From Enterococcus sp. DIV0212c (GTDB lineage: Bacteria; Bacillota; Bacilli; Lactobacillales; Enterococcaceae): 64,000 bases of DNA. Positions 1 to 64,000 of this stretch are shown here, piece after piece. Position 1 is the first letter of the stretch, and each line of letters opens with the position of its first letter. The position numbers and the translations under genes were made by a program. A model generated the notes under the pieces. It had not been told where the DNA came from. It saw only the letters and a program-made list of their open reading frames with translations, and searched no databases. Location: the NCBI RefSeq assembly GCF_017377505.1, contig NZ_JAFREN010000016.1, forward strand, positions 186,001-250,000, read 5' to 3'.

Positions 1-171
1 TTCAACAGCACCATAAAGAACTTTTTTAGGATCACAGCCTCGATTAGGACAAGTCCCGCCCCAAAGATCGGCTTCCACTACAGCAATTTTCTTCCCTTCT
101 GCTGCTAAATCATAAGCCGCCGCCATACCACCTGGCCCACTTCCAATAATGATCACATCAAATTTATCCAT
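1..171 (-). CDS. FAD-dependent pyridine nucleotide-disulfide oxidoreductase, N-terminal part (truncated by window edge)
   Basis: The 57 visible residues start at an ATG (169-171) behind an AAGGAGGATG ribosome site. They contain the dinucleotide-binding signature GSGPGGMAAA of the FAD Rossmann fold (about residues 11-20). The redox motif GGTCPNRGCDPKK follows, with a Cys-x4-Cys pair typical of the glutathione reductase / dihydrolipoamide dehydrogenase / mercuric reductase superfamily. The enzyme would be a cytosolic flavoprotein that passes NAD(P)H electrons to a disulfide substrate. The substrate cannot be told because everything after residue 57 is outside the window. It is transcribed leftward, in the same direction as the reductase gene to its right but beyond that gene's terminator, so it probably has its own promoter. 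Confidence 0.85.
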   Translation of the reverse strand, partial: MDKFDVIIIGSGPGGMAAAYDLAAEGKKIAVVEADLWGGTCPNRGCDPKKVLYGAVE

Positions 172-307
172 TGTAACATCCTCCTTTATTTTCCAACTTA
201 TTCAAAAGCTTTATCAATAATGGATCTAGTAAATACAATACAAATTAATTATATCAAGGGATCTGGGAAAGTGCATGTAATAGGTCAATTCGATTCTTTA
301 CTTAGCA

Positions 308-340
308 GAAAAAAACTTGAAGCAGTTGAGCCTTCAAGCT
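308..340 (-). terminator. Intrinsic terminator after the acetoin reductase gene
   Basis: On the minus strand a CTTGAAG / CTTCAAG stem with a 9-nt loop is followed directly by a T run (TTTTTTTC). It lies 25 bp past the stop codon of the SDR gene, as expected for a Rho-independent terminator. Confidence 0.8.
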
Positions 341-362
341 TTCAATTTCTTTTATAAAAAAC

Positions 363-1136
363 TCACTGAAACTGCATCCCACCATCAACAATAATCGTTT
401 GTCCCGTGATGTAATCAGAATCTTTTCCCGCTAAAAATGAAACAACATTTGCTACTTCTTCTGGTTCTGACAAACGCTTTAAGGTGATATCTTTTGCAAA
501 CTGCTGCATGCCCCACTCATCGTCTTGTCCAGCATTTTGTCCAACATCGTGTGCGATATCCAGCATCATCTCTGTCCGAACGATCCCAGGAGCATAGGCA
601 TTGACTGTGATTCCTTCATCCGCAAGATCTCTTGCCGCAGTTTGTGTGATGCCGCGAATCGCAAATTTGGTTCCGCTGTATACACTCAGATTGGGATTCC
701 CAACCACGCCCGCTTGAGATGTAGCGTTAATTATTTTCCCTCCATGACCTAATTTTTTCCAAGCTTCATGAGCGGCTTGGATTCCCCATAACACACCCCC
801 AACATTGACTCTAAAGACTTCATCAAATTGCGCTTCTGTGATTGTATCGATCGGTGTGATCGGTCCAATTCCAGCATTGTTTACAATAACATTAAAATCA
901 CCAAATACTTCAACTGTCCTTTCGACCGCTGCCAAGACTTCCTCACGTTTTGACACATCCGCCTGAATCGTTAATAATTGATCTGCGTTTGCCTTCAATT
1001 TTTCAGAAGCTTCTTGTAAATGTTCCGGATTGCGGCCAACAATACTTACCTTAAATCCATCTTGAATCAATCTTTTTGCAATAGCTAAACCGATCCCTCG
1101 ACTTCCTCCTGTAACAAATGCAACTTTTTGAGCCAT
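363..1136 (-). CDS. butA: (S)-acetoin-forming diacetyl reductase / acetoin dehydrogenase (SDR family)
   Basis: A classical short-chain dehydrogenase of 257 residues, the normal family length. The cofactor motif TGGSRGIG is at residues 9-16, the NNAG strand is at 86-89, and the catalytic triad is Ser140, Tyr153 and Lys157 (YSGTK). The C-terminus IVDGGMQFQ is typical of the diacetyl/acetoin reductase branch (BudC/ButA), which interconverts diacetyl, acetoin and 2,3-butanediol with NADH in the cytosol as an overflow-redox step of pyruvate metabolism. The start is a clear ATG behind AAGGAGGAACTGTC. It appears monocistronic, with its own terminator. The family is certain; the exact substrate is an assignment by resemblance. 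Confidence 0.85.
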
Positions 1137-1263
1137 GACAGTTCCTCCTTGGTTTTAAAATTAAATATATTTCAGCTTTAAATCAAAATAAGTCTACACT
1201 CAAGAATAAAAAAAGTAAAAAATATTGTTCCTTCTTTTCAAGAACTAATTCTTATAAAAAATA

Positions 1264-1306
1264 AGAGTGTAAGACAAAACGAAAATACAGTTTTGTCTTA
1301 CACTCT
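1264..1306. terminator. Strong bidirectional intrinsic terminator
   Basis: Perfect 17-bp inverted repeat (arms 1264-1280 and 1290-1306, each containing AGTGTAAGACAAAAC) around a 9-nt loop, with A/T runs on both sides. It lies 110 bp beyond the stop of the M6 protease gene and would end that leftward transcript before the reductase gene. Confidence 0.85.
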
Positions 1307-1416
1307 AAAACCGATGAATACTTTTTTCTCGGCCTACTTTCTTAAATTACTAACTAATCTAACTTCATTATGATACTAGCTAATATCCTTTTTACTAAAT
1401 TTTATTACGATCCTAT

Positions 1417-3054
1417 TTAATTTGGGGTGATATTAGTGAAATTCTTTTTTATAGAAATGAAATAATGAGTATCGTCTGCTTTTGTTTTATCTAAATACAG
1501 ATACATATAATCACCTTTTTCGTAGTATGCTTTTTTACTTTTTCCTGAGCTCATTCTACTGAACCAAGTCGCACTATTCCCAATTTGTTGACCAGCTTCA
1601 TTGTAATACGTCCCTTTTATACCCGTTGTTTCACTTTGAACGGATAAATTAGCCTCATACATTGCCGTATCACTTACTTTAACTTTTACCCAACCTTGTT
1701 GAGTTGTTAAAACTCTGTTTTTATTTAATTCAATTTCACTGTTCAACTCCAAGGCTGTTTCTTTTGTCGTTCCAAAATCCGGAAGCACTTCGACTTCTAT
1801 TTCTTCTATTACCTTATTGAAACCATCTGTTGCTTCAACCACTATCGTTGTTTTTCCAACATTTTTAGCAATAAATTGCGTGTTTAAATTTTCAAATCCG
1901 GTAATTTCATTTCGATCCACTTCACCTACAGCATTATCTTTTACTGAAATAACTGTTGTCGGTGTATAAGTGATTGTTTTATCAACACTCCATTTGATTG
2001 TTTGTTGCGCTCCCTTTGTCATATACAGCTTGCTTTTATTTAACTCTATTTTCTTTAATAGATCTGGTTGACCATTCTTATCTTTACTTATAGAAAGATT
2101 ATATAAGGTATCATCAGCTTTTGTTTTGTCTAAATACATATAGACATAGTCATTTTTTTCATAATACGCTTTTTTACTACTTCCCGTACCTGATCTATTG
2201 AACCAAGTCGCACTATTCCCAATTTGTCGACCTTCTTCATTGTAATACGTCCCTTTTACACCCGTTGTTTCACTTTGAACGCCTAAGTCTACTGCATATG
2301 CCGCTCTATCCCCAGCTTTAAATTTTACCCAGCCTTTTTGAGTAGTATAGACTCTCGCACGGTCTGATTCAATCTCATGATTCAGCTCTAAGGCTGTTTC
2401 TTTTGTCGTTCCAAAATCCGGAAGCACTTCGACTTCTATTTCTTCTATTACCTTATTGAAACCATCTGTTGCTTCAACCACTATCGTTGTTTTTCCAACA
2501 TTTTTAGCAATAAATTGCGTATTTAAGTTTTCAAATCCGGCAATTTCATTTCGATCCATTTCACCTACAGCATTATCTTTTACTGAAATAACTGTTGTCG
2601 GTGTATAAGTGATTGTTTTATCAACACTCCATTTGATTGTTTGTTGTGCTCCCTTTGTCATATACAGCTTACTTTTATTTAACTCTATTTTCTTTAATAG
2701 ATCTGGTTGGCCATTCTTATCTTTACTTATAGAAAGATTATATAAAGTATTATCTGCTTTAGTTTTTTCTAAATTCATATAAACATAGTCATTTTTTTCA
2801 TAATACGCTTTTTTACTACTTCCTGTACCAACTCGACTAACCCAAGTCGCACTATTCCCAATTTGTCGACCTTCTTCATTGTAATACGTCCCTTTAACAC
2901 CCGTTGTTTCACTTTGGACGCCTAAGTCTACTGCATATTCCGCTCTATCCCCGGCTTTAAATTTTACCCAACCTTTTTGAGTAGTATAGACTCTCGCACG
3001 GTCTGATTCAATCTCATGATTCAGCTCTAAAGCTGTTTCTTTTGTTGTTCCAAA
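1417..3054 (-). repeat. Tandem 639-bp (213-aa) in-frame repeats in the M6 protease gene
   Basis: Landmarks such as the FGTTKETALELN codons recur exactly 639 bp apart: unit 1 is 3054-2416, unit 2 is 2415-1777, unit 3 is 1776-1417 and is cut short at the stop. Units 1 and 2 are nearly identical at DNA level over long stretches. Unit 3 starts like the others but diverges in its last 120 codons. Confidence 0.9.
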
Positions 3055-5526
3055 TTCTGGTAACACTTCTATTTCAAACATCGTTTTAATGTTACTTCCA
3101 TCTAAAGCAGTTGCTGTAATAGTCGTTTTCCCAACTTTTTTTCCAATGACTGAGACTTTTGAATCTTCTTCTTTAACAGAGATTATTGAGTCATCCGCAC
3201 TTTCATACCCAACCTCAACTTCTTTTAGCCAATTGTTTTTGTCACCGAAAACTTTCGCTTGAATGTTATTTGACGCTTCATTTGTAAGATAGAATTTTTG
3301 TGTGACAAATTTAATTGTTTTACTTTTAAATTCAACTACATTAATTTGAGCAGTTGTTGTTTTATTCCCATCTTCCGTTGTTGCTGTAATAGTCGCTGCA
3401 CCTTTATTTTTAGCAGTCACTAGCCCAGTAGTTGAGACCGTTGCAACAGTCTCATTTGAACTTTCCCATGTGACTTTTTTGTTTGTTGCATCTTCTGGTA
3501 CTATTTTTGCTTCTAATTGCTTGGTTTGTCCAGTGTTCAACTCAACATCTGTTTCTACTAAACTTATTCCAACAACCTGAATCGGCGGAACCGTAATAGT
3601 TGCTGTTGCAGACTTCCTACCGTCTTCTGTGGTTACCTTGATTACAGATGTTCCTGCTTTTTTAGCTGTAACAACACCTGTATTCGATACAGTTGCTACC
3701 TCTTCATTTGAACTGTTCCAACTCACGGTTTTGCTATCTGCATTTTCTGGCATTACTTTTGCAGTCAATTGTTTCGTTTTTCCTGAGTTTAGCGTTACTT
3801 CTGTCGGATCTACACTTACTCCCGTAACGCCTACAGCTTTCCCCTTAAACGTGACGTTCATACTAGAAGCTGATTCTGAGTTTACAAAGATGTCAAATTC
3901 TGGATATGTGCCATCAGAAATCGCCGTAGATGGTATTGTTGTTTTGGTTAAAGACGTCTGCTGCAGTTCTCCATGACCACCCATGCCTTTATAGTAAAAT
4001 CCATCATAGTTATTGGTATTATAATAACGCGGCTGTTTCAATTTTGAATAACCTAAAATCCCTTCATCTGCCTCTTTTAATGTGACAAGTTGCTCACTCG
4101 AAGATATATTACGACGATATTTTTCATTTACATGATAGATCGCAATTCCTCCTGAAGCAACAATTGGTTTGTACTTGTGTTCTGTAGAATATATCTCTGT
4201 TGCTAATGCTTTATCGTGACCTACTAATTGTCGATTTTCTACTAGAAAATATTCTTGGGGATTTGAGGTTTCAAGACGAAATACATTAAATCCTTCCTGA
4301 CTAATATGATTGATTGCTACAGTTTCTGTCTTATCAACAATTTTAGGCTCTACAATCCCTAAAGCAACCTTGGAATAGACATCTAAATGCGGAGGCGTAG
4401 CTCCATTATTTTCACCGTCTAAGCGTGTCCATGAGCCACTAGCCATCACACTGTATTTCCCTAAACCATCACCATCAGACACACTCACATATTTACCATC
4501 TTGTTCAATGATCGTTTTTTCAGAGTTATATAAATCGGGCAGCCCTAAATCATGACCAAACTCATGTGCAATGAGACCTAATTCAGATTGATACTCATAT
4601 TGTTTGGTTGGATCGCTATTTTTTTGTACCATGCGCTCTCCAAATAGTGTATAGTTGTTTACTTTCACACCATTCACAACTGGGTATCCAATTTTTTGAC
4701 CTTGGAAAGCCCAGTGATGTCCCCAAACACTAGGATTTAAATTTATACTAGAAGCTTCATAGCCTGCAAAAATACTCATAATATGCAGTTCATTTTCTTC
4801 CAGCTTTCCATTTTTGTTTGTGTCATATTCCGAGAGATCGACTAAATCTTGAATAGTTTCTAAAGCATCTTTCAAACTCGGCAAAACTTTATCAAAACTA
4901 TTCGCAGCCTTCGGATGGTTTTGGTCCAATTTCACTCGGACAATTCCATCTTGTTTTCCATATTTTTCTTTTGCCGGAACAATATTTATTTGATCATTCG
5001 TAGCTTCTTTGTAGTAAGTTGCTAAACTTTTACTTGTTTGAGAAAAGATTCTATTTTCCCAATCTGCATCAGTATAATTTAATTGAGCATCATTGAATTC
5101 TACTAAAACGACTAATAGATTTTGCTCTTTATTCCATTTGGTTGTATTTTTTTGCAGTCTTGCTTTGTTTACAGCTACTTCCTTTTGTTTTAACTTATCG
5201 ATATTCTTTACTGATAACGCCTCTGCTGGACGTTTATCGATCAAGTATTTACTTTTAGAAGGCATAGTCGTTTTGGTATTTTCATCTAGCAAACTGTAAT
5301 ACCAATAACCATCTTCTCCAACATCAATCAAGTCACCTGTTTCATTAGCAAGAACATAATTCAAATACTCATCTCCAACTAGCTGAGCTTCAAACTCCTG
5401 ACCTGAAGGTTGTTTGTATTCTCCAATCTGTGTATCTGCAGGTCCTGCATGACTGACATCTGCAAGTGACACCGACATCCCTACACCTAACATCCCCAAC
5501 ATTAAACAATTTTTCCATTTACCCAT
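1417..5526 (-). CDS. Secreted M6-family (immune inhibitor A-like) zinc metalloprotease with BIG2 and long C-terminal repeats
   Basis: A 1369-residue protein. The N-terminal signal peptide ends near residue 28 (VSHAG). A peptidase M6 domain carries the zinc site HEFGHDLGLPDLY with His321, Glu322 and His325, matching HExxHxxGxPDxY of the immune inhibitor A family, which cleaves host proteins outside the cell. Two bacterial Ig-like (BIG2) domains lie at about residues 566-645 and 648-727, followed by another Ig-like stretch. From residue 825 to the end there is a 213-residue unit repeated almost three times. No LPXTG motif or terminal membrane segment is visible, so it is probably released or held non-covalently. 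The start ATG follows AAGGAGTGG. It is monocistronic with its own terminator. Family assignment is secure; substrate and the role of the repeats are unknown. Confidence 0.9.
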   Translation of the reverse strand: MGKWKNCLMLGMLGVGMSVSLADVSHAGPADTQIGEYKQPSGQEFEAQLVGDEYLNYVLANETGDLIDVGEDGYWYYSLLDENTKTTMPSKSKYLIDKRPAEALSVKNIDKLKQKEVAVNKARLQKNTTKWNKEQNLLVVLVEFNDAQLNYTDADWENRIFSQTSKSLATYYKEATNDQINIVPAKEKYGKQDGIVRVKLDQNHPKAANSFDKVLPSLKDALETIQDLVDLSEYDTNKNGKLEENELHIMSIFAGYEASSINLNPSVWGHHWAFQGQKIGYPVVNGVKVNNYTLFGERMVQKNSDPTKQYEYQSELGLIAHEFGHDLGLPDLYNSEKTIIEQDGKYVSVSDGDGLGKYSVMASGSWTRLDGENNGATPPHLDVYSKVALGIVEPKIVDKTETVAINHISQEGFNVFRLETSNPQEYFLVENRQLVGHDKALATEIYSTEHKYKPIVASGGIAIYHVNEKYRRNISSSEQLVTLKEADEGILGYSKLKQPRYYNTNNYDGFYYKGMGGHGELQQTSLTKTTIPSTAISDGTYPEFDIFVNSESASSMNVTFKGKAVGVTGVSVDPTEVTLNSGKTKQLTAKVMPENADSKTVSWNSSNEEVATVSNTGVVTAKKAGTSVIKVTTEDGRKSATATITVPPIQVVGISLVETDVELNTGQTKQLEAKIVPEDATNKKVTWESSNETVATVSTTGLVTAKNKGAATITATTEDGNKTTTAQINVVEFKSKTIKFVTQKFYLTNEASNNIQAKVFGDKNNWLKEVEVGYESADDSIISVKEEDSKVSVIGKKVGKTTITATALDGSNIKTMFEIEVLPEFGTTKETALELNHEIESDRARVYTTQKGWVKFKAGDRAEYAVDLGVQSETTGVKGTYYNEEGRQIGNSATWVSRVGTGSSKKAYYEKNDYVYMNLEKTKADNTLYNLSISKDKNGQPDLLKKIELNKSKLYMTKGAQQTIKWSVDKTITYTPTTVISVKDNAVGEMDRNEIAGFENLNTQFIAKNVGKTTIVVEATDGFNKVIEEIEVEVLPDFGTTKETALELNHEIESDRARVYTTQKGWVKFKAGDRAAYAVDLGVQSETTGVKGTYYNEEGRQIGNSATWFNRSGTGSSKKAYYEKNDYVYMYLDKTKADDTLYNLSISKDKNGQPDLLKKIELNKSKLYMTKGAQQTIKWSVDKTITYTPTTVISVKDNAVGEVDRNEITGFENLNTQFIAKNVGKTTIVVEATDGFNKVIEEIEVEVLPDFGTTKETALELNSEIELNKNRVLTTQQGWVKVKVSDTAMYEANLSVQSETTGIKGTYYNEAGQQIGNSATWFSRMSSGKSKKAYYEKGDYMYLYLDKTKADDTHYFISIKKNFTNITPN

Positions 5527-5959
5527 TTCTCAAACCACTCCTTATTTTTGATAGAGTTAAATACTATCAATAACAAACATATCATATTTCAAAATTTGTG
5601 CAACAAAATAAATAAAAGGTATTTAAAACGAATAATACATTATTTTTTATATTTATCGCGTTTTTCATTCCTAAAAAAATGAATTAAATTTCATCGATTT
5701 ATCTTTTATATTGGAAGAACAAGGAAAATAATTGTGATACCTTTTTTGCCCACTCCATTTTCAATTTTGGTATTTCTTTCACGTCCGTTAGAAATCTAAC
5801 CTTCCTGTTTCTAATAACTCAAAAAAGATACGGTGATGTTTTTTCAATAGAAAGAACTGAATAAAACTCAACGAGCTTTATCCAGTCTACTAAAAGGGTT
5901 CTATCTTTATTTCTCAGTTCTTTCATTAACTTCATTCAAATCTTCACTAATGATCTCGC
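5527..5959. other. Intergenic region with a weak hairpin
   Basis: 433 bp without a convincing gene. An inverted repeat (AAAGAACTGA near 5851 and TCAGTTCTTT near 5914, about 50-nt loop) lies just past the stop of the WxL locus 1 operon and may be its terminator, but its tail is not U-rich. The right flank of the M6 gene (5530-5700) is very AT-rich and should hold that gene's promoter; no clear -35/-10 pair was identified. Confidence 0.4.
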
Positions 5960-6670
5960 TTACTCATTAAATTCAAACGGAATACGTTCAGATGAAAAAT
6001 AAGCATGATTTAAATACAGTACCTGTTTGCTTTTCTCAAACGAGATTGGTTCCAACGAGAAATGAAAATAATCATCAATATTTTTTTTACCAAATATTTT
6101 TTTCATTCCTGCTTCTGTGTATTCGATGTGTAGATTTTTTTTATCATCCGTAATTTTTTTGTACAGAGGGTTTTCTTTTTGTAATGCAGAAATTTCCTTT
6201 TCTGGAATCTTTTTTTTATCTAAAATGATTTGTACTTTTGTTTGTTTTCCATCATAGGTATTGATACCAGCAGCTTGCCACTGCCCTTTATAAAGAAAGG
6301 TATAGCCTTCGACACCTTGATAATTCTCTATTTTAGCAGTCCATGATTTTCCTTCACTTGATAAATTCATTCCAAGTTCAAAATTGCCCCAGGTTCCACT
6401 GATTTTAGATGAAAAAGGGTAAGAGAGGTAACTTCCGATACCAACCCCGATAAGCACTATAGCCAATAATCCAAGCAATATATAAAACATTGTTGGCCTA
6501 ACTAAAACTTCTTCAAATGCCTCATCGTCCATATCCATTTCATCTTCCAACAAAGCTTCTTCAGCTAACGTTATTTCTTCAAAACCACTATCTTTTTCGT
6601 TTTCCAGACTGTGTGGATGATTTACCGGCTGGTTTTCTTTTTGCTCCTGATGATTGTTTTCCTGATCCAT
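5960..6670 (-). CDS. Single-pass membrane protein of WxL locus 1, unknown function
   Basis: A 236-residue protein with a strongly acidic cytoplasmic N-terminus (about residues 1-58, many Glu/Asp), one membrane segment at about 61-88, and an outside domain of about 145 residues with a beta-rich look (SGTWGNFELGMNL near its start). I do not recognise the outside domain. It is the last gene of the WxL locus 1 operon, and its first 83 bp overlap the end of the DUF916 gene in another frame. Its ATG at 6670 has a good AAAGGAAAGGAAG ribosome site inside that gene, so the overlap looks genuine and suggests coupled translation. The acidic tail may pair with the strongly basic cytoplasmic tail of the overlapping partner; this is inference only. 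Confidence 0.75.
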   Translation of the reverse strand: MDQENNHQEQKENQPVNHPHSLENEKDSGFEEITLAEEALLEDEMDMDDEAFEEVLVRPTMFYILLGLLAIVLIGVGIGSYLSYPFSSKISGTWGNFELGMNLSSEGKSWTAKIENYQGVEGYTFLYKGQWQAAGINTYDGKQTKVQIILDKKKIPEKEISALQKENPLYKKITDDKKNLHIEYTEAGMKKIFGKKNIDDYFHFSLEPISFEKSKQVLYLNHAYFSSERIPFEFNE

Positions 6671-7802
6671 TACTTGCTTCCTTTCCTTTTTTATTGGCTG
6701 GTCGTTTACCTTTACCTTTTTTTCTACGTTGTTTTTTCTTACGTTTTTTTGATAAAGTAACCAATAAAATAATGATTAGCAGTAATAAAATCGCAGCCCC
6801 GATTGCACCATAAATGATATATTTCATATAATCTTTCTCTAAATCAACAGCTTTTTCGTTTAATTCTTTGGCTTCTTTAGCGCTGATCGTAAAGTTCTGT
6901 TTAAAGTTCCATGTTTGGCCAGTAACTTCTGATTTTGCAGTCATTTCTAATTGATAACTACCAGCTTCAAATGGTTTATTATCCCATGAAATCGCATAGT
7001 CAAAATTTGTATTTGGTGCTACTCGATAATTACTGACTTTATGTTCATGAAGTACATCAGAACTGCCTTTTTTCATGATTTTAGCATCATAGGTTACTTT
7101 ATCAATAATTGTCGGTGTAGGATTTTGTAAATTAACTTTTACCGCATTTCTTCCAACTACTTGTGATGCTACAATTTTCTTCACTTTTAGATCTGATTTT
7201 GGAAGTTCCTCATTTTCACGTACTCTCATGGCAATCGTATATGCATACTTATTTGCTATGCTAAAACCGCTATCTTCTTTTTCTGCTTTTGAGCTACCTT
7301 CCTTCTCTCCTTCAGCATCTGTTACTCGAATGCCGCCATATACAATCCCTTCAAAAGGTTCTGTCGGAATCGTTAAATTAATCTTAACGTCTGCTTCACT
7401 TTTAGCAGGTATACTTATAAATTCATCCGTTTTAGCAATATCCGATAATGGTAATTTCATGCTTTCATCACGTTTTGAAGCATCCAAGGCATAGACAAAC
7501 GAACCACTTGCCCCTGTATAAGCAGGATTGATTTCAATTTTAGCTGTCGTTTCTTTATCACCCATATTATAGACTTTCAACGTCAATTCTTGTGTTTGAC
7601 CAGGTTTTACCTCTAAGTCATAATAGCCCGCATCTTTTGTCAGCTGATTATCTGGTAATTCTGCTTTAACAGATAAATTAGATTCTTCGCCTTCTGCATA
7701 AGCATTTACTGGACTCAAAAAACAAAGTACAGTTATTAAACAAAATAAAAAAAAGCTCTTCTTAAATAAAGAAGTATGTATTTTCAGAGTTACGTTTTGC
7801 AT
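6588..7802 (-). CDS. DUF916/DUF3324 cell-surface protein (WxL partner) of locus 1
   Basis: A 404-residue protein. The signal peptide ends near residue 36 (VNAYAE). An N-terminal DUF916 (WxL-interacting, peptidoglycan-binding) domain follows, recognisable by GYYDLEVKPGQTQELTLKVYN and GIVYGGIRVTD. DUF3324 follows with NPTPTIIDKVTYDAKIMKKG and the N-F-D-Y-A-I-S-W segment. One membrane helix (about residues 330-350) precedes a very basic tail rich in Lys/Arg. Members of this family are encoded with WxL proteins in low-GC Gram-positives and are thought to hold WxL complexes at the wall. Two stem-loops separate it from the WxL gene upstream, and its 3' end overlaps the next gene by 83 bp. Confidence 0.9.
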   Translation of the reverse strand: MQNVTLKIHTSLFKKSFFLFCLITVLCFLSPVNAYAEGEESNLSVKAELPDNQLTKDAGYYDLEVKPGQTQELTLKVYNMGDKETTAKIEINPAYTGASGSFVYALDASKRDESMKLPLSDIAKTDEFISIPAKSEADVKINLTIPTEPFEGIVYGGIRVTDAEGEKEGSSKAEKEDSGFSIANKYAYTIAMRVRENEELPKSDLKVKKIVASQVVGRNAVKVNLQNPTPTIIDKVTYDAKIMKKGSSDVLHEHKVSNYRVAPNTNFDYAISWDNKPFEAGSYQLEMTAKSEVTGQTWNFKQNFTISAKEAKELNEKAVDLEKDYMKYIIYGAIGAAILLLLIIILLVTLSKKRKKKQRRKKGKGKRPANKKGKEASNGSGKQSSGAKRKPAGKSSTQSGKRKR

Positions 7803-7830
7803 GATTACTTTCCTCTCAGTTGCTTGATTT

Positions 7831-7940
7831 ACGAATGAAAAAGGTAGGTGTAAAAGGGTAAAATTTCTCGTTTTTACACCACCATTTATTCGTATTTAGA
7901 GGGTGTGGTGAAACCAGCTTATCGTTTCACCACAGCCCTC
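7831..7940 (-). promoter_or_regulatory. Tandem intercistronic stem-loops between WxL and DUF916 genes
   Basis: Two inverted repeats sit in the 163-bp gap. One has arms 7899-7914 and 7924-7940 (GAGGGTGTGGTGAAAC type, GC-rich, near perfect with one extra base). The other has nested arms from 7831 to 7893 (ACGAAT...ATTCGT outside, GGTGTAAAA...TTTTACACC inside). Neither is followed by a good U tract on the minus strand, so they look more like mRNA 3'-end protecting or partially attenuating structures than full terminators. Confidence 0.6.
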
Positions 7941-7965
7941 TTAAATGTTTATTTAGTATTCTCTT

Positions 7966-8799
7966 TTATGGCTCTACAGTTAATGACCATGTAAGTTTTG
8001 TTGAGTAAGCTTTAGCTTGTGCTTTATCTGATGCTGGAACATTTAATTGTACATCATCATATCGTGCACCTAAAGCTGGTGCTGATGCAGCATCTGGTCC
8101 ATAGTTATTTGCATCATAAGCTTTTTTGAAAATAACAGATGAGATTGAACCATTTGTTGTTCCTTCATCTGTATCTACCATTTTTGAAGAAAAGACACCT
8201 AATGAATCTGGCGTATCACCAGCTACAGGAATCACAGCATGTCCATTTTCAGGAATCGTCACACCTGTCACCATATTACTAGCATTAGTCTCATTTAAAT
8301 TATTTGTAAACGATTGATTGAAAATGCGAATACGTGAATTAGTCAGCTCATGACCACCTGTTTCTTTTTCAGTTTCTTTGAACGTTGTATCTTGAGTTAC
8401 TGAGACCTTCCAATCTGTTGCACGTTTTCCTGAAAAATCTCCAACTTGGACAAATAAAGGTACCGCATATTTAGTGTCTACATCTTTTGCGTATGCATAT
8501 GATTCATGGGCAACATTTAAGTCATCCCCTTTTGCTTTTAATTCGTTTTCACCAAAATCAAATGCTGGTACATGCAGTAGTTGTACACCTTCAACGCCTA
8601 CTTTGTTACCATCGATCACAATCTCTTCGTCTGTTCCAGGCTTGACAGGATCCACAAGATCTTTTGGCACTTTAAAATTTGCTTTCCCATCTGATTTTAC
8701 AGACTTTGTTCCTGGTTCTGCTGATGCGATTTGTGCTGTTGCAAATAAACTTGTTAATGCCATTGCACAAATTCCGCTATATATAATTGATTTTTTCAT
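7966..8799 (-). CDS. WxL-domain surface protein (locus 1, distal copy)
   Basis: A 277-residue secreted protein. The signal peptide runs to about residue 27 (QIASAEP). The C-terminal half is a WxL domain with the first motif DWKVSVTQ and the terminal motif LTWSLTVEP at the very end. WxL domains bind peptidoglycan non-covalently. The segment between the motifs (NSRIRIFNQSFTNN, LNVPASDKAQAKAYSTKLTW) closely matches the neighbouring protein at 8864-9733, so the two are tandem paralogs. The ATG follows TCAAGGAGGAAAAA. It is co-transcribed with the upstream WxL gene (64 bp gap). A hairpin pair follows its stop codon, which could raise its level above that of the DUF916 gene. Confidence 0.92.
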   Translation of the reverse strand: MKKSIIYSGICAMALTSLFATAQIASAEPGTKSVKSDGKANFKVPKDLVDPVKPGTDEEIVIDGNKVGVEGVQLLHVPAFDFGENELKAKGDDLNVAHESYAYAKDVDTKYAVPLFVQVGDFSGKRATDWKVSVTQDTTFKETEKETGGHELTNSRIRIFNQSFTNNLNETNASNMVTGVTIPENGHAVIPVAGDTPDSLGVFSSKMVDTDEGTTNGSISSVIFKKAYDANNYGPDAASAPALGARYDDVQLNVPASDKAQAKAYSTKLTWSLTVEP

Positions 8800-8863
8800 T
8801 TTTTCCTCCTTGATTTTAAAACCTCTTAAAATAAATACCCCTTTTGTTTGTAACTATTCGCTA

Positions 8864-9733
8864 TTATTCAGCTGTTTCTGGTGTTTCTGGTGTTCCTGGT
8901 TCTACAGTTAGTGTCCAAGTTAATTTTGTTGTATATGTTTTAGCTTTTGCTTGATCACTCGCTGGAACATTTAGTTTTACGCCTTCATAAGCGGCTGTTT
9001 CTGGTGTTTTTTCTTTAGAATATGCATCTTCTTTATAATCATTAATGAAGACTGCTGACGTTGTTGAAGCATTGGTGAAACCTGGTTTTGTATTACTCAA
9101 TACAGTTAGTTCTCCTTCGTTTTTACCAGTTAATGGAATAGTAGCGTGTTTAGCAGGTCCATTTTCTTCACCAACTCCAACTTCAACACCTTTAATATTA
9201 TCTCCTAGCTCTTGAGTGTTTTTTAATGAGTTAGTAAATGTATTGCCATAAATACGAATACGTGTATTTTCTAATACTGAACTTCCAGCTTCAAAGGGAT
9301 TATCTTGAACAACTGATAATTTCCAAGTCGCTTGTTCATTACCTGAAACATCACTTACTTGAACTGAATGAGGCATATAGAAAACGTCTTCTGTGCCTTT
9401 CAACTTACGCTCTTCTGTATAAGCTTCGTAGTCTACAGTTTTGACACTTGTTTTGTTATCTTTTCCAAAAGAGAAGTTTGGTAAATGAGTGACATAGATC
9501 CCATTGTTATTTGGTAACGGAATAGGGTTACCTTTATCATCTTTATCGTCCTCAAGATCTTCGCCATCTTTAGGTCCTTTTTCTGGTTTCGTTGTTCCTG
9601 GTTTTTCCCCGGCTTTAAAACCAACTTCCCCAGTTGTTTTACTGCTTTCTAAATTTTCAGCAGAAGCAGCTTGTGCCCCAATTGATAAAACTATAACGCT
9701 TAATAGTAGACTTGCTAACATTTTTTTCTTCAT
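8864..9733 (-). CDS. WxL-domain surface protein (locus 1, proximal copy)
   Basis: A 289-residue secreted protein with a signal peptide (cleavage near QAASAEN, residue 26). A Lys/Glu/Asp/Pro-rich linker follows, then a WxL domain with TWKLSVVQ and the terminal LTWTLTVEP. Unlike its neighbour, a short Pro/Thr/Glu tail (GTPETPETAE) follows the second motif. Conserved stretches such as NTRIRIYGNTFTNSL and LNVPASDQAKAKTYTTKLTW show common origin with the protein at 7966-8799. The ATG follows AAAGAGGAGTACAAA. It is the third gene of the leftward locus 1 operon, between the LPXTG miniprotein and the second WxL gene. Confidence 0.92.
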   Translation of the reverse strand: MKKKMLASLLLSVIVLSIGAQAASAENLESSKTTGEVGFKAGEKPGTTKPEKGPKDGEDLEDDKDDKGNPIPLPNNNGIYVTHLPNFSFGKDNKTSVKTVDYEAYTEERKLKGTEDVFYMPHSVQVSDVSGNEQATWKLSVVQDNPFEAGSSVLENTRIRIYGNTFTNSLKNTQELGDNIKGVEVGVGEENGPAKHATIPLTGKNEGELTVLSNTKPGFTNASTTSAVFINDYKEDAYSKEKTPETAAYEGVKLNVPASDQAKAKTYTTKLTWTLTVEPGTPETPETAE

Positions 9734-9784
9734 TTTGTACTCCTCTTTCTTTTCTATTTATTATTGTTAAACTAGACGTGTTGT

Positions 9785-10096
9785 CTACGAGCAACCCTGA
9801 TTATTTTTTCTTTTTATTACTACAATTGCTGTTACTGCTAAAGAAATCATTCCAATAATTGTTAAATACATCAAAAATTCTTCTCCAGTTTTTGGTAACA
9901 GTCCGCTACTTTCCTTTTTGGGATTATCGGGATCTATCGGTTTTTCCGGCTCTCTTGGTGCTTCCTTACCGCCATCAATAAAGCCAATTTCCCCTTCTGT
10001 TTTCCCATTTGCTTGAGCAGCAACTGCTGTCACATTGTTTACAAGGAACATACTAATCAACAGAAGGAACAGTAAATAATATTTTTTCTTTTTCAT
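9785..10096 (-). CDS. Small LPXTG-anchored surface protein of WxL locus 1
   Basis: A 103-residue protein with a signal peptide (KKKKYYLLFLLLISMFLVNN... to about residue 28) and a short Gly/Glu/Pro-rich exposed stretch. A canonical sortase signal follows: LPKTGE, a hydrophobic helix and an RKKN tail. The ATG at 10096 was chosen over the upstream in-frame codon at 10138 because an AAGGGGATCAAGAA ribosome site precedes it and it then begins 17 bp after the stop of the upstream gene. Small LPXTG proteins are a regular part of WxL clusters and may give the complex a covalent wall anchor. The counterparts in cassettes A and B lack the Thr. Confidence 0.88.
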   Translation of the reverse strand: MKKKKYYLLFLLLISMFLVNNVTAVAAQANGKTEGEIGFIDGGKEAPREPEKPIDPDNPKKESSGLLPKTGEEFLMYLTIIGMISLAVTAIVVIKRKNNQGCS

Positions 10097-10113
10097 TTCT
10101 TGATCCCCTTGTC

Positions 10114-12921
10114 TCAAGGTTCTTGAACTAATTCCCAAGTGATTTCAGCTTTGTAACTTCCTTTAATTGCACCGCTGCCTTTAGGAACAAGTAATTTCAA
10201 GCCTTCTTTTTTATCTGTTTGATTGGCCAATTCTAATTCGTAATTAGTTTGTGGACGGGCTGTTTTATTACTGTAAATAGATTCACCTGTTGCATCTGCT
10301 ATAACGTGATCTTTCTCACCATTGTTGTAAATGATTTGGGCTCCTTTTAGTACGTCACCACTTGTTTCATGTTTAAACGGTTTAGACATCGAACCATTTA
10401 TTGTAAATTGTCCACGCTTAGAGCCTTCTTTAGGGGCCGTTCTTCCACGCTTATCTGCAATATTCAACTTAAATGGATCCGTAGAAGCATATTCTAATTC
10501 TTGATCATGGGACTGAATAACTCCTGTTTTAAAGAGCATTTCATTTGTCGCACCTATGGCTACTTGACCTTTAAAGATATAGGTTCTTTCATTTTTACCT
10601 ACAATTATTTCGACTTTTTTCTCATCAGACGGTGGTGTCAAAAGCTCGTACAAGTCGTCCGTAATTGCTTTTACAACCTTTGAAACCTCTGCTTCTGCAG
10701 TTAAATCAACAAATTCTTTGGGCTTTTTCAAAAGTGTAACAGCAGGTTTGATCTCATTGCCATCTTCGTCTTTAAAGTAAATGTTTAATTCAACTTCACT
10801 TTTACGGTAGAATAATTTGATCGTTTGGGCATCCTTTTTGATGCTTCCAATTAATGGTGCACCTTCAGAACGCACATAATCAAAGTCTACAACTACTTCG
10901 GTAAGCGGATCAATTGCATATGGTGCTCCAATAATACCAGGAATCGTTTTATTCTCTTTAATCTTTGCGTTAGTTGACTCATCATAATATTCAACGATCA
11001 AACTTGATTCATTAGATTCTGCATATACTTTATAGACATTTTTAGCAGCATCAAAGCTTACCTTATGCGTTGCGGCCGTCAAGGAATTGGCGCCTGCTGC
11101 GGCAAAATCTAATTTGTTGTATTCTGCTACTCCAAGTCTCGTACTAACGATCTTCAATGCCTGAGCTTTGGTCAAACTTGCTCCATATTTCAAAGAAGAT
11201 AACCCTGGATCTTTTAATGAGTAATCCTTACCGCTGTATAATTGATACTTGGAACCAACGATTGTTTGTTTCAATTCATAATTTGCAGCACTAGTAGCTG
11301 CGCCTGTGCCTTTATACTTATAAACTTCTACAGCTGCTTCCGTATAAGGATGGAACAAATTCGGCAATGCTTTGAATGGTTTATTATGTGTTTGATACTC
11401 CGATGCTGAAAAGCTTATTCCATTTGTAGTCGTACCTAATTTACTGAGTGTTCCCATCACAGATGCAGTTGTATCATCAAAAGTAGCTTTAAATGACCCT
11501 GAATCTGCAACATCCGTATCTCCGTCATTTTTATTAGCGATAGTCAATTCCTTTTTCGTTGGTGAAGTCGGAGTAGAATTATGCTTTGATGTTAACGAAG
11601 AAGCAACATAACTAAATTTCGAAAAATTTAAATCTGCTTGATACGCTCGTGTCGGGTTAACCGGTAACGAGTCAGTAAATAACTTCATAAATGCAGCCAT
11701 TGAATTAGGTGCGCTGACTGCATGTGGATCTGTACTTGTTCTGTTTGTCGCCGTTATCGCCATCCAATTCCAAAACTTCCTGTCTTTAACCACATCATCT
11801 TGTAAACTATTGTATGTTCCAGTTTGGCCTGGGCTTTCAATATTCCCGCCTGCCCAACGTGGCAAACCGGACATAGGATTGTAATTTCCTGAGTGATCGT
11901 ACCTTACAGCAATATAAATCGGACCTTGATCACCTGGCACAGATAGATTGTTAAACCTCGTCAAAATATCTTTGTAATCAGTAACTACATTTTTATTTAG
12001 ATTATTAACTGGTCTAGCACTAAGCTGAAAATCTGATAAATAGACAATAACTGGTATGGCCTCTGGATTCCTCTCAGCTTCCATGATCGGTACTACATAC
12101 TCAAGATTACCAACTTGATTATCCTCATCATATGTCTTGTCTTTTGCAAATGACTTATCTATTATTTGTTCCCAACCTGGTACCTTTTCTAAAAATGCTT
12201 GTTGATTCACATCATCATTGATTGTCGTACTGTTTCGGCTAGGTGAGTTTAGACCAAATATTCGAATTCTGCTTCCGCTATAGTCATTTAGTACCAATTT
12301 TGACAGATTAGTAATCAATTCTTTCCCGTGAAAACGAGGAACTACAGGATCCAAACCTGCAATTGTGGCATTGTTCATTGAACCTGACCAATCCAAAACA
12401 AACATCACATCATACTTCACTTTTTTATCTGCTGGTAAACCTAAAACTGTTGGTAAGTCGTACTCCAACTCATATTGACCCGCAGCATTTGGAAAGTTGT
12501 TCAGTGACTTAACTGAGGGATCTAGTTTACCGAGTGTAGTTATTTTTTCTAACTTTCGTACTGTTTCCACCAACAGCATTCGGGCTAAATCTGAACTGAC
12601 ACCTGATGTAGCTGTCAGACTAGATTGATATGCTTTATCTAATGCCGCAAGTGACCCCTCTGTCCATGTCTTGTTTCCTTTATAAGGTCTGTTTTTATCC
12701 GTTCCTTTTTGTTGGTCTAAAAAACTTTTGACTTCATTTTTAGCTGTAGTCAAATCAGCTGATTCCCAGTTTTTATAATTTGCGTTTTCTATGGCGAAAA
12801 GAACAGAGTTATCCTCTGCTTTGATATGTGTTATATTTTTTAATACCAACAAGATACAAATCAGACTTACTAACAATACTAAAATTATTTTAGCACCCTT
12901 TTTATTTCCAGTATTTATCAT
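10114..12921 (-). CDS. Large surface protein with vWA domain and C-terminal WxL motif
   Basis: A 935-residue protein. The N-terminal membrane/signal segment is at about residues 10-32. A von Willebrand factor A domain starts near residue 170, with the metal-ion-dependent adhesion site DWSGS (YDVMFVLDWSGSM) and a later YLSDF strand. Downstream are MucBP-like stretches (SSLIVEYYDESTNAKIKENKT; ELNIYFKDEDGNEI). The WxL-type C-terminus ends ITWELVQEP. It is probably an adhesin held at the surface through WxL contacts. First gene of the locus 1 operon, with the ATG behind GGAAGGAGGAGG; a promoter with an overlapping dyad lies just upstream. The ligand is unknown. Confidence 0.88.
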   Translation of the reverse strand: MINTGNKKGAKIILVLLVSLICILLVLKNITHIKAEDNSVLFAIENANYKNWESADLTTAKNEVKSFLDQQKGTDKNRPYKGNKTWTEGSLAALDKAYQSSLTATSGVSSDLARMLLVETVRKLEKITTLGKLDPSVKSLNNFPNAAGQYELEYDLPTVLGLPADKKVKYDVMFVLDWSGSMNNATIAGLDPVVPRFHGKELITNLSKLVLNDYSGSRIRIFGLNSPSRNSTTINDDVNQQAFLEKVPGWEQIIDKSFAKDKTYDEDNQVGNLEYVVPIMEAERNPEAIPVIVYLSDFQLSARPVNNLNKNVVTDYKDILTRFNNLSVPGDQGPIYIAVRYDHSGNYNPMSGLPRWAGGNIESPGQTGTYNSLQDDVVKDRKFWNWMAITATNRTSTDPHAVSAPNSMAAFMKLFTDSLPVNPTRAYQADLNFSKFSYVASSLTSKHNSTPTSPTKKELTIANKNDGDTDVADSGSFKATFDDTTASVMGTLSKLGTTTNGISFSASEYQTHNKPFKALPNLFHPYTEAAVEVYKYKGTGAATSAANYELKQTIVGSKYQLYSGKDYSLKDPGLSSLKYGASLTKAQALKIVSTRLGVAEYNKLDFAAAGANSLTAATHKVSFDAAKNVYKVYAESNESSLIVEYYDESTNAKIKENKTIPGIIGAPYAIDPLTEVVVDFDYVRSEGAPLIGSIKKDAQTIKLFYRKSEVELNIYFKDEDGNEIKPAVTLLKKPKEFVDLTAEAEVSKVVKAITDDLYELLTPPSDEKKVEIIVGKNERTYIFKGQVAIGATNEMLFKTGVIQSHDQELEYASTDPFKLNIADKRGRTAPKEGSKRGQFTINGSMSKPFKHETSGDVLKGAQIIYNNGEKDHVIADATGESIYSNKTARPQTNYELELANQTDKKEGLKLLVPKGSGAIKGSYKAEITWELVQEP

Positions 12922-12962
12922 TTCCTCCTCCTTCCCTATAATTTCAATATAGCTTATTAAAA

Positions 12963-13004
12963 GCTATACAAATCTATTTCTATTTTTCAATAAATTGAAA
13001 AATA
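12963..13004 (-). promoter_or_regulatory. Candidate promoter of WxL locus 1 with dyad operator over the -35
   Basis: On the minus strand TTGAAA (12990-12985) and TATAGC (12968-12963) are 16 bp apart, about 40 bp before the first gene. A perfect palindrome with 11-bp arms and a 2-bp centre (12981-13004, arm TATTTTTCAAT) covers the -35 box. It could be a regulator-binding site, for example for the Mga-like protein encoded next door. Confidence 0.45.
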
Positions 13005-13291
13005 AAATCATGTCTAACGTAGAATGATAGTGGATGCTTGAATCAGCATTTCTCATTTTGCCAAACATTAGATATCTTTTATATTTCATTAACATATAGT
13101 AAGACATGTTTTTCATATCTATTATTTATCATTTTAAAAAAATAAAAAGATATTTTTCTCTGTAATTTATTTATACATTTTTTTTCTACCAAAAATAAAT
13201 CATTATTTCCTTTAAGTAACGGAAATAATGATTGTTTTTTGATAACAGCTGATGCAACAGCTATTTCTACTTATTCAAATGTATATTTTTA
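13005..13291. other. Intergenic region with terminator-like hairpin
   Basis: AT-rich gap upstream of WxL locus 1. It holds a perfect 13-bp stem (AATCATTATTTCC, 13198-13210, with its complement 13221-13233, 10-nt loop). On the minus strand this lies about 60 bp past the regulator's stop and is followed by a TATTTTTGG tail, so it is the likely terminator of the Mga-like gene. Confidence 0.55.
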
Positions 13292-14791
13292 TTACCACGA
13301 CTTACTCTGACTAATTTTCCTTGTTATTTCTTTCAATATTGTTTCACACATAATATCGAAATATTGGGAATCAGAAAAAGTTGGCACATAAACCCTTACT
13401 GGATGCTCTCCTTGAATCGAGTAATTCTTATCAGAAACCACTAAATCTACCGAATCATCATAAAAATTCACAATCTCTACATTTTCAGCAAACACTTGCT
13501 TTATCTTAGCTTTTAAAATATCAGTCAAATATACTTTGGATATCTGCACATGTACGCGAACCGTAACGATATTTTCCAATTCCACTCTAGATATGAGACT
13601 ATAAATCAACAAAAAAAGTTGATTTATCAAAACATCTTCTTTATTTCTTTGGAACCACAGATTGAAAAATGGATTATCAGGAAATTGTTTTTTGGCAGGA
13701 TCCATAAAACCTTTGATTTTAGCTAATAATTCTTTTTCATATTTTGTTCTAGAATAATAGTTTGCTTCATCATAAACATATAAAAAATATCTAGAATCTA
13801 TAAAGCTAAAATAAACGTACAATAAAAATGTGGTGATATCTTGTTTAACTAATAGTTCTCTTTCCTTATCATTTTCGAAAAATTCAGAGAGTATGTTTTG
13901 GACAAGATAATCCCGAGTCTCTTTAAAATTTTCAAAACGATCCACATCAATAATCATTTCTTCTTCTAAATAAGGTTCAGGTATAATCAACTGCCCTCTG
14001 ATACAAAAGAAAAAGAAGAACTGAATTTCACTCTGCTTATTTTTAAAATAAGGACAATATGTATTGATATAATTAGATATACCTTTGTAAATACGTTCAT
14101 AACCACCATGTTCTTTAAATTGTACCGTCGTTTTTTGATTCACATAAAATCCTTGGTTGTTTCTGATTTTACAAATAAACAATAGTAAGCAAATCATACT
14201 TTTTTTTGAAGCATCAAATTGTACCTTTTCAAAGAAAACTTCTGTTAACGTTCGCTCTATATCACGATAAGTCTCTTCTGAAAAAAACCAGTCTGAATGC
14301 GCATATGAAAAAAATAAGAAATAGAAATTACGGATTCGATATTCTTCGCCGATCAACACATTTTCTTTGGATAGCTTGAAATAGAATTGTTTCAAAATCT
14401 TGTTCAATTTCTTTTTATATCGCATATACGTCGCTTCGCTGATAAAATATGTCTTACAAATTTTGTTCTTATCAAGGTACCCTTTTAAAAAAAGTTCTTT
14501 AATCATAATATAGATAACTGATTTTTCTAAATAATAAAAAGCTGCATCGGCTAAAGAAATATTAGAAACAATGATTGAAGTAATTTTCCCATTTTCATTA
14601 TAATTAATGGTCATTTTTGTTTCATCAAGATACGGATTATCCTTTAGAGACAATACGATCGACCGAACTGTTTTATCTGAAAAACCTGTTGCAGTGACTA
14701 AATCAGATATTTTTACTTCTTTTAATTCTTTAATCAGATACGCTAATACTTCAATCTTTCTATTATCAATATCACCGATAAATAATCTCAT
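13292..14791 (-). CDS. Mga-like transcriptional regulator
   Basis: A 499-residue protein from the ATG at 14791, chosen over the in-frame codon at 14821 because AAAGGGGGAGAAAAT precedes it. The N-terminal 60 residues form a helix-turn-helix (VKISDLVTATGFSDKTVRSIV). A second one lies near residues 115-135 (ICKTYFISEATYMRYKKKLNKIL), the M_trans/Mga arrangement. The long middle contains PRD-like helical stretches, and the C-terminus has an alpha/beta EIIB-like look (LTDILKAKIKQVFAENVEIVNFYDDSVDLVVSD). Mga/AtxA-type proteins activate surface-protein operons. Its position directly upstream of, and co-directional with, WxL locus 1 suggests it controls that operon. Confidence 0.8.
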   Translation of the reverse strand: MRLFIGDIDNRKIEVLAYLIKELKEVKISDLVTATGFSDKTVRSIVLSLKDNPYLDETKMTINYNENGKITSIIVSNISLADAAFYYLEKSVIYIMIKELFLKGYLDKNKICKTYFISEATYMRYKKKLNKILKQFYFKLSKENVLIGEEYRIRNFYFLFFSYAHSDWFFSEETYRDIERTLTEVFFEKVQFDASKKSMICLLLFICKIRNNQGFYVNQKTTVQFKEHGGYERIYKGISNYINTYCPYFKNKQSEIQFFFFFCIRGQLIIPEPYLEEEMIIDVDRFENFKETRDYLVQNILSEFFENDKERELLVKQDITTFLLYVYFSFIDSRYFLYVYDEANYYSRTKYEKELLAKIKGFMDPAKKQFPDNPFFNLWFQRNKEDVLINQLFLLIYSLISRVELENIVTVRVHVQISKVYLTDILKAKIKQVFAENVEIVNFYDDSVDLVVSDKNYSIQGEHPVRVYVPTFSDSQYFDIMCETILKEITRKISQSKSW

Positions 14792-15199
14792 ATTTTCTCC
14801 CCCTTTATTTAATGTTACCAACCCTCACTGATCATTACTTAATTAGAACCCTCTAGTAACAAAAGCTCTTCACTCATTATATATTTTAAAAAAAGAATTT
14901 CCACTATTTATTTAAATAAAATTCGTAATTTATTATTTGTCTATCACTTTTATCTTCTTTTCCTTTTCACCTGACAATTAATAATAAAAATATTTCAATC
15001 GTTCTCATAGCAGTGATAAATCAATAAATAAACAAAAAATACCTCTTCACAAAAAACAAAACACTTTTAAATAATATAAATGAATGTTTTTAACAAAAAA
15101 AATAATAACGTCCATGTTATTATTTCTAAAAAAACTTTTTTAAATAATTGTTTCTCTCTTTATAGATAACGTTTTCATTTTCGTTTGACATTTTCTTCT
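14792..15199. other. AT-rich divergent intergenic region
   Basis: About 400 bp between the leftward Mga-like gene and the rightward LysM gene. It has many A/T runs and no ORF with a ribosome site. It must contain the Mga-like promoter; no confident pair of boxes was found. No RNA gene was recognised. Confidence 0.4.
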
Positions 15200-15228
15200 T
15201 TGAGAGTAGTCTAACATTGTGATATACT
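15200..15228 (+). promoter_or_regulatory. Sigma-A promoter of the LysM gene
   Basis: TTGAGA (15200-15205), 17-bp spacer, TATACT (15223-15228), 62 bp upstream of the TTG start. Confidence 0.7.
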
Positions 15229-15289
15229 AGTAGTGCTTTGTTTTACAGTATTTCTCTTGTACATTTATTATGAAAGGAGTGAAAGAATT

Positions 15290-15823
15290 TTGGAAGAAGA
15301 ATACTCACGCCGAAAACAGCAACGCCCGGCATCAGCATCAAAATCCACTATCATAATTGTTATTTTATTGTTAGTTCTAAATACATTTGCATTAGGTTCA
15401 TTGCTATTTTTGAACATCCTAGCAAGCTCTAAACAAGAAGAACAATTAAACAGCATAGAAAGACAGGTCAGCCAACTTGACCAAGGAACAGAAAAACAAT
15501 CACCCGCTCCTGAAAATACCGAGCATAATGTTCCTGTAAGAGAAAGTTCTACGCAAGCGAGCACGACCACAACAGAATCTAGTTCAACTACTGAAAGTTC
15601 CAGTCATCCTGTAGAAACAACGCCTTCATCAGAAGTTGTCGAACAGCAAACTGAACGTTCATCTGAGCCTGCAACGTCTGTTGCAACTACGTATACAGTC
15701 CAGCAAGGAGATACGCTTTCTGTAATTGCTGAGAAAAATAAGCTATCTATTCAAGAGTTAATGACTAAAAATAATTTGACTGATTCTACAGTCTACATTG
15801 GGCAAGTGTTATCATTACAATAA
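15290..15823 (+). CDS. Membrane-anchored LysM-domain protein
   Basis: The start is TTG at 15290, not the ATG at 15233, because AAAGGAGTG lies 8 bp before it and the 15200-15228 promoter would put the upstream ATG in or near the transcription start. The 177-residue protein has a short basic cytoplasmic head, one membrane helix (STIIIVILLLVLNTFALGSL, about residues 18-40) and a Ser/Thr-rich linker. A single C-terminal LysM domain follows (YTVQQGDTLSVIAEKNKL ... NNLTDSTVYIGQVLSLQ), which binds the glycan of peptidoglycan. No catalytic domain is present. It is likely a type II membrane protein that contacts the wall. It stands alone between its promoter and a strong terminator. Confidence 0.85.
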   Translation: MEEEYSRRKQQRPASASKSTIIIVILLLVLNTFALGSLLFLNILASSKQEEQLNSIERQVSQLDQGTEKQSPAPENTEHNVPVRESSTQASTTTTESSSTTESSSHPVETTPSSEVVEQQTERSSEPATSVATTYTVQQGDTLSVIAEKNKLSIQELMTKNNLTDSTVYIGQVLSLQ

Positions 15824-15874
15824 GTAACTATTTTTCCCTACATAATTTTATTTAATCGATCACACTTGTTATGT

Positions 15875-15922
15875 AAAAAAGCAGAGCCAAAAACTATTAG
15901 TTAGTTTTAGCTCTGCTTTTTT
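15875..15922. terminator. Bidirectional terminator between convergent genes
   Basis: Inverted repeat AAAAAAGCAGAGC / GCTCTGCTTTTTT (15875-15887 and 15910-15922), with A and T runs on the two outer sides. It serves the LysM gene on the plus strand and the phn/nucleotidase operon on the minus strand. Confidence 0.85.
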
Positions 15923-15934
15923 ATATAACAATCC

Positions 15935-17458
15935 TTAGTTGCAAGAATGTTTGATTTTGTAGTTTAAGTTTTTCGGTACTATGATTTCCCTTTGTGACTG
16001 GATATAATCAACAATCAGTCCAACAATTTCTTGTGCCCCTTCATCAATCACAGGACATTGTTGATAGGTAGGAAAACCGCCTCCGCCACTCGCTCGATAA
16101 TCACTCAATGCAATCGTAAATTCATCATTATCAGCGATAGTTTTACCTTTATATTTCAATTCAATTAAACGCTGCCCTGCCTTTTGACAAAGATCGATCG
16201 TATAATCAATGCCTACAAAAAAATCAAAATGGTAATGTTCAATTTTAGGATACAAGAAACTTGATGAAATGATCACTTCATTTTGTTCATTTAAGCTGAA
16301 ATAATCCGTATTCTTCTCTACAACTTTTTTTAGCTGAGCTCCAGTGATTTTTAATGTAATCAACTGATTTGTATACGGATACGTTGCAATCACATCCCGC
16401 ATCGTCACTTCTTGATGAAACCCTGGCGATGTATTTGCCAAAGAAACAACTGCAATTTGTGCTTTGCTTGCCTGAAGTTGAACAGCACCGATCAATTCTA
16501 CGATTGGGTTTCCGTGTAGTGCCATTTCTAATTTATTTTCTGCCAAGGCATCTTTATCTAATTTGCCGATTGCTTGATCCAGCCAGCCTTGTACCTTTGA
16601 TTCTAAAGGTAGCAATTGTTCCAGCATTCTTTGATTTGGTCGCTCACTTGGTTTTCCGACTGTCGAAGTTATCTTTATATCTTCAGCTTTATCAATAGTG
16701 ATTTCAAAGTAATTTAAGGCATTGGAAGAAGGTTGAACAATATACGTACCATGTAATAATTGGCCTTCAATCAACAAGTGCTGATGCCCTGTCAGTAATA
16801 AATCAAAGCCGAGTTCTTCACAAATTTTATAGCCGATGTTCTCACTAGTTTTCGATAAAACCTTGCCTGAATGGACATCTCTTTCAAATCCGCCATGATA
16901 AATACAAATCGTTAAATCTACTTGAGATTTCATTTCCTCATATGCTTGTTTGACAGCAGTAAAAGGATCTGCAACCGTGATATCTTCAATATTTTCTTCC
17001 TTTTCCCAGACATTGATGTAATCCGTCACTACACCAACTATGCCCACTCTCAACCCATTTCCTAAGGTCTTTATCTCCCAAGGAAATTTTTTCTTTTGAC
17101 TTGCTGCATCTAAAATATTCTCACAAACACACGTTGCATCTAACGTATTCAAGTATTTATATAAGTACTGTGTGCCGTAATTAACATCATGATTGCCTAG
17201 TGTAACAAAATCGTAGCCCGCTTGATTCAGTACGTTTGCTTGAGGAAAACCTTCTTCCTGATGCGCTTGACAATAGGTTGCCAACGCTGAGCCTTGAAGC
17301 ATATCACCACCATCGATGATCAATGTATTTTCGTCTTTTTGAAAGTTCGGGATACATTTTAATAAGCCCATATTTTTTTCTTTTGTATCAGCGTAATTCG
17401 TTGGAAATAAATAGCCGTGTACATCAGATGTATAATAAATTTTCACATGTTGGTTCAT
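15935..17458 (-). CDS. 5'-nucleotidase / bifunctional metallophosphatase, cytoplasmic
   Basis: 507 residues from the ATG at 17458 (AGGTGG site 7 bp before it); the longer frame uses a TTG with no ribosome site. Calcineurin-like metallophosphatase motifs are in order: SDVHGYL, DGGDML, LGNHDVNYG, YHGGFERD and GHQHLLIEG. The 5'-nucleotidase C-terminal domain ends in RASGGGGFP. This is the UshA/YfkN family, which hydrolyses nucleotides and cyclic nucleotides. No signal peptide is visible, so unlike exported UshA it should act in the cytosol. It is the last gene of the phnDCEE operon, 32 bp after another phosphatase, pointing to release of phosphate from an imported organophosphate. Confidence 0.85.
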   Translation of the reverse strand: MNQHVKIYYTSDVHGYLFPTNYADTKEKNMGLLKCIPNFQKDENTLIIDGGDMLQGSALATYCQAHQEEGFPQANVLNQAGYDFVTLGNHDVNYGTQYLYKYLNTLDATCVCENILDAASQKKKFPWEIKTLGNGLRVGIVGVVTDYINVWEKEENIEDITVADPFTAVKQAYEEMKSQVDLTICIYHGGFERDVHSGKVLSKTSENIGYKICEELGFDLLLTGHQHLLIEGQLLHGTYIVQPSSNALNYFEITIDKAEDIKITSTVGKPSERPNQRMLEQLLPLESKVQGWLDQAIGKLDKDALAENKLEMALHGNPIVELIGAVQLQASKAQIAVVSLANTSPGFHQEVTMRDVIATYPYTNQLITLKITGAQLKKVVEKNTDYFSLNEQNEVIISSSFLYPKIEHYHFDFFVGIDYTIDLCQKAGQRLIELKYKGKTIADNDEFTIALSDYRASGGGGFPTYQQCPVIDEGAQEIVGLIVDYIQSQREIIVPKNLNYKIKHSCN

Positions 17459-17490
17459 ATAATTCCACCTCAAATCTATGGTAATGATTC

Positions 17491-18693
17491 TTATTTAGTC
17501 AATCGGTTTACAGATGAAATATATTCATCAAAAACATTATAGATATAATTGTTTTCTAAGCGATAATCTGGAAAAATAGTCTTATTTGTAGTTACACGAT
17601 AATCTGATTGATCTGGTAAAAGCTGACCGTCTCTCATCGTTATTCCTTGAACTGTGTTACTTAAAATCAATTCTTTCAGTTCACTATTTGATACATGATA
17701 AGTGGAAAGAGTATACGGCGGCATAAAACTAGCCAAAAAATCACCAATCGTTCTTCCTTTTAGTTTAACCGCATAAAAAGTTCCTGGAACTTTCTTAGCC
17801 AAATAATGATCAAATTTGCTGAGATCAAGTTCTTCTTGCAACCAGTTGTTATACTTAGTTTCATCATATAATTGATAGCTGGTAACTGGATATTTTTCAG
17901 TAGAAATCAAACAGGCTTTCTTATCGATGATTTGTTTATCCTGCATTGAAAAAGTTAATTCGCCAATATAATTTCCCCGATACCCAGGTTGTACAAAAGC
18001 AGTATTTTCAAGAATCCCAGCATTATTTCGATGTTGGTGTCCACAAATAATTCCATCGATTCCAGTCATTTCACTGATGATCCGATACGTCTGATCTTCA
18101 CCTGTATCATATTGTGTTGGTTGTCCTGTTAGCATATCCCGCTCGATCCCGCCATGATAGCTCACAATCAACACATCAACTTTCTCACGGACAAGTGGCA
18201 CCCAGTGTTTTAAAGTCTCGATAACATTGATAAATTTTAATTCTTTGATTTGATTATAATCAGTAATTTGCGGCATTGCGCTGGTAATCACGCCAATAAT
18301 ACCAACTTTAAGACTTCCACGCTCAATGATTGTATACGGATCAAAAATCTGCTGATTATTTAAATCCAAAACATTTGCACAAAGATAGTTCCCTTCGAAT
18401 GCAGCAACTTGACGTTTCAAAAATTCGATACCGTAATCAAAATCATGATTTCCTGGAACCATGACATCAAAACCAAGTTGATTCGCCAATTCAATCAGCG
18501 GAGAAACTGCTGTAGTTGTATTAAAAAAAGTAGTCTGAGGACTACCTACCAAAAAATCACCATTATCGATCAAAATTGGTTCATGATAGTTTCCAGCAAT
18601 CGCTGGAAGAGAGCAAATACCGCTCTCTTCATTTCCCGATGCTGTCAAAAAACCATGGACGTCTGTTGTACTTAATATTGTTAATTCATCCAT
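17491..18693 (-). CDS. Metallophosphoesterase, 5'-nucleotidase-like
   Basis: A 400-residue protein with metallophosphatase motifs TTDVHGFL (near residues 9-16), DNGDFL, GNHDFDYG, YHGGIERD and GHQHRN, all metal ligands present. The C-terminal nucleotidase domain is shorter and more diverged than in the neighbour and lacks the GGGGF loop, so substrate range probably differs. No signal peptide. It begins 17 bp after the second permease gene and precedes the other phosphatase, so all six genes form one tight operon. The product is likely inorganic phosphate from a transported phosphate ester; the true substrate is unknown. Confidence 0.82.
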   Translation of the reverse strand: MDELTILSTTDVHGFLTASGNEESGICSLPAIAGNYHEPILIDNGDFLVGSPQTTFFNTTTAVSPLIELANQLGFDVMVPGNHDFDYGIEFLKRQVAAFEGNYLCANVLDLNNQQIFDPYTIIERGSLKVGIIGVITSAMPQITDYNQIKELKFINVIETLKHWVPLVREKVDVLIVSYHGGIERDMLTGQPTQYDTGEDQTYRIISEMTGIDGIICGHQHRNNAGILENTAFVQPGYRGNYIGELTFSMQDKQIIDKKACLISTEKYPVTSYQLYDETKYNNWLQEELDLSKFDHYLAKKVPGTFYAVKLKGRTIGDFLASFMPPYTLSTYHVSNSELKELILSNTVQGITMRDGQLLPDQSDYRVTTNKTIFPDYRLENNYIYNVFDEYISSVNRLTK

Positions 18694-18710
18694 TTTTTTA
18701 TCCTCACGAA

Positions 18711-19490
18711 TTACTGTAGTTTTTTACGTAGATAACCAGTTACAGCATCGATCAAGAATACTGTAATAATGATACCAAATAAAATGATACCAACTTTATC
18801 CCACGCTCTTGACTGAATTGCAAAAATCATTGGCGCACCAATCCCGCCAGCTCCAACTAAACCTAAGGTAGCTGCACTGCGGACTGCAATTTCGAAATGA
18901 TTTAATGCTAGTGATAAAAATGTTGGAATCAATTGAGGTAAACGGGCATAAAACATCGTTTGCCAAAAGTTTGCGCCAACCGCAGTCATTGATTCCACTG
19001 GCGCTTCATCCATCGATTCGATCTCTTCTGTATATAGTTTACCCAACATCCCGATTTGATGAACACCGATCGCCAACACTCCAGCGAAAGGACCAGGTCC
19101 AACCATTTTCACAAAAATGATTGCATAAACAAGTTCAGGAAAAGCTCTTAAAACATTACAAATGAACTTGCCGATTTTAGAAACGACCGTATTTGATTTC
19201 CAAAGATTATGCGCACTGATAAAGGTTAATGGTAAAGCCAAAACAGTCGCAATCACAGTCCCTAAAAACGCAATTCCAATCGTTAACAGCAACAAACTTA
19301 GTAAATCTTCCCCGCTGCCATCGTAAACATAACCCCAATCCGGCTGAAACAACCCAGAAAGAACAGATTTGACCATATCAAAAGACATATTCCCTGCTTC
19401 TGAATAATCGATACCAACCGCTGAATACAGAATAATCGCTAAAACAACGATAATTGGCAAATAGCTTTTTAACTTCCGATTTGTGCTCAT
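18711..19490 (-). CDS. phnE: Phosphonate-type ABC transporter permease (second)
   Basis: A 259-residue permease of the PhnE family with about six membrane helices. The ABC-coupling EAA-type loop reads ESMTAVGANFWQTMFYARLPQ, followed by GLVGAGGIG, which is typical of PhnE proteins. It shares its last base region with the upstream permease stop (genes abut at 19490), so translation is probably coupled. It pairs with the permease at 19490-20269 to form a heterodimeric channel for the PhnC ATPase and PhnD binding protein. Whether the cargo is phosphonate, phosphite or an organophosphate cannot be told. Confidence 0.87.
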   Translation of the reverse strand: MSTNRKLKSYLPIIVVLAIILYSAVGIDYSEAGNMSFDMVKSVLSGLFQPDWGYVYDGSGEDLLSLLLLTIGIAFLGTVIATVLALPLTFISAHNLWKSNTVVSKIGKFICNVLRAFPELVYAIIFVKMVGPGPFAGVLAIGVHQIGMLGKLYTEEIESMDEAPVESMTAVGANFWQTMFYARLPQLIPTFLSLALNHFEIAVRSAATLGLVGAGGIGAPMIFAIQSRAWDKVGIILFGIIITVFLIDAVTGYLRKKLQ

Positions 19491-20269
19491 TATACCAACC
19501 TCTTTCTGATAATTTCACTGATCCAGTCGATCGTGATCACTACAACTAGAATAGACAAAATAATAATCGATACACGATCATAGCGCATCAAACTCAATGA
19601 AGAGTTCAAGATCACGCCAATACCGCCAGCTCCGACATAACCTAAAATTGTCGATGCACGAATATTGACTTCAAATGCATATAAAGAATAGCTGGCAATC
19701 TGATGCGAAATTTGCGGTGCGATCGACCAAAAAGCAATTTGTGTCTTTGTTGCACCAACAGATTCAGCTGCTTCAATTGGTCCATGATCGATCGTTTCAA
19801 TTGCTTCATAAACTAATTGAGAAACCATCCCGAATGTAAAAACAGCAATTGTTAATACACCAGTAAACTCGCCAATTCCAAACATCGCCACGAACAAAGC
19901 TGCCAACAATAAATTAGGAATCGTCCGAACAATACTCATTAAAAAACGAATAATGGTAGTTACAAAAAAGTTTCTCGTAACAACAGTTGTTGCTAAAAAG
20001 GCAAATGGTACTGCAAAAACTACCCCAAGGGTTGTTCCCACAACTGACATCTTGATTGTTTTCAGCATTGGTTCAACGATTTTAGGAATATAACTCCAAT
20101 CAGGACTGAGAAAACGTTGTAAAAAAATACCCATCTGATCTAAATTATTAAAAACATCCGCCATTTGTGCTCCAGTTATTTGGGCACTTGAAAATATACA
20201 CAGAAAGACCAAAGCTACTATAAATAAATGCTTATATAAATCACGATGAATCGTATCTTTCAGCTTCAT
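19490..20269 (-). CDS. phnE: Phosphonate-type ABC transporter permease (first)
   Basis: A 259-residue PhnE-family membrane protein. One N-terminal helix, then a core of about five helices with the coupling loop EAAESVGATKTQIAFWSIAPQ and the GYVGAGGIG signature. Its start codon overlaps the stop of the ATPase gene at 20269, and its stop touches the next permease, so the three genes are translationally coupled. It is clearly a paralog of the following gene, the usual phnE1-phnE2 pair of Gram-positive phosphonate-type importers. Confidence 0.87.
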   Translation of the reverse strand: MKLKDTIHRDLYKHLFIVALVFLCIFSSAQITGAQMADVFNNLDQMGIFLQRFLSPDWSYIPKIVEPMLKTIKMSVVGTTLGVVFAVPFAFLATTVVTRNFFVTTIIRFLMSIVRTIPNLLLAALFVAMFGIGEFTGVLTIAVFTFGMVSQLVYEAIETIDHGPIEAAESVGATKTQIAFWSIAPQISHQIASYSLYAFEVNIRASTILGYVGAGGIGVILNSSLSLMRYDRVSIIILSILVVVITIDWISEIIRKRLV

Positions 20270-21033
20270 TACGCGACTCCTTCAGTTTGTTTCAGAATAT
20301 CCGCACCATAAATACTTGTTAACACTTCATCAGTCGCTTCTTCTGCTGTTCCATCAAAAACAACTTCACCATCACGTAATCCTATGATTCGACTAGAAAA
20401 TTCGCGCGCCAAATCTACCGAGTGAAGATTAATCACCACAGTATGATTTAATTCCTGATTGATTTTTTTCAAGTCTTTCATAATTTTTTGTGTTGTAATC
20501 GGATCTAATGATGCAACAGGTTCATCAGCTAAAATAATTGAGGCTTGCTGAACCAATGTTCTTGCGATCGACACACGTTGTTGTTGTCCACCACTTAACT
20601 CATCACTTCTTGAATGTAGCTTATCTGCTAAACCAACACGCCCTAAAGCATCATTTACTAATGCATAATCGTCTTTAGAGAAAATTCCAAAAATACTTTT
20701 AAATGTTGAATAATAGCCTAATCTACCTGAAATAACATTTTTTTGAACTGAACTTTTTTTCACTAAATTAAAGTGTTGAAAAATCATACCGATATTTCTG
20801 CGGATTTTTCGTAAGTCTCTTTTATTGGCTTTAGTAATCGAAGCGCCATCAATATTAATATTGCCTTCACTGATTTCATTTAAGCGATTGATTGAACGCA
20901 ATAAGGTACTTTTTCCAGCACCACTTAGTCCGATTACTGAAACAAACTCCCCATCTTCAATCGTTAAATTAATATTTTTAAGCCCTTTGACACCATTGTT
21001 ATAGGTTTTTGTTACATTTTCAAACTGAATCAT
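20269..21033 (-). CDS. phnC: Phosphonate-type ABC transporter ATPase
   Basis: A 254-residue ABC ATPase. Walker A is GLSGAGKST (residues 35-43), followed by a Q-loop ([10 protein letters not shown]), the signature LSGGQQQR, Walker [13 protein letters not shown] and the H-loop NLHSVD. The sequence around the signature and the IYGADIL end fit the PhnC subfamily. It powers the PhnE/PhnE channel. A strong hairpin lies between it and phnD, so it and the downstream genes should be expressed below the binding protein. Confidence 0.9.
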
Positions 21034-21061
21034 GATTTCTCCTTTTGGTAATATAAAATAG

Positions 21062-21090
21062 AAAAGCTGAACAATTTTTGTTCAGCTTTT
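21062..21090 (-). terminator. Intercistronic terminator / attenuator between phnD and phnC
   Basis: Perfect 11-bp stem AAAAGCTGAAC / GTTCAGCTTTT (21062-21072, 21080-21090) with a 7-nt loop, inside the 83-bp gap after phnD. On the minus strand a short TTTTCTATTTTA tail follows. It probably ends part of the transcript so that the lipoprotein is made in excess. Confidence 0.7.
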
Positions 21091-21116
21091 AAGTCACTCA
21101 TTCTCGTAGCAAAGCT

Positions 21117-22046
21117 TTATTCTGCTGCTTTTTCTGTATATTCTTCAACTGTATCGTAATTTTTATCATCTGCTTCGACATAGCCTTTGTGTCCCCACAT
21201 CGCCATCGCTTGTGCACCTTCTGAATCTTTAGGCATTGCCAAGAAAACATCTTTGACTTTTGCTTGCAAATCTTTGTCCAATTTTGGTTGAACCGCGATT
21301 GCATCATTTGGAATGTCGCCTTTTGTTAGATATAAAACTTTTAAGTCTTTAAATAAATCATCTTTTTCAAATTTTGAAGCAAACACATTACGAGCTCCTT
21401 CAAAAACAAAACAAGCATCTTGTTGACCATTTAAAACAGCGGTGATTTCACTTGGGATGTCATTTACTGTTGTCAACGTTACGTCTTTGGTTGGATCGAT
21501 GCCTACTTCTTTCATCTCTACAACAGGATAAATATAACCACTAGCTGAATTCGGACTTAAACTAGCAATTTTTTTGCCTTTTAAATCTTTTAAAGAATCA
21601 ATTCCGCTATCTGCACGAACTAAAACTTCACCTTTAAATGTACTAGATAATTTATCTGCTTCTGGTTTCCCTGTTTCACGATTATATGCGCCTAATTCAG
21701 AAGACAAAATCGCTGTAGCCGCTTTTTGATTGCGCGCTTGAACATACGCTGACGGCGGCATGATCCCAATATCTACTTTACCTGATGCCATTGCTTCAAC
21801 GATCGTCGAGTAATCTGTTGCCAATGTAACATTGACATCACGGCCTAATTTTTCAGTTAAATATTTTGCGAAAGGTTTCGCTTTTGCTTCCATTGAGCCA
21901 TCGTTGTTGGTTGGGACAAATTGTAATTCTAGTGGTTTCGTGTCATCAGCGGCTTTTTTATCGCCTGAACCTCCGCAACCTGTAAGTAATCCTACACTCA
22001 AACCAATAACAGACAGCAATCCTAACAATTTCGTTCTCTTTTTCAC
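21117..22046 (-). CDS. phnD: Phosphonate-type ABC transporter substrate-binding lipoprotein
   Basis: About 309 residues from the GTG at 22046, which has AAGGGATGG 6-9 bp upstream; ATGs at 22055 and 22085 are alternatives with poorer sites. The lipobox LLTGCGGSGD puts the lipidated Cys near residue 24. The body is a PhnD/PtxB-type periplasmic-binding fold (GKVDIGIMPPSAYVQAR; SGYIYPVVEM; VLNGQQDACFVFEGARN). It captures the substrate at the outer face of the membrane and delivers it to the PhnE pair. First gene of the operon, behind a PhoP-box-like array. Family certain, substrate not determined. Confidence 0.9.
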   Translation of the reverse strand: MKKRTKLLGLLSVIGLSVGLLTGCGGSGDKKAADDTKPLELQFVPTNNDGSMEAKAKPFAKYLTEKLGRDVNVTLATDYSTIVEAMASGKVDIGIMPPSAYVQARNQKAATAILSSELGAYNRETGKPEADKLSSTFKGEVLVRADSGIDSLKDLKGKKIASLSPNSASGYIYPVVEMKEVGIDPTKDVTLTTVNDIPSEITAVLNGQQDACFVFEGARNVFASKFEKDDLFKDLKVLYLTKGDIPNDAIAVQPKLDKDLQAKVKDVFLAMPKDSEGAQAMAMWGHKGYVEADDKNYDTVEEYTEKAAE

Positions 22047-22105
22047 TCTTTCCATCCCTTCGCATGTTTGGTATGACTCAAGCAAGAAATTATTCCTTTG
22101 CTCTA

Positions 22106-22168
22106 GTTATACCTATTGTATTTTAGTGGTGTAAATTTACCATAATAATGACGTAAACATTGTGTAAA
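22106..22168 (-). promoter_or_regulatory. PhoP-box-like direct repeats and promoter of the phn operon
   Basis: On the minus strand TTTACA (22168-22163), TTTACG (22157-22152), a poor ATTATG (22146-22141) and TTTACA (22135-22130) fall at an exact 11-bp period. That is the arrangement of Gram-positive PhoP boxes (6-bp TTHAYA units with 5-bp spacers). A -10 like TATAAC (22111-22106) lies 18 bp after the last unit. Phosphate-starvation control is inferred. Confidence 0.6.
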
Positions 22169-22797
22169 TATTTTAAGTCCACTTCATTATTATTAGGTAA
22201 AACAATGGAGCAAATGCTTGATACTTTTCAGTAAATTTCAGTGTTACTCTCATAAAAAATGAACGTACCAAACTAAAATCAGTATAGCATAAATTCTATT
22301 TTTTTCTAGACTAGTTTTCATTTTTTGCTTATTTTATTCTCATTTCTATTTCAGAAAAAAAGGTAAATAAAACCTTTATTCATAAGGTTTTGATTGTTTC
22401 CTACTAATTGTCATTGTTCGATTACATTAAATTCTCGTTATGTTTTAATCTAAAAATCGATTTCTGAAAAAAATAAAATAAACGGATAAATTTCCTCACC
22501 CTAATTGCTGAATCAGTTAAAAATAATAGTTAAATTCCCAGCCAATCACCCACTACAAAAATCATATTTTTTTTACACTTCGTTTAATATATACTGTTCC
22601 CAATGACGCTAATACAGATGAAATTTTCATGTTCTGCAAGATTCAATGGACTATTTTTATTGGAGAAACAACACAACCTTATCGGTTATAAAAATAATTA
22701 TGTACATAGTGATCGAATACTGACATTGTGAGTAATCTATAGTTATTTTTTATAATAAACTTTCAACATTGGTAAACTAAAAATTAGGAGGATATTT
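22169..22797. other. Long AT-rich divergent intergenic region
   Basis: About 630 bp between the phn promoter and the small secreted protein. There is no ORF with a ribosome site. A weak 8-bp hairpin (AAAACCTT / AAGGTTTT, 22369-22391) is the only structure seen. Near the right end TATAAT (22751-22756), with a TTGTGA 19 bp upstream, may be the promoter of the rightward gene; weak. Confidence 0.35.
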
Positions 22798-23277
22798 ATG
22801 AAACTTTTCAAAAAATTATTTATTGTAAGTACCATGTTAGTATTTTTCGGCACATTCTTTTCTAGTTCTGCACATGCAGAGAGCGCAGATTCACTGCGCT
22901 CTGGTGCGTATACATCAACTACAGCATTTTTATCAAACCTTGATATGAACATCGATGGTGAAGTCTACGAGGGTAAAATGAATGATTTATTATTAAATGT
23001 AGACAAAGAATCATTTACTCTTACCTTTAAGTTGAACAATGAGACACATGCTTTTAAAGGAAAACGTGATCCAAACAACTCTGTATTCACAGCTTGTGAT
23101 CGTTTCTTAATCGATACGATCGATGATCAAAAAGTTGGAACACGCGTAGTAATCGAATTTTTCCACTACTCTAGTTCTAAATATAGAAGTTATCAAGCTT
23201 ATTCTCCAGGACGCGCTAAAGTTACTACTGGATTAGATGTAAACTTGAGAACAAGCGGCGTTTTATATAACAAGTAA
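22798..23277 (+). CDS. Small secreted protein, unknown function
   Basis: A 159-residue protein with a classic signal peptide (KLFKK head, hydrophobic core, cleavage near SSSAHAES, residue 27) and ATG behind TAGGAGGATATTT. The mature part, about 130 residues, has two Cys-free beta-rich stretches, one Cys (FTACDRFL) and a basic C-terminal half (YSSSKYRSYQAYSPGRAKVTTGLDVNL). No wall-anchor, WxL or membrane segment, so it should be released. I do not recognise a family. It is alone, rightward, and ends at a shared bidirectional terminator. It could be a secreted effector or stress protein; nothing supports a specific role. Confidence 0.8.
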   Translation: MKLFKKLFIVSTMLVFFGTFFSSSAHAESADSLRSGAYTSTTAFLSNLDMNIDGEVYEGKMNDLLLNVDKESFTLTFKLNNETHAFKGKRDPNNSVFTACDRFLIDTIDDQKVGTRVVIEFFHYSSSKYRSYQAYSPGRAKVTTGLDVNLRTSGVLYNK

Positions 23278-23309
23278 TTACTGTTTTTTTACCAATGTTG
23301 AAAACTAGT

Positions 23310-23373
23310 AAAATAGAAAAGAAGGTCAAACACATCGCTCGTTTTGCTTTGTATCGACCTTCTTTTCTATTTT
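23310..23373. terminator. Bidirectional terminator shared by convergent genes
   Basis: 18-bp perfect inverted repeat (arms 23310-23327 and 23356-23373, each containing AGAAAAGAAGGTC or its complement) around a 28-nt loop, A- and T-rich on the outer sides. The right arm contains the stop codon of the leftward binding-protein gene. Confidence 0.85.
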
Positions 23374-24374
23374 TCCGGATACATTTGTTCTGCTAATTTT
23401 TCGATACCATCTAACGATTGATAACCATAACCAAACATATAATTATAATCAACCGCATAAACTTTCTTATTTTTAACTGCTTTCATACTTGAAAGCTTTT
23501 GATTTTTCAACACAGCATCAATCATTGTTTCACCTGAGATGCCATCTTTCATCGTACCCCAATCCGCTACAATCAAAACGTCAGGATCCGTTTCGATCAA
23601 TTTTTCTACGCTGACTTCGCCTTTTTCATCTTTGAAAATATTGTCTAGTTTCACCATTTTGAAAATATCATTGAAAAATGTTTCATTGTGGGCAGGATAA
23701 ACATATAATTCCGCTGGATCTGCAGTATGAAGATAAGCAAATGTTTGATCCTCTTTGATTTCAGCTAATTTTTTATCTACTTTTGCTTGGCGTTCTTTCA
23801 ACTCTGATTTAAATGCATCCGCTTTGTCCGATACGTTAAAAACTTTGCCTAAGTTATCGATATCATCATAAATAGAGTCAAACGTGCCGCCTGTTACAGA
23901 AGAGTTCAAGACGAAAGTTTTGATCCCCATTTCATTAAGTGTATCAACTGTGCCGATACCCCAGTCTTGGTTATCAAACAACCCACCGCGTCCGTATGCC
24001 AAATCTGGATCAACACTTAACGCCATTTCTTTGCCGATATAGTCCGTCGATAAATGATTCAATTCATTAAACTCTTTTTCGACTGCCTTATCAGGTTCAC
24101 CAAACACTGCACCCACACCAACAATTTTATCTTTTAAACCAAGATGCAGTAATAATTCTGCAGCAGGTTGCGTATTTGCTAAGACTTTTTCTGGTACTTT
24201 ATCAAAAGTTTGTTCTTTCTTTTGCCAGCTTTCCGCCCCTTCTGCTTTAGAAAAATTTTGAACCGTTACAGGATAGCCTTCACTTTGATTTTTTTCAGTA
24301 GCTTTTTGCTCTTTTTGACCGCAACCTGCTAACAATGTTAATCCTAATAAACTAATAATAAGTGCTTTTTTCAT
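23367..24374 (-). CDS. Iron-complex (siderophore/heme-type) ABC transporter substrate-binding lipoprotein
   Basis: 335 residues from the ATG at 24374, chosen over the in-frame codon at 24473 because of GAGGAAGCG upstream and because the signal peptide then sits at the N-terminus. The lipobox is LLAGCGQ (Cys near residue 18). A periplasmic-binding fold of the FecB/BtuF class (PF01497) follows, with PEKVLANTQPAAELLLHLGLKDKIVG, DPDLAYGRGG and ETDPDVLIVADWG. It binds ferric-siderophore, heme or cobalamin outside the membrane. Last gene of a four-gene leftward operon controlled by the Fur box at 26989, which favours an iron chelate. The cargo is not otherwise shown. Confidence 0.88.
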   Translation of the reverse strand: MKKALIISLLGLTLLAGCGQKEQKATEKNQSEGYPVTVQNFSKAEGAESWQKKEQTFDKVPEKVLANTQPAAELLLHLGLKDKIVGVGAVFGEPDKAVEKEFNELNHLSTDYIGKEMALSVDPDLAYGRGGLFDNQDWGIGTVDTLNEMGIKTFVLNSSVTGGTFDSIYDDIDNLGKVFNVSDKADAFKSELKERQAKVDKKLAEIKEDQTFAYLHTADPAELYVYPAHNETFFNDIFKMVKLDNIFKDEKGEVSVEKLIETDPDVLIVADWGTMKDGISGETMIDAVLKNQKLSSMKAVKNKKVYAVDYNYMFGYGYQSLDGIEKLAEQMYPEK

Positions 24375-24412
24375 TTTTTCGCTTCCTCTACATATATATT
24401 TAAATCTTATGA

Positions 24413-25177
24413 CTAGTCCAACGAATAGGCAAATCCTAAACGATGGGTCACTGGATTTTGATAAATCGTACATTTAACGCCATAAATCTCTTCGATCAAC
24501 GCAGCGGTAAATAAGTCCTCAGGTTTACCTTCAGCAATGATTTTACCTGCTTTCATCGCATAAATGTAATCACAATAATGTGCAGCTAACTCTAAATCAT
24601 GAAGGGCCGCTAAAACACCGATCCCAAGATTTTTGACACAGCTCAATATTTCAAGTTGATAGCGGATGTCCAAATGATTGGTTGGCTCATCCAAAATCAT
24701 ATAACTAGGTTGTTGTGCAATCGTTCGAGCTAAGATCACTCGTTGTTTTTCACCACCAGATAATGACAAAAAACTTCGATCAGAATAGCTGGTCAAATTT
24801 GTCTTAGCCAACGCATCCATCACAATCTCAATGTCTTCTTGTGTGTCTGATTCTAATAACTTCTTATGAGGTGTTCGGCCTAATAAAACCATTTGAAAAA
24901 CGCTTAGATCAAAATTCAGTTCATTAAATTGATTTACTACACCTAACTTTTGAGCCACTTTCTTTTCGGAAACAGCTAAAAGGTCCAACTCATCTAAAAA
25001 TACACGACCAGCTTGTGGTTTGATTCCTTTATAGATCCCTTTGAGCATCGTTGACTTCCCACAGCCATTGGCCCCGATGATTCCCACAAATTGTTTCTTT
25101 TGTGTTTGAAAAGAGATACTTTTAACGATTGATTCTTGTCCGATCAAGATCTCTAAGTCTTTTACAGTTAATTCCAT
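24413..25177 (-). CDS. Iron-complex ABC transporter ATPase (FecE type)
   Basis: A 254-residue ABC ATPase with Walker A GANGCGKST, signature LSGGEKQR, Walker B YMILDEPTNHLD and an H-loop ALHDLELA, the FecE/FhuC/BtuD subfamily pattern. It drives import through the permease encoded 2 bp upstream (25180). Only the upstream 3' flank separates it from the binding-protein gene, so the three form a standard FecB-C-E set in the order permease, ATPase, binding protein. Confidence 0.9.
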   Translation of the reverse strand: MELTVKDLEILIGQESIVKSISFQTQKKQFVGIIGANGCGKSTMLKGIYKGIKPQAGRVFLDELDLLAVSEKKVAQKLGVVNQFNELNFDLSVFQMVLLGRTPHKKLLESDTQEDIEIVMDALAKTNLTSYSDRSFLSLSGGEKQRVILARTIAQQPSYMILDEPTNHLDIRYQLEILSCVKNLGIGVLAALHDLELAAHYCDYIYAMKAGKIIAEGKPEDLFTAALIEEIYGVKCTIYQNPVTHRLGFAYSLD

Positions 25178-25179
25178 TG

Positions 25180-26271
25180 TTAGCCTCCGAAATTGTAGCC
25201 TTTTTTGACAATAATATAGATAAATAACGGTGCACCGATCACAGACGTGATAATCCCTATCGGCAGTTCAACACTTGGAATCAGGACTCTTGAAAGCAAA
25301 TCAGCCCAAATCATAAAAAGAGAACCCGACAAAGCTACGATTGGTAGCAAACGTTTATGATCTGACCCAATCAATCCACGAACGATATGCGGAATGATCA
25401 ATCCCACAAAACCGATCATGCCAGAATAGGCAACGATCACACCTGTTAAAAGAGCCGCCAAAAGTAAATACAATTGACGATATTTACTCAAAGGAACACC
25501 TAACGTCACAGCCGCTTCATCGCCTAACAGCATCACATTCAAGATACGATGTTGAAATAAGAAGAAGCCTGTGATCACAATAACGGTGATTGATAAAACC
25601 GCCAGCTTATTCCAACTAGCAGAAGCCAAGCTCCCCATCGCCCAAAACGTCACGGTCTTCATCCCTTCTGCATTATTGGCAAGATACACAATAAAGCTCG
25701 AAATCGAACTGCAAAGAGCGCCGATCACTGAACCTGATAAAACCAATTTAACCGATGTCATCCGACCACCGATCCCCGATAATATCAATACACCAAACGC
25801 CGCTGCCATCGCACCGACAAACGCACCAAAAGCTAATCCAAATTGAGAAAAAATACTCCCTGTACCAAAGCCAACCAAAATCGCAAAGGTCGCACCAAGT
25901 GAAGCCCCCGAAGAAATCCCTAAAATATAAGGATCAGCTAAAGGATTTTGAACAACTGCCTGCATCACAGCACCCGTTATTGCCAAACCCATCCCTACAA
26001 AAACAGCTAAGATCACTCTTGGCGTTCGAACGAACCAAATAATATTGACCGCTGAATTACTAGTGATCCCATCAAGCGATCCAAGTCTACCACCGGATAT
26101 TTTAGTTAAGAGAATCTGAAATACATCTTCCATCGAAATATTCGCTTGCCCATTGATCAAAGAATAAACGATCGAAAAGAAGATAAGCACCACTAATAAT
26201 AAAAGAATCAACGGAAAAACATGCTGACTTTTAGTTTTGGTTCTTACATCACTTGCCTTGATTGCCTGCAA
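25180..26271 (-). CDS. Iron-complex ABC transporter permease (FecCD family)
   Basis: A 363-residue polytopic protein with about nine or ten membrane helices. FecCD family features are clear: RTPRVILAVFVGMGLAITGAVMQ, NPLADPYILGISSGASLGA, and GMIGFVGLIIPHIVR before the ATPase-coupling region. It forms the membrane channel, probably as a homodimer because no second FecCD gene is nearby. It follows the nitroreductase gene by 26 bp and precedes the ATPase gene by 2 bp, inside the Fur-box operon. Confidence 0.9.
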   Translation of the reverse strand: MQAIKASDVRTKTKSQHVFPLILLLLVVLIFFSIVYSLINGQANISMEDVFQILLTKISGGRLGSLDGITSNSAVNIIWFVRTPRVILAVFVGMGLAITGAVMQAVVQNPLADPYILGISSGASLGATFAILVGFGTGSIFSQFGLAFGAFVGAMAAAFGVLILSGIGGRMTSVKLVLSGSVIGALCSSISSFIVYLANNAEGMKTVTFWAMGSLASASWNKLAVLSITVIVITGFFLFQHRILNVMLLGDEAAVTLGVPLSKYRQLYLLLAALLTGVIVAYSGMIGFVGLIIPHIVRGLIGSDHKRLLPIVALSGSLFMIWADLLSRVLIPSVELPIGIITSVIGAPLFIYIIVKKGYNFGG

Positions 26272-26297
26272 AAAAATACGCCTCCTGTGTATCTGAA

Positions 26298-26924
26298 CTA
26301 CTCATTACTTTCACTCATTTTTGTTAATTTATCAGACAGTTGAGCTGTCCAATGTTCCAACGGCTTTCTACGACTTGTCGGAATTTTCATTTTTTCATCT
26401 ATTGCGCTGATATCAAGTAACCCGATAATTTGTTGATCCGCTGCCACTCCAACAGCCTCTTTGAATATCTCGTCAAAGATTACTGGAATCGTCCGCCACG
26501 TAACACCGATTTGTTTTGACCAAGCAGCTAATTGAAAGTTTTGGATAAACGCTGAAACGGCGCCAATTGCTTCCAAGTTCAACTTTTCACTTTCATGCTT
26601 AGGTGCTGTGACAATCAACCTTACAGGAACATCCAGAAAATAATCACGGGTTCTTTTTTTAGCTGTTTCTAGATTTTGCTGATCGTAACGTGCCCATGTA
26701 TCTAAGCGGTCATAGCTTGCCATAATTTTTTCTACAAATAACTGGCGATCTTGTGTTGTCTTGACAATAATGACTTCCCACGGCTCTTCTTTCGAATGAT
26801 AGGGGGCGTAACTGGAACTTGCTAATAGTTCATCTATAACTTCCATAGAGATCGCTTGATCCGATAATGTCCGAATCGTTCGGCGCGCTCTAATGACTTG
26901 TTCAATTGAATCAATGTCCATCAT
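26298..26924 (-). CDS. Nitroreductase-family flavoprotein
   Basis: A 208-residue protein of the FMN-dependent nitroreductase fold: N-terminal IEQVIRARRTIR (FMN phosphate contacts), SYAPYHSKEEPWEVIIV, and AVSAFIQNFQLAAWSKQIGVTWRT in the family position. Cytosolic, no signal peptide. The two Met codons at the start make residue 1 or 2 the initiator. It is the first gene of the iron-complex importer operon, directly behind the Fur box. A nitroreductase in this place may supply reduced flavin or reduce the imported ferric complex to free iron. That role is inferred from context only. Confidence 0.82.
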   Translation of the reverse strand: MMDIDSIEQVIRARRTIRTLSDQAISMEVIDELLASSSYAPYHSKEEPWEVIIVKTTQDRQLFVEKIMASYDRLDTWARYDQQNLETAKKRTRDYFLDVPVRLIVTAPKHESEKLNLEAIGAVSAFIQNFQLAAWSKQIGVTWRTIPVIFDEIFKEAVGVAADQQIIGLLDISAIDEKMKIPTSRRKPLEHWTAQLSDKLTKMSESNE

Positions 26925-26988
26925 TTTTCTCCTATTCTTTTATCATTTTATGCTTGATAGAGCTGTAGAATAAAACTTCACATCAATT

Positions 26989-27007
26989 GACAATGAAAAT
27001 CATTCTC
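26989..27007. promoter_or_regulatory. Fur box
   Basis: GACAATGAAAATCATTCTC matches 16 of 19 positions of the classical Fur box GATAATGATAATCATTATC. It lies 65 bp upstream of the nitroreductase start and overlaps a minus-strand TTGTCA -35-like element. Confidence 0.8.
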
Positions 27008-27072
27008 AATTAGAAATTAAGAGTACCATTCCACTATTTTTTTTGCAAGTCTCTTTTCTATTTTTAGTATAA

Positions 27073-27114
27073 AAAAGCCGTATGATCAGAGGTGCATCAG
27101 ATCACACGGCTTTT
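27073..27114. terminator. Orphan bidirectional terminator
   Basis: Stem AAAAGCCGTATGATC / GATCACACGGCTTTT (27073-27087, 27100-27114; one mismatch) with A/T runs outside. It lies between two divergent genes, with no annotated gene ending into it from either side. Confidence 0.7.
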
Positions 27115-27525
27115 ATTGCTTATATTAACGTAAATGTTTGCTCTTGTGTATCTTCCACAAAAACAATAAATTCCCCTTAAACAACACAATAACTCAGCAC
27201 TTTCATGTCAATGAGTAGAAATCATTCGGTCTGGATTTCTGGACGTGAACGAAAAAAGCTTAAACGGATAATCTTTACTGGATGAAATCATTTCATGTTT
27301 CAATATACTCACATCCTTATATTTGATTAATTTCGTCATAATAGATATTTGTACAAAGTCTTATTCAAAGCTTCTAAATAATTTCCCCTTTTTTTAATCA
27401 ATTTTAAATAAATAATGTATACACCATCGGAAAAACAAGGCAAATACCTTTACTTTAGATATTTATAAAGTTAAAATTAAATTAAAATAATGATAAAAAA
27501 ATTATAAAAAGAAGGAAGTGCCATT
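27115..27525. other. Intergenic region upstream of the MucBP gene
   Basis: About 410 bp with no ORF having a start and ribosome site. The last 150 bp are very AT-rich and should contain the promoter of the rightward gene. No convincing RNA gene was identified, but the orphan terminator next to it leaves room for a short leftward transcript. Confidence 0.35.
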
Positions 27526-29169
27526 ATGAAAAAGATGTTAGGGTATGTCTTAGGGATTTTCATAGTTGTTACTGGTCTATTTTCATTCTTCTCACCCATC
27601 CACTCATTCGCTGCCGAGAAATCCAGCACCGTTACTTATCAATATATTGACATTAATTCGCTGACACAGTCAGAAAAGGAACAGATTATTACATCTGCTC
27701 CAAATGAAACAGCAACCGCTGACAAGGAAAATATACAGTTAGTTTATCAATCAAACGCTCTTACACCTAATACTCCTAATTCTAATAAACCTACCCAGCA
27801 GTTAGTCAACAACACTTTCAGCAAACCAACACTTGGAACAAGAACCTCTTCAAACAATCTACCAAAAGCAGGTGATACACCACTATCTCCATTCACTTAC
27901 TTTTTAGGTTTTGCATTGATCATTCTTGTTATTGGGTTAAGCATATGGAAAAGAAAAATTAGAACTTCGTTACTCTTATTTATTATTGTAAGTTCTGGAA
28001 CATTTGGCGCAGCAAGCTATTCTTATGCCGCTGAATTACATCCCAAAGTCATTGAAACCATTAAGCACGGGTTAGCCTATAATTATACTCCTGAAGTGGT
28101 AACGGGTTATTCCTACATCGGTTACATTATCCAAAAGGAAAATAACCCAACTGAACCTATCGCAGAAAAAGGGACGGTAACCGTTAAAAACATAGCAGAA
28201 GATGGTACTCTCCTTTCTACCGAAACATACACAGGCAATGTTGGCGAAGCTTATGAAATCGTACCAAAAGAAATTGCTGGTTACACTCTTTCTTCTCCAA
28301 CAGCTCCAAAAACGGGTAAGTATGTTAAATCTGGAACAGAAATTATCTTTATCTACAAGAAAAATGTTCCAATAACAGAAACAGGAACCGTAACAGTGAA
28401 AAATACGGCTGAAAATGGAACCCTTATTTCTTCCGAAACATTCACAGGAAATGTCGGTGACTCCTATGAAATTTCTCCAAAAGCAATCGATGGCTTTGAC
28501 CTTGTATCTCCTGCTGATCCACAAACAGGCGTTTACGTCAAAAATGGATCTGAAATTATCTTTATCTACAAAGTGAAAACTCGTGTAGATGATATTGGAA
28601 TCCTTACAGTAAAAAGTGTAGATGAAGATGGCAACCTCCTTTCACAGATCGTAACGTTCTCAGGAAGCGTCGGTACAACGTATGAAATTGAGCCACTGTT
28701 TATTGATGGATATACGTTGGTAAGCCAAATCGGTACACGATCTGGTACCTATGTCAAAGAAGGCTCTGAACTGATTTTTATTTATCGGAAGAATACCCCT
28801 GTCACTATAAACTTAACTGTCCAAAGTTCCAACCCAGCTTTTACTCCAACACTCAATACCCAAACAAGAGGCTATATTTATCCAAATTATTACAAAGCTC
28901 TGTACTACGATAATCAGGGAAATCTTTTGAAAACAGAAGAAATACATGAAGATACTACTTTAGGCAACCAATCTTTTCAATATAATTCAGGTGAAAGTTA
29001 TTCTTTTTACTCAAAAATCTACTTTGAATGTTACGCTGCACAAACAAACGAACGACTACAGTGGGGAGATTACCAACTGCTCGCCGATACACCTGAACTA
29101 ACCAGTGGTACTACAGGTAGCACAGATATAACGATAAATTATACCTTCTATGATTTGAGTTACCCTTAA
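27526..29169 (+). CDS. MucBP-repeat surface protein with internal sorting-signal-like and second signal-peptide-like segments
   Basis: A 547-residue protein, ATG behind GAAGGAAG. A signal peptide runs to about residue 30. A short exposed part of about 80 residues follows, then LPKAGD (112-117), a membrane helix (123-141) and WKRK, which look like a sortase signal with Thr changed to Ala. Directly after comes a second hydrophobic stretch (148-166) ending SYSYAAE, like a second signal peptide. Three MucBP domains start near residues 216, 287 and 358, each GTVTVKN-like to FIYKK. A C-terminal beta-rich domain of about 130 residues follows. MucBP domains bind mucin-type glycans. No C-terminal anchor is present. 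It may be a two-TM protein or a fusion of two secreted proteins. Confidence 0.85.
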   Translation: MKKMLGYVLGIFIVVTGLFSFFSPIHSFAAEKSSTVTYQYIDINSLTQSEKEQIITSAPNETATADKENIQLVYQSNALTPNTPNSNKPTQQLVNNTFSKPTLGTRTSSNNLPKAGDTPLSPFTYFLGFALIILVIGLSIWKRKIRTSLLLFIIVSSGTFGAASYSYAAELHPKVIETIKHGLAYNYTPEVVTGYSYIGYIIQKENNPTEPIAEKGTVTVKNIAEDGTLLSTETYTGNVGEAYEIVPKEIAGYTLSSPTAPKTGKYVKSGTEIIFIYKKNVPITETGTVTVKNTAENGTLISSETFTGNVGDSYEISPKAIDGFDLVSPADPQTGVYVKNGSEIIFIYKVKTRVDDIGILTVKSVDEDGNLLSQIVTFSGSVGTTYEIEPLFIDGYTLVSQIGTRSGTYVKEGSELIFIYRKNTPVTINLTVQSSNPAFTPTLNTQTRGYIYPNYYKALYYDNQGNLLKTEEIHEDTTLGNQSFQYNSGESYSFYSKIYFECYAAQTNERLQWGDYQLLADTPELTSGTTGSTDITINYTFYDLSYP

Positions 29170-29190
29170 TTCCTCTTCTGCTTAGAAAAA

Positions 29191-29231
29191 AGCCGTAGGT
29201 AAAATCATGTGAAATGATTTTACCTACGGCT
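29191..29231. terminator. Bidirectional terminator
   Basis: Perfect 17-bp stem (29191-29207 with 29215-29231, arm AGCCGTAGGTAAAATCA) and 7-nt loop, preceded by AGAAAAA and followed by AAATTTTAT. It serves the MucBP gene and the convergent HdeD-like gene. Confidence 0.85.
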
Positions 29232-29250
29232 AAATTTTATACACTCGCTC

Positions 29251-29787
29251 TTAATTGATTTTACGTAATTGGAAGTACGAAACAATTTCGCCAATTCCCA
29301 TAAAAATTAGAATACCGCCGAATAATTGGAAAAGTACCAATAAACTGCTAAACGGATTGAACGTTAAAACTAATCCAGCAATAATCAAAATTACGCTGTA
29401 AATCAGCATTGGCATCCAGCTAACATTGACATAAGTGCGTAAATTTACTGATTGAATGGCACGAGTGACCCCAACGATCACAATCACTAAACCAAGGAAA
29501 ATCGGTAAAATACTTACGATTCCTTTAGCAAACATAAGTACGATCCCTGCAATCACTAGTAAAACGATCCCACCTAAAAAACTCATTCCATATGTTCCAG
29601 TTGCTTTTTTGACTCTAAAACCATCATAAAGATTTAATACACCCATAATTGCAATATACGCAGATATAAAATAGACAGCCAATTGGAATACACTTCTTGG
29701 ATTAATCACAATCAACAAGCCAAAAATCATATAAACAATTCCTCGCAACAGCGCATACTTTCTTAATTGTTCCATAACGTTATTCAT
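29251..29787 (-). CDS. HdeD-like (DUF308) membrane protein
   Basis: 178 residues from the ATG at 29787, which follows GGAGGGGATAATA; the upstream in-frame ATG at 29802 lies in the ribosome site. Six hydrophobic helices are arranged as three repeated hairpins, the DUF308 pattern. Recognisable segments include GIVYMIFGLLIVINPRSVF, AIMGVLNLYDGFRV and LFQLFGGILIFMGIGEIVSYF. HdeD proteins are linked to acid stress in enterobacteria; in Gram-positives the role is not known. Monocistronic, between two terminators. Confidence 0.82.
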   Translation of the reverse strand: MNNVMEQLRKYALLRGIVYMIFGLLIVINPRSVFQLAVYFISAYIAIMGVLNLYDGFRVKKATGTYGMSFLGGIVLLVIAGIVLMFAKGIVSILPIFLGLVIVIVGVTRAIQSVNLRTYVNVSWMPMLIYSVILIIAGLVLTFNPFSSLLVLFQLFGGILIFMGIGEIVSYFQLRKIN

Positions 29788-29915
29788 TATTATCCCCTCC
29801 ATTAATTCTTTACTTGTTTTCTATTTATATTGTATAGAACTTCTTTGAATAAGACGAGTAATATGGATCAGCAATTGTTATTTTTATGTATTAAGCCATA
29901 TAACGAATCAATCAG

Positions 29916-29958
29916 AAAAAGTTCCACCCATAACTGAATCCTTCGGGTGGAACCTTTT
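29916..29958. terminator. Terminator at the end of WxL cassette A
   Basis: Hairpin AAAAGTTCCACCC / GGGTGGAACCTTTT with a 15-nt loop, ending 10 bp past the stop of the giant WxL protein gene. On the minus strand it is followed by TTTTTCTGATTG. Confidence 0.75.
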
Positions 29959-29968
29959 CACATTTCTA

Positions 29969-32900
29969 TTAAGGTGTTTGTTCCACTTGCCATAAAATCG
30001 TCGCTCGATAGCCACCTGCTTGCAACACTTCTCCAGAAGGAACTTCTAACAACAAGCCGGATTCGTTTTTATCCCACTCATTACTTACGTTATACTGCCC
30101 TTTGGTTTCATGTGTTCTCTTCGCTATTGGTTGTGTGACATTTTCCGATAAAATCACTGTCTCTGTGTCACTTACCTTATAACGAATAGCAGAAGGTAAA
30201 CTTTTACTTGGATCTTCTTGGCTGGTTAATGGTTTCTTTAACGTTGCTGTTAAATCCCACGCACCACCATCTTTACGATTATCCCAAACGATCAATGGTT
30301 TGTCGTATTTTGCTTTTTCTACTTTGATAAACGGAATTCCTAAAGTCTTTCGCCCAAAATTCAAGAACGTTGGTGAAGATTGTACAAACAGCATCCCTTT
30401 AAATTGATATTGAACGGTACTTTCTTCACTTGTAACAGGAATCTTGGTTTCATTGTCTGGCTTTTTCACTAATTGATAGTTTTCAGCCTGAATGGACTCA
30501 AGTACTTTCTGGACTTCTTTTTCTTCCGTCAAATCAATCGTTGTTCCGATTACTTTATCGAAAGTGATTTTATCATGTAAAGCCGCTCCTGTTTCATCAA
30601 CAAATTCCACGTTCACTTTTTGATTGCTTTGAATGTCGATCGTGATTGTTTTCTTGACCGTCTCTGTTCCTCTGGCCGCTTTTAACGTTGCCTTATAGCT
30701 TCCTTTTTTAGGATTTAAAGGTAATGTCGTTGATTCTACCGAAAGCGTGATATCTTTAGTTGAACCTGTCGCAACGTCCCAAGCAATCGCTTCAGATTGT
30801 TTAAGAATCAATTTGTTAACTTCACTTTCAGTCAAATCTTGAAAAGATTCAGGGAGGCCATTAAAATCATACGCCACAATATAAAGTCCTTTAGATGGCG
30901 GTATTCCATCGATCACTTGGATTGGTACTTTGATTAGTGTCGTCTTATCTGGTTGATCTACATCGGTCATTCGTACCATCACACTAGTTAAACCAGTCAC
31001 AGAAGTATCTGGCATATCGCCTTCATATGCGTATGAAGCACTATGTCCAGGTAATATAACCGCATCTTGAATCACTTCAGAAGCTTCTTTATTAAAGGCT
31101 GTTCCCTTTTTGATGATTTGCGGAATCGGTTTTGCGCCAAGGTTGTAAACATTGATCTTTACTGTATAATCTTCTGAAGGCAATCCATTATAAGGTCCTT
31201 CTGACTCGTTGACTGCTAGTAACGACGTATGATAGTTTTTAATCGTACCTGGTTCTTCGTTTAGCCGTTCCGGTAATCCTGTCCTTGGAATCGTTAACGG
31301 ACTCTCAAATTCTTTTTGGCTATTCGCGACAAAAGGCATCGTGACTTCAACATCTGTCGGATAGGTTACATAAACAGTCCCATGATCCGTCGCTGCCGGG
31401 ATTTTACTTAGCTTATAATCAGTCTTAAAATCATCCGTATAATCTGGATAAATATTGAAGACTTCTGGATCAGCTTTTATTTGCATATAAGGAAGTTCAT
31501 CACCGGCAAAAATCTCATAGCCTGTGTTTAATGCGTCATCTGGTGCAATGTCTTTCCCAGGCGCACCTAGTTGATAGACCGAATCGACCTTCGATACTAT
31601 AACTTGTCCTGCAGTGAAATCCCCCACCTCAGAACCAGTGCCCATAAAATCATTTCCAAAATAATTTTTTTCCATCATAATGCTACTGTTATATGAACCA
31701 ACTATATATTTAGTATAATCAGATAGCCAATTTCCTCGGGAATCTTTTAGTCGAATTGTAAACCTCTTTCCAGCCTCAGGCTCCATATAAAATCCACTAC
31801 TATTCCCTAGTGCGTAGACTGGAACTTTGTCTGTATAATAATAAGTATCCACATTTTCTAGCATTGAAAATTTCTTTGTCTTATTAGAAACATTGTACAT
31901 GTCTAACTGTACAATGAAGTTTAAATTTCGATGCAAAGATAGGTTATATACATAAAGAATTTGATTGTGTTCATCTATTAGAATTTGCTTCAGCTCGTTG
32001 CCTTTTCGCAAAAAGTATTTAGAGGTTATTTTTGGAGAAACCTCTTTAAAACCAAGCCCGTTCTCTCTAGCCCACCGTCCGTCCCCATATATAGGGTTAT
32101 TATTTACTCCAGGAATATCTGATACTCGACCTTCCCCCTCATTATAAACATAGCCCCTACCAGCACTATCTTTGATAATAAAACCTAATTCATTTTTCTC
32201 CCACTTTACAGAAATTCCTCTTTCTGGAAAGCCCATTTTGGAACCATTTACTGGATTAGTAATAACGCCGTCAACCGAATTTAAGGGGAGACTATTCCAC
32301 CCTTCAATTGTACTATTCCCAAATACCTGTTCTGGAAGAACAAATACATCAAACGTACAAATCAATAGTTTATCACCAAAAGTTATTGTAATCGTTACTT
32401 CTTTGGAACCTCGACTGGAATTAACAATCATAGATTTAGTAATTCGCGCATCTAGATCTTGTCCTGTCGTCAGATCCCACGCTTTTGGGGCTAATCTTTT
32501 AGTTAGCAATTGAATGATTTGCGGGACCGTTTTCCCTTTGATTTCACTTGGATTCAACAACTGGAGGCCATTAACACTCACTCCTACTTTTGACTCTACA
32601 ATAACTGTTTGATTATCCAATGTTACTGTAATCGGGATAGGAATTATAGTTGAGACTGTCGTATCCTTCTTGTCCGTCATTTTTATATAACCCCAGTGAA
32701 ATCCCGTTTTACTGGTATCAAACTTGTTGACTGGCTCAGTAGGATCACCTGCTGGGTTTTTGACCCATTCATACGTAGAGCTGGCGGGGGCTGCATCATT
32801 TAAGGATTGATATTTTGAAAAAATATTGGCGGCATTCGTCCCCATTGCAAGCTCTTTGTTTTGATCTACTTTAAAATAATAAGGAGATTTTACATCCGCA

Positions 32901-34279
32901 CCAAAAATTGTGATATTTCGTGTTGTGGTAGCTGATGTACCATCTATTTCTACTTTGATCGTTCCTTTATAAGAGCCAATTAAATTATTGACTGCTGTAG
33001 TATCGGTAAATGATACTGGAACGGCTTCACCTGTACTCATGTTCCAAGCACTTAAGTGAGCTCTTGACTGAATCAGTGTAATCAGTTCTTCTTTGCTTTT
33101 TCCTTTTGTTTCATTCGGATAAAGAATCACTTTTGCATCGGATTTTACCATGACTTTATTCGTTAACAAGGCTGTAGTATCTGTGCTGGTCACATTGATT
33201 GGAACTTTGATTGTCGTTGTTACATCCTTGTTTGTTTTCTCTGTTATTTTTACATAAGCCCAATGAAAACTAGCTGTTCCTGTATCAAATTTTTCCAGTG
33301 CTTCACCATTTTCGTCAACAAATTGATAGGATGCATTCGTTGCTGTTGTATTGTTCACTGTTTGAAATTTTGTGAATATATTAGTTGGATTTGTTCCTAA
33401 AACAAGTGTTGCATTTTGTGCTATAGATACAAAAGCTTGCGGATTAGCACCAAATACTACTACATCCTTTTGCACAGAAACTTTTTGTTCCTCTTCGTCA
33501 GTTCCAACTGTAATTTCAAATTCAGCCTTATACGTTCCAACAGAAGTTGCCACAATCGTTGTTTTGATCACATCGACTGGAATAGATGAACCATCTTCCA
33601 CTTTCCAAGATTGGACATTGGATTTTATTTTTACTAATTGTTGCAACTGCTCTTCTGTTTTATTCACTATTTCATTTGGATACAAAATAATTTTGCCATT
33701 CGCATTGTCTACTTGAAGAGCGATTTGGTTGTCCAACAAAAAGGAAGTTCCTGCATCGGTCACTGTTACCGGTACGGGAACACGAATACTGCTCAGATTA
33801 TAATTTTCGGTGATCTCTACATAAATCGTTTGAAAACTTGTTAACTCACTACTAGGAGTAGCGGGTGTTCCATCAGCATTCACGTATTCATATAGAACAT
33901 CATATTCGGGATATGGAATGACCCTTTCTGAAAAAAGCTTTGTTAGGCCTGCTTCACTTTTAAGATCTGGAAAAGCTTCATTTTGTTTCATCGTCAACAC
34001 TTTAGGTGTTGCTTTCAACCCTTCCTCATTTTCAACTGGCTCTAGTGCTCTCGCTATATAATTTTGTGTTGCTTTTACCGTTGCTGATTTAGCACTACTT
34101 GCATCGAAATCTTTATTGCTCGGTGGTGCGGTTTCTTTTTTTACGCTCGTTTCAGGTTTAGCTAATATAGGCTTCGTTGCGGTGAACAAAACGGTGACAG
34201 AAAAAATGCTAAATACAGTTATCCCTATGAGTATCCAAAGTATTTTAGTTTTAGAAAGATTCTTTTTTTCGTTTTCCAT
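29969..34279 (-). CDS. Giant WxL-type surface protein of cassette A
   Basis: A 1436-residue protein; ATG behind AAAGAAAGGAGAAG. One N-terminal membrane/signal segment (about residues 13-37). Three consecutive units of about 180 residues follow, each with a W-x(4-6)-G-x-x-(I/V)-P strand and a FHW(A/G)Y(V/I)K segment. A central beta-rich domain has SAGRGYVY and YVYNLSLHRNLNF. A MucBP-like stretch is QKVNVEFVDETG. The C-terminal WxL-like domain has WDLTATLKKPL and the end ILWQVEQTP. It is probably a long adhesin attached to peptidoglycan by its WxL end. Last gene of the cassette A operon. It is paralogous along its whole length with the protein at 50611-54939. Ligand unknown. Confidence 0.85.
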   Translation of the reverse strand: MENEKKNLSKTKILWILIGITVFSIFSVTVLFTATKPILAKPETSVKKETAPPSNKDFDASSAKSATVKATQNYIARALEPVENEEGLKATPKVLTMKQNEAFPDLKSEAGLTKLFSERVIPYPEYDVLYEYVNADGTPATPSSELTSFQTIYVEITENYNLSSIRVPVPVTVTDAGTSFLLDNQIALQVDNANGKIILYPNEIVNKTEEQLQQLVKIKSNVQSWKVEDGSSIPVDVIKTTIVATSVGTYKAEFEITVGTDEEEQKVSVQKDVVVFGANPQAFVSIAQNATLVLGTNPTNIFTKFQTVNNTTATNASYQFVDENGEALEKFDTGTASFHWAYVKITEKTNKDVTTTIKVPINVTSTDTTALLTNKVMVKSDAKVILYPNETKGKSKEELITLIQSRAHLSAWNMSTGEAVPVSFTDTTAVNNLIGSYKGTIKVEIDGTSATTTRNITIFGADVKSPYYFKVDQNKELAMGTNAANIFSKYQSLNDAAPASSTYEWVKNPAGDPTEPVNKFDTSKTGFHWGYIKMTDKKDTTVSTIIPIPITVTLDNQTVIVESKVGVSVNGLQLLNPSEIKGKTVPQIIQLLTKRLAPKAWDLTTGQDLDARITKSMIVNSSRGSKEVTITITFGDKLLICTFDVFVLPEQVFGNSTIEGWNSLPLNSVDGVITNPVNGSKMGFPERGISVKWEKNELGFIIKDSAGRGYVYNEGEGRVSDIPGVNNNPIYGDGRWARENGLGFKEVSPKITSKYFLRKGNELKQILIDEHNQILYVYNLSLHRNLNFIVQLDMYNVSNKTKKFSMLENVDTYYYTDKVPVYALGNSSGFYMEPEAGKRFTIRLKDSRGNWLSDYTKYIVGSYNSSIMMEKNYFGNDFMGTGSEVGDFTAGQVIVSKVDSVYQLGAPGKDIAPDDALNTGYEIFAGDELPYMQIKADPEVFNIYPDYTDDFKTDYKLSKIPAATDHGTVYVTYPTDVEVTMPFVANSQKEFESPLTIPRTGLPERLNEEPGTIKNYHTSLLAVNESEGPYNGLPSEDYTVKINVYNLGAKPIPQIIKKGTAFNKEASEVIQDAVILPGHSASYAYEGDMPDTSVTGLTSVMVRMTDVDQPDKTTLIKVPIQVIDGIPPSKGLYIVAYDFNGLPESFQDLTESEVNKLILKQSEAIAWDVATGSTKDITLSVESTTLPLNPKKGSYKATLKAARGTETVKKTITIDIQSNQKVNVEFVDETGAALHDKITFDKVIGTTIDLTEEKEVQKVLESIQAENYQLVKKPDNETKIPVTSEESTVQYQFKGMLFVQSSPTFLNFGRKTLGIPFIKVEKAKYDKPLIVWDNRKDGGAWDLTATLKKPLTSQEDPSKSLPSAIRYKVSDTETVILSENVTQPIAKRTHETKGQYNVSNEWDKNESGLLLEVPSGEVLQAGGYRATILWQVEQTP

Positions 34280-34505
34280 TTTCTTCTCCTTTCTTTATTA
34301 TTTTTGATTGTCTATCAAATACACTCTTATCGCAACACCTCCTTTGTATCGCTATCACCTATTAGTTCAATCGCTCGAATCAGATCATTGATTTGGGTAT
34401 TTTGCTTGTTGAGTAGAGGTGATGCCGAAGGAGAGCGTTAGTATTGATTTACTGCTGTCTATTTTAAGTTGTTCCTTCTTTATGATTTTGTTTTTGAAAA
34501 ATGGA
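34280..34505 (-). other. Spacer between giant WxL gene and DUF916 gene, with possible gene remnant
   Basis: A 226-bp spacer. On the minus strand an open frame ends LIGDSDTKEVLR and stop near 34331, preceded by about 25 more codons back to a stop, without any start codon or ribosome site at its front. It may be the tail of a lost gene. No similar spacer sequence is present in cassette B. Confidence 0.3.
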
Positions 34506-35558
34506 TTACTTATTCGTTTCATTTTTACTTCGTTTACGTTTTATCGTTTTATAACTCAAAATAAATACAAATACACCCAAACATACAATCAAAAAACACA
34601 TGAAATAAATCAACTTATCGCCTATCTTATTTTCGACCATTTGCTTATTAAGACCATTTGCTTCTAACGCATTGACCTTAAAATCTTCTGTCCAAGACCA
34701 TTTACCACCGTTTTTTGATGTGACATTGATCTGAGCAGAATAATCTCCTGCAATCATCCTTTTATCCGCTAAATCAACGGGAAGATCGATCATCGAGTTC
34801 GGTGCCATTCTCATTCCTTTTTTTTGATACTCAAATAACGCCTTTTGTTTATTAGCTTTTCTTACTTGAATCGCTACCTCCATACCTTCAACATAAACAG
34901 GACGAATATTGGACATATTAACGAAAAAATGGCTTTTACTCTCTTTAAATGCTATGTATGTTTTATTTAGTTTTAGCTCTGGTTTTATACTATCGATATC
35001 ACCGACTCTTAATAACATCCCAATTAAAAAAGCAAATTCATTTACTACGACATCTTTTTTACTTTGGTCTTTCTTTTTGCTATCTACTACCGGTTGCAAT
35101 TGAATACCACCTGCTATCAAGCCTTGTGATGTATCTTTGGGTAAAGAAATCACTAAGTCGACTTGAGAACTCCCTTTAGAAGGAATCACTACTTTTTTTG
35201 GTCCTTTGACAATGTTGATAAACTCATTTGTCAAAGACGCGTCTTCTTTTAGCTCGTTTGGTCCATATTCAACTTTACCAATGCTGTTGGTTTTTGCAGT
35301 ATTTAACCGAACTTCTACTGTTAACTCTTTCGATAATGAATTGTATAATTTTAGGGAAACATTTTGTTCTTGCCCCGGCTTCATTTGGAGATCAAAGTAA
35401 CCTAGTTTCTTGTTTTTTTGGTTTTCTGGATATAAAACTTCATATGACAATCCACCGATCAAATTCATTGAATCTTGTTTAGCCAACCCTTTGACCGGAT
35501 TAAAGAAGAATGTTAGGCAAAACAATATTAGTAATACACAGCTAAGATGTTTTTTCAT
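34506..35558 (-). CDS. DUF916/DUF3324 surface protein of cassette A (second)
   Basis: A 350-residue protein with a signal peptide (to about residue 26, GLAKQ). The DUF916 domain shows NKKLGYFDLQMKPGQEQNVSLKLYN and QGLIAGGIQLQP. The DUF3324 domain shows NIRPVYVEGMEVAIQVRK and a conserved KWSWTEDFKV. A single C-terminal membrane helix (about 315-335) precedes a short basic tail (KTIKRKRSKNETNK). The family acts as WxL-complex scaffold at the wall-membrane interface. Its exact counterpart is at 55173-56252. It lies 135 bp downstream of the WxL gene, the gap holding one arm of the 30-nt inverted repeat. Confidence 0.9.
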   Translation of the reverse strand: MKKHLSCVLLILFCLTFFFNPVKGLAKQDSMNLIGGLSYEVLYPENQKNKKLGYFDLQMKPGQEQNVSLKLYNSLSKELTVEVRLNTAKTNSIGKVEYGPNELKEDASLTNEFINIVKGPKKVVIPSKGSSQVDLVISLPKDTSQGLIAGGIQLQPVVDSKKKDQSKKDVVVNEFAFLIGMLLRVGDIDSIKPELKLNKTYIAFKESKSHFFVNMSNIRPVYVEGMEVAIQVRKANKQKALFEYQKKGMRMAPNSMIDLPVDLADKRMIAGDYSAQINVTSKNGGKWSWTEDFKVNALEANGLNKQMVENKIGDKLIYFMCFLIVCLGVFVFILSYKTIKRKRSKNETNK

Positions 35559-35616
35559 CTACTGATCTCTCTTTCTTTGTAAAAATAAATACTTCATTCC
35601 ATGTAGTAGCTATCAA

Positions 35617-35646
35617 TTCTGTGAACAACTTATAACAATAACTGTC
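35617..35646. repeat. 30-nt inverted repeat, downstream arm around WxL gene (cassette A)
   Basis: Starts TTCTGTGAACAACTTATAAC. It is the reverse complement of 36457-36486 at 28 of 30 positions. The pair brackets the WxL gene 35694-36416. Confidence 0.85.
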
Positions 35647-35693
35647 AACCAACCTATTTACTTATTTATAGAAACACACAACCAAGCTATTTC

Positions 35694-36416
35694 TTAATAT
35701 GTGTTGTCAAGACTCCAGTTCACGCTACCTTTAAATGCTTTACCTGCAGCGCCTGTACCTGTAGTCACAGTTAATTTAGTATCAGATAATTTTGTAGCAA
35801 AACCACCCTTAACAGCACCAGCTTGTGTTTTAGCGATGATATTTGTTGCAGTTGTATTGCCAGCTTCTAATGTTACATTTTTACTAACAGTGATATTGTT
35901 AGGATCAGCAAGTGTTCCTAGATTACCTTCAATAGGGTTTGGTAAGAAGTCATTTGTATCTGGATCAACTTTACCAATATTGTAAGATTGTGCATCACCT
36001 AAAGTAAACGTTAATTTTGATGGCAATTCTGTAGCTGAGCTGTCTTTAGAAACTAATTTAGACAATTTAGCAGATACTTTCCAAGCAGAGGTTGTCACGA
36101 CTTTTGCGTCTTCTCCGCCTGTTTCAGTTCCTTTTCTATCATCATTCACGACAATATATTGATCTCCGACTACAGTATTGCTATATGTAGCAATATTCGC
36201 TGTTGCTGCTTGACGGCCAAAATCAAATTTAGATGGTACCCATGCCAATGCTAAGTTATCTTTAAATGGTCCTTCACCTGGTTTGTTAGGACCATCAGTG
36301 TCAAAACGAATCCCCAAGTCTGTTTGCTCGCTTCCAACTTCTTCTGCATTTGCAGGTTTTGCAAAAATCAGCAATGCTGATGAAGCAAGTAATGTTGTAA
36401 ATAGTATTTTTTTCAA
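35694..36416 (-). CDS. WxL-domain surface protein of cassette A
   Basis: A 240-residue secreted protein that starts with TTG at 36416 behind GAAGGGTGAT. Signal peptide to about residue 24 (KPANAEE). The mature N-terminus is TDLGIRFDTDGPNKPGEGPF, and then a WxL domain carries AWKVSAKL and the end SVNWSLDNTY. The first 30 codons and the GPNKPGEGPFKDNLAL segment are almost unchanged in the cassette B paralog, while the middle differs. WxL domains bind peptidoglycan non-covalently. The gene is bracketed by 30-nt inverted repeats in the flanking spacers. Confidence 0.92.
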   Translation of the reverse strand: MKKILFTTLLASSALLIFAKPANAEEVGSEQTDLGIRFDTDGPNKPGEGPFKDNLALAWVPSKFDFGRQAATANIATYSNTVVGDQYIVVNDDRKGTETGGEDAKVVTTSAWKVSAKLSKLVSKDSSATELPSKLTFTLGDAQSYNIGKVDPDTNDFLPNPIEGNLGTLADPNNITVSKNVTLEAGNTTATNIIAKTQAGAVKGGFATKLSDTKLTVTTGTGAAGKAFKGSVNWSLDNTY

Positions 36417-36456
36417 AATTTAATCACCCTTCTTATTTAGCGTAAATAAAATTGGC

Positions 36457-36486
36457 GACAGTTACTGTTATAAATTGTTCACAGAA
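36457..36486. repeat. 30-nt inverted repeat, upstream arm around WxL gene (cassette A)
   Basis: Partner of 35617-35646. In the mRNA sense both mismatches to the partner are G-U pairs, so the two arms can form a continuous 30-bp RNA duplex enclosing the WxL cistron. Confidence 0.85.
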
Positions 36487-36505
36487 TAATGCTTTTTCCA
36501 CTGAT

Positions 36506-36730
36506 CTAGCCAATCAGTTTGATTTGGTCTTTTAGCAAAACAAATAAATAAATGATCAGAGCCAGACTTGCGATAGACACAACTAGAAGAGTAAAATTGA
36601 CTGTTAAATCAAGCTTTTTCTTCTTTAGTTTCCTTGCTAAAAATACATCTCTGGAAAGTGTCACCAGAAAAAAAATCAACGATGCAGAGGCAATACCTCC
36701 TAATATATAAATCCATAAATAATCTTTCAT
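36506..36730 (-). CDS. Two-TM miniprotein of cassette A, unknown function
   Basis: A 74-residue protein with two predicted membrane helices (about residues 5-25 and 43-66) joined by a very basic loop (ARKLKKKKLDL). This predicts a cytoplasmic loop and both ends outside. A paralog of the same length and pattern lies at 57219-57443 in the same operon position. It begins 10 bp after the LPxLG protein gene. No known family is recognised; conservation in both cassettes supports it as a real gene. Confidence 0.8.
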   Translation of the reverse strand: MKDYLWIYILGGIASASLIFFLVTLSRDVFLARKLKKKKLDLTVNFTLLVVSIASLALIIYLFVLLKDQIKLIG

Positions 36731-36739
36731 CTTACACTC

Positions 36740-37057
36740 CTATACATGTATGCTATATACTTTACGCAAACTGATAACACCTAAAAATATGATCAAACAA
36801 GCTACGCCTAACAATAATAGAATGAACGACGTCATCATTTGACCTAAATGTGGCAGTGCGCCATCCGTTGCTGGATAGACTGGTGGTTTTGTTTCATAGA
36901 TTGGCGGTTTGGGTTTCTCTGGTTCAACAGATTGGTTGAAGGAAATACCCGTTTCTGTCTTTTCTTGTTCGGCTAAAGCATGTGGTACTTGGCTAAACAA
37001 AACGCCAAATACACACATCACAATAAACATCGGCCAAATAAAGTAAGGCTTTTTCAT
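36740..37057 (-). CDS. Small surface membrane protein with LPxLG motif (cassette A)
   Basis: A 105-residue protein. Signal peptide to about residue 29 (HALAEQ), a short Pro-rich exposed segment, then LPHLGQ followed by a hydrophobic helix and a weakly basic tail (SLRKVYSIHV). The layout equals the small LPXTG proteins of WxL loci, but the sorting motif has Leu in place of Thr, as in the paralog at 57453-57770 (LPMLGQ). Either a variant sortase accepts it or the protein is simply a membrane-held WxL partner. It starts 2 bp after the DUF916 gene stop, so translation is probably coupled. Confidence 0.82.
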   Translation of the reverse strand: MKKPYFIWPMFIVMCVFGVLFSQVPHALAEQEKTETGISFNQSVEPEKPKPPIYETKPPVYPATDGALPHLGQMMTSFILLLLGVACLIIFLGVISLRKVYSIHV

Positions 37058-37059
37058 TC

Positions 37060-38163
37060 TTATTCACCCTCTTTTCTGTTGTTTTTTTTCCGTTTTTTCT
37101 TTTGGCTTCCCTTTTTTTTTCTTTTAGCTATTCTGATTTTTTTCCACTGTTGTCCCCATTTTTTTCGTCTTAAAAGAATCGTTACCATGATTAAAATGGT
37201 GACTACCAGTAAGAAAATAGCCGTTCCCTTAATCCAAGTTGGGGTAATAATTTTAAAGGCACTTTCTTCATTCATTTTTTTAGCTTGTTGGTTGGTGATC
37301 GTGAATTCTTTACTAAGCTGCCACTCTTGATAGTCATTTGATGCATCCAATTTCAAGGTATAGGTACCCGACGGCAGATTCGCAATCCCCCAATCCATTT
37401 CAAAATCAAATGAACTGTTTGGTGCCATGCTGTAGTTTTCTACAGATTTTCTTTTAACGACTTCATCCGTTCCTTTTTTAGTCATCGTACCGACGATGCT
37501 TAAATTTTCTAAAACTTTAGGTTCAGGGTTTTGCAAATTGGCTAAAACCATTTTTTTCCCACGTTTGATTGAGGCCTTTACAGAGTTTAAATTCAATGTT
37601 TGGGCATTATTGAATTCATCTCCTGATTGGGAAGTGATCAACCCTACTCGATATGAAAATTCTGTGGAGACACCACTTTTTGCTTTTTCACCTTGATCTA
37701 ACGCAAAGACGATCGCCCCCATTTTCACGCCATCATACTTTTCTTTTGAGGGTGTCAGTTGGATTTTCACCGTTTTCTCTTCATAATTACCAACTGTAAT
37801 TTCCGGCGTTGGGATTTTGAGCATCGATGTTACTGGCTCTTTTAAGGTCGAATCGTAATACGTTTTGTCATCGCTGTATTCGATCGTTCCTCCGTCTCCT
37901 GTGATCGCATTGGTTCCATAGATCTTGATCCGCACGCTCTCTTTTTTCGTACTTTTGATCCTTACTTCCAACGTTTGCGCTTCTCCAGGTGTCGTTTTTA
38001 CATAAAAATAACTTTTATTAGGATCGATTTGTGTATTCGACTGTACAAGAGTTACTGTATACCCTAAATTATTATCATCATCTGCAGCCATCACTTGATC
38101 TGCAAAAAAAAATAATGAAAAGGTACAAACAAGTGCTATATATATCGCATTAATCTTTCTCAT
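37060..38163 (-). CDS. DUF916/DUF3324 surface protein of cassette A (first)
   Basis: A 367-residue protein. Signal peptide to about residue 26 (VMAADD). DUF916 with SYFYVKTTPGEAQTLEVRIKS and KYDGVKMGAIVFAL, DUF3324 with NLQNPEPKVLENLSIVGTMTKKG and FDFEMDWG. A membrane helix (about residues 302-325) precedes a long Lys/Arg-rich cytoplasmic tail. It differs clearly from the second DUF916 protein of the same operon, so each cassette encodes two kinds of scaffold. Counterpart at 57773-58876 shares most of its sequence. Confidence 0.9.
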   Translation of the reverse strand: MRKINAIYIALVCTFSLFFFADQVMAADDDNNLGYTVTLVQSNTQIDPNKSYFYVKTTPGEAQTLEVRIKSTKKESVRIKIYGTNAITGDGGTIEYSDDKTYYDSTLKEPVTSMLKIPTPEITVGNYEEKTVKIQLTPSKEKYDGVKMGAIVFALDQGEKAKSGVSTEFSYRVGLITSQSGDEFNNAQTLNLNSVKASIKRGKKMVLANLQNPEPKVLENLSIVGTMTKKGTDEVVKRKSVENYSMAPNSSFDFEMDWGIANLPSGTYTLKLDASNDYQEWQLSKEFTITNQQAKKMNEESAFKIITPTWIKGTAIFLLVVTILIMVTILLRRKKWGQQWKKIRIAKRKKKGSQKKKRKKNNRKEGE

Positions 38164-38197
38164 GAAAAAGGGTTCTCCTAACTACTAATATTTGTTC

Positions 38198-38863
38198 TTA
38201 TTGAATCGATTGAACAATAATCTCCACATGCCATTCATTGTTTGCATCACATTTTATATATTCCACTAGGCTATAGCCTTTCTTAGCAAAGTTGTCCGTC
38301 CAGTGAGCCAAAAATTCTTTGGAATATTTTTCAGCTGCTTCTTTCGTTTGAAAAGGTCCCTCTATTTTGACTAGTTCATTTTCTTCATATGCCTCATCTT
38401 TTTCTTCATACAAATAGTTTGTAATGACATAGATGATATAGACAATCGTCAGAGACGTAATAAATAGTAACAAGAACAGCGGCCATAAAATCGTTCTTAG
38501 TAGCGCTGTCCCCCCCACTACAATGATCATTAGAAATAGGACTATTGAATAGCTCATTTCTTTTTGCTTGATTACTTCTCGCTTATTTTTGACGTAAAAC
38601 ATCAAAATTAGGAATAGATTTAACGTCATTAATACAAAAGCAACAAATAAATGTTTTAGTACATCCTCTAAGTAGTAATTCATCATGAACAACACCTGAA
38701 TAATAAACTTGGCATTTTTATCTACATAAAATACGGCTTTTTCGTAAAACATTGAAAAGAACACAGCATTAGTGAACCACCCAATTAAAAGCACAACTTC
38801 CCCAAGGTAATAACTTCGATATTTTTGATAATAATTCCTTTTTTTTTTCACACATTTAGCCAT
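38198..38863 (-). CDS. Four-TM protein of cassette A, unknown function
   Basis: About 221 residues from the ATG at 38863 (MAKCVKKKRN), the start that aligns with the paralog; a longer frame runs to 38899 but begins with TTG and lacks a ribosome site. Four membrane helices at about residues 18-40, 60-88, 100-120 and 125-150 are followed by an acidic segment and a soluble C-terminal domain of about 55 residues (GPFQTKEAAEKYSKEFLAHW ... EWHVEIIVQ). No family is recognised. It sits directly behind the regulator gene in both cassettes and may sense or relay a membrane signal to it; that is a guess from position. Confidence 0.75.
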   Translation of the reverse strand: MAKCVKKKRNYYQKYRSYYLGEVVLLIGWFTNAVFFSMFYEKAVFYVDKNAKFIIQVLFMMNYYLEDVLKHLFVAFVLMTLNLFLILMFYVKNKREVIKQKEMSYSIVLFLMIIVVGGTALLRTILWPLFLLLFITSLTIVYIIYVITNYLYEEKDEAYEENELVKIEGPFQTKEAAEKYSKEFLAHWTDNFAKKGYSLVEYIKCDANNEWHVEIIVQSIQ

Positions 38864-38995
38864 CCATTTCTTTAGATAATTGCTTTGATTTTTGTTCAAT
38901 TGCTACTAATTCATATACCCGTTAAGTGATTTGTTGGGAAAATAAAGTTAAGTAGTGTTGGTCTTTCAAATGATTTCCTATAAAAAAACTGGTTA

Positions 38996-39742
38996 TTACA
39001 GAACTTGTTCACTCATATTTTCCAATAAATTACGTTTCTTTTTTGAAGTAGTAAGAAGATATCCTTTTGTTCGAATGAGTTCAATTTCAAAATAGGATTG
39101 TTCTTTTAGTTTATTTCTGATATGAAAAATAAAGTTTGCTACCCTGTACTTTTCTAGTGTTTCTCCTTTTGAAGCGCCATAGATTACTTCATTGATTTCA
39201 TTATAGGTAACAACGTTTTCCATATTTTCATATAACAGCTCAATTATTTTGAATTCTTTTAGGGTTAATGCTATTATTTTGTTATGAACTACCAGACTTA
39301 GCTTAGATGGATCTAAGAAATGACTGTCAGATAATTTTTTTGATTTTTCTCTGTTTAATAACTGATTTTTATAATTGATCGCATTTTTTATTACAATTCC
39401 AAGATTCTCGAATCCTTCACCTGACTGAATAATTTCTATTACTGAATTTTTGCTTAAGTGAGGATATAGTTGTGTCATTTCTGAATTTTTTTCGGCACAA
39501 AGGATCCAAATAAATAAGGAATAATCTTCTTGTAAATCAATCAGCCACTGAAATGCCTTAACGTAATCAGACGATTGCTCCAAATTAATGATTAAGCCAT
39601 CCAATAAACCTATTTGTTTTTTTTCTGTAATTTCAATCAGTGAATAATTTTGCTCATGAAGAACACTTTTTAGCAATAAGCGTATTTTGTCGTTCCGTTC
39701 AGAATCATTTCTGATAGGTAATAGGCCAATTGTATTTCCCAT
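38996..39742 (-). CDS. Atypical winged-helix (OmpR-type) regulator of cassette A
   Basis: A 248-residue protein; ATG behind AAGAGGAGGGAGCC. The C-terminal part (about residues 145-232) is an OmpR/PhoB-type winged helix: LTLKEFKIIELLYENMENVVTYNEINEVIYG ... VANFIFHIRNKL ... IRTKGYLL. The N-terminal part has the size of a receiver domain but lacks the acidic pair after strand 1 (TIGLLPIRND) and the phospho-acceptor Asp (GLIINLEQ). It is therefore probably not controlled by phosphorylation, and no histidine kinase is nearby. First gene of the eight-gene operon, 35 bp inside the left inverted site of the recombinase segment, so its expression should depend on the orientation of that segment. Confidence 0.85.
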   Translation of the reverse strand: MGNTIGLLPIRNDSERNDKIRLLLKSVLHEQNYSLIEITEKKQIGLLDGLIINLEQSSDYVKAFQWLIDLQEDYSLFIWILCAEKNSEMTQLYPHLSKNSVIEIIQSGEGFENLGIVIKNAINYKNQLLNREKSKKLSDSHFLDPSKLSLVVHNKIIALTLKEFKIIELLYENMENVVTYNEINEVIYGASKGETLEKYRVANFIFHIRNKLKEQSYFEIELIRTKGYLLTTSKKKRNLLENMSEQVL

Positions 39743-39776
39743 GTGGCTCCCTCCTCTTCATTTTTTTCAACATTTA

Positions 39777-39805
39777 TTTTCTTGTTTTATTAACAAACGA
39801 GAAGT
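39777..39805. repeat. Left inverted recombination-like site of cassette A
   Basis: 29-bp site, TTTTCTTGTT arm, 9-bp centre TTATTAACA, then AACGAGAAGT. Reverse complement of 41302-41330 at 25 of 29 positions, with 8 of the 9 central bases identical. Arms form an imperfect dyad as in tyrosine-recombinase core sites. Confidence 0.8.
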
Positions 39806-39847
39806 CCTGATACAAACTTACTCATACCAACAAGAGAAGAAGTTTCT

Positions 39848-39866
39848 GACGGCAAATTTGACGGCG
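39848..39866 (+). repeat. Paired GACGGC direct repeats, left end of segment A
   Basis: GACGGC at 39848 and GACGGCG at 39860 (12-bp period), GC-rich in an AT-rich setting. Equivalent pairs occur at 41131, 60541 and 61818. Candidate arm-type binding sites for the recombinase N-terminal domain. Confidence 0.6.
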
Positions 39867-39961
39867 CTACTTAGACTAAAATTTAAAGGATTACCAAGAT
39901 AACAAACTGATGTGAATTCACTTGATCAAACTTTCAAAAATAGAACGTTAAATGAAAAATA

Positions 39962-40009
39962 AAAAAAGCCTATCCACTTTCCAAACATTATAATGTTTGG
40001 AAAGTGGAT
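39962..40009 (-). terminator. Terminator of recombinase gene A
   Basis: Perfect 19-bp palindromic stem (39972-39990 / 39991-40009, arm ATCCACTTTCCAAACATTA, almost no loop) starting 3 bp past the recombinase stop. On the minus strand it is followed by AGGCTTTTTTT. Confidence 0.85.
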
Positions 40010-40011
40010 GA

Positions 40012-41103
40012 CTAACTGATTAAACTGATAGCTTTTCTTTTTTCTGTCATAAAAGAGCTGACATAAATATCTAGTGTCATTTTAGTTGAATGATGGCCTA
40101 GCAGAGCACTGATTGTTGCTATGTTTACACCTTTTTCTAAGCAGCGAGTAGCAAAACTGTGTCTAAGTTGATGAAAACGAATAGTTGTAAAATGAATACT
40201 TTGACATATTTTTTTTAGCCATACTGAAATAAGACGCGGCTCTGCTGGTTTATTTCCTCCTAATACAAACTCTCCATCACTTGTTTGTTTTTGTTTAGTC
40301 AAAAGCTTGCTGAGATTTTTAGAAAGTGGGATAGTTCGTTTAGAAGTAATACTTTTAGGTGGACCTTCAATTATTTGTGTTTTTTTGTTTATATCATTAC
40401 TTGTTTGGATTCTTTGAATTGTACGCTGAACTGTAAGAGTATTTATTGAAAAATCAATATCTTTCCACTTTAATCCAGCAATTTCTCCAATTCTCATACC
40501 AGTTTCTAAAGCTAATATAATAGCAAGACCTTTAGGATGTTTCGCCGCTTTTTCTTTTAGTTTCTTTTGTTCCTGTGATGTGATTGCATTTATATTATTC
40601 GGTGCTTTCTTAGGTAAAACAACGTATTTACAAGGATTATCTGAGATTAGTTCTCTTTTTACAGCAGCAGTGCAACAAGACACCAAAACTTGATAGACAA
40701 TCCGAACAGAATTAGGTGACAAATGCCCCTCTAATTGTTTGATCCACTCATTTATCTTAGCCGTTGTAATCGATTGTAAAGGAATATCTCCTAAAGAGGG
40801 CAGGATGTGCTTTATCATTTTATTTGTATAACTAGCATAGGTGCTAGGTTTCAATTGTCTTTGTACTTCCTTTAACCAACAAGTTGTCCAATCATTTAGT
40901 GTCCCTTGATAGATAATTGTTTTAAAGGCATAGTTATGTGCATGTAACGCTTTCATCCTTAATAGCCTTTCTTTTAGATCCGTATACGTTTTATTATAGA
41001 CATAACCATATATAACACTTCCATCCCTTTTCCTCCCTTTTATGTATCTTCCTTCCCAGCGACCATCTTTTCGTTTATAAATATTTTCACCTTTTCTTAC
41101 CAT
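40012..41103 (-). CDS. Tyrosine recombinase (Tn916-type integrase family), cassette A
   Basis: A 363-residue protein. The N-terminal AP2-like arm-binding domain (about residues 1-50, NIYKRKDGRWEGRYIKGRK) is followed by a SAM-like core-binding domain (about 65-170) and a catalytic domain. The catalytic residues are all present: Arg204 (TGMRIGEIAGLKW), probably Lys265, His311 and Arg314 (HQLRHSF), His337 (LLGHHS) and Tyr347. It should therefore be active in strand exchange. No excisionase or mobile-element backbone is nearby. It lies inside an inverted-site pair and has its own terminator. The likely job is to flip its own segment, though integration activity cannot be excluded. Paralog at 60708-61790. 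Confidence 0.92.
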   Translation of the reverse strand: MVRKGENIYKRKDGRWEGRYIKGRKRDGSVIYGYVYNKTYTDLKERLLRMKALHAHNYAFKTIIYQGTLNDWTTCWLKEVQRQLKPSTYASYTNKMIKHILPSLGDIPLQSITTAKINEWIKQLEGHLSPNSVRIVYQVLVSCCTAAVKRELISDNPCKYVVLPKKAPNNINAITSQEQKKLKEKAAKHPKGLAIILALETGMRIGEIAGLKWKDIDFSINTLTVQRTIQRIQTSNDINKKTQIIEGPPKSITSKRTIPLSKNLSKLLTKQKQTSDGEFVLGGNKPAEPRLISVWLKKICQSIHFTTIRFHQLRHSFATRCLEKGVNIATISALLGHHSTKMTLDIYVSSFMTEKRKAISLIS

Positions 41104-41130
41104 AAATCATTTCCCCCTTCGGTTTATTTT

Positions 41131-41149
41131 GACGGCGATTTGACGGCGA
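41131..41149 (+). repeat. Paired GACGGCG direct repeats, right end of segment A
   Basis: GACGGCG at 41131 and 41142 (11-bp period), in the 5' leader of the recombinase gene. They may be recombinase arm sites and could also let the enzyme repress its own gene. Confidence 0.6.
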
Positions 41150-41236
41150 ATAAATTTTATTGTATAACATCCACCGGGAAATTAAATATAAAACAAAATA
41201 TAATGATTAAAATACAAAATATTAAACGAATCGGTG

Positions 41237-41265
41237 TTGACAAACCAAAAAAAACATTATATCAT
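41237..41265 (+). promoter_or_regulatory. Outward promoter at right end of segment A
   Basis: TTGACA (41237-41242), 17-bp spacer, TATCAT (41260-41265), pointing rightward across the right inverted site. In the present orientation it faces away from the WxL operon. Confidence 0.75.
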
Positions 41266-41301
41266 CAGCTTACAAACCTAAATAATACGTCATTTTCATA
41301 T

Positions 41302-41330
41302 TTTTCTCGTTTGTTAATATAACGAGAAAA
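41302..41330. repeat. Right inverted recombination-like site of cassette A
   Basis: TTTTCTCGTT arm, centre TGTTAATAT, AACGAGAAAA arm; perfect 10-bp dyad arms. Partner of 39777-39805. Confidence 0.8.
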
Positions 41331-41641
41331 AAATATATAAAAATAACAAATTAAATTTATTTTTCAAAAAAAAAAAAAAAAGACTCTTTTTCAGCTTCAC
41401 TCATATATATGTATTTATTCGTAGTTATTGGTTAAGACCTTCATTTTATAGGTCCGTTATATTTTTAATAAGTGAAATACTTAGAAGTTTTTCACTTACG
41501 TACACAATAATAATGATATCGTATCATTCTATTATACCTATTATAAATATAAATTCTACGTTTATTTTACCAGTCCTATAAAGTTTGAATTCTGGATTAA
41601 AAAAATATATTGTATTCTCGTAACAGATTTTTTAATGTACG
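41331..41641. other. AT-rich region between cassette A and the CRISPR array
   Basis: About 310 bp with no credible gene. It holds a poly-A run near 41367-41384 and a dyad AATGATATCGTATCATT (41512-41528). A minus-strand TATAAT (41536-41531) beside the dyad has only a poor -35. Unassigned small transcript or operator possible. Confidence 0.35.
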
Positions 41642-41675
41642 AAAAGGAGACCGAACAGAAATTAGGTCTCCTTTT
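41642..41675. terminator. Bidirectional terminator separating cassette A from the CRISPR array
   Basis: Perfect 11-bp stem AAAAGGAGACC / GGTCTCCTTTT with a 12-nt loop. It would end the leftward pre-crRNA transcript and block rightward transcription from the segment A promoter. Confidence 0.85.
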
Positions 41676-41753
41676 ATTGTTATTATGTGATTGGTATGCT
41701 CTAGACAGATATAAACCGATGAGGGTAGATCTAACACTGGTGATGGCCAAACA

Positions 41754-42059
41754 ATTTCAGTCTACTAGCTCTAAACAGAGCTAGACTTGTAACTGATATA
41801 CGACTGTGGCCAAGGCGTTCTTATTTCAATCCACTAGCTCTAAACAGAGCTAGACCAGGAATCCCACGAGCTTGTAAGATTTGATTATCGATTTCAATCC
41901 ACTAGCTCTAAACAGAGCTAGACTTGGGCAGCTTACCCCATTTACGACTGGAGAGCTATTTCAATCCACTAGCTCTAAACAGAGCTAGACGACTTGACTT
42001 CGTTGGTTACAGCCTCTGCAAAATTTATTTCAATCCACTAGCTCTAAACAGAGCTAGAC
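41754..42059 (-). CRISPR. Type I-C CRISPR array, five repeats and four spacers
   Basis: 33-nt repeats at 42027-42059, 41958-41990, 41891-41923, 41823-41855 and 41754-41786. In crRNA sense they begin GTCTAGCTCTGTTTAGAGC and end GTGGATTGAAAT, the I-C hallmark, with an inner stem CTAGCTCTG / CAGAGCTAG. Four repeats are identical. The last (41754-41786) has two changes and marks the leader-distal end. Spacers are 36, 34, 35 and 36 nt in order from the leader. The array is read leftward from the leader on its right, next to cas2. Spacer targets cannot be identified without a search. Confidence 0.97.
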
Positions 42060-42229
42060 CGTGAAATTGACAAAAATACATGACATATTTTTTCTATTTC
42101 ACAAAAAAACAACTTTAAAATTAAATTTTCCTTAGAAAAACAGCTGTTTATCGATATAAAATAGCTGTTTTTTGGTGCGGATCCACCAGTATTTTCATGT
42201 GCACTTTAGGTCCGCACCAAATTACTATT
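42060..42229 (-). promoter_or_regulatory. CRISPR leader and hairpins between cas2 and the array
   Basis: A 170-bp region. Next to cas2 is a hairpin with TTGGTGCGGA / TCCGCACCAA arms (42172-42221). Then comes a U-flanked stem AAAAACAGCT / AGCTGTTTTT (42136-42173) that should end the cas transcript. The A/T-rich rest, 42060-42135, is the likely leader. Its promoter boxes are not clear. Confidence 0.65.
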
Positions 42230-42520
42230 TTAAAATATCAAAGGTGCTTCTACATTAAAGCTTTCCTTCGCACCTATATGTTCTACTTTATTTTGGTAAT
42301 TATTTCCTAACCGATAAATCCGAAGGCTATCCAATTCTTCATCAATCAAATCAACTAGTTCTTTCTTCAACTTCGTTAACTCAGTTGCATCGACAACACA
42401 TTCAAATACAGAATTCTGGACACGCTGCCCGTAATCTTGACATTTCTTTGCTATTTTCCTCAAACGACGAGTGCCATTCTTCGAACTCGTTGCAACATCA
42501 TAAGTGATCAACACTAACAT
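42230..42520 (-). CDS. cas2: CRISPR-associated endonuclease Cas2
   Basis: 96 residues from the ATG at 42520 (AGGTGAAAAGT before it); the alternative GTG at 42529 overlaps the ribosome site. The first strand MLVLITYDVAT carries the conserved Asp, and the protein ends in the usual beta strand (HIGAKESFNVEAPLIF). Cas2 forms the Cas1-Cas2 integrase that adds spacers. Last gene of the cas operon, nearest the array, with 9 bp between cas1 stop and this start. Confidence 0.95.
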   Translation of the reverse strand: MLVLITYDVATSSKNGTRRLRKIAKKCQDYGQRVQNSVFECVVDATELTKLKKELVDLIDEELDSLRIYRLGNNYQNKVEHIGAKESFNVEAPLIF

Positions 42521-42529
42521 ACTTTTCAC

Positions 42530-43558
42530 CTACTTCCATAAAAACGGTGGATAACCATCTAAATCATCTCTTAAAAAGCGGCTTAATAACAATGCTTGAG
42601 TATAAGGAACTAATCCCCAATTGATTTTCTCACCTAAAAATGGATGCTGAATTTGCTCCTGTTTCTTTTCTTGCCACTTTTGAAAGAAGGTACGTCTACC
42701 ATCATCCGTCAAAATCACTGCACCACTTTCTTTTTTTACAAAATCCTTTTCTGTCACCATTTTTTTATTAATCAACGTCAAGACAAAACGATCTGCATAA
42801 ACTCCTCGTAGTTCTTCCATCAAATCTAAAGCTAATGAAGCTCTCCCTGGTCGATCTTGATGCATAAAACCAACATAAGGATCAAGTCCAACAGTTTCTA
42901 AAGCCGCTGCACATTCTTGGGCTAACAACGTATAAGCCAAAGAAAGCATCGCATTTACATTATCCAAAGGTGGTCTGCGATTTCGCCCATAAAAACCAAA
43001 ATCACTTTTCTGCTGTAAAATCATTTGGTCAAATAATAGAAAATAGCGATTTGCTGCTTGTCCTTCGATTCCTCTTAGCGATTCTAGATCACCTACCTGG
43101 CGAATATCTTCAATGTATTTTTTTAATTCTCCAGAAATTTGTTTAAAGCGCTCAACATCAACTCTCATCGGATTCTCTCTGGTCATTCGCTCTAACATCC
43201 AACGTTGATTATACAATTTACCAATAATAAAGTGGCGGGCAATTTCCAAGCTTTCTGCTTCAATATCGGATAAACGATATTGCTTTTTCCGCAACGTGAC
43301 ATTGCCAGTTGTGCCACCAGTCACTCGACTGCCAAATTTACCAGTATTCGTTAAGAAGGTTATGCCTATATTTTTTTCAGCACATTTGCGCATTAATGCA
43401 GGGCTTGCACCTAAATAACCAGACGTAACGATTGCTTCTATATTATGAAGTGGTACTCGATTTTTCTTTTCATCTATTTTGACAACAATATTTTCACCAT
43501 CTAAAGCCATGTATGCATCCGAGGATGTTATAAATAAGGTATTCAATAGTTTCTTCAT
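42530..43558 (-). CDS. cas1: CRISPR-associated integrase Cas1 (type I-C)
   Basis: 342 residues from the ATG at 43558, which follows GGAGGTTGTGCGA; the GTG at 43564 is too close to that site. The N-terminus MKKLLNTLFITSSDAYMALDGENIVVK is typical of I-C Cas1. Metal ligands are visible in RGIEGQAANRYF (Glu), VGFMHQDRPGRASLALDLMEELR (His, Asp/Glu). It inserts new spacers at the leader end. Overlaps cas4 by 4 bp and is adjacent to cas2. Confidence 0.96.
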   Translation of the reverse strand: MKKLLNTLFITSSDAYMALDGENIVVKIDEKKNRVPLHNIEAIVTSGYLGASPALMRKCAEKNIGITFLTNTGKFGSRVTGGTTGNVTLRKKQYRLSDIEAESLEIARHFIIGKLYNQRWMLERMTRENPMRVDVERFKQISGELKKYIEDIRQVGDLESLRGIEGQAANRYFLLFDQMILQQKSDFGFYGRNRRPPLDNVNAMLSLAYTLLAQECAAALETVGLDPYVGFMHQDRPGRASLALDLMEELRGVYADRFVLTLINKKMVTEKDFVKKESGAVILTDDGRRTFFQKWQEKKQEQIQHPFLGEKINWGLVPYTQALLLSRFLRDDLDGYPPFLWK

Positions 43559-44208
43559 TCGCACAACCTCCGATCTAAATAGCCTTTGACTGTTTGAACA
43601 TTCATTAGTTTAGGTAGACAGATATTTTGTAGAGAACATTTTTTACAAAAGTTGCCGGTTTTAACCTTAGGTGTGTAGCGTCTTGCCCAGTATTGATGCA
43701 TTTCGGCTACATTTTTCTTAAGTTCTTCACGCAAAGCAGGTGTAATTTCGATTTCTTCTCTGCGTTTGGTTTCATGATAGTAGAGATACCCTTTTGGTAC
43801 TTCGCAAACGAGCATTTCTTCTAAACAAACTGCCTGTGCGGTTAACTGTAAGATGTCACTAAGTTCTTGTTTAGGCTTTCCATGTTTATATTCAACAGGA
43901 ATCGGTGAAAACGTTCCTGTCTCTCCGTTTAAAGGCACACCATCTAGATCTTGTACAAATTCCACAACATCACAGATTCCAGTAATTCCTAAGGTTGGTG
44001 AATGGATCGGCAATGCGCGAACAATCAAACGATCTTTACGCTTTTCTCGAATGGTCGGCTGATCGGCTTTTTCATGTAAATATTGCCCTTCTAACGTCAA
44101 CACATTTTCTTGCCATTGTTGTTCGATATGAATCAACGCCCATTGACGACGGCAAAAGAGAAAATGTTGGATACCTGAAATCATTAAATAATCTTGTTCA
44201 TCGTACAT
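43555..44208 (-). CDS. cas4: CRISPR-associated exonuclease Cas4 (type I-C)
   Basis: A 217-residue RecB-type nuclease. An N-terminal Cys in FLFCRRQWALIHIE and a C-terminal cluster CKKCSLQNIC supply the four iron-sulfur ligands. Catalytic Asp in GICDVVEF and Glu-Lys in PVEYKHG are present. Cas4 trims prespacers and helps select PAM-flanked DNA for Cas1-Cas2. It starts 1 bp after the cas7 stop and overlaps cas1 by 4 bp. Confidence 0.95.
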   Translation of the reverse strand: MYDEQDYLMISGIQHFLFCRRQWALIHIEQQWQENVLTLEGQYLHEKADQPTIREKRKDRLIVRALPIHSPTLGITGICDVVEFVQDLDGVPLNGETGTFSPIPVEYKHGKPKQELSDILQLTAQAVCLEEMLVCEVPKGYLYYHETKRREEIEITPALREELKKNVAEMHQYWARRYTPKVKTGNFCKKCSLQNICLPKLMNVQTVKGYLDRRLCE

Positions 44209-44209
44209 C

Positions 44210-45073
44210 TTATAGCCCTTCGATAACGGTTAACTCGATTCCTTCAAGTGGTTCAACTGTTACTTTATAATCATCAAATGATTTTGCACGATCGACTTCG
44301 GGAATTTTTTCAATTTTTACAGAACGATGGACTTTGGCTGATGATGCTTTTCCCATTTTACTTGGGTGTTCCCACCAGTAAATTTTTTCTACAGCCATGC
44401 TGCCGTCTGGGCGAGCGGATGAGGCATCGTTTTCGAAAAGAGTTGTTAGAGCTTCTTTGATTTTTTCTGCGTCATCAGTGGTAAAGCCAGTTTTTTCAGC
44501 AAGTTGGACATTGATACTTCCGTTAAAGACATAAACGCCGAAGTCTACGAAATGTTTGGTTCCCATGGTGTCTGAGCTTTTTCCGCCGCCCTCACTGACT
44601 GAATTGACACTTTTCGTGATTTGCATTGTATTAATGTCGATTGGTTCAAGGCTGACTGCAGTTTGGATGGAAACTGGGCCACGAACACCTACAGAAAGCT
44701 CCAATCCCTTAAAAGCAAATACCTGTCCAAAACTACGCGTATCGATCCATGTTTCACAAGCTACCTCACTAAAGCGGTTAACATCAGCTTTCTTTTTTTC
44801 CGCAGCAATTTTATTTAATTCTTCAATTGAATCCACACGATCCTTCAAGCTCTTAAGCCCATCATCTGCTCGATCATCAGACTGGACAAAAATTCTTTCG
44901 CCTAAGTCTTGAAGACGATTACGAATTTTACGTTTGATGGCTACATCCGAAATTTCACCATACCCTTCAAAATTTTGACGTGGGCGATTGCCATTTAATG
45001 GATCACCATTTGGATTTGCGTTTGTTACTGATGTGATTACCTTAAAGTCGATTTTGTGTGTTAAAACTGTCAT
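44210..45073 (-). CDS. cas7c: Cascade backbone protein Cas7 (Csd2, type I-C)
   Basis: A 287-residue Csd2 family protein: DFKVITSVTNANPNGDPLNGNRPR at the start, WIDTRSFGQVFAFKG and RGPVSIQTAVSLEPI in the middle, typical of the RAMP backbone subunit that coats the crRNA in multiple copies. It lies 3 bp after cas8c, and cas4 follows immediately. Confidence 0.96.
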   Translation of the reverse strand: MTVLTHKIDFKVITSVTNANPNGDPLNGNRPRQNFEGYGEISDVAIKRKIRNRLQDLGERIFVQSDDRADDGLKSLKDRVDSIEELNKIAAEKKKADVNRFSEVACETWIDTRSFGQVFAFKGLELSVGVRGPVSIQTAVSLEPIDINTMQITKSVNSVSEGGGKSSDTMGTKHFVDFGVYVFNGSINVQLAEKTGFTTDDAEKIKEALTTLFENDASSARPDGSMAVEKIYWWEHPSKMGKASSAKVHRSVKIEKIPEVDRAKSFDDYKVTVEPLEGIELTVIEGL

Positions 45074-45076
45074 GAT

Positions 45077-46996
45077 TTATTCCTCCGTTTTCTCTTCTAC
45101 TTTTTTCTTTAACTCTGCTCGTTGACTGTAGTAACCTAATAAATATTTTCCATCCAGTGCTTTATCTGTATATTGTTCAAGATCAAAAGAAGCACCAATT
45201 TCATCTAATAGTTTTTGGTAGTAGCTTCCCTTACCTCTTAATCTCGCCTGGTACGGAATCAAATTTTCTTGAATGATTTTCCATGTTTTTAATGGATGAT
45301 TACTAAACGCATTCATGTAACGAATCGCATTTGTACTTCTATTAATTCCCGCTTTATACAAAGCACGCTCTTCCAAAACATCTGCCACTGCCAACATTCT
45401 CCCAAATAAATAATTGCGATCCGTTTCATCTCTATCTAATGCCACATTTTTTTCCTCCTTTTTAAAATTAAAGTGCTTTTTCATTACAGCACAGGTAATA
45501 CTTAACGTTTTTTCCCATTCCCATTTTTCCATGCTTACAGGATTTGACGCTCGTTGCAGAAGCTTCCTAACTAGATTTATCGGAATCATTTTTCCATCTA
45601 CAACGCAAGGAAATAGTTCATGGATTATATTTTTGATTAAAGTCTCACTTGCTCGTGCACCATAAGCCGCTTCAGCGATATCTCTAAGTGATGGAGCGCC
45701 CCAAAATGTGTAGCGTTGTTTATACTTACTACCAGTATGTCGCCAGAAACAAGTTTGATGCCATTCTTCAATTCGAGTAAAGTATTGTTCTTTTTCGATT
45801 GATCGATAGTATAAAATCCCCATTCTGCCAGGGGTCGCAGCATCTAAAATCATGATGTAGATTGGCTCATGGTAGGCAAGCTTTACGCTATAACCATTCA
45901 AGGCTTTCTTAAATAACTCAGAAAATTGTTGATGTGTTGTATCTGGATTTAGTAGAATTTCTGCTTCTTCATCTTTAGCAAAAATAGTATCAAAATCAAG
46001 AAAATCAGCACTTGAATCTTCTGGATTAGGCACCTCTGTTTCTTTTCTTCCCCAGGTTAAGAAGACTCGTCCGTCCAAAATAAATGCTTGTTTAGCAATC
46101 AGCCATTTCAACGCGTTATGACCTTTTTGGGAGACTTCATAACTAATCGAAGCGACTTGATTTTTGTCAGTAAAACGACCTTTATACGTAAAATTTGTGG
46201 AATCATTTCCTGAAATCAATTTCGCCATATCTCCCCCATAGCGCACCTTTGAAGGGTGATTTTCTGTCAGAGGCAAGATTTCTCCAGTCACATAATCAAG
46301 ACCCTCATTCGTCAATTCTTTGGTGTAATACGCAACAAATGAATCAATTACTTCTGAATCTCCCCAGAGTGGTCGTTTTCCTGTCCCTTGTTCTTGAACA
46401 GCAAATCTGACAAAAGAGGTTGATTGTTCTCCAACTACTACACTAAATAACGGCGGCTTCTCACCAAGTTCTGCTTCAAGCTCTTTTGACCATTTTGGAA
46501 TCAGTTGGTGATTTTTCTCCATCATTACATTTGCTTGCACTAAATCTTCGATTAATTTTCCTTTTTCTAAATAATGCAACACACTTTTAACAACTGATTG
46601 AGAATAATCTGATTCGCACCATGCCTGCAAATTTTCTATATACATCTGATAAGAATTTTTGCCAGCTTTATTCTTTTTGTAAACACCACCATATTTCTCA
46701 AAATCACCCGCAACATAGACTAAATTATCGTGAATCAAATGTGGGGCAGACGTTGATCCAGCTCTTCCAGCTGATTCAATCGTTACTGGAATCATTGTTT
46801 GCGCCTCTTCTTTCGGCACAACATTTGCTGCATAAAATTCACCATCTGGCGTAACTGTGACTTCTATCTGCGCATTTTGATAGGCATGGGCAATTGGTAA
46901 AAGAACGATTTCTTTGCTAGAAGATGTTCGCTGAACTTTCCCTACTTGATCTGCATTCTCTTGGTAAGTTTCATATAAGTCATTTAACCAACTCAT
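45077..46996 (-). CDS. cas8c: Cascade large subunit Cas8c (Csd1, type I-C)
   Basis: A 639-residue Csd1 protein of normal length. Family stretches include IPVTIESAGRAGSTSAPHLIHDNLVYV and YRSIEKEQYFTRIEEWHQTCFW, plus the C-terminal helical part with DRNYLFGRMLAVADVLEE and YLLGYYSQRAELK. In I-C the gene also yields an internal Cas11c small subunit by internal initiation in studied systems; a start near the last 120 codons would serve here but was not pinned down. The first codon overlaps the cas5c stop. Confidence 0.95.
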   Translation of the reverse strand: MSWLNDLYETYQENADQVGKVQRTSSSKEIVLLPIAHAYQNAQIEVTVTPDGEFYAANVVPKEEAQTMIPVTIESAGRAGSTSAPHLIHDNLVYVAGDFEKYGGVYKKNKAGKNSYQMYIENLQAWCESDYSQSVVKSVLHYLEKGKLIEDLVQANVMMEKNHQLIPKWSKELEAELGEKPPLFSVVVGEQSTSFVRFAVQEQGTGKRPLWGDSEVIDSFVAYYTKELTNEGLDYVTGEILPLTENHPSKVRYGGDMAKLISGNDSTNFTYKGRFTDKNQVASISYEVSQKGHNALKWLIAKQAFILDGRVFLTWGRKETEVPNPEDSSADFLDFDTIFAKDEEAEILLNPDTTHQQFSELFKKALNGYSVKLAYHEPIYIMILDAATPGRMGILYYRSIEKEQYFTRIEEWHQTCFWRHTGSKYKQRYTFWGAPSLRDIAEAAYGARASETLIKNIIHELFPCVVDGKMIPINLVRKLLQRASNPVSMEKWEWEKTLSITCAVMKKHFNFKKEEKNVALDRDETDRNYLFGRMLAVADVLEERALYKAGINRSTNAIRYMNAFSNHPLKTWKIIQENLIPYQARLRGKGSYYQKLLDEIGASFDLEQYTDKALDGKYLLGYYSQRAELKKKVEEKTEE

Positions 46997-47727
46997 TATT
47001 CAACCTCCTGTTCCAAAGTTTCAAATAACTGATCGACAGTTTCGATGTCTGTTGGTTCAAATACTTTTGCCTGCATCGTTCTAAGTGGTCGAACTAAGGT
47101 ACATTCTTCAGGTCGTGGAAATTTAATGATGCCTTTTTCCATAATAGGATGCCATAAACGAACAGCTAGTTCGTCTTTCCCTGTTTCATCTGGATAGGAT
47201 AATCCATGAACCATTGTGCCAAAATGCAACTCTCCTTCATACTCATCATAGTCACCTTTTGCTTTGCCAAACTCAACTGGTTCCACATATCCCTGACATT
47301 CTCTTGTTCCTAAAAATACATCTCTTCTTCCGCCAGCCTTGATCGAACGTTTTAAAATTTGATAATGTTTATCTTCATTCCAATCGCCTTTTAAATCTGG
47401 ACGATGTTGATTAAACTCAAAATGAACTTTCACTTCATAAACAGGCTTCTTCAAATACGTATAATATGCTAAATCACTAGCACTGCTGTCGTTGTATTTC
47501 ATTGGGCGCATTCCTTTAGACTCCATTTGAATTGAGTTCATCACGCGAACTTCATCAATGTAGTACACAATCGATGGCTTCCAATAAATGCTTTCCGTGA
47601 TTCCTTTCAGTGCTTGATAGGTGGGAATCTGGTAGGTCATTTTTTCACCACCCATTTTTGTCAAAGGGTCAGTAAAAAGAGCATACTCACCTTCTACTCT
47701 AAAAGAAATTTGATTTTTATATTTCAC
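46996..47727 (-). CDS. cas5c: Pre-crRNA endonuclease Cas5c (Cas5d, type I-C)
   Basis: A 243-residue Cas5d family RAMP protein: [29 protein letters not shown] at the start, [15 protein letters not shown], and [23 protein letters not shown] in the Gly-rich part. In type I-C this protein replaces Cas6 and cuts the repeat RNA, leaving an 11-nt 5' handle. No cas6 is present here, as expected. ATG behind AAGGAGGAGTTAATAG. It is separated from cas3 by a 140-bp palindromic element. Confidence 0.95.
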
Positions 47728-47750
47728 TATTAACTCCTCCTTAATTTAAA

Positions 47751-47860
47751 AGCGTAGCGGGTTCGTCCAACTCTGACAGGAAAATAGGAACTTATGACTG
47801 AGGTGCTTTTTGCCTCATTCATAATCTATCTTTTTCCCGAGGAGTTAGCCCGCGAAGCTA
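47751..47860. repeat. Long imperfect palindromic element between cas3 and cas5c
   Basis: About 110 bp that fold back along nearly their full length: AGCGTAGCGGG...  pairs with CCCGCGAAGCT at the other end, and CTTATGACTGAGG pairs with CCTCATTCATAA around a TGCTTTTTG loop. It is more GC-rich than its surroundings and resembles a small dispersed palindromic repeat. No second copy was seen in this window. Confidence 0.65.
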
Positions 47861-47867
47861 GATAACA

Positions 47868-50303
47868 TTAAAAACCTATATAACCACTTGCCGCTTCCGC
47901 TTCTAAATCGATACCAAATTTCAAATCGTATGCATTACTCGTAAGGGCTAAAACATCTCCATTTAGAAGTGGATAAAGACTGCTAGTTTTTTGAAGTTCC
48001 ATCAATTCATGCTGAAAAATATTGACCATAAATTGCTGTGCTTTTTTCAACGTGGGTGCGTACTCTTCGGGTCTTAAATCACCATTTAAATCCGCAATCA
48101 GTTCATTTCCTTCTTTATATGGAACAAGCACCGATGTTGTTGGACTATCGATGACTTGGAAATATTTCCCTACGGTTTTTGGACTACTTCTAAACGCTAA
48201 ATTAGGAGCAGAACCGTGTGTTCGCTTATAATGCTCAAGCGCATTAGCTCCTTCTCCCAATAAACTAAATAAATTCAACGATGTCTTTTTGACAGGATAG
48301 TTCAATTCATTCTTAAAACAATCATAATAGCGATCAAAATACCGTTTTTGAACATCATGCGAGAGTAATTCCTCTTGTTCTACTTCCTTGTTTTCTTTAA
48401 GAATATCAAGGGTAATTCCTTGCCCTTGTTTAATCTCTGGTAAATGAGTTAGGTTTTCAAGATCAGCTGAAAGATTGACTAGGTATACTGGTTGCTGTTT
48501 GGTTTCACCGTGACGATTACAACGTCCTGCGGCTTGAGCAATTGAATCTAATCCAGCTACTGAACGAATCACGGATTGAAAACTGATATCCACACCAGCT
48601 TCAATTAATTGGGTTGTGATACAGATTAATTTCGTTTTACTACTTTTTAGTTTTTCACGTAATTCATCCAATAAATTTTTCCGATGTTTGGCACACATTG
48701 AAGTACTCAAATGATACAATTCAATATCTTCTAATTGCTGCTCTTCCAAATATTGATATAGACTTCTAACAGCTTTTTTTGTATTTAAAATAATCAGTAA
48801 ATTTTCTTTCTCTACTAAAATTTCTTGGCTAAAATCCGCTAATGCTTCAAGCTTCCATGTTTCATCCATTGTTTTGTCAATGACCGCTACTCGTTTAAAC
48901 TTGGACTCTACTTCTGATAAGTTAGAAACCATTTCTCCGTCGTATTCCTTGTCTAATGCTCTGCCGACGCTTTCTAACGATGGCTGAGTCGCTGTACATA
49001 AGACACTTGTGGTTGCTCCATATTTTTTCAAAAAATTCAAGCTTTCGTTGAATAAATGCGTGCAATTTGTTGGCACTCCTTGCGCTTCATCAAAAATTAT
49101 CACGGCATTTGTCAAATTATGAAAACGGCGTGGATTTCGAGTGCCTCGACTGTAAATCGTATTTAGAAACTGCACCATCGTAGTAAAAATCACAGGACTT
49201 TCCCAATTATCTTTCATTAATGCTTGTTTTTGTTCTAACGCTTCTTTTTCTGCCTCTGATTCTTCTGAATCTCCTTTTTTAGATTCCTCTTGATCCGTAA
49301 AAACATTCGAATGATGCTCTAGAATATTTATTTCATCTTTTAAAATATCTCGGACTGTCGCAGCATTTTGCTCGATAATCGTCGTGAATGGCACGACATA
49401 AATGATGCGCTCTTTTCTATGTTTGATCGCGTGATTCAATGCAAATCGTAAACTGGCTAACGTTTTCCCGCCTCCTGTTGGAATCGAGAGTGTATAAATC
49501 CCCGTCTCTCTTTCAGCAAAGTTTTTGCATTGATCAGACATCTGCCCACGAAGTTGATTGATTGGCGTGTCAGCGGTGAAAGTTGAGATATGTTCTTCAA
49601 GGTTTTGGCTATAGGAGTTAAGCAAGGCTTGATTTTCATGTGCCATAAATTGTTTATCTTCTTCAAATAGCATCGTATTCGTTCGGTCAGCATCCAGTAA
49701 GCAACTATAAATAAATTTCAAAAGGAAAAATGCATCATTTTGTTTGACTCTGCTTTTTCCATTTAATTGATAAAACCCTTTCAATTCTTCTATAGCTTCT
49801 AACAATAACCTTTGAAATTGTTCTTCTAACATTATTTCTTCAAAAAATCGAGTTTTAATCTGCTCATAGTCAACAACCTCTATTTCAGCTACTCGCCTAA
49901 GATAATCAGAGGTCGCTTCTCCTTCTGGGGTAAAAAAATCTTGCAAACCTCGGCTGCTATGATGAGAGATGATCGCATTGCCCACCAATTCAGCAAGAAT
50001 ATATGAAAATGGCTCACGAGTATTTTTGTGGCAATAATCAAAAACTAACTTACCACCAGCGGTTGAATGATCCACACTTCCACGTATCACACTTTTCGGA
50101 TCATTAACAGCTTTCTTCAAATATTCTTGAAATTCGTCGGAATATTTTCCCAAATCGTGAAGTAGACCAGCTAAGTAGCCTGTCTTTCTTAGACCAATCT
50201 TTGCGCCCCAATCACCGCTTAAGGCGGCACATTCTAATAGATGATCTTTTAACAATTGCTTTTCGCCATCTGATTTCCTCACATGCGCTATTAATTTATC
50301 CAT
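47868..50303 (-). CDS. cas3: CRISPR-associated helicase-nuclease Cas3 (type I-C)
   Basis: An 811-residue protein. The N-terminal HD nuclease domain has LLHDLGKYSDEFQEYL and DHSTAGGKL. The superfamily 2 helicase has TGGGKTLASLRFALNHA (motif I, about residue 274), IIFDEAQG (motif II, about residue 401), LCTATQPS (motif III) and QAAGRCNRHG (motif VI, about residue 590). Cascade recruits it to unwind and degrade the target DNA. First gene of the cas operon, ATG behind AAGGAGTCTGAGT. All motifs intact, so interference should be functional. Confidence 0.96.
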   Translation of the reverse strand: MDKLIAHVRKSDGEKQLLKDHLLECAALSGDWGAKIGLRKTGYLAGLLHDLGKYSDEFQEYLKKAVNDPKSVIRGSVDHSTAGGKLVFDYCHKNTREPFSYILAELVGNAIISHHSSRGLQDFFTPEGEATSDYLRRVAEIEVVDYEQIKTRFFEEIMLEEQFQRLLLEAIEELKGFYQLNGKSRVKQNDAFFLLKFIYSCLLDADRTNTMLFEEDKQFMAHENQALLNSYSQNLEEHISTFTADTPINQLRGQMSDQCKNFAERETGIYTLSIPTGGGKTLASLRFALNHAIKHRKERIIYVVPFTTIIEQNAATVRDILKDEINILEHHSNVFTDQEESKKGDSEESEAEKEALEQKQALMKDNWESPVIFTTMVQFLNTIYSRGTRNPRRFHNLTNAVIIFDEAQGVPTNCTHLFNESLNFLKKYGATTSVLCTATQPSLESVGRALDKEYDGEMVSNLSEVESKFKRVAVIDKTMDETWKLEALADFSQEILVEKENLLIILNTKKAVRSLYQYLEEQQLEDIELYHLSTSMCAKHRKNLLDELREKLKSSKTKLICITTQLIEAGVDISFQSVIRSVAGLDSIAQAAGRCNRHGETKQQPVYLVNLSADLENLTHLPEIKQGQGITLDILKENKEVEQEELLSHDVQKRYFDRYYDCFKNELNYPVKKTSLNLFSLLGEGANALEHYKRTHGSAPNLAFRSSPKTVGKYFQVIDSPTTSVLVPYKEGNELIADLNGDLRPEEYAPTLKKAQQFMVNIFQHELMELQKTSSLYPLLNGDVLALTSNAYDLKFGIDLEAEAASGYIGF

Positions 50304-50342
50304 ACTCAGACTCCTTAATTATTTTCTAAATGTCTTAAATAC

Positions 50343-50348
50343 ATTATA
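50343..50348 (-). promoter_or_regulatory. -10 element of the cas operon
   Basis: Minus-strand TATAAT (50348-50343) about 40 bp upstream of the cas3 start. No good -35 is seen in the T-rich sequence before it. Confidence 0.5.
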
Positions 50349-50537
50349 TCATTTATAAAAAAAAGAACTATCTAAAATTTTAAATAGTTGGATTAATTTT
50401 TTTGGTTAAAGTAAAAAAGATAGGTAAGTATTAACATTACCAATAACAATTTTTCACTATTTTCTCTATTAATCCTTTAATTAATATCCTCTCTGATGTA
50501 TTCAAATAAACTAACTTACAAAAGTGCAAAAAAAGAA
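50349..50537. other. AT-rich spacer upstream of cas3
   Basis: No gene or further structure recognised; probably carries the rest of the cas promoter. Confidence 0.3.
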
Positions 50538-50576
50538 CCTTCAAAAATTGTACTTTTCACATACAATTTTTGAAAG
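50538..50576 (-). terminator. Terminator at the end of WxL cassette B
   Basis: Stem TTCAAAAATTGTA / TACAATTTTTGAA (50540-50552, 50562-50574) with a 9-nt loop, 35 bp past the stop of the giant protein gene; on the minus strand followed by GGTTCTTTTTTTGC. Confidence 0.85.
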
Positions 50577-50610
50577 TCCTGTCATTTCTAAATTAAGTTC
50601 TTCTCTTAAT

Positions 50611-53600
50611 TTAAGGTGTTTGTTCGACTTGCCATAAAATAGTGGCTCGATAACCACCTGGCTGTAAGACTTCGCCTGAAGGAACTTCTAAGAACATACC
50701 AGATTCATTTTTATCCCACTCATCACTTACATTATATTGCCCTTTAGTTTCATGTGTTCTCTCGGCTATTGATTGCGTGATATTTTTTGATAAGATAACC
50801 GTTTCTGTGTCACTTATTTTATATCGGATCGCAGATGGTAGAATTTTACTTGGATCTTCTTGGCTCGTTAATGGTTTTTTTAACGTTGCCGTTAAATCCC
50901 AAGCCCCCCCATTTTTACGATTATCCCAAACAATCAATGGTTTGTCATACTTAGCTTTTTCTACTTTGATAAATGGTAATCCTAAGCTTTTGCGTCCGAA
51001 ATTCAAGAAATTAGGAGAAGATTGGACAAATAACATGCCTTTAAATTGATACTGAACGGTACTTTCTTCACCTGTAACAGGAACCTTGGTTTCATTCTCC
51101 GGTTTTTTAACCAATTGATAGTTTTTATCAAGAATCATTTGAAGGATTTGTTGGACTTCTTTTTCTTTGGTTAAATCAATGGTTGTGCCTATTGGTTTAT
51201 CGAAGGTAACCTTCTCATGTAAGGAAGTTCCTGTTTCATCTACAAATTCAATATTTACTTTTTGATTACTTTGGATATCAATAGTGATTGTTTTCTTGAT
51301 TGTTTCTGTGTCTTTTTCTGCTTTTAGCGTCGCCTTGTAACTCCCTTTTTCTGGATTTGGTGTTAAGGTTGTTGATTCTACAGAAAGGTTGACATCCTTA
51401 CTCGAACCCGTTGCCATATCCCAAGCAATAGCCTCTGATTTTTCAAGGATCAGTTTGTTGACTTCAATTTGCGTTAAATTTTGAAAAAGCTCAGGTCCGC
51501 TATTAAAGTTAGTTGCAAATAGATAAAGACCTTTGATTGGCGGTGTTTCATCTATCACTTGTACTGGAATTTTAATCAATGTCGTCTTATCTGGTTCATC
51601 AACATCCGTCATCCGCACCATTACACTGGTTAAGCCTACAGTTGATGTATCCGGCATTTCTCCTTCATATTCGTATGATGCTGCATGCTCTGGTAAGATA
51701 ACTGGGTCTTGAATAATTTCAGACGCTTTTTTAGTAAAAGCAGTTCCTTTTTTGATGATTTGAGGAATCGGCTTTGCCCCAAGATTGTATACTGCAATGC
51801 TTACCACATATTGATCTGAGGGTAGCCCTTTCATAGGTCCTTCTGCTTCATTGATAGCTAAAAGTGAGGTATCATAGTTAAGAATTGTACCTGATTTTTC
51901 ATTAAGTTGTTCTGGTAACTCATCCCTAGAGATAGTTAATGAACTATCAAATTCTTTTTTGCTATTCGAGGTAAACGGCGTTTCGATTTCCTTGCCATTG
52001 GGATAGGTTACGTAAATAGTTCCATAATCATTCTCTGTTGGGATTTTACTCAGCTTATAGCTAGTCTTAAAATCTTTAGCATAGTCTGAATAAACATTGA
52101 AGACTTCTGGTTTAGCTTTTATTTGCATGTATGGAAGCTCATCTCCTGCAAAAATTTCGTAACCTGTCTTTAATGCTTCATCAGGCTCTATATTTTTCCA
52201 AGGTGCACCTAATTGATATGCCGAATCGACACCAGATACAATAATTTGGTCAGCCTCATGATTTTTATTTTCTAAACCATCTGCCGTAAAAGCACTGCGA
52301 AAATAATTAGTACCTCTAGAAACACCTGTATCAGCCCCATTTGAAGAATAGTATGGTCCAACTATATATTTAGTGTAATCTGAAAACCAATTTCCTTGAG
52401 CATCCTTTAACTTGATTGTAAATCTCTTATCTGGACTAGGCTGCATGTAAAAACCACTGTTATTTCCTAGTGAATAGATAGGCACGTAATCGTTATAGTA
52501 ATCCGTATCTACACTTTCCAACATTGAAAATTTCTTCGTTGTATTAGAAAGGTTATACATATCTAATCGGATAGTGAAATTTAAGTTTCGACTCAAAGAT
52601 AAATTGTATACATAAAGGATCTGGTTAGTATCATCTACTAAAATTTGCTTTAACATGTTTTCTTTTCTTAAGAACAATCTTGAAGGAATAGCGGATACCA
52701 CGCCGTCCCAACCAATTCCAGATTCTCTACGCCATTCATTAATATTACTCGTGTACAAAGCTTTACTATTCACTCCTGGAATATCACTTACTTTCCCCAA
52801 ACCATCCCTATACACATATCCTCTACCAGCACTATCGTTAACAATAAAACCTATTTCATTGTCTTGATAATATGAAGATACTCCTCTTCTTGGAAAACCT
52901 ATTTTAGAACCATTTATTGGATTAGTGATGACCCCATTAGTAGAATTTAAGGGAATATTTTCCCATCCTTCTATGCCACTGTCTCCAAATACCTTTTCTG
53001 GAAGAACCATAACATTAATTTTATAAGTCAATAACAGTTCCTCAAAAGTAACCGTTAGTGTCGCCTCTTTGCTTCCTCTACTAGAATTAGTAATATTCGA
53101 CTCGGTAACACGCACGTCTAAATCTTTTCCCGAAGTTAATTCCCATGCTTTTGGTGATATTCTTTGAGTTACCAATTGATTGATTTGTTCAGCCGTTTTC
53201 CCTTTGATATCTTCGCTATAAAGAATTGGAGAGCTAAAACTCATGCCTACTTTTGACTCTAGAGTTACTGTAGTTACTGTTTGTTTATCTGCAGTTACTG
53301 TAATAGGTATTGGAATGACCGTTGAAACATCTTGATGAGTCTTATCAGTCATTTTAATATAGCCCCAATGAAACCCCGGCTGACTCGAATTAAACGTATT
53401 TATTGGTTCAGTGGGATCTCCTGCTTTATTTTTTACCCATTCATACGTAGACCTGTCAGAAGCAGAGTTATTCACAGACTGATATCTCGAAAAAATAAAA
53501 CGCGCATCTAGTCCCATTATGAATTCTTTATACTGATCTACAGTAAAGTAATAAGGTTGCTTCAAGTCAGCGCCAAATAAAATAACGGTACGATTTGTAG

Positions 53601-54939
53601 TAGCTGTTTGCCCATTTAATTCTACTTTGATTGTTCCCGTATATGAGCCTACTGGCGAATCATTGACTACCGTCGTATCATTGAAGGTTGCCGCTACTGA
53701 TGCACCAGTCTGTGTATCCCAAGCACTTAAATGAGTTCTTGATTGAATCATCGTGATCAGTTCTTTTTTACTTTTCCCTTTGATTTCATCGGGATATAAT
53801 ACTATTTTTTCATTTGACTTGACCATGATTTTTTGATTCAATAGATCCGTTGTCTCTTTACTAGTAATATTGATTGGTACTTTAATAATCGTTGTTATAT
53901 TTTTATAGCGTACATCTGTCATTTTTACATAAGCCCAATGAAAACCAACTGTTCCAGTATCAAATCTTTCCAGTACGTCACCATTTTCATTAACAATTTG
54001 GAATCTTGCACTAGACGCATTCATGTCAGTCATAGTTTGGTATCTAAAAAATGGAAAGGTTGGATTGGTTATATTATTATTATTATGATAAAGTGATAAA
54101 AAAGTCTGCCGGTCGGCACCAAACACGATCACCTCTTTTTGGATGGATTCTTTTTGCTGTTCTGTACCAAAACCTATTGTAACTTCAATTTCCGCCGTAT
54201 ATCGCCCTACAGAAACCGATGAAATAGTTGTCTTAATCACATTTACTGGAACTTCAGTGCCATCTTCAACATTCCAAGAATGAATATTTGCTTTTGTCTT
54301 TACTACTTGTTTGAGTTGCTCTTCTGTTTTATCCGCTGTGTCTCCTGGATATAAAACTATTTTATCAATCGTTTGATCTATTTGAAGAGCGACTTGTTTT
54401 TGTAATAAGAAAGTTGTTTCTGCATCATAAATCGTTACTGGTATAGGAACACGAATACTAGTATGGCTATAATTTTCAGTAACTTCTACATAAATTTTTT
54501 GGAACCCTACTTGTTCACTGCTGGGACTAATTGGTGAACCGTCTGCATTTACATATTTATATTGAACGCCAGATTCCGGATGTGGTATGACTCTTTCCGA
54601 AAAAAGTACCTTAAGTCCCGATTCATAATCCAAGTTTGGAAAGTTTGCATTTTGCTTCAAAATCAATGCCTTAGGTGTCACTTTTAATCCAGATTCATTC
54701 TCAACTGGATCTAGTGCTTTTAATATCGACCTTTTGTCAGGTTTGTTCTTTGTTCGTTTTGATGGATTATCAATCATTTTGGTAGCTGATTTTTCCACAT
54801 CATTTTTGGAATTCGCCAAGATAGGAACTGTCGTCTTGAACGAAAGAATGAATAAAACGGTGCCTAATAATAGAACTCCTATAAAATATTTTAGCCATTT
54901 ATTCTTAAAACAATTGCTTTTCTTTTTTCTATTAAACAT
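50611..54939 (-). CDS. Giant WxL-type surface protein of cassette B
   Basis: A 1442-residue paralog of the 1436-residue protein at 29969-34279, with the same order: a basic cytoplasmic head and membrane segment (about residues 15-36), three units of about 180 residues with FHW(A/G)Y(V/I)K strands, a central domain with DSAGRGYVYRDG and LYVYNLSLSRNLNF, a MucBP-like stretch (QKVNIEFVDETG), and a WxL end WDLTATLKKPL ... ILWQVEQTP. The C-terminal 400 residues are much more alike than the repeat region. This suggests that the exposed part diversifies while the anchor is kept. Last gene of the cassette B operon; ligand unknown. Confidence 0.85.
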   Translation of the reverse strand: MFNRKKKSNCFKNKWLKYFIGVLLLGTVLFILSFKTTVPILANSKNDVEKSATKMIDNPSKRTKNKPDKRSILKALDPVENESGLKVTPKALILKQNANFPNLDYESGLKVLFSERVIPHPESGVQYKYVNADGSPISPSSEQVGFQKIYVEVTENYSHTSIRVPIPVTIYDAETTFLLQKQVALQIDQTIDKIVLYPGDTADKTEEQLKQVVKTKANIHSWNVEDGTEVPVNVIKTTISSVSVGRYTAEIEVTIGFGTEQQKESIQKEVIVFGADRQTFLSLYHNNNNITNPTFPFFRYQTMTDMNASSARFQIVNENGDVLERFDTGTVGFHWAYVKMTDVRYKNITTIIKVPINITSKETTDLLNQKIMVKSNEKIVLYPDEIKGKSKKELITMIQSRTHLSAWDTQTGASVAATFNDTTVVNDSPVGSYTGTIKVELNGQTATTNRTVILFGADLKQPYYFTVDQYKEFIMGLDARFIFSRYQSVNNSASDRSTYEWVKNKAGDPTEPINTFNSSQPGFHWGYIKMTDKTHQDVSTVIPIPITVTADKQTVTTVTLESKVGMSFSSPILYSEDIKGKTAEQINQLVTQRISPKAWELTSGKDLDVRVTESNITNSSRGSKEATLTVTFEELLLTYKINVMVLPEKVFGDSGIEGWENIPLNSTNGVITNPINGSKIGFPRRGVSSYYQDNEIGFIVNDSAGRGYVYRDGLGKVSDIPGVNSKALYTSNINEWRRESGIGWDGVVSAIPSRLFLRKENMLKQILVDDTNQILYVYNLSLSRNLNFTIRLDMYNLSNTTKKFSMLESVDTDYYNDYVPIYSLGNNSGFYMQPSPDKRFTIKLKDAQGNWFSDYTKYIVGPYYSSNGADTGVSRGTNYFRSAFTADGLENKNHEADQIIVSGVDSAYQLGAPWKNIEPDEALKTGYEIFAGDELPYMQIKAKPEVFNVYSDYAKDFKTSYKLSKIPTENDYGTIYVTYPNGKEIETPFTSNSKKEFDSSLTISRDELPEQLNEKSGTILNYDTSLLAINEAEGPMKGLPSDQYVVSIAVYNLGAKPIPQIIKKGTAFTKKASEIIQDPVILPEHAASYEYEGEMPDTSTVGLTSVMVRMTDVDEPDKTTLIKIPVQVIDETPPIKGLYLFATNFNSGPELFQNLTQIEVNKLILEKSEAIAWDMATGSSKDVNLSVESTTLTPNPEKGSYKATLKAEKDTETIKKTITIDIQSNQKVNIEFVDETGTSLHEKVTFDKPIGTTIDLTKEKEVQQILQMILDKNYQLVKKPENETKVPVTGEESTVQYQFKGMLFVQSSPNFLNFGRKSLGLPFIKVEKAKYDKPLIVWDNRKNGGAWDLTATLKKPLTSQEDPSKILPSAIRYKISDTETVILSKNITQSIAERTHETKGQYNVSDEWDKNESGMFLEVPSGEVLQPGGYRATILWQVEQTP

Positions 54940-55172
54940 TTACTGTCCCTCTCTTACCTTATTTATTGACCGATAAAAAAGTAAATTCATTTAAATTTAT
55001 GGTGTTTTATTTATCATAGAATCGGTGTTACTAATAAAATGACTGCTTAATCTTCAGAATGGTTTACATATGATTTTGGCAAAACATTTTAAGTTTTATC
55101 AACATCAGAGAATATCACAATACACGATGTGAAAAAATTAGACTCTCCAACAATTAGACTAAACGACTTTTG

Positions 55173-56252
55173 TCAGAATTTTTTTTTACTTTTCTTCTTT
55201 TTAGGCTCCATTCTTATTTTCCACTTCTTTTTCCTTACTCGTTGATAACCTAAAGCAGACAAAAGACTAACAAAAACACCCATCAATAAAACGAACCATA
55301 ACCAAAGAGAGGTACTAGAACTATTTCCTTTTGCTTCTTCTTTTATTCGATTTGCTTGAGGCTTTGTTACCTTAAAATCCTCTATCCAAGACCACTTTTG
55401 CCCATGGTCAGCTGTGACAGTAATCTGCGCTGTATACTTTCCAGCTGACATTTTTTTGTCAGCTAGGTCAATAGGAGCATCAATCATGGTATTTGGTGCC
55501 ATCCTCATCGACTTTTGTTGATGCTCAAACAAGATTTTTTGTTTGTTGCTTTTTCTTACTTGTACAGAAATCGTCATTCCTTCTACATATACAGGGTGAA
55601 TATTGGATAGATTTACAAATAAATGACTCTTAGCATCTTTGAATCCTATGTATATTTTATTTAATTCTAGCTTTGGTTTTATCTCACTCGTATCGCCTAC
55701 TCGTAGTAACATTCCGACTAAATAGGCAAATTCATTTACAACAAGATCTTTGCTTTTCTTATCAGAGGACTTACTATCATCAAGTGGCTGTAGTTGGATG
55801 CCGCCAGCTATTAGTCCGTTCGTCGCTGTGTTGGGTACAGAAATTGTAAACTCGACTTCTGTACTACTTTTTGCCGGAATAATTAGTTTCTTTGGTCCTT
55901 TTACAATATTGATGAAATCTAGCATCAAGGAATCATCATTATTCAGGTTATTAGGACCATATTCCACTTTTCCAATACTATTCGTTTTGGCACCGTTTAA
56001 TCGGATTTGAGTAGTTATTTTTTGGGGCAATGAATTATATAGTTTGATTACTACTTTTTGTTCTTTCCCTGGCTGCATGCTCAGATCAAAATAACCTAAG
56101 TTTTTATTTTTTTGATTGTTAGGGTACATAATTTCATAAGACAATCCGCTTATCGGATTTGGGGAATTCTGCTCAGCAACACTTCTTATAGGATCAAAAA
56201 AAAGAGCAATACAACATAAAAGTAACAATAAACAGGCACGATTTTTGTTCAT
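55173..56252 (-). CDS. DUF916/DUF3324 surface protein of cassette B (second)
   Basis: 359 residues from the ATG at 56252 (AGAAAGGCGAATT upstream), chosen because the signal peptide NKNRACLLLLLCCIALFFD then starts at the N-terminus. The open frame extends to 56291 without a better start. DUF916 shows NKNLGYFDLSMQPGKEQKVVIKLYN and NGLIAGGIQLQP, DUF3324 shows NIHPVYVEGMTISVQVRK and KWSWIEDFKV. A membrane helix (about 312-332) precedes a very basic tail (RVRKKKWKIRMEPKKKKSKK). It corresponds to 34506-35558, with a longer basic tail. Confidence 0.9.
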   Translation of the reverse strand: MNKNRACLLLLLCCIALFFDPIRSVAEQNSPNPISGLSYEIMYPNNQKNKNLGYFDLSMQPGKEQKVVIKLYNSLPQKITTQIRLNGAKTNSIGKVEYGPNNLNNDDSLMLDFINIVKGPKKLIIPAKSSTEVEFTISVPNTATNGLIAGGIQLQPLDDSKSSDKKSKDLVVNEFAYLVGMLLRVGDTSEIKPKLELNKIYIGFKDAKSHLFVNLSNIHPVYVEGMTISVQVRKSNKQKILFEHQQKSMRMAPNTMIDAPIDLADKKMSAGKYTAQITVTADHGQKWSWIEDFKVTKPQANRIKEEAKGNSSSTSLWLWFVLLMGVFVSLLSALGYQRVRKKKWKIRMEPKKKKSKKKF

Positions 56253-56312
56253 TTTTTTAATTCGCCTTTCTAATAAAAATATACGATTCAATCAAACAGG
56301 GTTTCACTTTAT

Positions 56313-56342
56313 TTCTGTGAACAATTTATAACAATAACTGTC
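56313..56342. repeat. 30-nt inverted repeat, downstream arm around WxL gene (cassette B)
   Basis: Starts TTCTGTGAACAATTTATAAC. Reverse complement of 57171-57200 at 28 of 30 positions, bracketing the WxL gene as in cassette A. Confidence 0.85.
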
Positions 56343-56389
56343 AAACAATCTACTTACTAATTTTTCTTAACATACGTTGATTTTATTTC

Positions 56390-57130
56390 TTAGTATGTGT
56401 TATCCAAACTCCAAGTTACAGAACCTTTAAATGCTTTACCAGCAGCGCCTTTTCCTGTTGTAACAACTAATTTAATGTCTTTTAATTTAGTTGAGAAACC
56501 GCCTTTAGCAGTATCCGCTTTTGTTTTAGCAAGGACATTCGTTGCTGTTGTATTCCCAGCCTCTAACGTTACGCTTTTACCAGTAATAATATTGTCGGCA
56601 TCAGTAAGAGCACTTAAATTTCCTTCAATTGGGTTTGGCGTATAATCATTTGTATCTGGATCTACTTCACCGATATCATAAGCTTGAGGGTCTTCTAAAG
56701 TAAATGTTAATTTTGACGGTAACTCAGTTTCGGCCTCATCTTTAGAAACTAACGGAGACATTGCAGCAGTGACTTTCCAAGCAGAAGTTGTCCCATCCGC
56801 TTTTGTTTTTCCATCGTCTTCTCCACCTGTACCAGGATCACTTACTTGTCTGTCATCATTAACAACCAAATATTGTTCATCCTTTATAGTATTACTGAAT
56901 GTCGCAATATTTGCTGTTGCTTTTTGACGACCAAAGTCAAATTTAGATGGTGTCCAAACTAATGCTAAGTTATCTTTAAATGGTCCTTCACCTGGTTTGT
57001 TAGGACCATCAGTGTCAAAACGGATACCTAAATCTGTTTGTTCTTTGCCGACCTCTTCTGCATTTGCAGGTTTTGCAAAAATCAGCAATGCTGATGAAGC
57101 AAGTAATGTTGTAAATAGTATTTTTTTCAA
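56390..57130 (-). CDS. WxL-domain surface protein of cassette B
   Basis: A 246-residue secreted protein with TTG start at 57130 behind GAAGGGTGAT. Signal peptide to residue 24 (KPANAEE), the same TDLGIRFDTDGPNKPGEGPF segment as cassette A, WxL motifs AWKVTAAM and the end SVTWSLDNTY. The signal region is identical to cassette A, the middle (a DPGTGGEDDGKTKADGT insertion) is not. It binds peptidoglycan through the WxL domain. Flanked by the conserved 30-nt inverted repeats. Confidence 0.92.
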   Translation of the reverse strand: MKKILFTTLLASSALLIFAKPANAEEVGKEQTDLGIRFDTDGPNKPGEGPFKDNLALVWTPSKFDFGRQKATANIATFSNTIKDEQYLVVNDDRQVSDPGTGGEDDGKTKADGTTSAWKVTAAMSPLVSKDEAETELPSKLTFTLEDPQAYDIGEVDPDTNDYTPNPIEGNLSALTDADNIITGKSVTLEAGNTTATNVLAKTKADTAKGGFSTKLKDIKLVVTTGKGAAGKAFKGSVTWSLDNTY

Positions 57131-57170
57131 AATTTAATCACCCTTCTTATTTAGTGTAAATAAAACTGAT

Positions 57171-57200
57171 GACAGTTACTGTTATAAATCGTTCACAGAA
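57171..57200. repeat. 30-nt inverted repeat, upstream arm around WxL gene (cassette B)
   Basis: Partner of 56313-56342. Both mismatches read as G-U pairs in the mRNA sense. Confidence 0.85.
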
Positions 57201-57218
57201 ATGTATATTTATCTAGAT

Positions 57219-57443
57219 CTATCCAATTAGTTTGATCTGGTCTTTCAATAAGGTGAATAAATAAATAATCAGAGAAATACTTGTGATAGATACTGCTAAT
57301 AAAGTAAAATTAAAAAATAAATCGAGCTTTTTTTTCCTTAATTTTCTTGCTAAAAAAACATCTTTAGAAAGGGTTATTAAAAAAAATAGTAATGACACTG
57401 AGGCTACGCCTCCCAATAGATAAATCCACAAATAATCGTTCAT
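57219..57443 (-). CDS. Two-TM miniprotein of cassette B, unknown function
   Basis: A 74-residue paralog of 36506-36730, with two membrane helices (about residues 5-25 and 43-66) and the same basic loop (ARKLRKKKLDLFF). It ends KDQIKLIG like its counterpart. Ten bp after the LPxLG gene. The preserved length and charge pattern argue for a real, selected protein, perhaps a small membrane subunit of the WxL complex. Confidence 0.8.
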   Translation of the reverse strand: MNDYLWIYLLGGVASVSLLFFLITLSKDVFLARKLRKKKLDLFFNFTLLAVSITSISLIIYLFTLLKDQIKLIG

Positions 57444-57452
57444 ATTACACTC

Positions 57453-57770
57453 CTATACATTTATGCTATATACCTTACGTAAGCTTATGACTCCTAAAAA
57501 TATGATCAAACAAGCAACACCAAGTAATAACAAGATGAAAGATGTCAGCATTTGACCTAACATAGGCAGCGCACCATTCGTTGTTGGATAACCAGTCACA
57601 TCCTTTTCATCTACGGGTGGTTTTGGGGATTCTGGTCCAATAAATTGCTCAAATGAAATCCCAGCTTCTGTGTTTTCTTGTTCAGCTAAAGCATAAGAAG
57701 TTCGGCTAAACAATGTTAAACCTATAGATATCATGACAACCAACGACCAAATAATGGTATGCTTTTTCAT
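57453..57770 (-). CDS. Small surface membrane protein with LPxLG motif (cassette B)
   Basis: A 105-residue paralog of 36740-37057: signal peptide (to YALAEQ), TEAGISFEQFIGPESPKPP exposed part, then LPMLGQ, membrane helix and the same SLRKVYSI tail. The helix and tail are almost identical in the two copies, while the middle varies. The sorting-like motif again has Leu where sortase A substrates have Thr. Starts 2 bp after the first DUF916 gene. Confidence 0.82.
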   Translation of the reverse strand: MKKHTIIWSLVVMISIGLTLFSRTSYALAEQENTEAGISFEQFIGPESPKPPVDEKDVTGYPTTNGALPMLGQMLTSFILLLLGVACLIIFLGVISLRKVYSINV

Positions 57771-57772
57771 CT

Positions 57773-58876
57773 TTATTCACCATCTTTTCTGCTGATTTTT
57801 TTCCGTTTTTGCTTTGGGTTTCCTTGTTTTTTTCGTTTAGCTATTTTGACCTTTCTCCATGATTTCTCCCATTTCTTTCTTCTAACCAAAAGTACTAACA
57901 TGATCAAAATAGTCCCTAGACTCAAGAAAATTGTGGCTCCTTTAAGCCAAGTAGGCGTAATAATTTTAAACGCACTTTCTTCATTCATTTTTTTTGCTTG
58001 TTGATTTGTGATCGTGAATTCTTTACTTAGCTGCCACTCTTGGTACTCATTGGCAATATCTAAATTCAAGGTATAGGTTCCAGAAGGCAGTGCATCAATC
58101 CCCCAGTCAATCTCAAAATCAAAGACACTATTTGGCGCCATACTATAGTTGTCCACTGTTTTTCTTTTGACTACTTTATCTGATCCTTTTTTGGTCATCG
58201 TTGCCACAATGTTCAAATTTTCTAATACTTTTGCTTCTGGATTTTGCAAATTGGCTAAAACCATTTTTTTCCCGCGTTTGATTGATGCTTTGACTGCGTT
58301 CAAATTTAAGGTTTGAGCATTGTTGAATTCATCTCCTGATTCTGATGTAATTAACCCTACTCTATAAGAGAATTCTGTTGATACACCGTTTTTGTTATTT
58401 TTCCCTTGATCCAGCGCAAAAACTAAAGCACCCATTTTTACACCGTTGTATCGTTCTTTAGGAGGTGTTAATTGGATTTTCACAGTTTTTTCTTCATAAT
58501 TGCCAATCGTAATCTCTGGCGTTTGAACTTTAATCATGGAAGTTATCGGTTCTTTTAAAGTTGAATCATAGTGTGTTTTATCATTACTATATTCAATTGT
58601 GCCTCCATCACCTGTAATCGCATTTGTGCCGTATATCTTCAATTGGACATTCTCTTTTTTAGTACTTTTGATTCTTACTTCCAATGTCTGGGTTTCTCCT
58701 GGTGTTGTTTTCACATAAAAATAACTCTTACTAGGATCTATTTGTGTACTCGATTGCACAAGAGTTACTGTATAACCCAAATTATCGTCATCACCTGCAG
58801 CACTCACTTGATCTGCAAAGAAAAAAATGGAAAGAGCACAAATGAGAATTGTATATATAGTACTAATCTTTTTCAT
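57773..58876 (-). CDS. DUF916/DUF3324 surface protein of cassette B (first)
   Basis: A 367-residue protein, same length as its counterpart 37060-38163 and very similar throughout. Signal peptide to about residue 26 (VSAAGD). DUF916 with SYFYVKTTPGETQTLEVRIKS, DUF3324 with NLQNPEAKVLENLNIVATMTKKG and FDFEIDWG. A membrane helix near residue 310 precedes a Lys/Arg-rich tail. Third gene of the operon after the regulator and the four-TM protein. Confidence 0.9.
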   Translation of the reverse strand: MKKISTIYTILICALSIFFFADQVSAAGDDDNLGYTVTLVQSSTQIDPSKSYFYVKTTPGETQTLEVRIKSTKKENVQLKIYGTNAITGDGGTIEYSNDKTHYDSTLKEPITSMIKVQTPEITIGNYEEKTVKIQLTPPKERYNGVKMGALVFALDQGKNNKNGVSTEFSYRVGLITSESGDEFNNAQTLNLNAVKASIKRGKKMVLANLQNPEAKVLENLNIVATMTKKGSDKVVKRKTVDNYSMAPNSVFDFEIDWGIDALPSGTYTLNLDIANEYQEWQLSKEFTITNQQAKKMNEESAFKIITPTWLKGATIFLSLGTILIMLVLLVRRKKWEKSWRKVKIAKRKKQGNPKQKRKKISRKDGE

Positions 58877-58910
58877 GAAAAAAGTTTCTCCTAACTACTA
58901 ATATTTATTC

Positions 58911-59576
58911 TTATGTTATTGCTTGAACAATAACTTCCACATACCATTCGTTCTCTTCACCCTCAGTTATACTATCCATTAAGGTGTATCCTTTTTTCTC
59001 AAAATACTCTAACCAATGAGTTATAAAATCTTTGGCGTATTGTTCAGCTTCTTCTTTTGTTTGAAAAGAACCTTGTTTTTTGACTACTTCATTCTCTTCG
59101 TAGAATTCATCTTTTTCCTCATACAAGTATTTTGTGATCACGTATATGATAAACACGATCGTTAACGAAGCTATGAATAGCAGTAAGAATAACGGCCAAA
59201 CGATCGTCTTTAACATTGCTACTCCATTTATTCCTAAAATAACTAGAAAAACAATCAACGAATAGGTCATTTTTTTTGAATCAGTCAATTCTTTTTTATT
59301 TTTGATGTAGAACATCAAAATAAGGAATAGATTTAATGTCATCAACAAGAAAGTAATAAATAAATATTTCAAAATATCTTCCAAGTAAAAATTCACCATA
59401 AACAATAACTGGACAATAAAATTGGCTTTTTTATCTACGTAAAAAAATGCTTCTTCATAAAATTTTGAAAATAAAATAAAATTGACTACCCATCCAATCA
59501 AAAGCATCAGTTCATAGAAATAATACATTCTATAATGTTGATAATAATTATTTTTGTCTTTCACACACTTAGCCAT
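58911..59576 (-). CDS. Four-TM protein of cassette B, unknown function
   Basis: About 221 residues from the ATG at 59576, which has AGGTGA 8 bp before it; a GTG at 59588 is the alternative. Same plan as 38198-38863: four membrane helices, an acidic linker (EEKDEFYEENEVVKKQG) and a small C-terminal domain (SFQTKEEAEQYAKDFITHW ... NEWYVEVIVQ). The pairing with the adjacent regulator is kept in both cassettes. No known family recognised. Confidence 0.78.
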   Translation of the reverse strand: MAKCVKDKNNYYQHYRMYYFYELMLLIGWVVNFILFSKFYEEAFFYVDKKANFIVQLLFMVNFYLEDILKYLFITFLLMTLNLFLILMFYIKNKKELTDSKKMTYSLIVFLVILGINGVAMLKTIVWPLFLLLFIASLTIVFIIYVITKYLYEEKDEFYEENEVVKKQGSFQTKEEAEQYAKDFITHWLEYFEKKGYTLMDSITEGEENEWYVEVIVQAIT

Positions 59577-59721
59577 CCATTTCTTCACCTAATTACTTCG
59601 GATTCTTTTGTACTGTCTTCACACACTAGCGAGTATTGCTCGTACGATCCTAAAATTAAGCGTTTTTTGGTCTCTTTTATTCACTTTCCTCAAAATTATT
59701 TTATGGAGAAATATTATTATT

Positions 59722-60432
59722 TCAATTAACTTTGGAACTGGTCAGTACATAACCTTTAGTTCTAATAATTTCAATTTCAAAGTAGGTTTGTTTTTTTAAT
59801 TTACTCCTAATATGAAAAACAAAATTAGCTACTTTGTACTTAGCTGTTGATTCACTTGCAGACTCACCATATATCACTTTATTAATTTCGTTATAGGTAA
59901 CAACATTTTCCAGATTTTCGTACAATAGCTGAATAAGTTTGAATTCTTTTCTTGTTAGTGCTATGCTTTTGTCATGAACTACTAGGCTTAATTTTGATGC
60001 ATCTAAAAAGTGACTGTCAGAAACTTTTCTTATCTTGCTTTCACTTAATAACTGTTTTTTATAGTTCATGGCATTTTTTATAACGATTCCTAAATTTTCA
60101 ATACCTTGATTACTCTCTATAATTTCAATCACTGAGTTTTTACTTAGGTGTGGGTACAGTTTTATCATTTCTGATTCCTTATCTGCGCTAAGAATCCAGA
60201 TAAACAAGGAATAATTTTCTTTCAAATCAATTAACCACTGAAATGCACTGACATAATCAGAAGATTTCTCTAAGCTAATGACCAAACCATCTAATAATCC
60301 TATCTGCTCTTTTTCTATAATTTCAATTAGTGAATACTCTTGTTCCTTGAGTGCTTTTTCGATTACTGAACTTATGTTAGGGTTCTTTTCTGATTCATTT
60401 CCGATATGTAATATGCCAATTGTACCTGCCAT
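59722..60432 (-). CDS. Atypical winged-helix (OmpR-type) regulator of cassette B
   Basis: A 236-residue protein; ATG behind AAGTAGGAGGCGTTTGT. The C-terminal winged helix is LTRKEFKLIQLLYENLENVVTYNEINKVIYG ... VANFVFHIRSKL ... IRTKGYVL. The receiver-sized N-terminus lacks the acidic pair (TIGILHIGNE) and the phospho-Asp position (GLVISLEK), as in cassette A. The gene starts 36 bp from the left inverted site 60469-60499, and the promoter at 60502-60530 inside the segment reads straight into it. Confidence 0.85.
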   Translation of the reverse strand: MAGTIGILHIGNESEKNPNISSVIEKALKEQEYSLIEIIEKEQIGLLDGLVISLEKSSDYVSAFQWLIDLKENYSLFIWILSADKESEMIKLYPHLSKNSVIEIIESNQGIENLGIVIKNAMNYKKQLLSESKIRKVSDSHFLDASKLSLVVHDKSIALTRKEFKLIQLLYENLENVVTYNEINKVIYGESASESTAKYKVANFVFHIRSKLKKQTYFEIEIIRTKGYVLTSSKVN

Positions 60433-60468
60433 ACAAACGCCTCCTACTTAAAATTTGTTAGCTATTTA

Positions 60469-60499
60469 TTTTTCTTGTTATGCTAACAAACAAGAAAAA
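60469..60499. repeat. Left inverted recombination-like site of cassette B
   Basis: 31-bp site: arms TTTTTCTTGTT and AACAAGAAAAA around the asymmetric centre ATGCTAACA. Exact reverse complement of 62000-62030 (31 of 31). Confidence 0.92.
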
Positions 60500-60501
60500 T
60501 C

Positions 60502-60530
60502 ATTATATAACTATCAATATCAACGCTCAA
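60502..60530 (-). promoter_or_regulatory. Outward promoter at left end of segment B
   Basis: Minus-strand TTGAGC (60530-60525), 17-bp spacer, TATAAT (60507-60502). Transcription would start within the left inverted site and run into the regulator gene. Confidence 0.75.
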
Positions 60531-60540
60531 AACATCTTGT

Positions 60541-60559
60541 GACGGAAAAGTTGACGGCG
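60541..60559 (+). repeat. Paired GACGG(C) direct repeats, left end of segment B
   Basis: GACGGA at 60541 and GACGGCG at 60553 (12-bp period), the same spacing as at the left end of segment A. Confidence 0.55.
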
Positions 60560-60652
60560 TAAGTTTTCGCAAGAGTCAAATACCTAGTAAAATATCTTGC
60601 TAACCTTAATCTAACTAAATACACATTTATAAAAAAAGTACGTTAAATGAAA

Positions 60653-60703
60653 AATAAAAAAAGGCTTTCTACCTTCCAAACTTGATAATTTTTGAAAAGT
60701 AGA
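60653..60703 (-). terminator. Terminator of recombinase gene B
   Basis: Imperfect stem (60668-60680 with 60691-60703) whose two mismatches are G-U pairs in the leftward transcript, followed on that strand by AGCCTTTTTTTATTTTT. Confidence 0.7.
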
Positions 60704-60707
60704 GAGA

Positions 60708-61790
60708 CTAACTGATTAAATTGATGGCTTTTCTTTTTTCTGACATAAAAGAATTTACATAAACATCTAGTGTCATTTTAGTTGAATGGTGACCCAGCAA
60801 AGCACTAATCGTCGCGATATTCACCCCTTTTTCTAGACAACGCGTGGCAAAACTGTGCCTAAGTTGATGAAAACGAATGTTTGCAAAATGAAAACTTTGA
60901 CAGATTTTCTTTAACCAATATGAAATAAGCCGAGGCTCTGCAGGCTTATTCCCACCTATAACGAAGGCTCCGATGCTCTTATGTTTTTTTTCAATTAAAA
61001 GCTTGCTCAAATTTTTTGAAAGCGGTATAGTTCTTTTAGATGTGGAGCTTTTAGGGGTACCTTCAATAATTTTTGTTTTTCCACTCCTGGTTTGAATTCG
61101 TTGAATTGTTCGTTGAACGATTAAAATGTTCGTTGAAAAATCAATATCTGCCCATTTCAACCCAGCAATTTCCCCAATTCTCATTCCAGTTTCTAGTGCT
61201 AATATAATAGCTAATCCTTTAGGATGGACAGCAGCTTGTTCCTTTAATTTTTTTTGGTCTTCTGAGGTAATTGCGTTTATGTTGTTAGGTGTTTTTTTAG
61301 GTAGAGTAATATGTTTGCAGGGATTTTCTGGAATCAGCCCTTTTCTTACTGCGGCAGTGCAACAAGACACCAGAACTTGATAGACAATTCGAACAGAATT
61401 TGGAGATAGTTCGCTTTCTATTTTTTTTATCCATTCGTTTAAATCGTTTGTCGTAATTGCATGTAAAGGAATGTCTCCCAAAAAAGGGAGAATATGTTTC
61501 GTCATTTTATTTGTATAACTAGCATGTGTGCTTGGTTTTAGCTGGCCTTTGATGTCGGTGAACCAATAAGAAACCCACTCACTTAGCGTTCCGTGGTAGA
61601 GGATCGTTTTAAACGTGTAATTATGTGAGTATAATGCTTTCATCGTTAACAGTTTTTCTTTAAGGTCCAGATACTTTTTATTGTATATATAGCCGTACAC
61701 GGCACTACCATCACTCTTTCTTCCTCTTATATATCTCCCCTCCCAGCGACCATCTTTACGTTTATAAATATTTTCTCCTTTTCTTACCAT
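60708..61790 (-). CDS. Tyrosine recombinase (Tn916-type integrase family), cassette B
   Basis: A 360-residue paralog of 40012-41103, with the same AP2-like arm-binding N-terminus (ENIYKRKDGRWEGRYIRGRK), core-binding domain and catalytic set: Arg in TGMRIGEIAGLKW, Lys in SKRTIPLSK, HQLRHSF, LLGHHS and the nucleophile Tyr in LDVYVNSF. All catalytic residues are present. It lies inside the perfect 31-bp inverted pair and most probably flips this segment. The three-residue length difference from copy A falls before the catalytic Lys (TRSGKTKIIEG against TSNDINKKTQIIEG). Confidence 0.92.
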   Translation of the reverse strand: MVRKGENIYKRKDGRWEGRYIRGRKSDGSAVYGYIYNKKYLDLKEKLLTMKALYSHNYTFKTILYHGTLSEWVSYWFTDIKGQLKPSTHASYTNKMTKHILPFLGDIPLHAITTNDLNEWIKKIESELSPNSVRIVYQVLVSCCTAAVRKGLIPENPCKHITLPKKTPNNINAITSEDQKKLKEQAAVHPKGLAIILALETGMRIGEIAGLKWADIDFSTNILIVQRTIQRIQTRSGKTKIIEGTPKSSTSKRTIPLSKNLSKLLIEKKHKSIGAFVIGGNKPAEPRLISYWLKKICQSFHFANIRFHQLRHSFATRCLEKGVNIATISALLGHHSTKMTLDVYVNSFMSEKRKAINLIS

Positions 61791-61817
61791 AAGTCATTAC
61801 TCCCTTCTTTAAATTAT

Positions 61818-61836
61818 GACGGCGATTTGACGGCGA
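61818..61836 (+). repeat. Paired GACGGCG direct repeats, right end of segment B
   Basis: GACGGCG at 61818 and 61829 (11-bp period), in the recombinase 5' leader, as in segment A. Confidence 0.6.
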
Positions 61837-61921
61837 ACACATTTCATAGCATAATAACAACGATTAATAACATAAATAAATAGATCTATATGATTCATTT
61901 AATAAAACATTTAAAACAGTG

Positions 61922-61950
61922 TTGACAAAAACAATAAAACAGTATACTAT
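61922..61950 (+). promoter_or_regulatory. Outward promoter at right end of segment B
   Basis: TTGACA (61922-61927), 17-bp spacer, TACTAT (61945-61950); an overlapping TATACT is at 15-bp spacing. It shares the GTGTTGACAAA context with the segment A promoter and points rightward out of the segment. Confidence 0.65.
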
Positions 61951-61999
61951 TTTTAGTGAAATGACTTAAAACAATTATTTTAATTATATTTATTTTTCA

Positions 62000-62030
62000 T
62001 TTTTCTTGTTTGTTAGCATAACAAGAAAAA
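62000..62030. repeat. Right inverted recombination-like site of cassette B
   Basis: Exact inverted copy of 60469-60499, with centre TGTTAGCAT. Confidence 0.92.
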
Positions 62031-62144
62031 AATAAAAAAATAATGTATATTATCCAATTAATAACCAAATACATATGAATAAAGATAAATAAACCGTTTC
62101 CAATAACTTTTACTAATCTTATGAGTAAATTGAGAACAAACCTA

Positions 62145-62192
62145 AAAAAGATAGACCAAATACTCACCACGAGTGTTTGGTCTATCTTTTTT
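62145..62192. terminator. Bidirectional terminator right of cassette B
   Basis: Perfect 16-bp stem AAAAAGATAGACCAAA / TTTGGTCTATCTTTTT with a 16-nt loop. It ends the leftward DUF3224/PfpI transcript and would stop rightward transcription from the segment B promoter. Confidence 0.85.
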
Positions 62193-62259
62193 ACTAATTA
62201 CTTAATTGTATACATTTTTCAATTGCATTATCCCTGTATTTTGGACAATTTACTTTATA

Positions 62260-62682
62260 TCAGGCTCTTCCATTCCCAATCACATAATCAATCTCAATAA
62301 CTAACGTGGCATCACCTAAAAAATACTTACCCGTACCTTGAATCCCAGAAAGTTCTTCCGTTCCTGTTTTCTCTTTTATGACTAATTCATTTTGCGGAAG
62401 ACCTTGTTCAAAGGTACCTCGTTCTTCTAAAACAAATGTGCCTTTACATCCTTGCAACGATCCTTCAAAAAACAGATACCCTAAATAGGTGGCTTTTGAT
62501 AAATGAGGATTTTCATTATTATACTCTGAGTAATGCAGCAGATAATCAGCTTTGAAATTGCCTTCGATCTCATGTTCTGCTTTGTACCAGACAGAAGCTT
62601 TCGCCACTGGATGTTCCGTAGGGAAATTCGCTAGTAACTCTTCATCCTATGACACAAGCTCCAGGCTACTTTTAACCAACAT
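62260..62682 (-). pseudogene. DUF3224-like protein gene interrupted by an in-frame stop
   Basis: From ATG at 62682 the frame reads MLVKSSLELVS, then TAG (62649-62647), then DEELLANFPTEHPVAKASVWYK and on for a total of about 140 codons. The stop falls where DUF3224-type proteins commonly have Trp before Asp-Glu, and TGG to TAG is a single change. The part after the stop has the family's FEGSLQGCKGTFVLEERGTFE and GTGKYFLGD strands. A GTG at 62607 could start a 115-residue product, but it lacks a ribosome site and would lose the first strand. The ATG overlaps the PfpI gene stop, the usual arrangement of a coupled intact gene. Function of the family is unclear. Confidence 0.6.
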
Positions 62683-63292
62683 TCCCATCACCAGCACTCC
62701 TTAACTCTTGTTTTAGCGCTTCATAATAACCTAACTTGTAAAAGTTATACCACTGTTCTATTTCTTTCTCAGGCATTGCTTGAAGTGCCAGCAAAATTTC
62801 TTTTGCAAACTCTAAATGCCCAGTGCCATTGGCTGTAATCAAGTTATCTACTCTTATTGCTTGGACTTCTACATACTGGTTTGCACCCGTATAGTTCGCG
62901 CCAGCATAATCTTGTAAGTCTTGTAATTGGTTGCTCGTATGTTTATGATCATTTAGTAAACCAATACTTCCCAGATAAACAGTCGCATCACAAATCGCAG
63001 CGATCACAGCACCTTGTTGTTCCGCTTTTTCTACTAAAGCATCGACTTCTTTTGCTTTATCCGATCGCCAAGACTTTCCGCCAATTAAAACCAAGGCACC
63101 AAACTCTTTTTGGCACGCTTCGGCAAGTGTATAATCCGGCAATGTAGAAAATCCGCCCATTGATTGAATGGCTTGTTTTTCATTTGAAACTGTTTTAACC
63201 GTGAACCCTTCTTCCTGATTCAGTACAGCCGCAATTGAGGCCGCTTCCCAATCTGCATATTCTTCTAACAACACAAAAAGCACTTCTGTCAT
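62672..63292 (-). CDS. DJ-1/PfpI family protein
   Basis: A 206-residue class I glutamine-amidotransferase-like protein. ALVLIGGKSWRS carries the oxyanion region. The nucleophile elbow IAAICDATVYLG carries the conserved Cys of DJ-1/PfpI proteins, and LLNDHKHTSN follows as in the YdeA/YajL-like branch. Such proteins act as glyoxalase/deglycase, chaperone or protease; the exact activity cannot be read from sequence. Cytosolic. Followed by the broken DUF3224 gene in an overlapping operon. Confidence 0.85.
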   Translation of the reverse strand: MTEVLFVLLEEYADWEAASIAAVLNQEEGFTVKTVSNEKQAIQSMGGFSTLPDYTLAEACQKEFGALVLIGGKSWRSDKAKEVDALVEKAEQQGAVIAAICDATVYLGSIGLLNDHKHTSNQLQDLQDYAGANYTGANQYVEVQAIRVDNLITANGTGHLEFAKEILLALQAMPEKEIEQWYNFYKLGYYEALKQELRSAGDGNVG

Positions 63293-63382
63293 ATTTCATT
63301 CCTCCTATTATGTTAAGTTCTTGTCTTAGAACTCAATTATCTCTTGGAATTCATCATACAACAGAAGTGTGACAACTGATTG

Positions 63383-64000
63383 TCAGCTTTTATAAAAAAA
63401 ATACATTTTTTCGATTTTCGCTTTGACTGCTTCAACGATTATCGGTGGTTCAATGACTCGTACCTTATCTTGGAAACGTAAAATGAAATCAACTGTTTTC
63501 TCTTGATTGAACAGCGGAAATACGATGGTCCCAACAGCCGTGGCTTCATCTTGTTCTTCAAAAAATTCTGCGCCAAGCTTGTCGATCAAGTATAATTTAT
63601 CTTTTTGCTCATACGTCAAAATAACTTGCTGGGTTTCTGGTGTCACCATTGATTCCAAATCATCTATTCTGGATTCTACGGTCAACTTTATGACTTCTAG
63701 CGGCCTAGGTTCAAATCCCTCATCTAGCAAATCATACGTTTGAATCCTTGTTAGTTTAAACAAGCGAAAAGCCTTTCTTTTTAAACAAAAACCATAAAGG
63801 TACCAATGAGAAGCCTTAAAAACAAGTTTATATGGTTCTATTTTCCTCTCCGAATATCCCTTTTTGGAATGATATTGAATGACGATAAGTCGTTGCATTG
63901 CTATTGCTTGTCGTAAATCGTTTAGTTTATTTTTCCCTTCGTTTGGTGTAAACCAAGAAGAGAGATCAATCAATAAATCACTTTGGGGTTGCTGTATTTT
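63383..64000 (-). CDS. WYL-domain transcriptional regulator, C-terminal part (truncated by window edge)
   Basis: 206 codons are open to the window edge, so the N-terminal helix-turn-helix lies outside. The visible part is a WYL domain: IVIQYHSKKGYSERKIEPYKLVFKASHWYLYGFCLKRKAFRLFKLTRI, with the WYL tripeptide itself (HWYLYG). A WCX-like C-terminal domain follows (VLTYEQKDKLYLIDKLG ... RFQDKVRVIEPP). WYL proteins of the DeoR-type class sense a ligand and repress nearby genes, here perhaps the PfpI gene 90 bp downstream. It is not a complete ORF: KIQQPQSDLL precedes the first possible start codon at 63973 in frame. Confidence 0.85.
   Translation of the reverse strand, partial: KIQQPQSDLLIDLSSWFTPNEGKNKLNDLRQAIAMQRLIVIQYHSKKGYSERKIEPYKLVFKASHWYLYGFCLKRKAFRLFKLTRIQTYDLLDEGFEPRPLEVIKLTVESRIDDLESMVTPETQQVILTYEQKDKLYLIDKLGAEFFEEQDEATAVGTIVFPLFNQEKTVDFILRFQDKVRVIEPPIIVEAVKAKIEKMYFFYKS

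Follow-up and report, generated by a model that had tools for sequence, protein, structure and literature searches.

The fimS switch of the E. coli type 1 fimbriae is a promoter segment of 314 bp that lies before a surface-structure operon and is flipped by a tyrosine integrase (PMC9993118). Other phase-variable loci lie behind inverted repeats, such as the C. difficile switches (RecV) and the Bacteroides Mpi invertons, and Hin is an example of an invertase whose gene lies inside the invertible segment (PMC5903667); Hin is a serine recombinase (PMC3798978). In Streptococcus pneumoniae, the tyrosine recombinase PsrA is encoded within the hsdS inverton that it rearranges (PMC12324116). For gut bacteria, invertons close to surface genes have been described, in a report whose main text mentions neither Enterococcus nor WxL (PMC11892184). 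One proposed role of WxL gene clusters is to connect the surfaces of bacterium and host, and binding of cellulose and xylan has been proposed for some WxL proteins (PMC10599100, PMC9026416). Our literature search, which covered little of the subscription literature, returned no paper that describes WxL operons with invertible promoters, or the recombinase family treated here.

Here we analyze a locus of Enterococcus sp. DIV0212c, cassette B, which a first-pass annotation of the sequence had compared with FimB/FimE and Mpi. The likeness to fimS stands, as a tyrosine integrase and a promoter segment before a surface-structure operon are found here too, but the comparison overlooks the position of the enzyme within the segment, as with Hin, and next to arm-type repeats. 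FimB and FimE are encoded outside fimS, whereas the recombinase gene of B (60708-61790) lies between the core sites, in a segment of ~1.56 kb, and the structural model of its product has an N-terminal domain that resembles an arm-binding one. The Hin/H segment of Salmonella flagellar phase variation shares with B the invertase gene inside the segment; in contrast to the serine recombinase Hin, the enzyme of B is a tyrosine integrase with arm-type repeats, and each genome has 6 to 13 members of its family, most of which precede a regulator gene. PsrA, like the enzyme of B, is a Gram-positive tyrosine recombinase inside its own inverton, but the hsdS system shuffles coding sequences and B a promoter. 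Recombinases inside their own invertible segment are already known (Hin, PsrA). What we did not find described is a ~1.5-kb module that combines a lambda-type integrase with core sites, arm-type sites and a promoter reading outward, present many times per genome with a spacer of its own at each place. We read cassette B, with a probability of about 0.77, as a self-contained invertible promoter that is mostly OFF as assembled and would be ON after inversion.

Organization of the locus

The window is the whole stretch of 64,000 nucleotides that was analyzed, corresponding to positions 186001-250000 of contig C8 in a genome of 3.54 Mb and 41 contigs. It contains only two matches to the recombinase family, in cassettes A and B (Table 1). 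The first-pass annotation had given B a 31/31 inverted pair of arms; the pair is real and actually one base longer, with complementarity at 32 of 32 positions (60469-60500 and 61999-62030), so that B is bounded by inverted repeats as an inverton is. Its score of 32 compares with a maximum of 14 and a mean of 10.7 in base-shuffled flanks of the same kind (60 draws). Each arm reads TTTTTCTTGTT-ATGCTAACA-AACAAGAAAAA, a perfect 11-9-11 dyad whose 9-base centre is asymmetric, in agreement with the earlier description, and the distance of 36 bp between the end of the left arm and the start of the regulator gene was also borne out.

Table 1. Coordinates of the features of cassettes A and B, in window positions unless a locus or contig is named.
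Feature	Position	Strand	Remarks
Operon genes after the regulator	50611..59588	-	seven genes, described in the text
First gene of the operon, OmpR-type winged-helix regulator (Trans_reg_C)	59722..60432	-	
Left core recombination site of B	60469..60499	.	11-9-11 dyad; adjoins regulator; recombinase 3' side
Promoter-like site TTGAGC-N17-TATAAT	60502..60530	-	regulator-facing; 10/12 to consensus; only in B among 12 A/B-group cassettes
Putative arm-type repeat pair near left core	60540..60558	-	TGACGGA / TGACGGC on +
Predicted terminator-like hairpin and T run	60655..60705	-	3' of recombinase gene; z -2.9
Tyrosine recombinase (integrase) of B	60708..61790	-	360 aa; intact ORF
Putative arm-type repeat pair, recombinase start to right core	61817..61834	-	TGACGGC x2 on +
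Conserved outward promoter TTGACA-N17-TACTAT (predicted)	61922..61950	+	recombinase 5' end; 10/12 to consensus
Right core recombination site of B	62000..62030	.	inverted copy of left site; recombinase 5' side
Left core site of A	39777..39803	.	
Recombinase of A	40012..41103	-	79% identical to that of B; ahead of second WxL operon
Right core site of A	41304..41330	.	
Lone paralogue of the same genome	L040:7983-9104; C23:20666-21751		16 counterparts, e.g. L139, L147, L159, L173

The eight-gene surface operon that had been proposed downstream was found, as eight co-directional ORFs at 50611-60432 that include WxL and WxLIP (WxL-interacting) proteins. After the regulator, these encode a 225-aa protein without Pfam match, two WxLIP proteins, a 105-aa protein (with an LPXTG-family match below the cutoff), a 74-aa protein, a WxL protein and a 1442-aa protein whose MucBP match is borderline. 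Between the two cassettes lie a repeat array that looks CRISPR-like by eye (41740-42060), which the outward promoter of A faces as assembled, and a block of what we take to be cas-like genes (42230-50303). Another WxL-type cluster is located at 6849-10839, where WxLIP and the large surface protein have weaker tblastn matches. No plasmid record among those searched matched the region 59600-62700, the window's own or very near records possibly lying outside that search.

The intact tyrosine recombinase claimed between the repeats was confirmed, with a Pfam match to Phage_integrase (E 2.3e-24); none of its four Pfam matches is to a serine-recombinase family. Tyrosine recombinases of the lambda-integrase type use the catalytic residues R, K, H, R and H and a nucleophilic Y. 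In B, these presumably include R204, H308, R311, H334 and Y344, all invariant in seven aligned sequences (B included), as are the candidate lysines K238 and K247. An AlphaFold2 model built with 7 sequences (mean pLDDT 75.6, pTM 0.49, with low confidence over approximately the last 45 residues) begins with three strands (8-10, 16-24 and 30-37) and a helix (40-56), followed by the core-binding and catalytic parts, and thus predicts a three-domain fold with an N-terminal arm-binding-like domain. The nearest solved structures, both by sequence and by fold, are the integrases of Tn1549 and lambda; these enzymes integrate and excise, whereas the inverted cores found here give inversion. We take the Int of Tn916 to be a further relative. 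Lambda and Tn916 both have core sites accompanied by arm-type sites.

Core sites, spacers and arm-type repeats across the genus

The genome that contains B encodes nine family recombinases (identity of at least 42%), eight of them with a core pair and the ninth (L040) without. At a threshold of E <= 1e-60, we counted 193 family recombinases in 22 genomes of the genus (this one included). We analyzed 154 loci, consisting of the best 152 of the 193 matches, one locus from another genus (L198, in G022) and a duplicate (L061, on the same contig as L241). A flanking core pair, requiring a score of at least 16 (base-shuffled maximum 14, 60 draws), was detected at 126 of the 154 loci; the search for pairs started from recombinase genes, so that all 126 necessarily enclose one.

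Spacers were analyzed in 121 well-centred pairs, 5 more having fallen under the dyad cut-off. The central 7 bp were identical within the pair in 120 of the 121, while the outer half-site positions of a pair matched less well, to as little as 0.85 inside the dyad; no palindromic centre occurred among the 121. Strand exchange by tyrosine recombinases requires an identical overlap region, and the within-pair match of the central 7 bp is what this region demands. Between loci, identity at the central 7 positions was 25-47%, and half-sites were similar among different cassettes. No central 7-mer was common to two cassettes in any of 295 same-genome pairs, against 3.9 expected from label shuffling (0.0165 of the shuffles were as low), although this is no proof that spacers are private, because many identical spacers join orthologues of different genomes, which is impossible within one genome. 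Going by sequence, the spacer that each cassette has of its own should prevent recombination between cassettes. RecV and Mpi are single master enzymes that serve several scattered sites, whereas here each core pair that we examined, around recombinase genes, has an enzyme and a spacer of its own; this and the 0 of 295 shared 7-mers speak against a master-enzyme regulon.

Inside the cores we found pairs of GCCGTCA-like repeats, which may be arm-type sites for the N-terminal domain predicted in the recombinase. Of 124 loci (duplicates L061 and L253 excluded), 104 have such a pair at the recombinase 5' end, 70 have one at its 3' end and 68 have both, leaving 20 loci without a detected pair at the 5' end and 54 at the 3' end. 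Such pairs were essentially absent from shuffled sequences (~0) and from the opposite orientation (0). The 28 loci that lack a core pair have a repeat pair at the 5' end in 5 cases and at the 3' end in 5.

Cassettes are mostly found ahead of a regulator gene, and some of those without a regulator are ahead of a surface gene; WxL genes adjoining cassettes were confirmed by search in part of the loci. The core sites of five loci (L057, L124, L125, L126 and L137) closely resemble each other, and these loci have no regulator match in their vicinity. The next gene at L057 encodes a protein with a KxYKxGKxW signal, GA modules and ChW repeats.

A single-protein search of named-species genomes, with a reach limited to close relatives, returned 61 loci. 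Enterococcus is represented among them by E. quebecensis, E. caccae, E. termitis and a fragment from Enterococcus sp. 665A, and two Lachnospiraceae contigs also have core pairs. We searched for a pair within 900 bases at L061, L065, L066, L067, L070, L073 and L075, and found one at L061 only. On the Lachnospiraceae contigs (L062:288-2915 and L063:3360-5908; uncultured Lachnospiraceae, Roseburia), perfect inverted pairs, of 27/27 and 29/29 respectively, surround recombinases that share 36-38% identity with the one of B, and the next co-directional gene has a TnpB/Cas12f1-like TNB domain and is followed by another large gene. Possibly, the TnpB-like protein is under an invertible promoter there.

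One conserved promoter and the assembled state

Both promoter-like sites claimed for the ends of B are present, at equal distance from consensus (Table 1). The region 59500-62300 holds 19 such sites, against 13.1 +/- 3.5 in shuffles, so that promoter matches alone prove little, and we therefore looked at conservation. All 12 A/B-group cassettes, B included, carry an outward TTGACA-N17-TAnnAT on the recombinase 5' side, and the other (3') end has no promoter conserved across these 12. Scoring 82 loci gave the same polarity: a score of at least 11 was reached by 26 at the 5' end and by none at the 3' end, and a score of at least 10 by 41 and 4. Looking at further relative groups, a conserved -35, N17 and -10 were present at the 5' end in three of four, with TTGACT as the -35 in G2 and TAGACT in G3 and G4; in G1, one of the five relative groups looked at, the consensus -35 was not seen at this end among the rows listed.

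As assembled, the right promoter points away from the operon, and inversion makes it face the operon. On the other side, the recombinase gene is followed by the predicted hairpin and T run, which would hinder read-through into the regulator. The counterpart in cassette A is more pronounced (z -9.6); a consensus terminator scan with a loop limit of 8 missed the hairpin of B, whose predicted loop is 10. The gap between core and regulator is 34 bp in A, against a median of 129 over 101 loci. In the common orientation of A and B nothing conserved drives the regulator, and the assembled state of B is thus probably OFF, judging from position and conservation. Inversion would place the conserved promoter upstream of the regulator, that is, ON. 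The left site of B could still work and B may not be fully OFF at present, since this site is as near to consensus as the right one and is rarer in shuffles (expectation 0.04, against 0.22 for the right site).

The first-pass annotation had taken the two sites to mean that each end has a functional promoter, the two differing in strength or control, and that flipping changes the level or condition of expression. We consider this unlikely. Sigma-70-like 10/12 sites do exist at both ends of B, and shuffles rarely match the left one, but none of the other 11 A/B-group cassettes has this left site, and its -10 ends at 60502, beside the core at 60469-60499, so that a transcript would start inside the core site. 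A second, left-end promoter was rejected as a general feature of the family, as just 4 of the 82 loci reach 10/12 there. With a single conserved promoter, and a hairpin and T run after the recombinase, ON/OFF switching fits better than a change of level.

Both orientations occur in the family

Inversion is real in this family: relatives show both orientations, with breakpoints in the cores. L183 (genome G003, of another species) is reversed with respect to L042, a sister cassette at C8:283144 in the genome of B; the flanks on either side are collinear, with 70-81% identity. Similarly, L175 (G017) is reversed with respect to L220 and L221. A further case comes from a single assembly. Contig C1 of genome G005 (3.84 Mb) has redundant ends of 40 kb, in which positions 1-40127 match 3802241-3842360 up to within one base of the contig end, with flanks that are 99.9% identical. 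Within them, 18637-20196 matches 3822436-3820877 in reverse, at 99.87%, which is a core-bounded segment of 1560 bp. The breakpoints fall in the 28-bp arms, where the variants are T...G.G / G...A.A in one copy and G...G.G / T...A.A in the other; the arm halves are re-paired as a crossover predicts. The simplest reading is an untrimmed circular chromosome from a culture with both orientations; a true 40-kb duplication that ends at both contig ends is less likely. Loci L260-L265, at these contig ends, thus preserve both orientations of a switch in one assembly, and untrimmed assembly ends may be a cheap source of evidence for phase variation.

Taking the regulator as reference, the recombinase points toward it in 105 loci and is reversed in 3, which suggests that flipping may be rare. 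In this count, 4 of the 105 have no scored core pair, L253 is reversed and its twin L252 is of the common type, and the duplicate L061, loci without a detected regulator, and L053 are excluded; at L053 (8070-8658) the downstream regulator matches in two pieces and is probably broken there. No reversed case was seen in a first look at cassettes with a detected regulator; two were found at 105 loci and the third, with its twin in the same assembly, at 154. The view that the cassettes always have one orientation, and so are not invertible, was rejected when these cases appeared with more loci.

For B, the comparison of orientation with related genomes that the first-pass annotation had suggested goes against flipping: B and its 11 closest relatives, the A/B group, are all in one orientation, and no inverted copy of any of them was seen. 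Its claim of a self-encoded invertible segment before a WxL operon stands through relatives found in both orientations; B itself probably flips as they do. The strong bias could also mean a frozen switch, in which B flipped once and is now fixed and the family flips only on evolutionary time scales. The single orientation of 105 of 108 loci, and of all 12 A/B-group cassettes, is what such a switch would give. We nevertheless consider it improbable, as one assembly contains both orientations of a cassette, the cores of B are perfect and its recombinase is intact, and decay would erode the within-pair spacer identity that is kept in all pairs but one.

Lone paralogues and other readings of the repeats

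Seventeen of the 28 loci without a core pair are a lone paralogue next to an AcpB/EbpR/MafR-type regulator, one per genome in 17 of the 22 genomes; no such regulator neighbours any of the 126 loci with a core pair. Among the other 11 pairless loci, L054, L120, L121 and L217 have a regulator downstream and a weaker pair or none. The lone paralogue might be a relic that was domesticated, or else an enzyme that acts in trans. Its recurrence beside the same regulator gene, together with the similarity of half-sites of different cassettes, would suit a model in which another recombinase, such as this one, inverts the cassettes in trans, with the resident gene acting mainly as a passenger or as a source of bias. 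This seems to us quite improbable, given that the arm-type repeats adjoin the resident recombinase gene and that spacers vary between cassettes.

That the repeats are binding sites, terminators or the ends of an integrative element, rather than recombination sites, is very improbable and already contradicted for the family by observed inversions that break at them: the arms are each able to fold into a weak hairpin (-8.5 kcal/mol) and the enzyme resembles transposon and phage integrases, but an integrated element has direct attachment sites and those of B are inverted, and with relatives showing inversion we rejected the integrative-element reading.

Discussion

Our results favour reading cassette B as a phase switch of a known kind, with the layout of Hin and the chemistry of tyrosine integrases; what sets it apart is its genus-wide multiplication with locus-specific sites. 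In the mechanism that we propose, the recombinase of B, a lambda-type tyrosine integrase, would bind both inverted cores and also the paired TGACGGC arm-type repeats inside them, and would flip the 1.56-kb segment that holds its own gene. In the assembled orientation, where the recombinase gene runs toward the regulator and into the terminator-like hairpin and the conserved promoter faces away, the regulator and the WxL operon would be mostly silent; this OFF orientation appears to predominate in assembled genomes. After inversion, the promoter would face the regulator and turn the operon on, as its position and conservation suggest, while the central spacer of each cassette should block recombination with the others.

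We lean, by a narrow margin over even odds, toward extending this to a switchboard of the genus, in which most of the 6-13 family recombinases per genome would sit in autonomous, strongly OFF-biased invertible promoter modules of ~1.5 kb (lambda-type integrase, core and arm sites, promoter). The private 7-bp spacer would serve as an address against cross-over, so that single cells express different combinations of surface operons, and the module would also work elsewhere in Firmicutes, including before TnpB-like genes in Lachnospiraceae.

Compact and self-contained, the module offers a clean system for studying how arm-site asymmetry biases inversion by a lambda-type integrase toward a single orientation, and it also suits the question of how related recombinases in one cell avoid cross-reaction. 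If the cassettes are independent and mostly OFF, clonal cultures would express few of these operons and single cells would differ in their surface. It is probable that this bacterium turns parts of its surface on and off individually.
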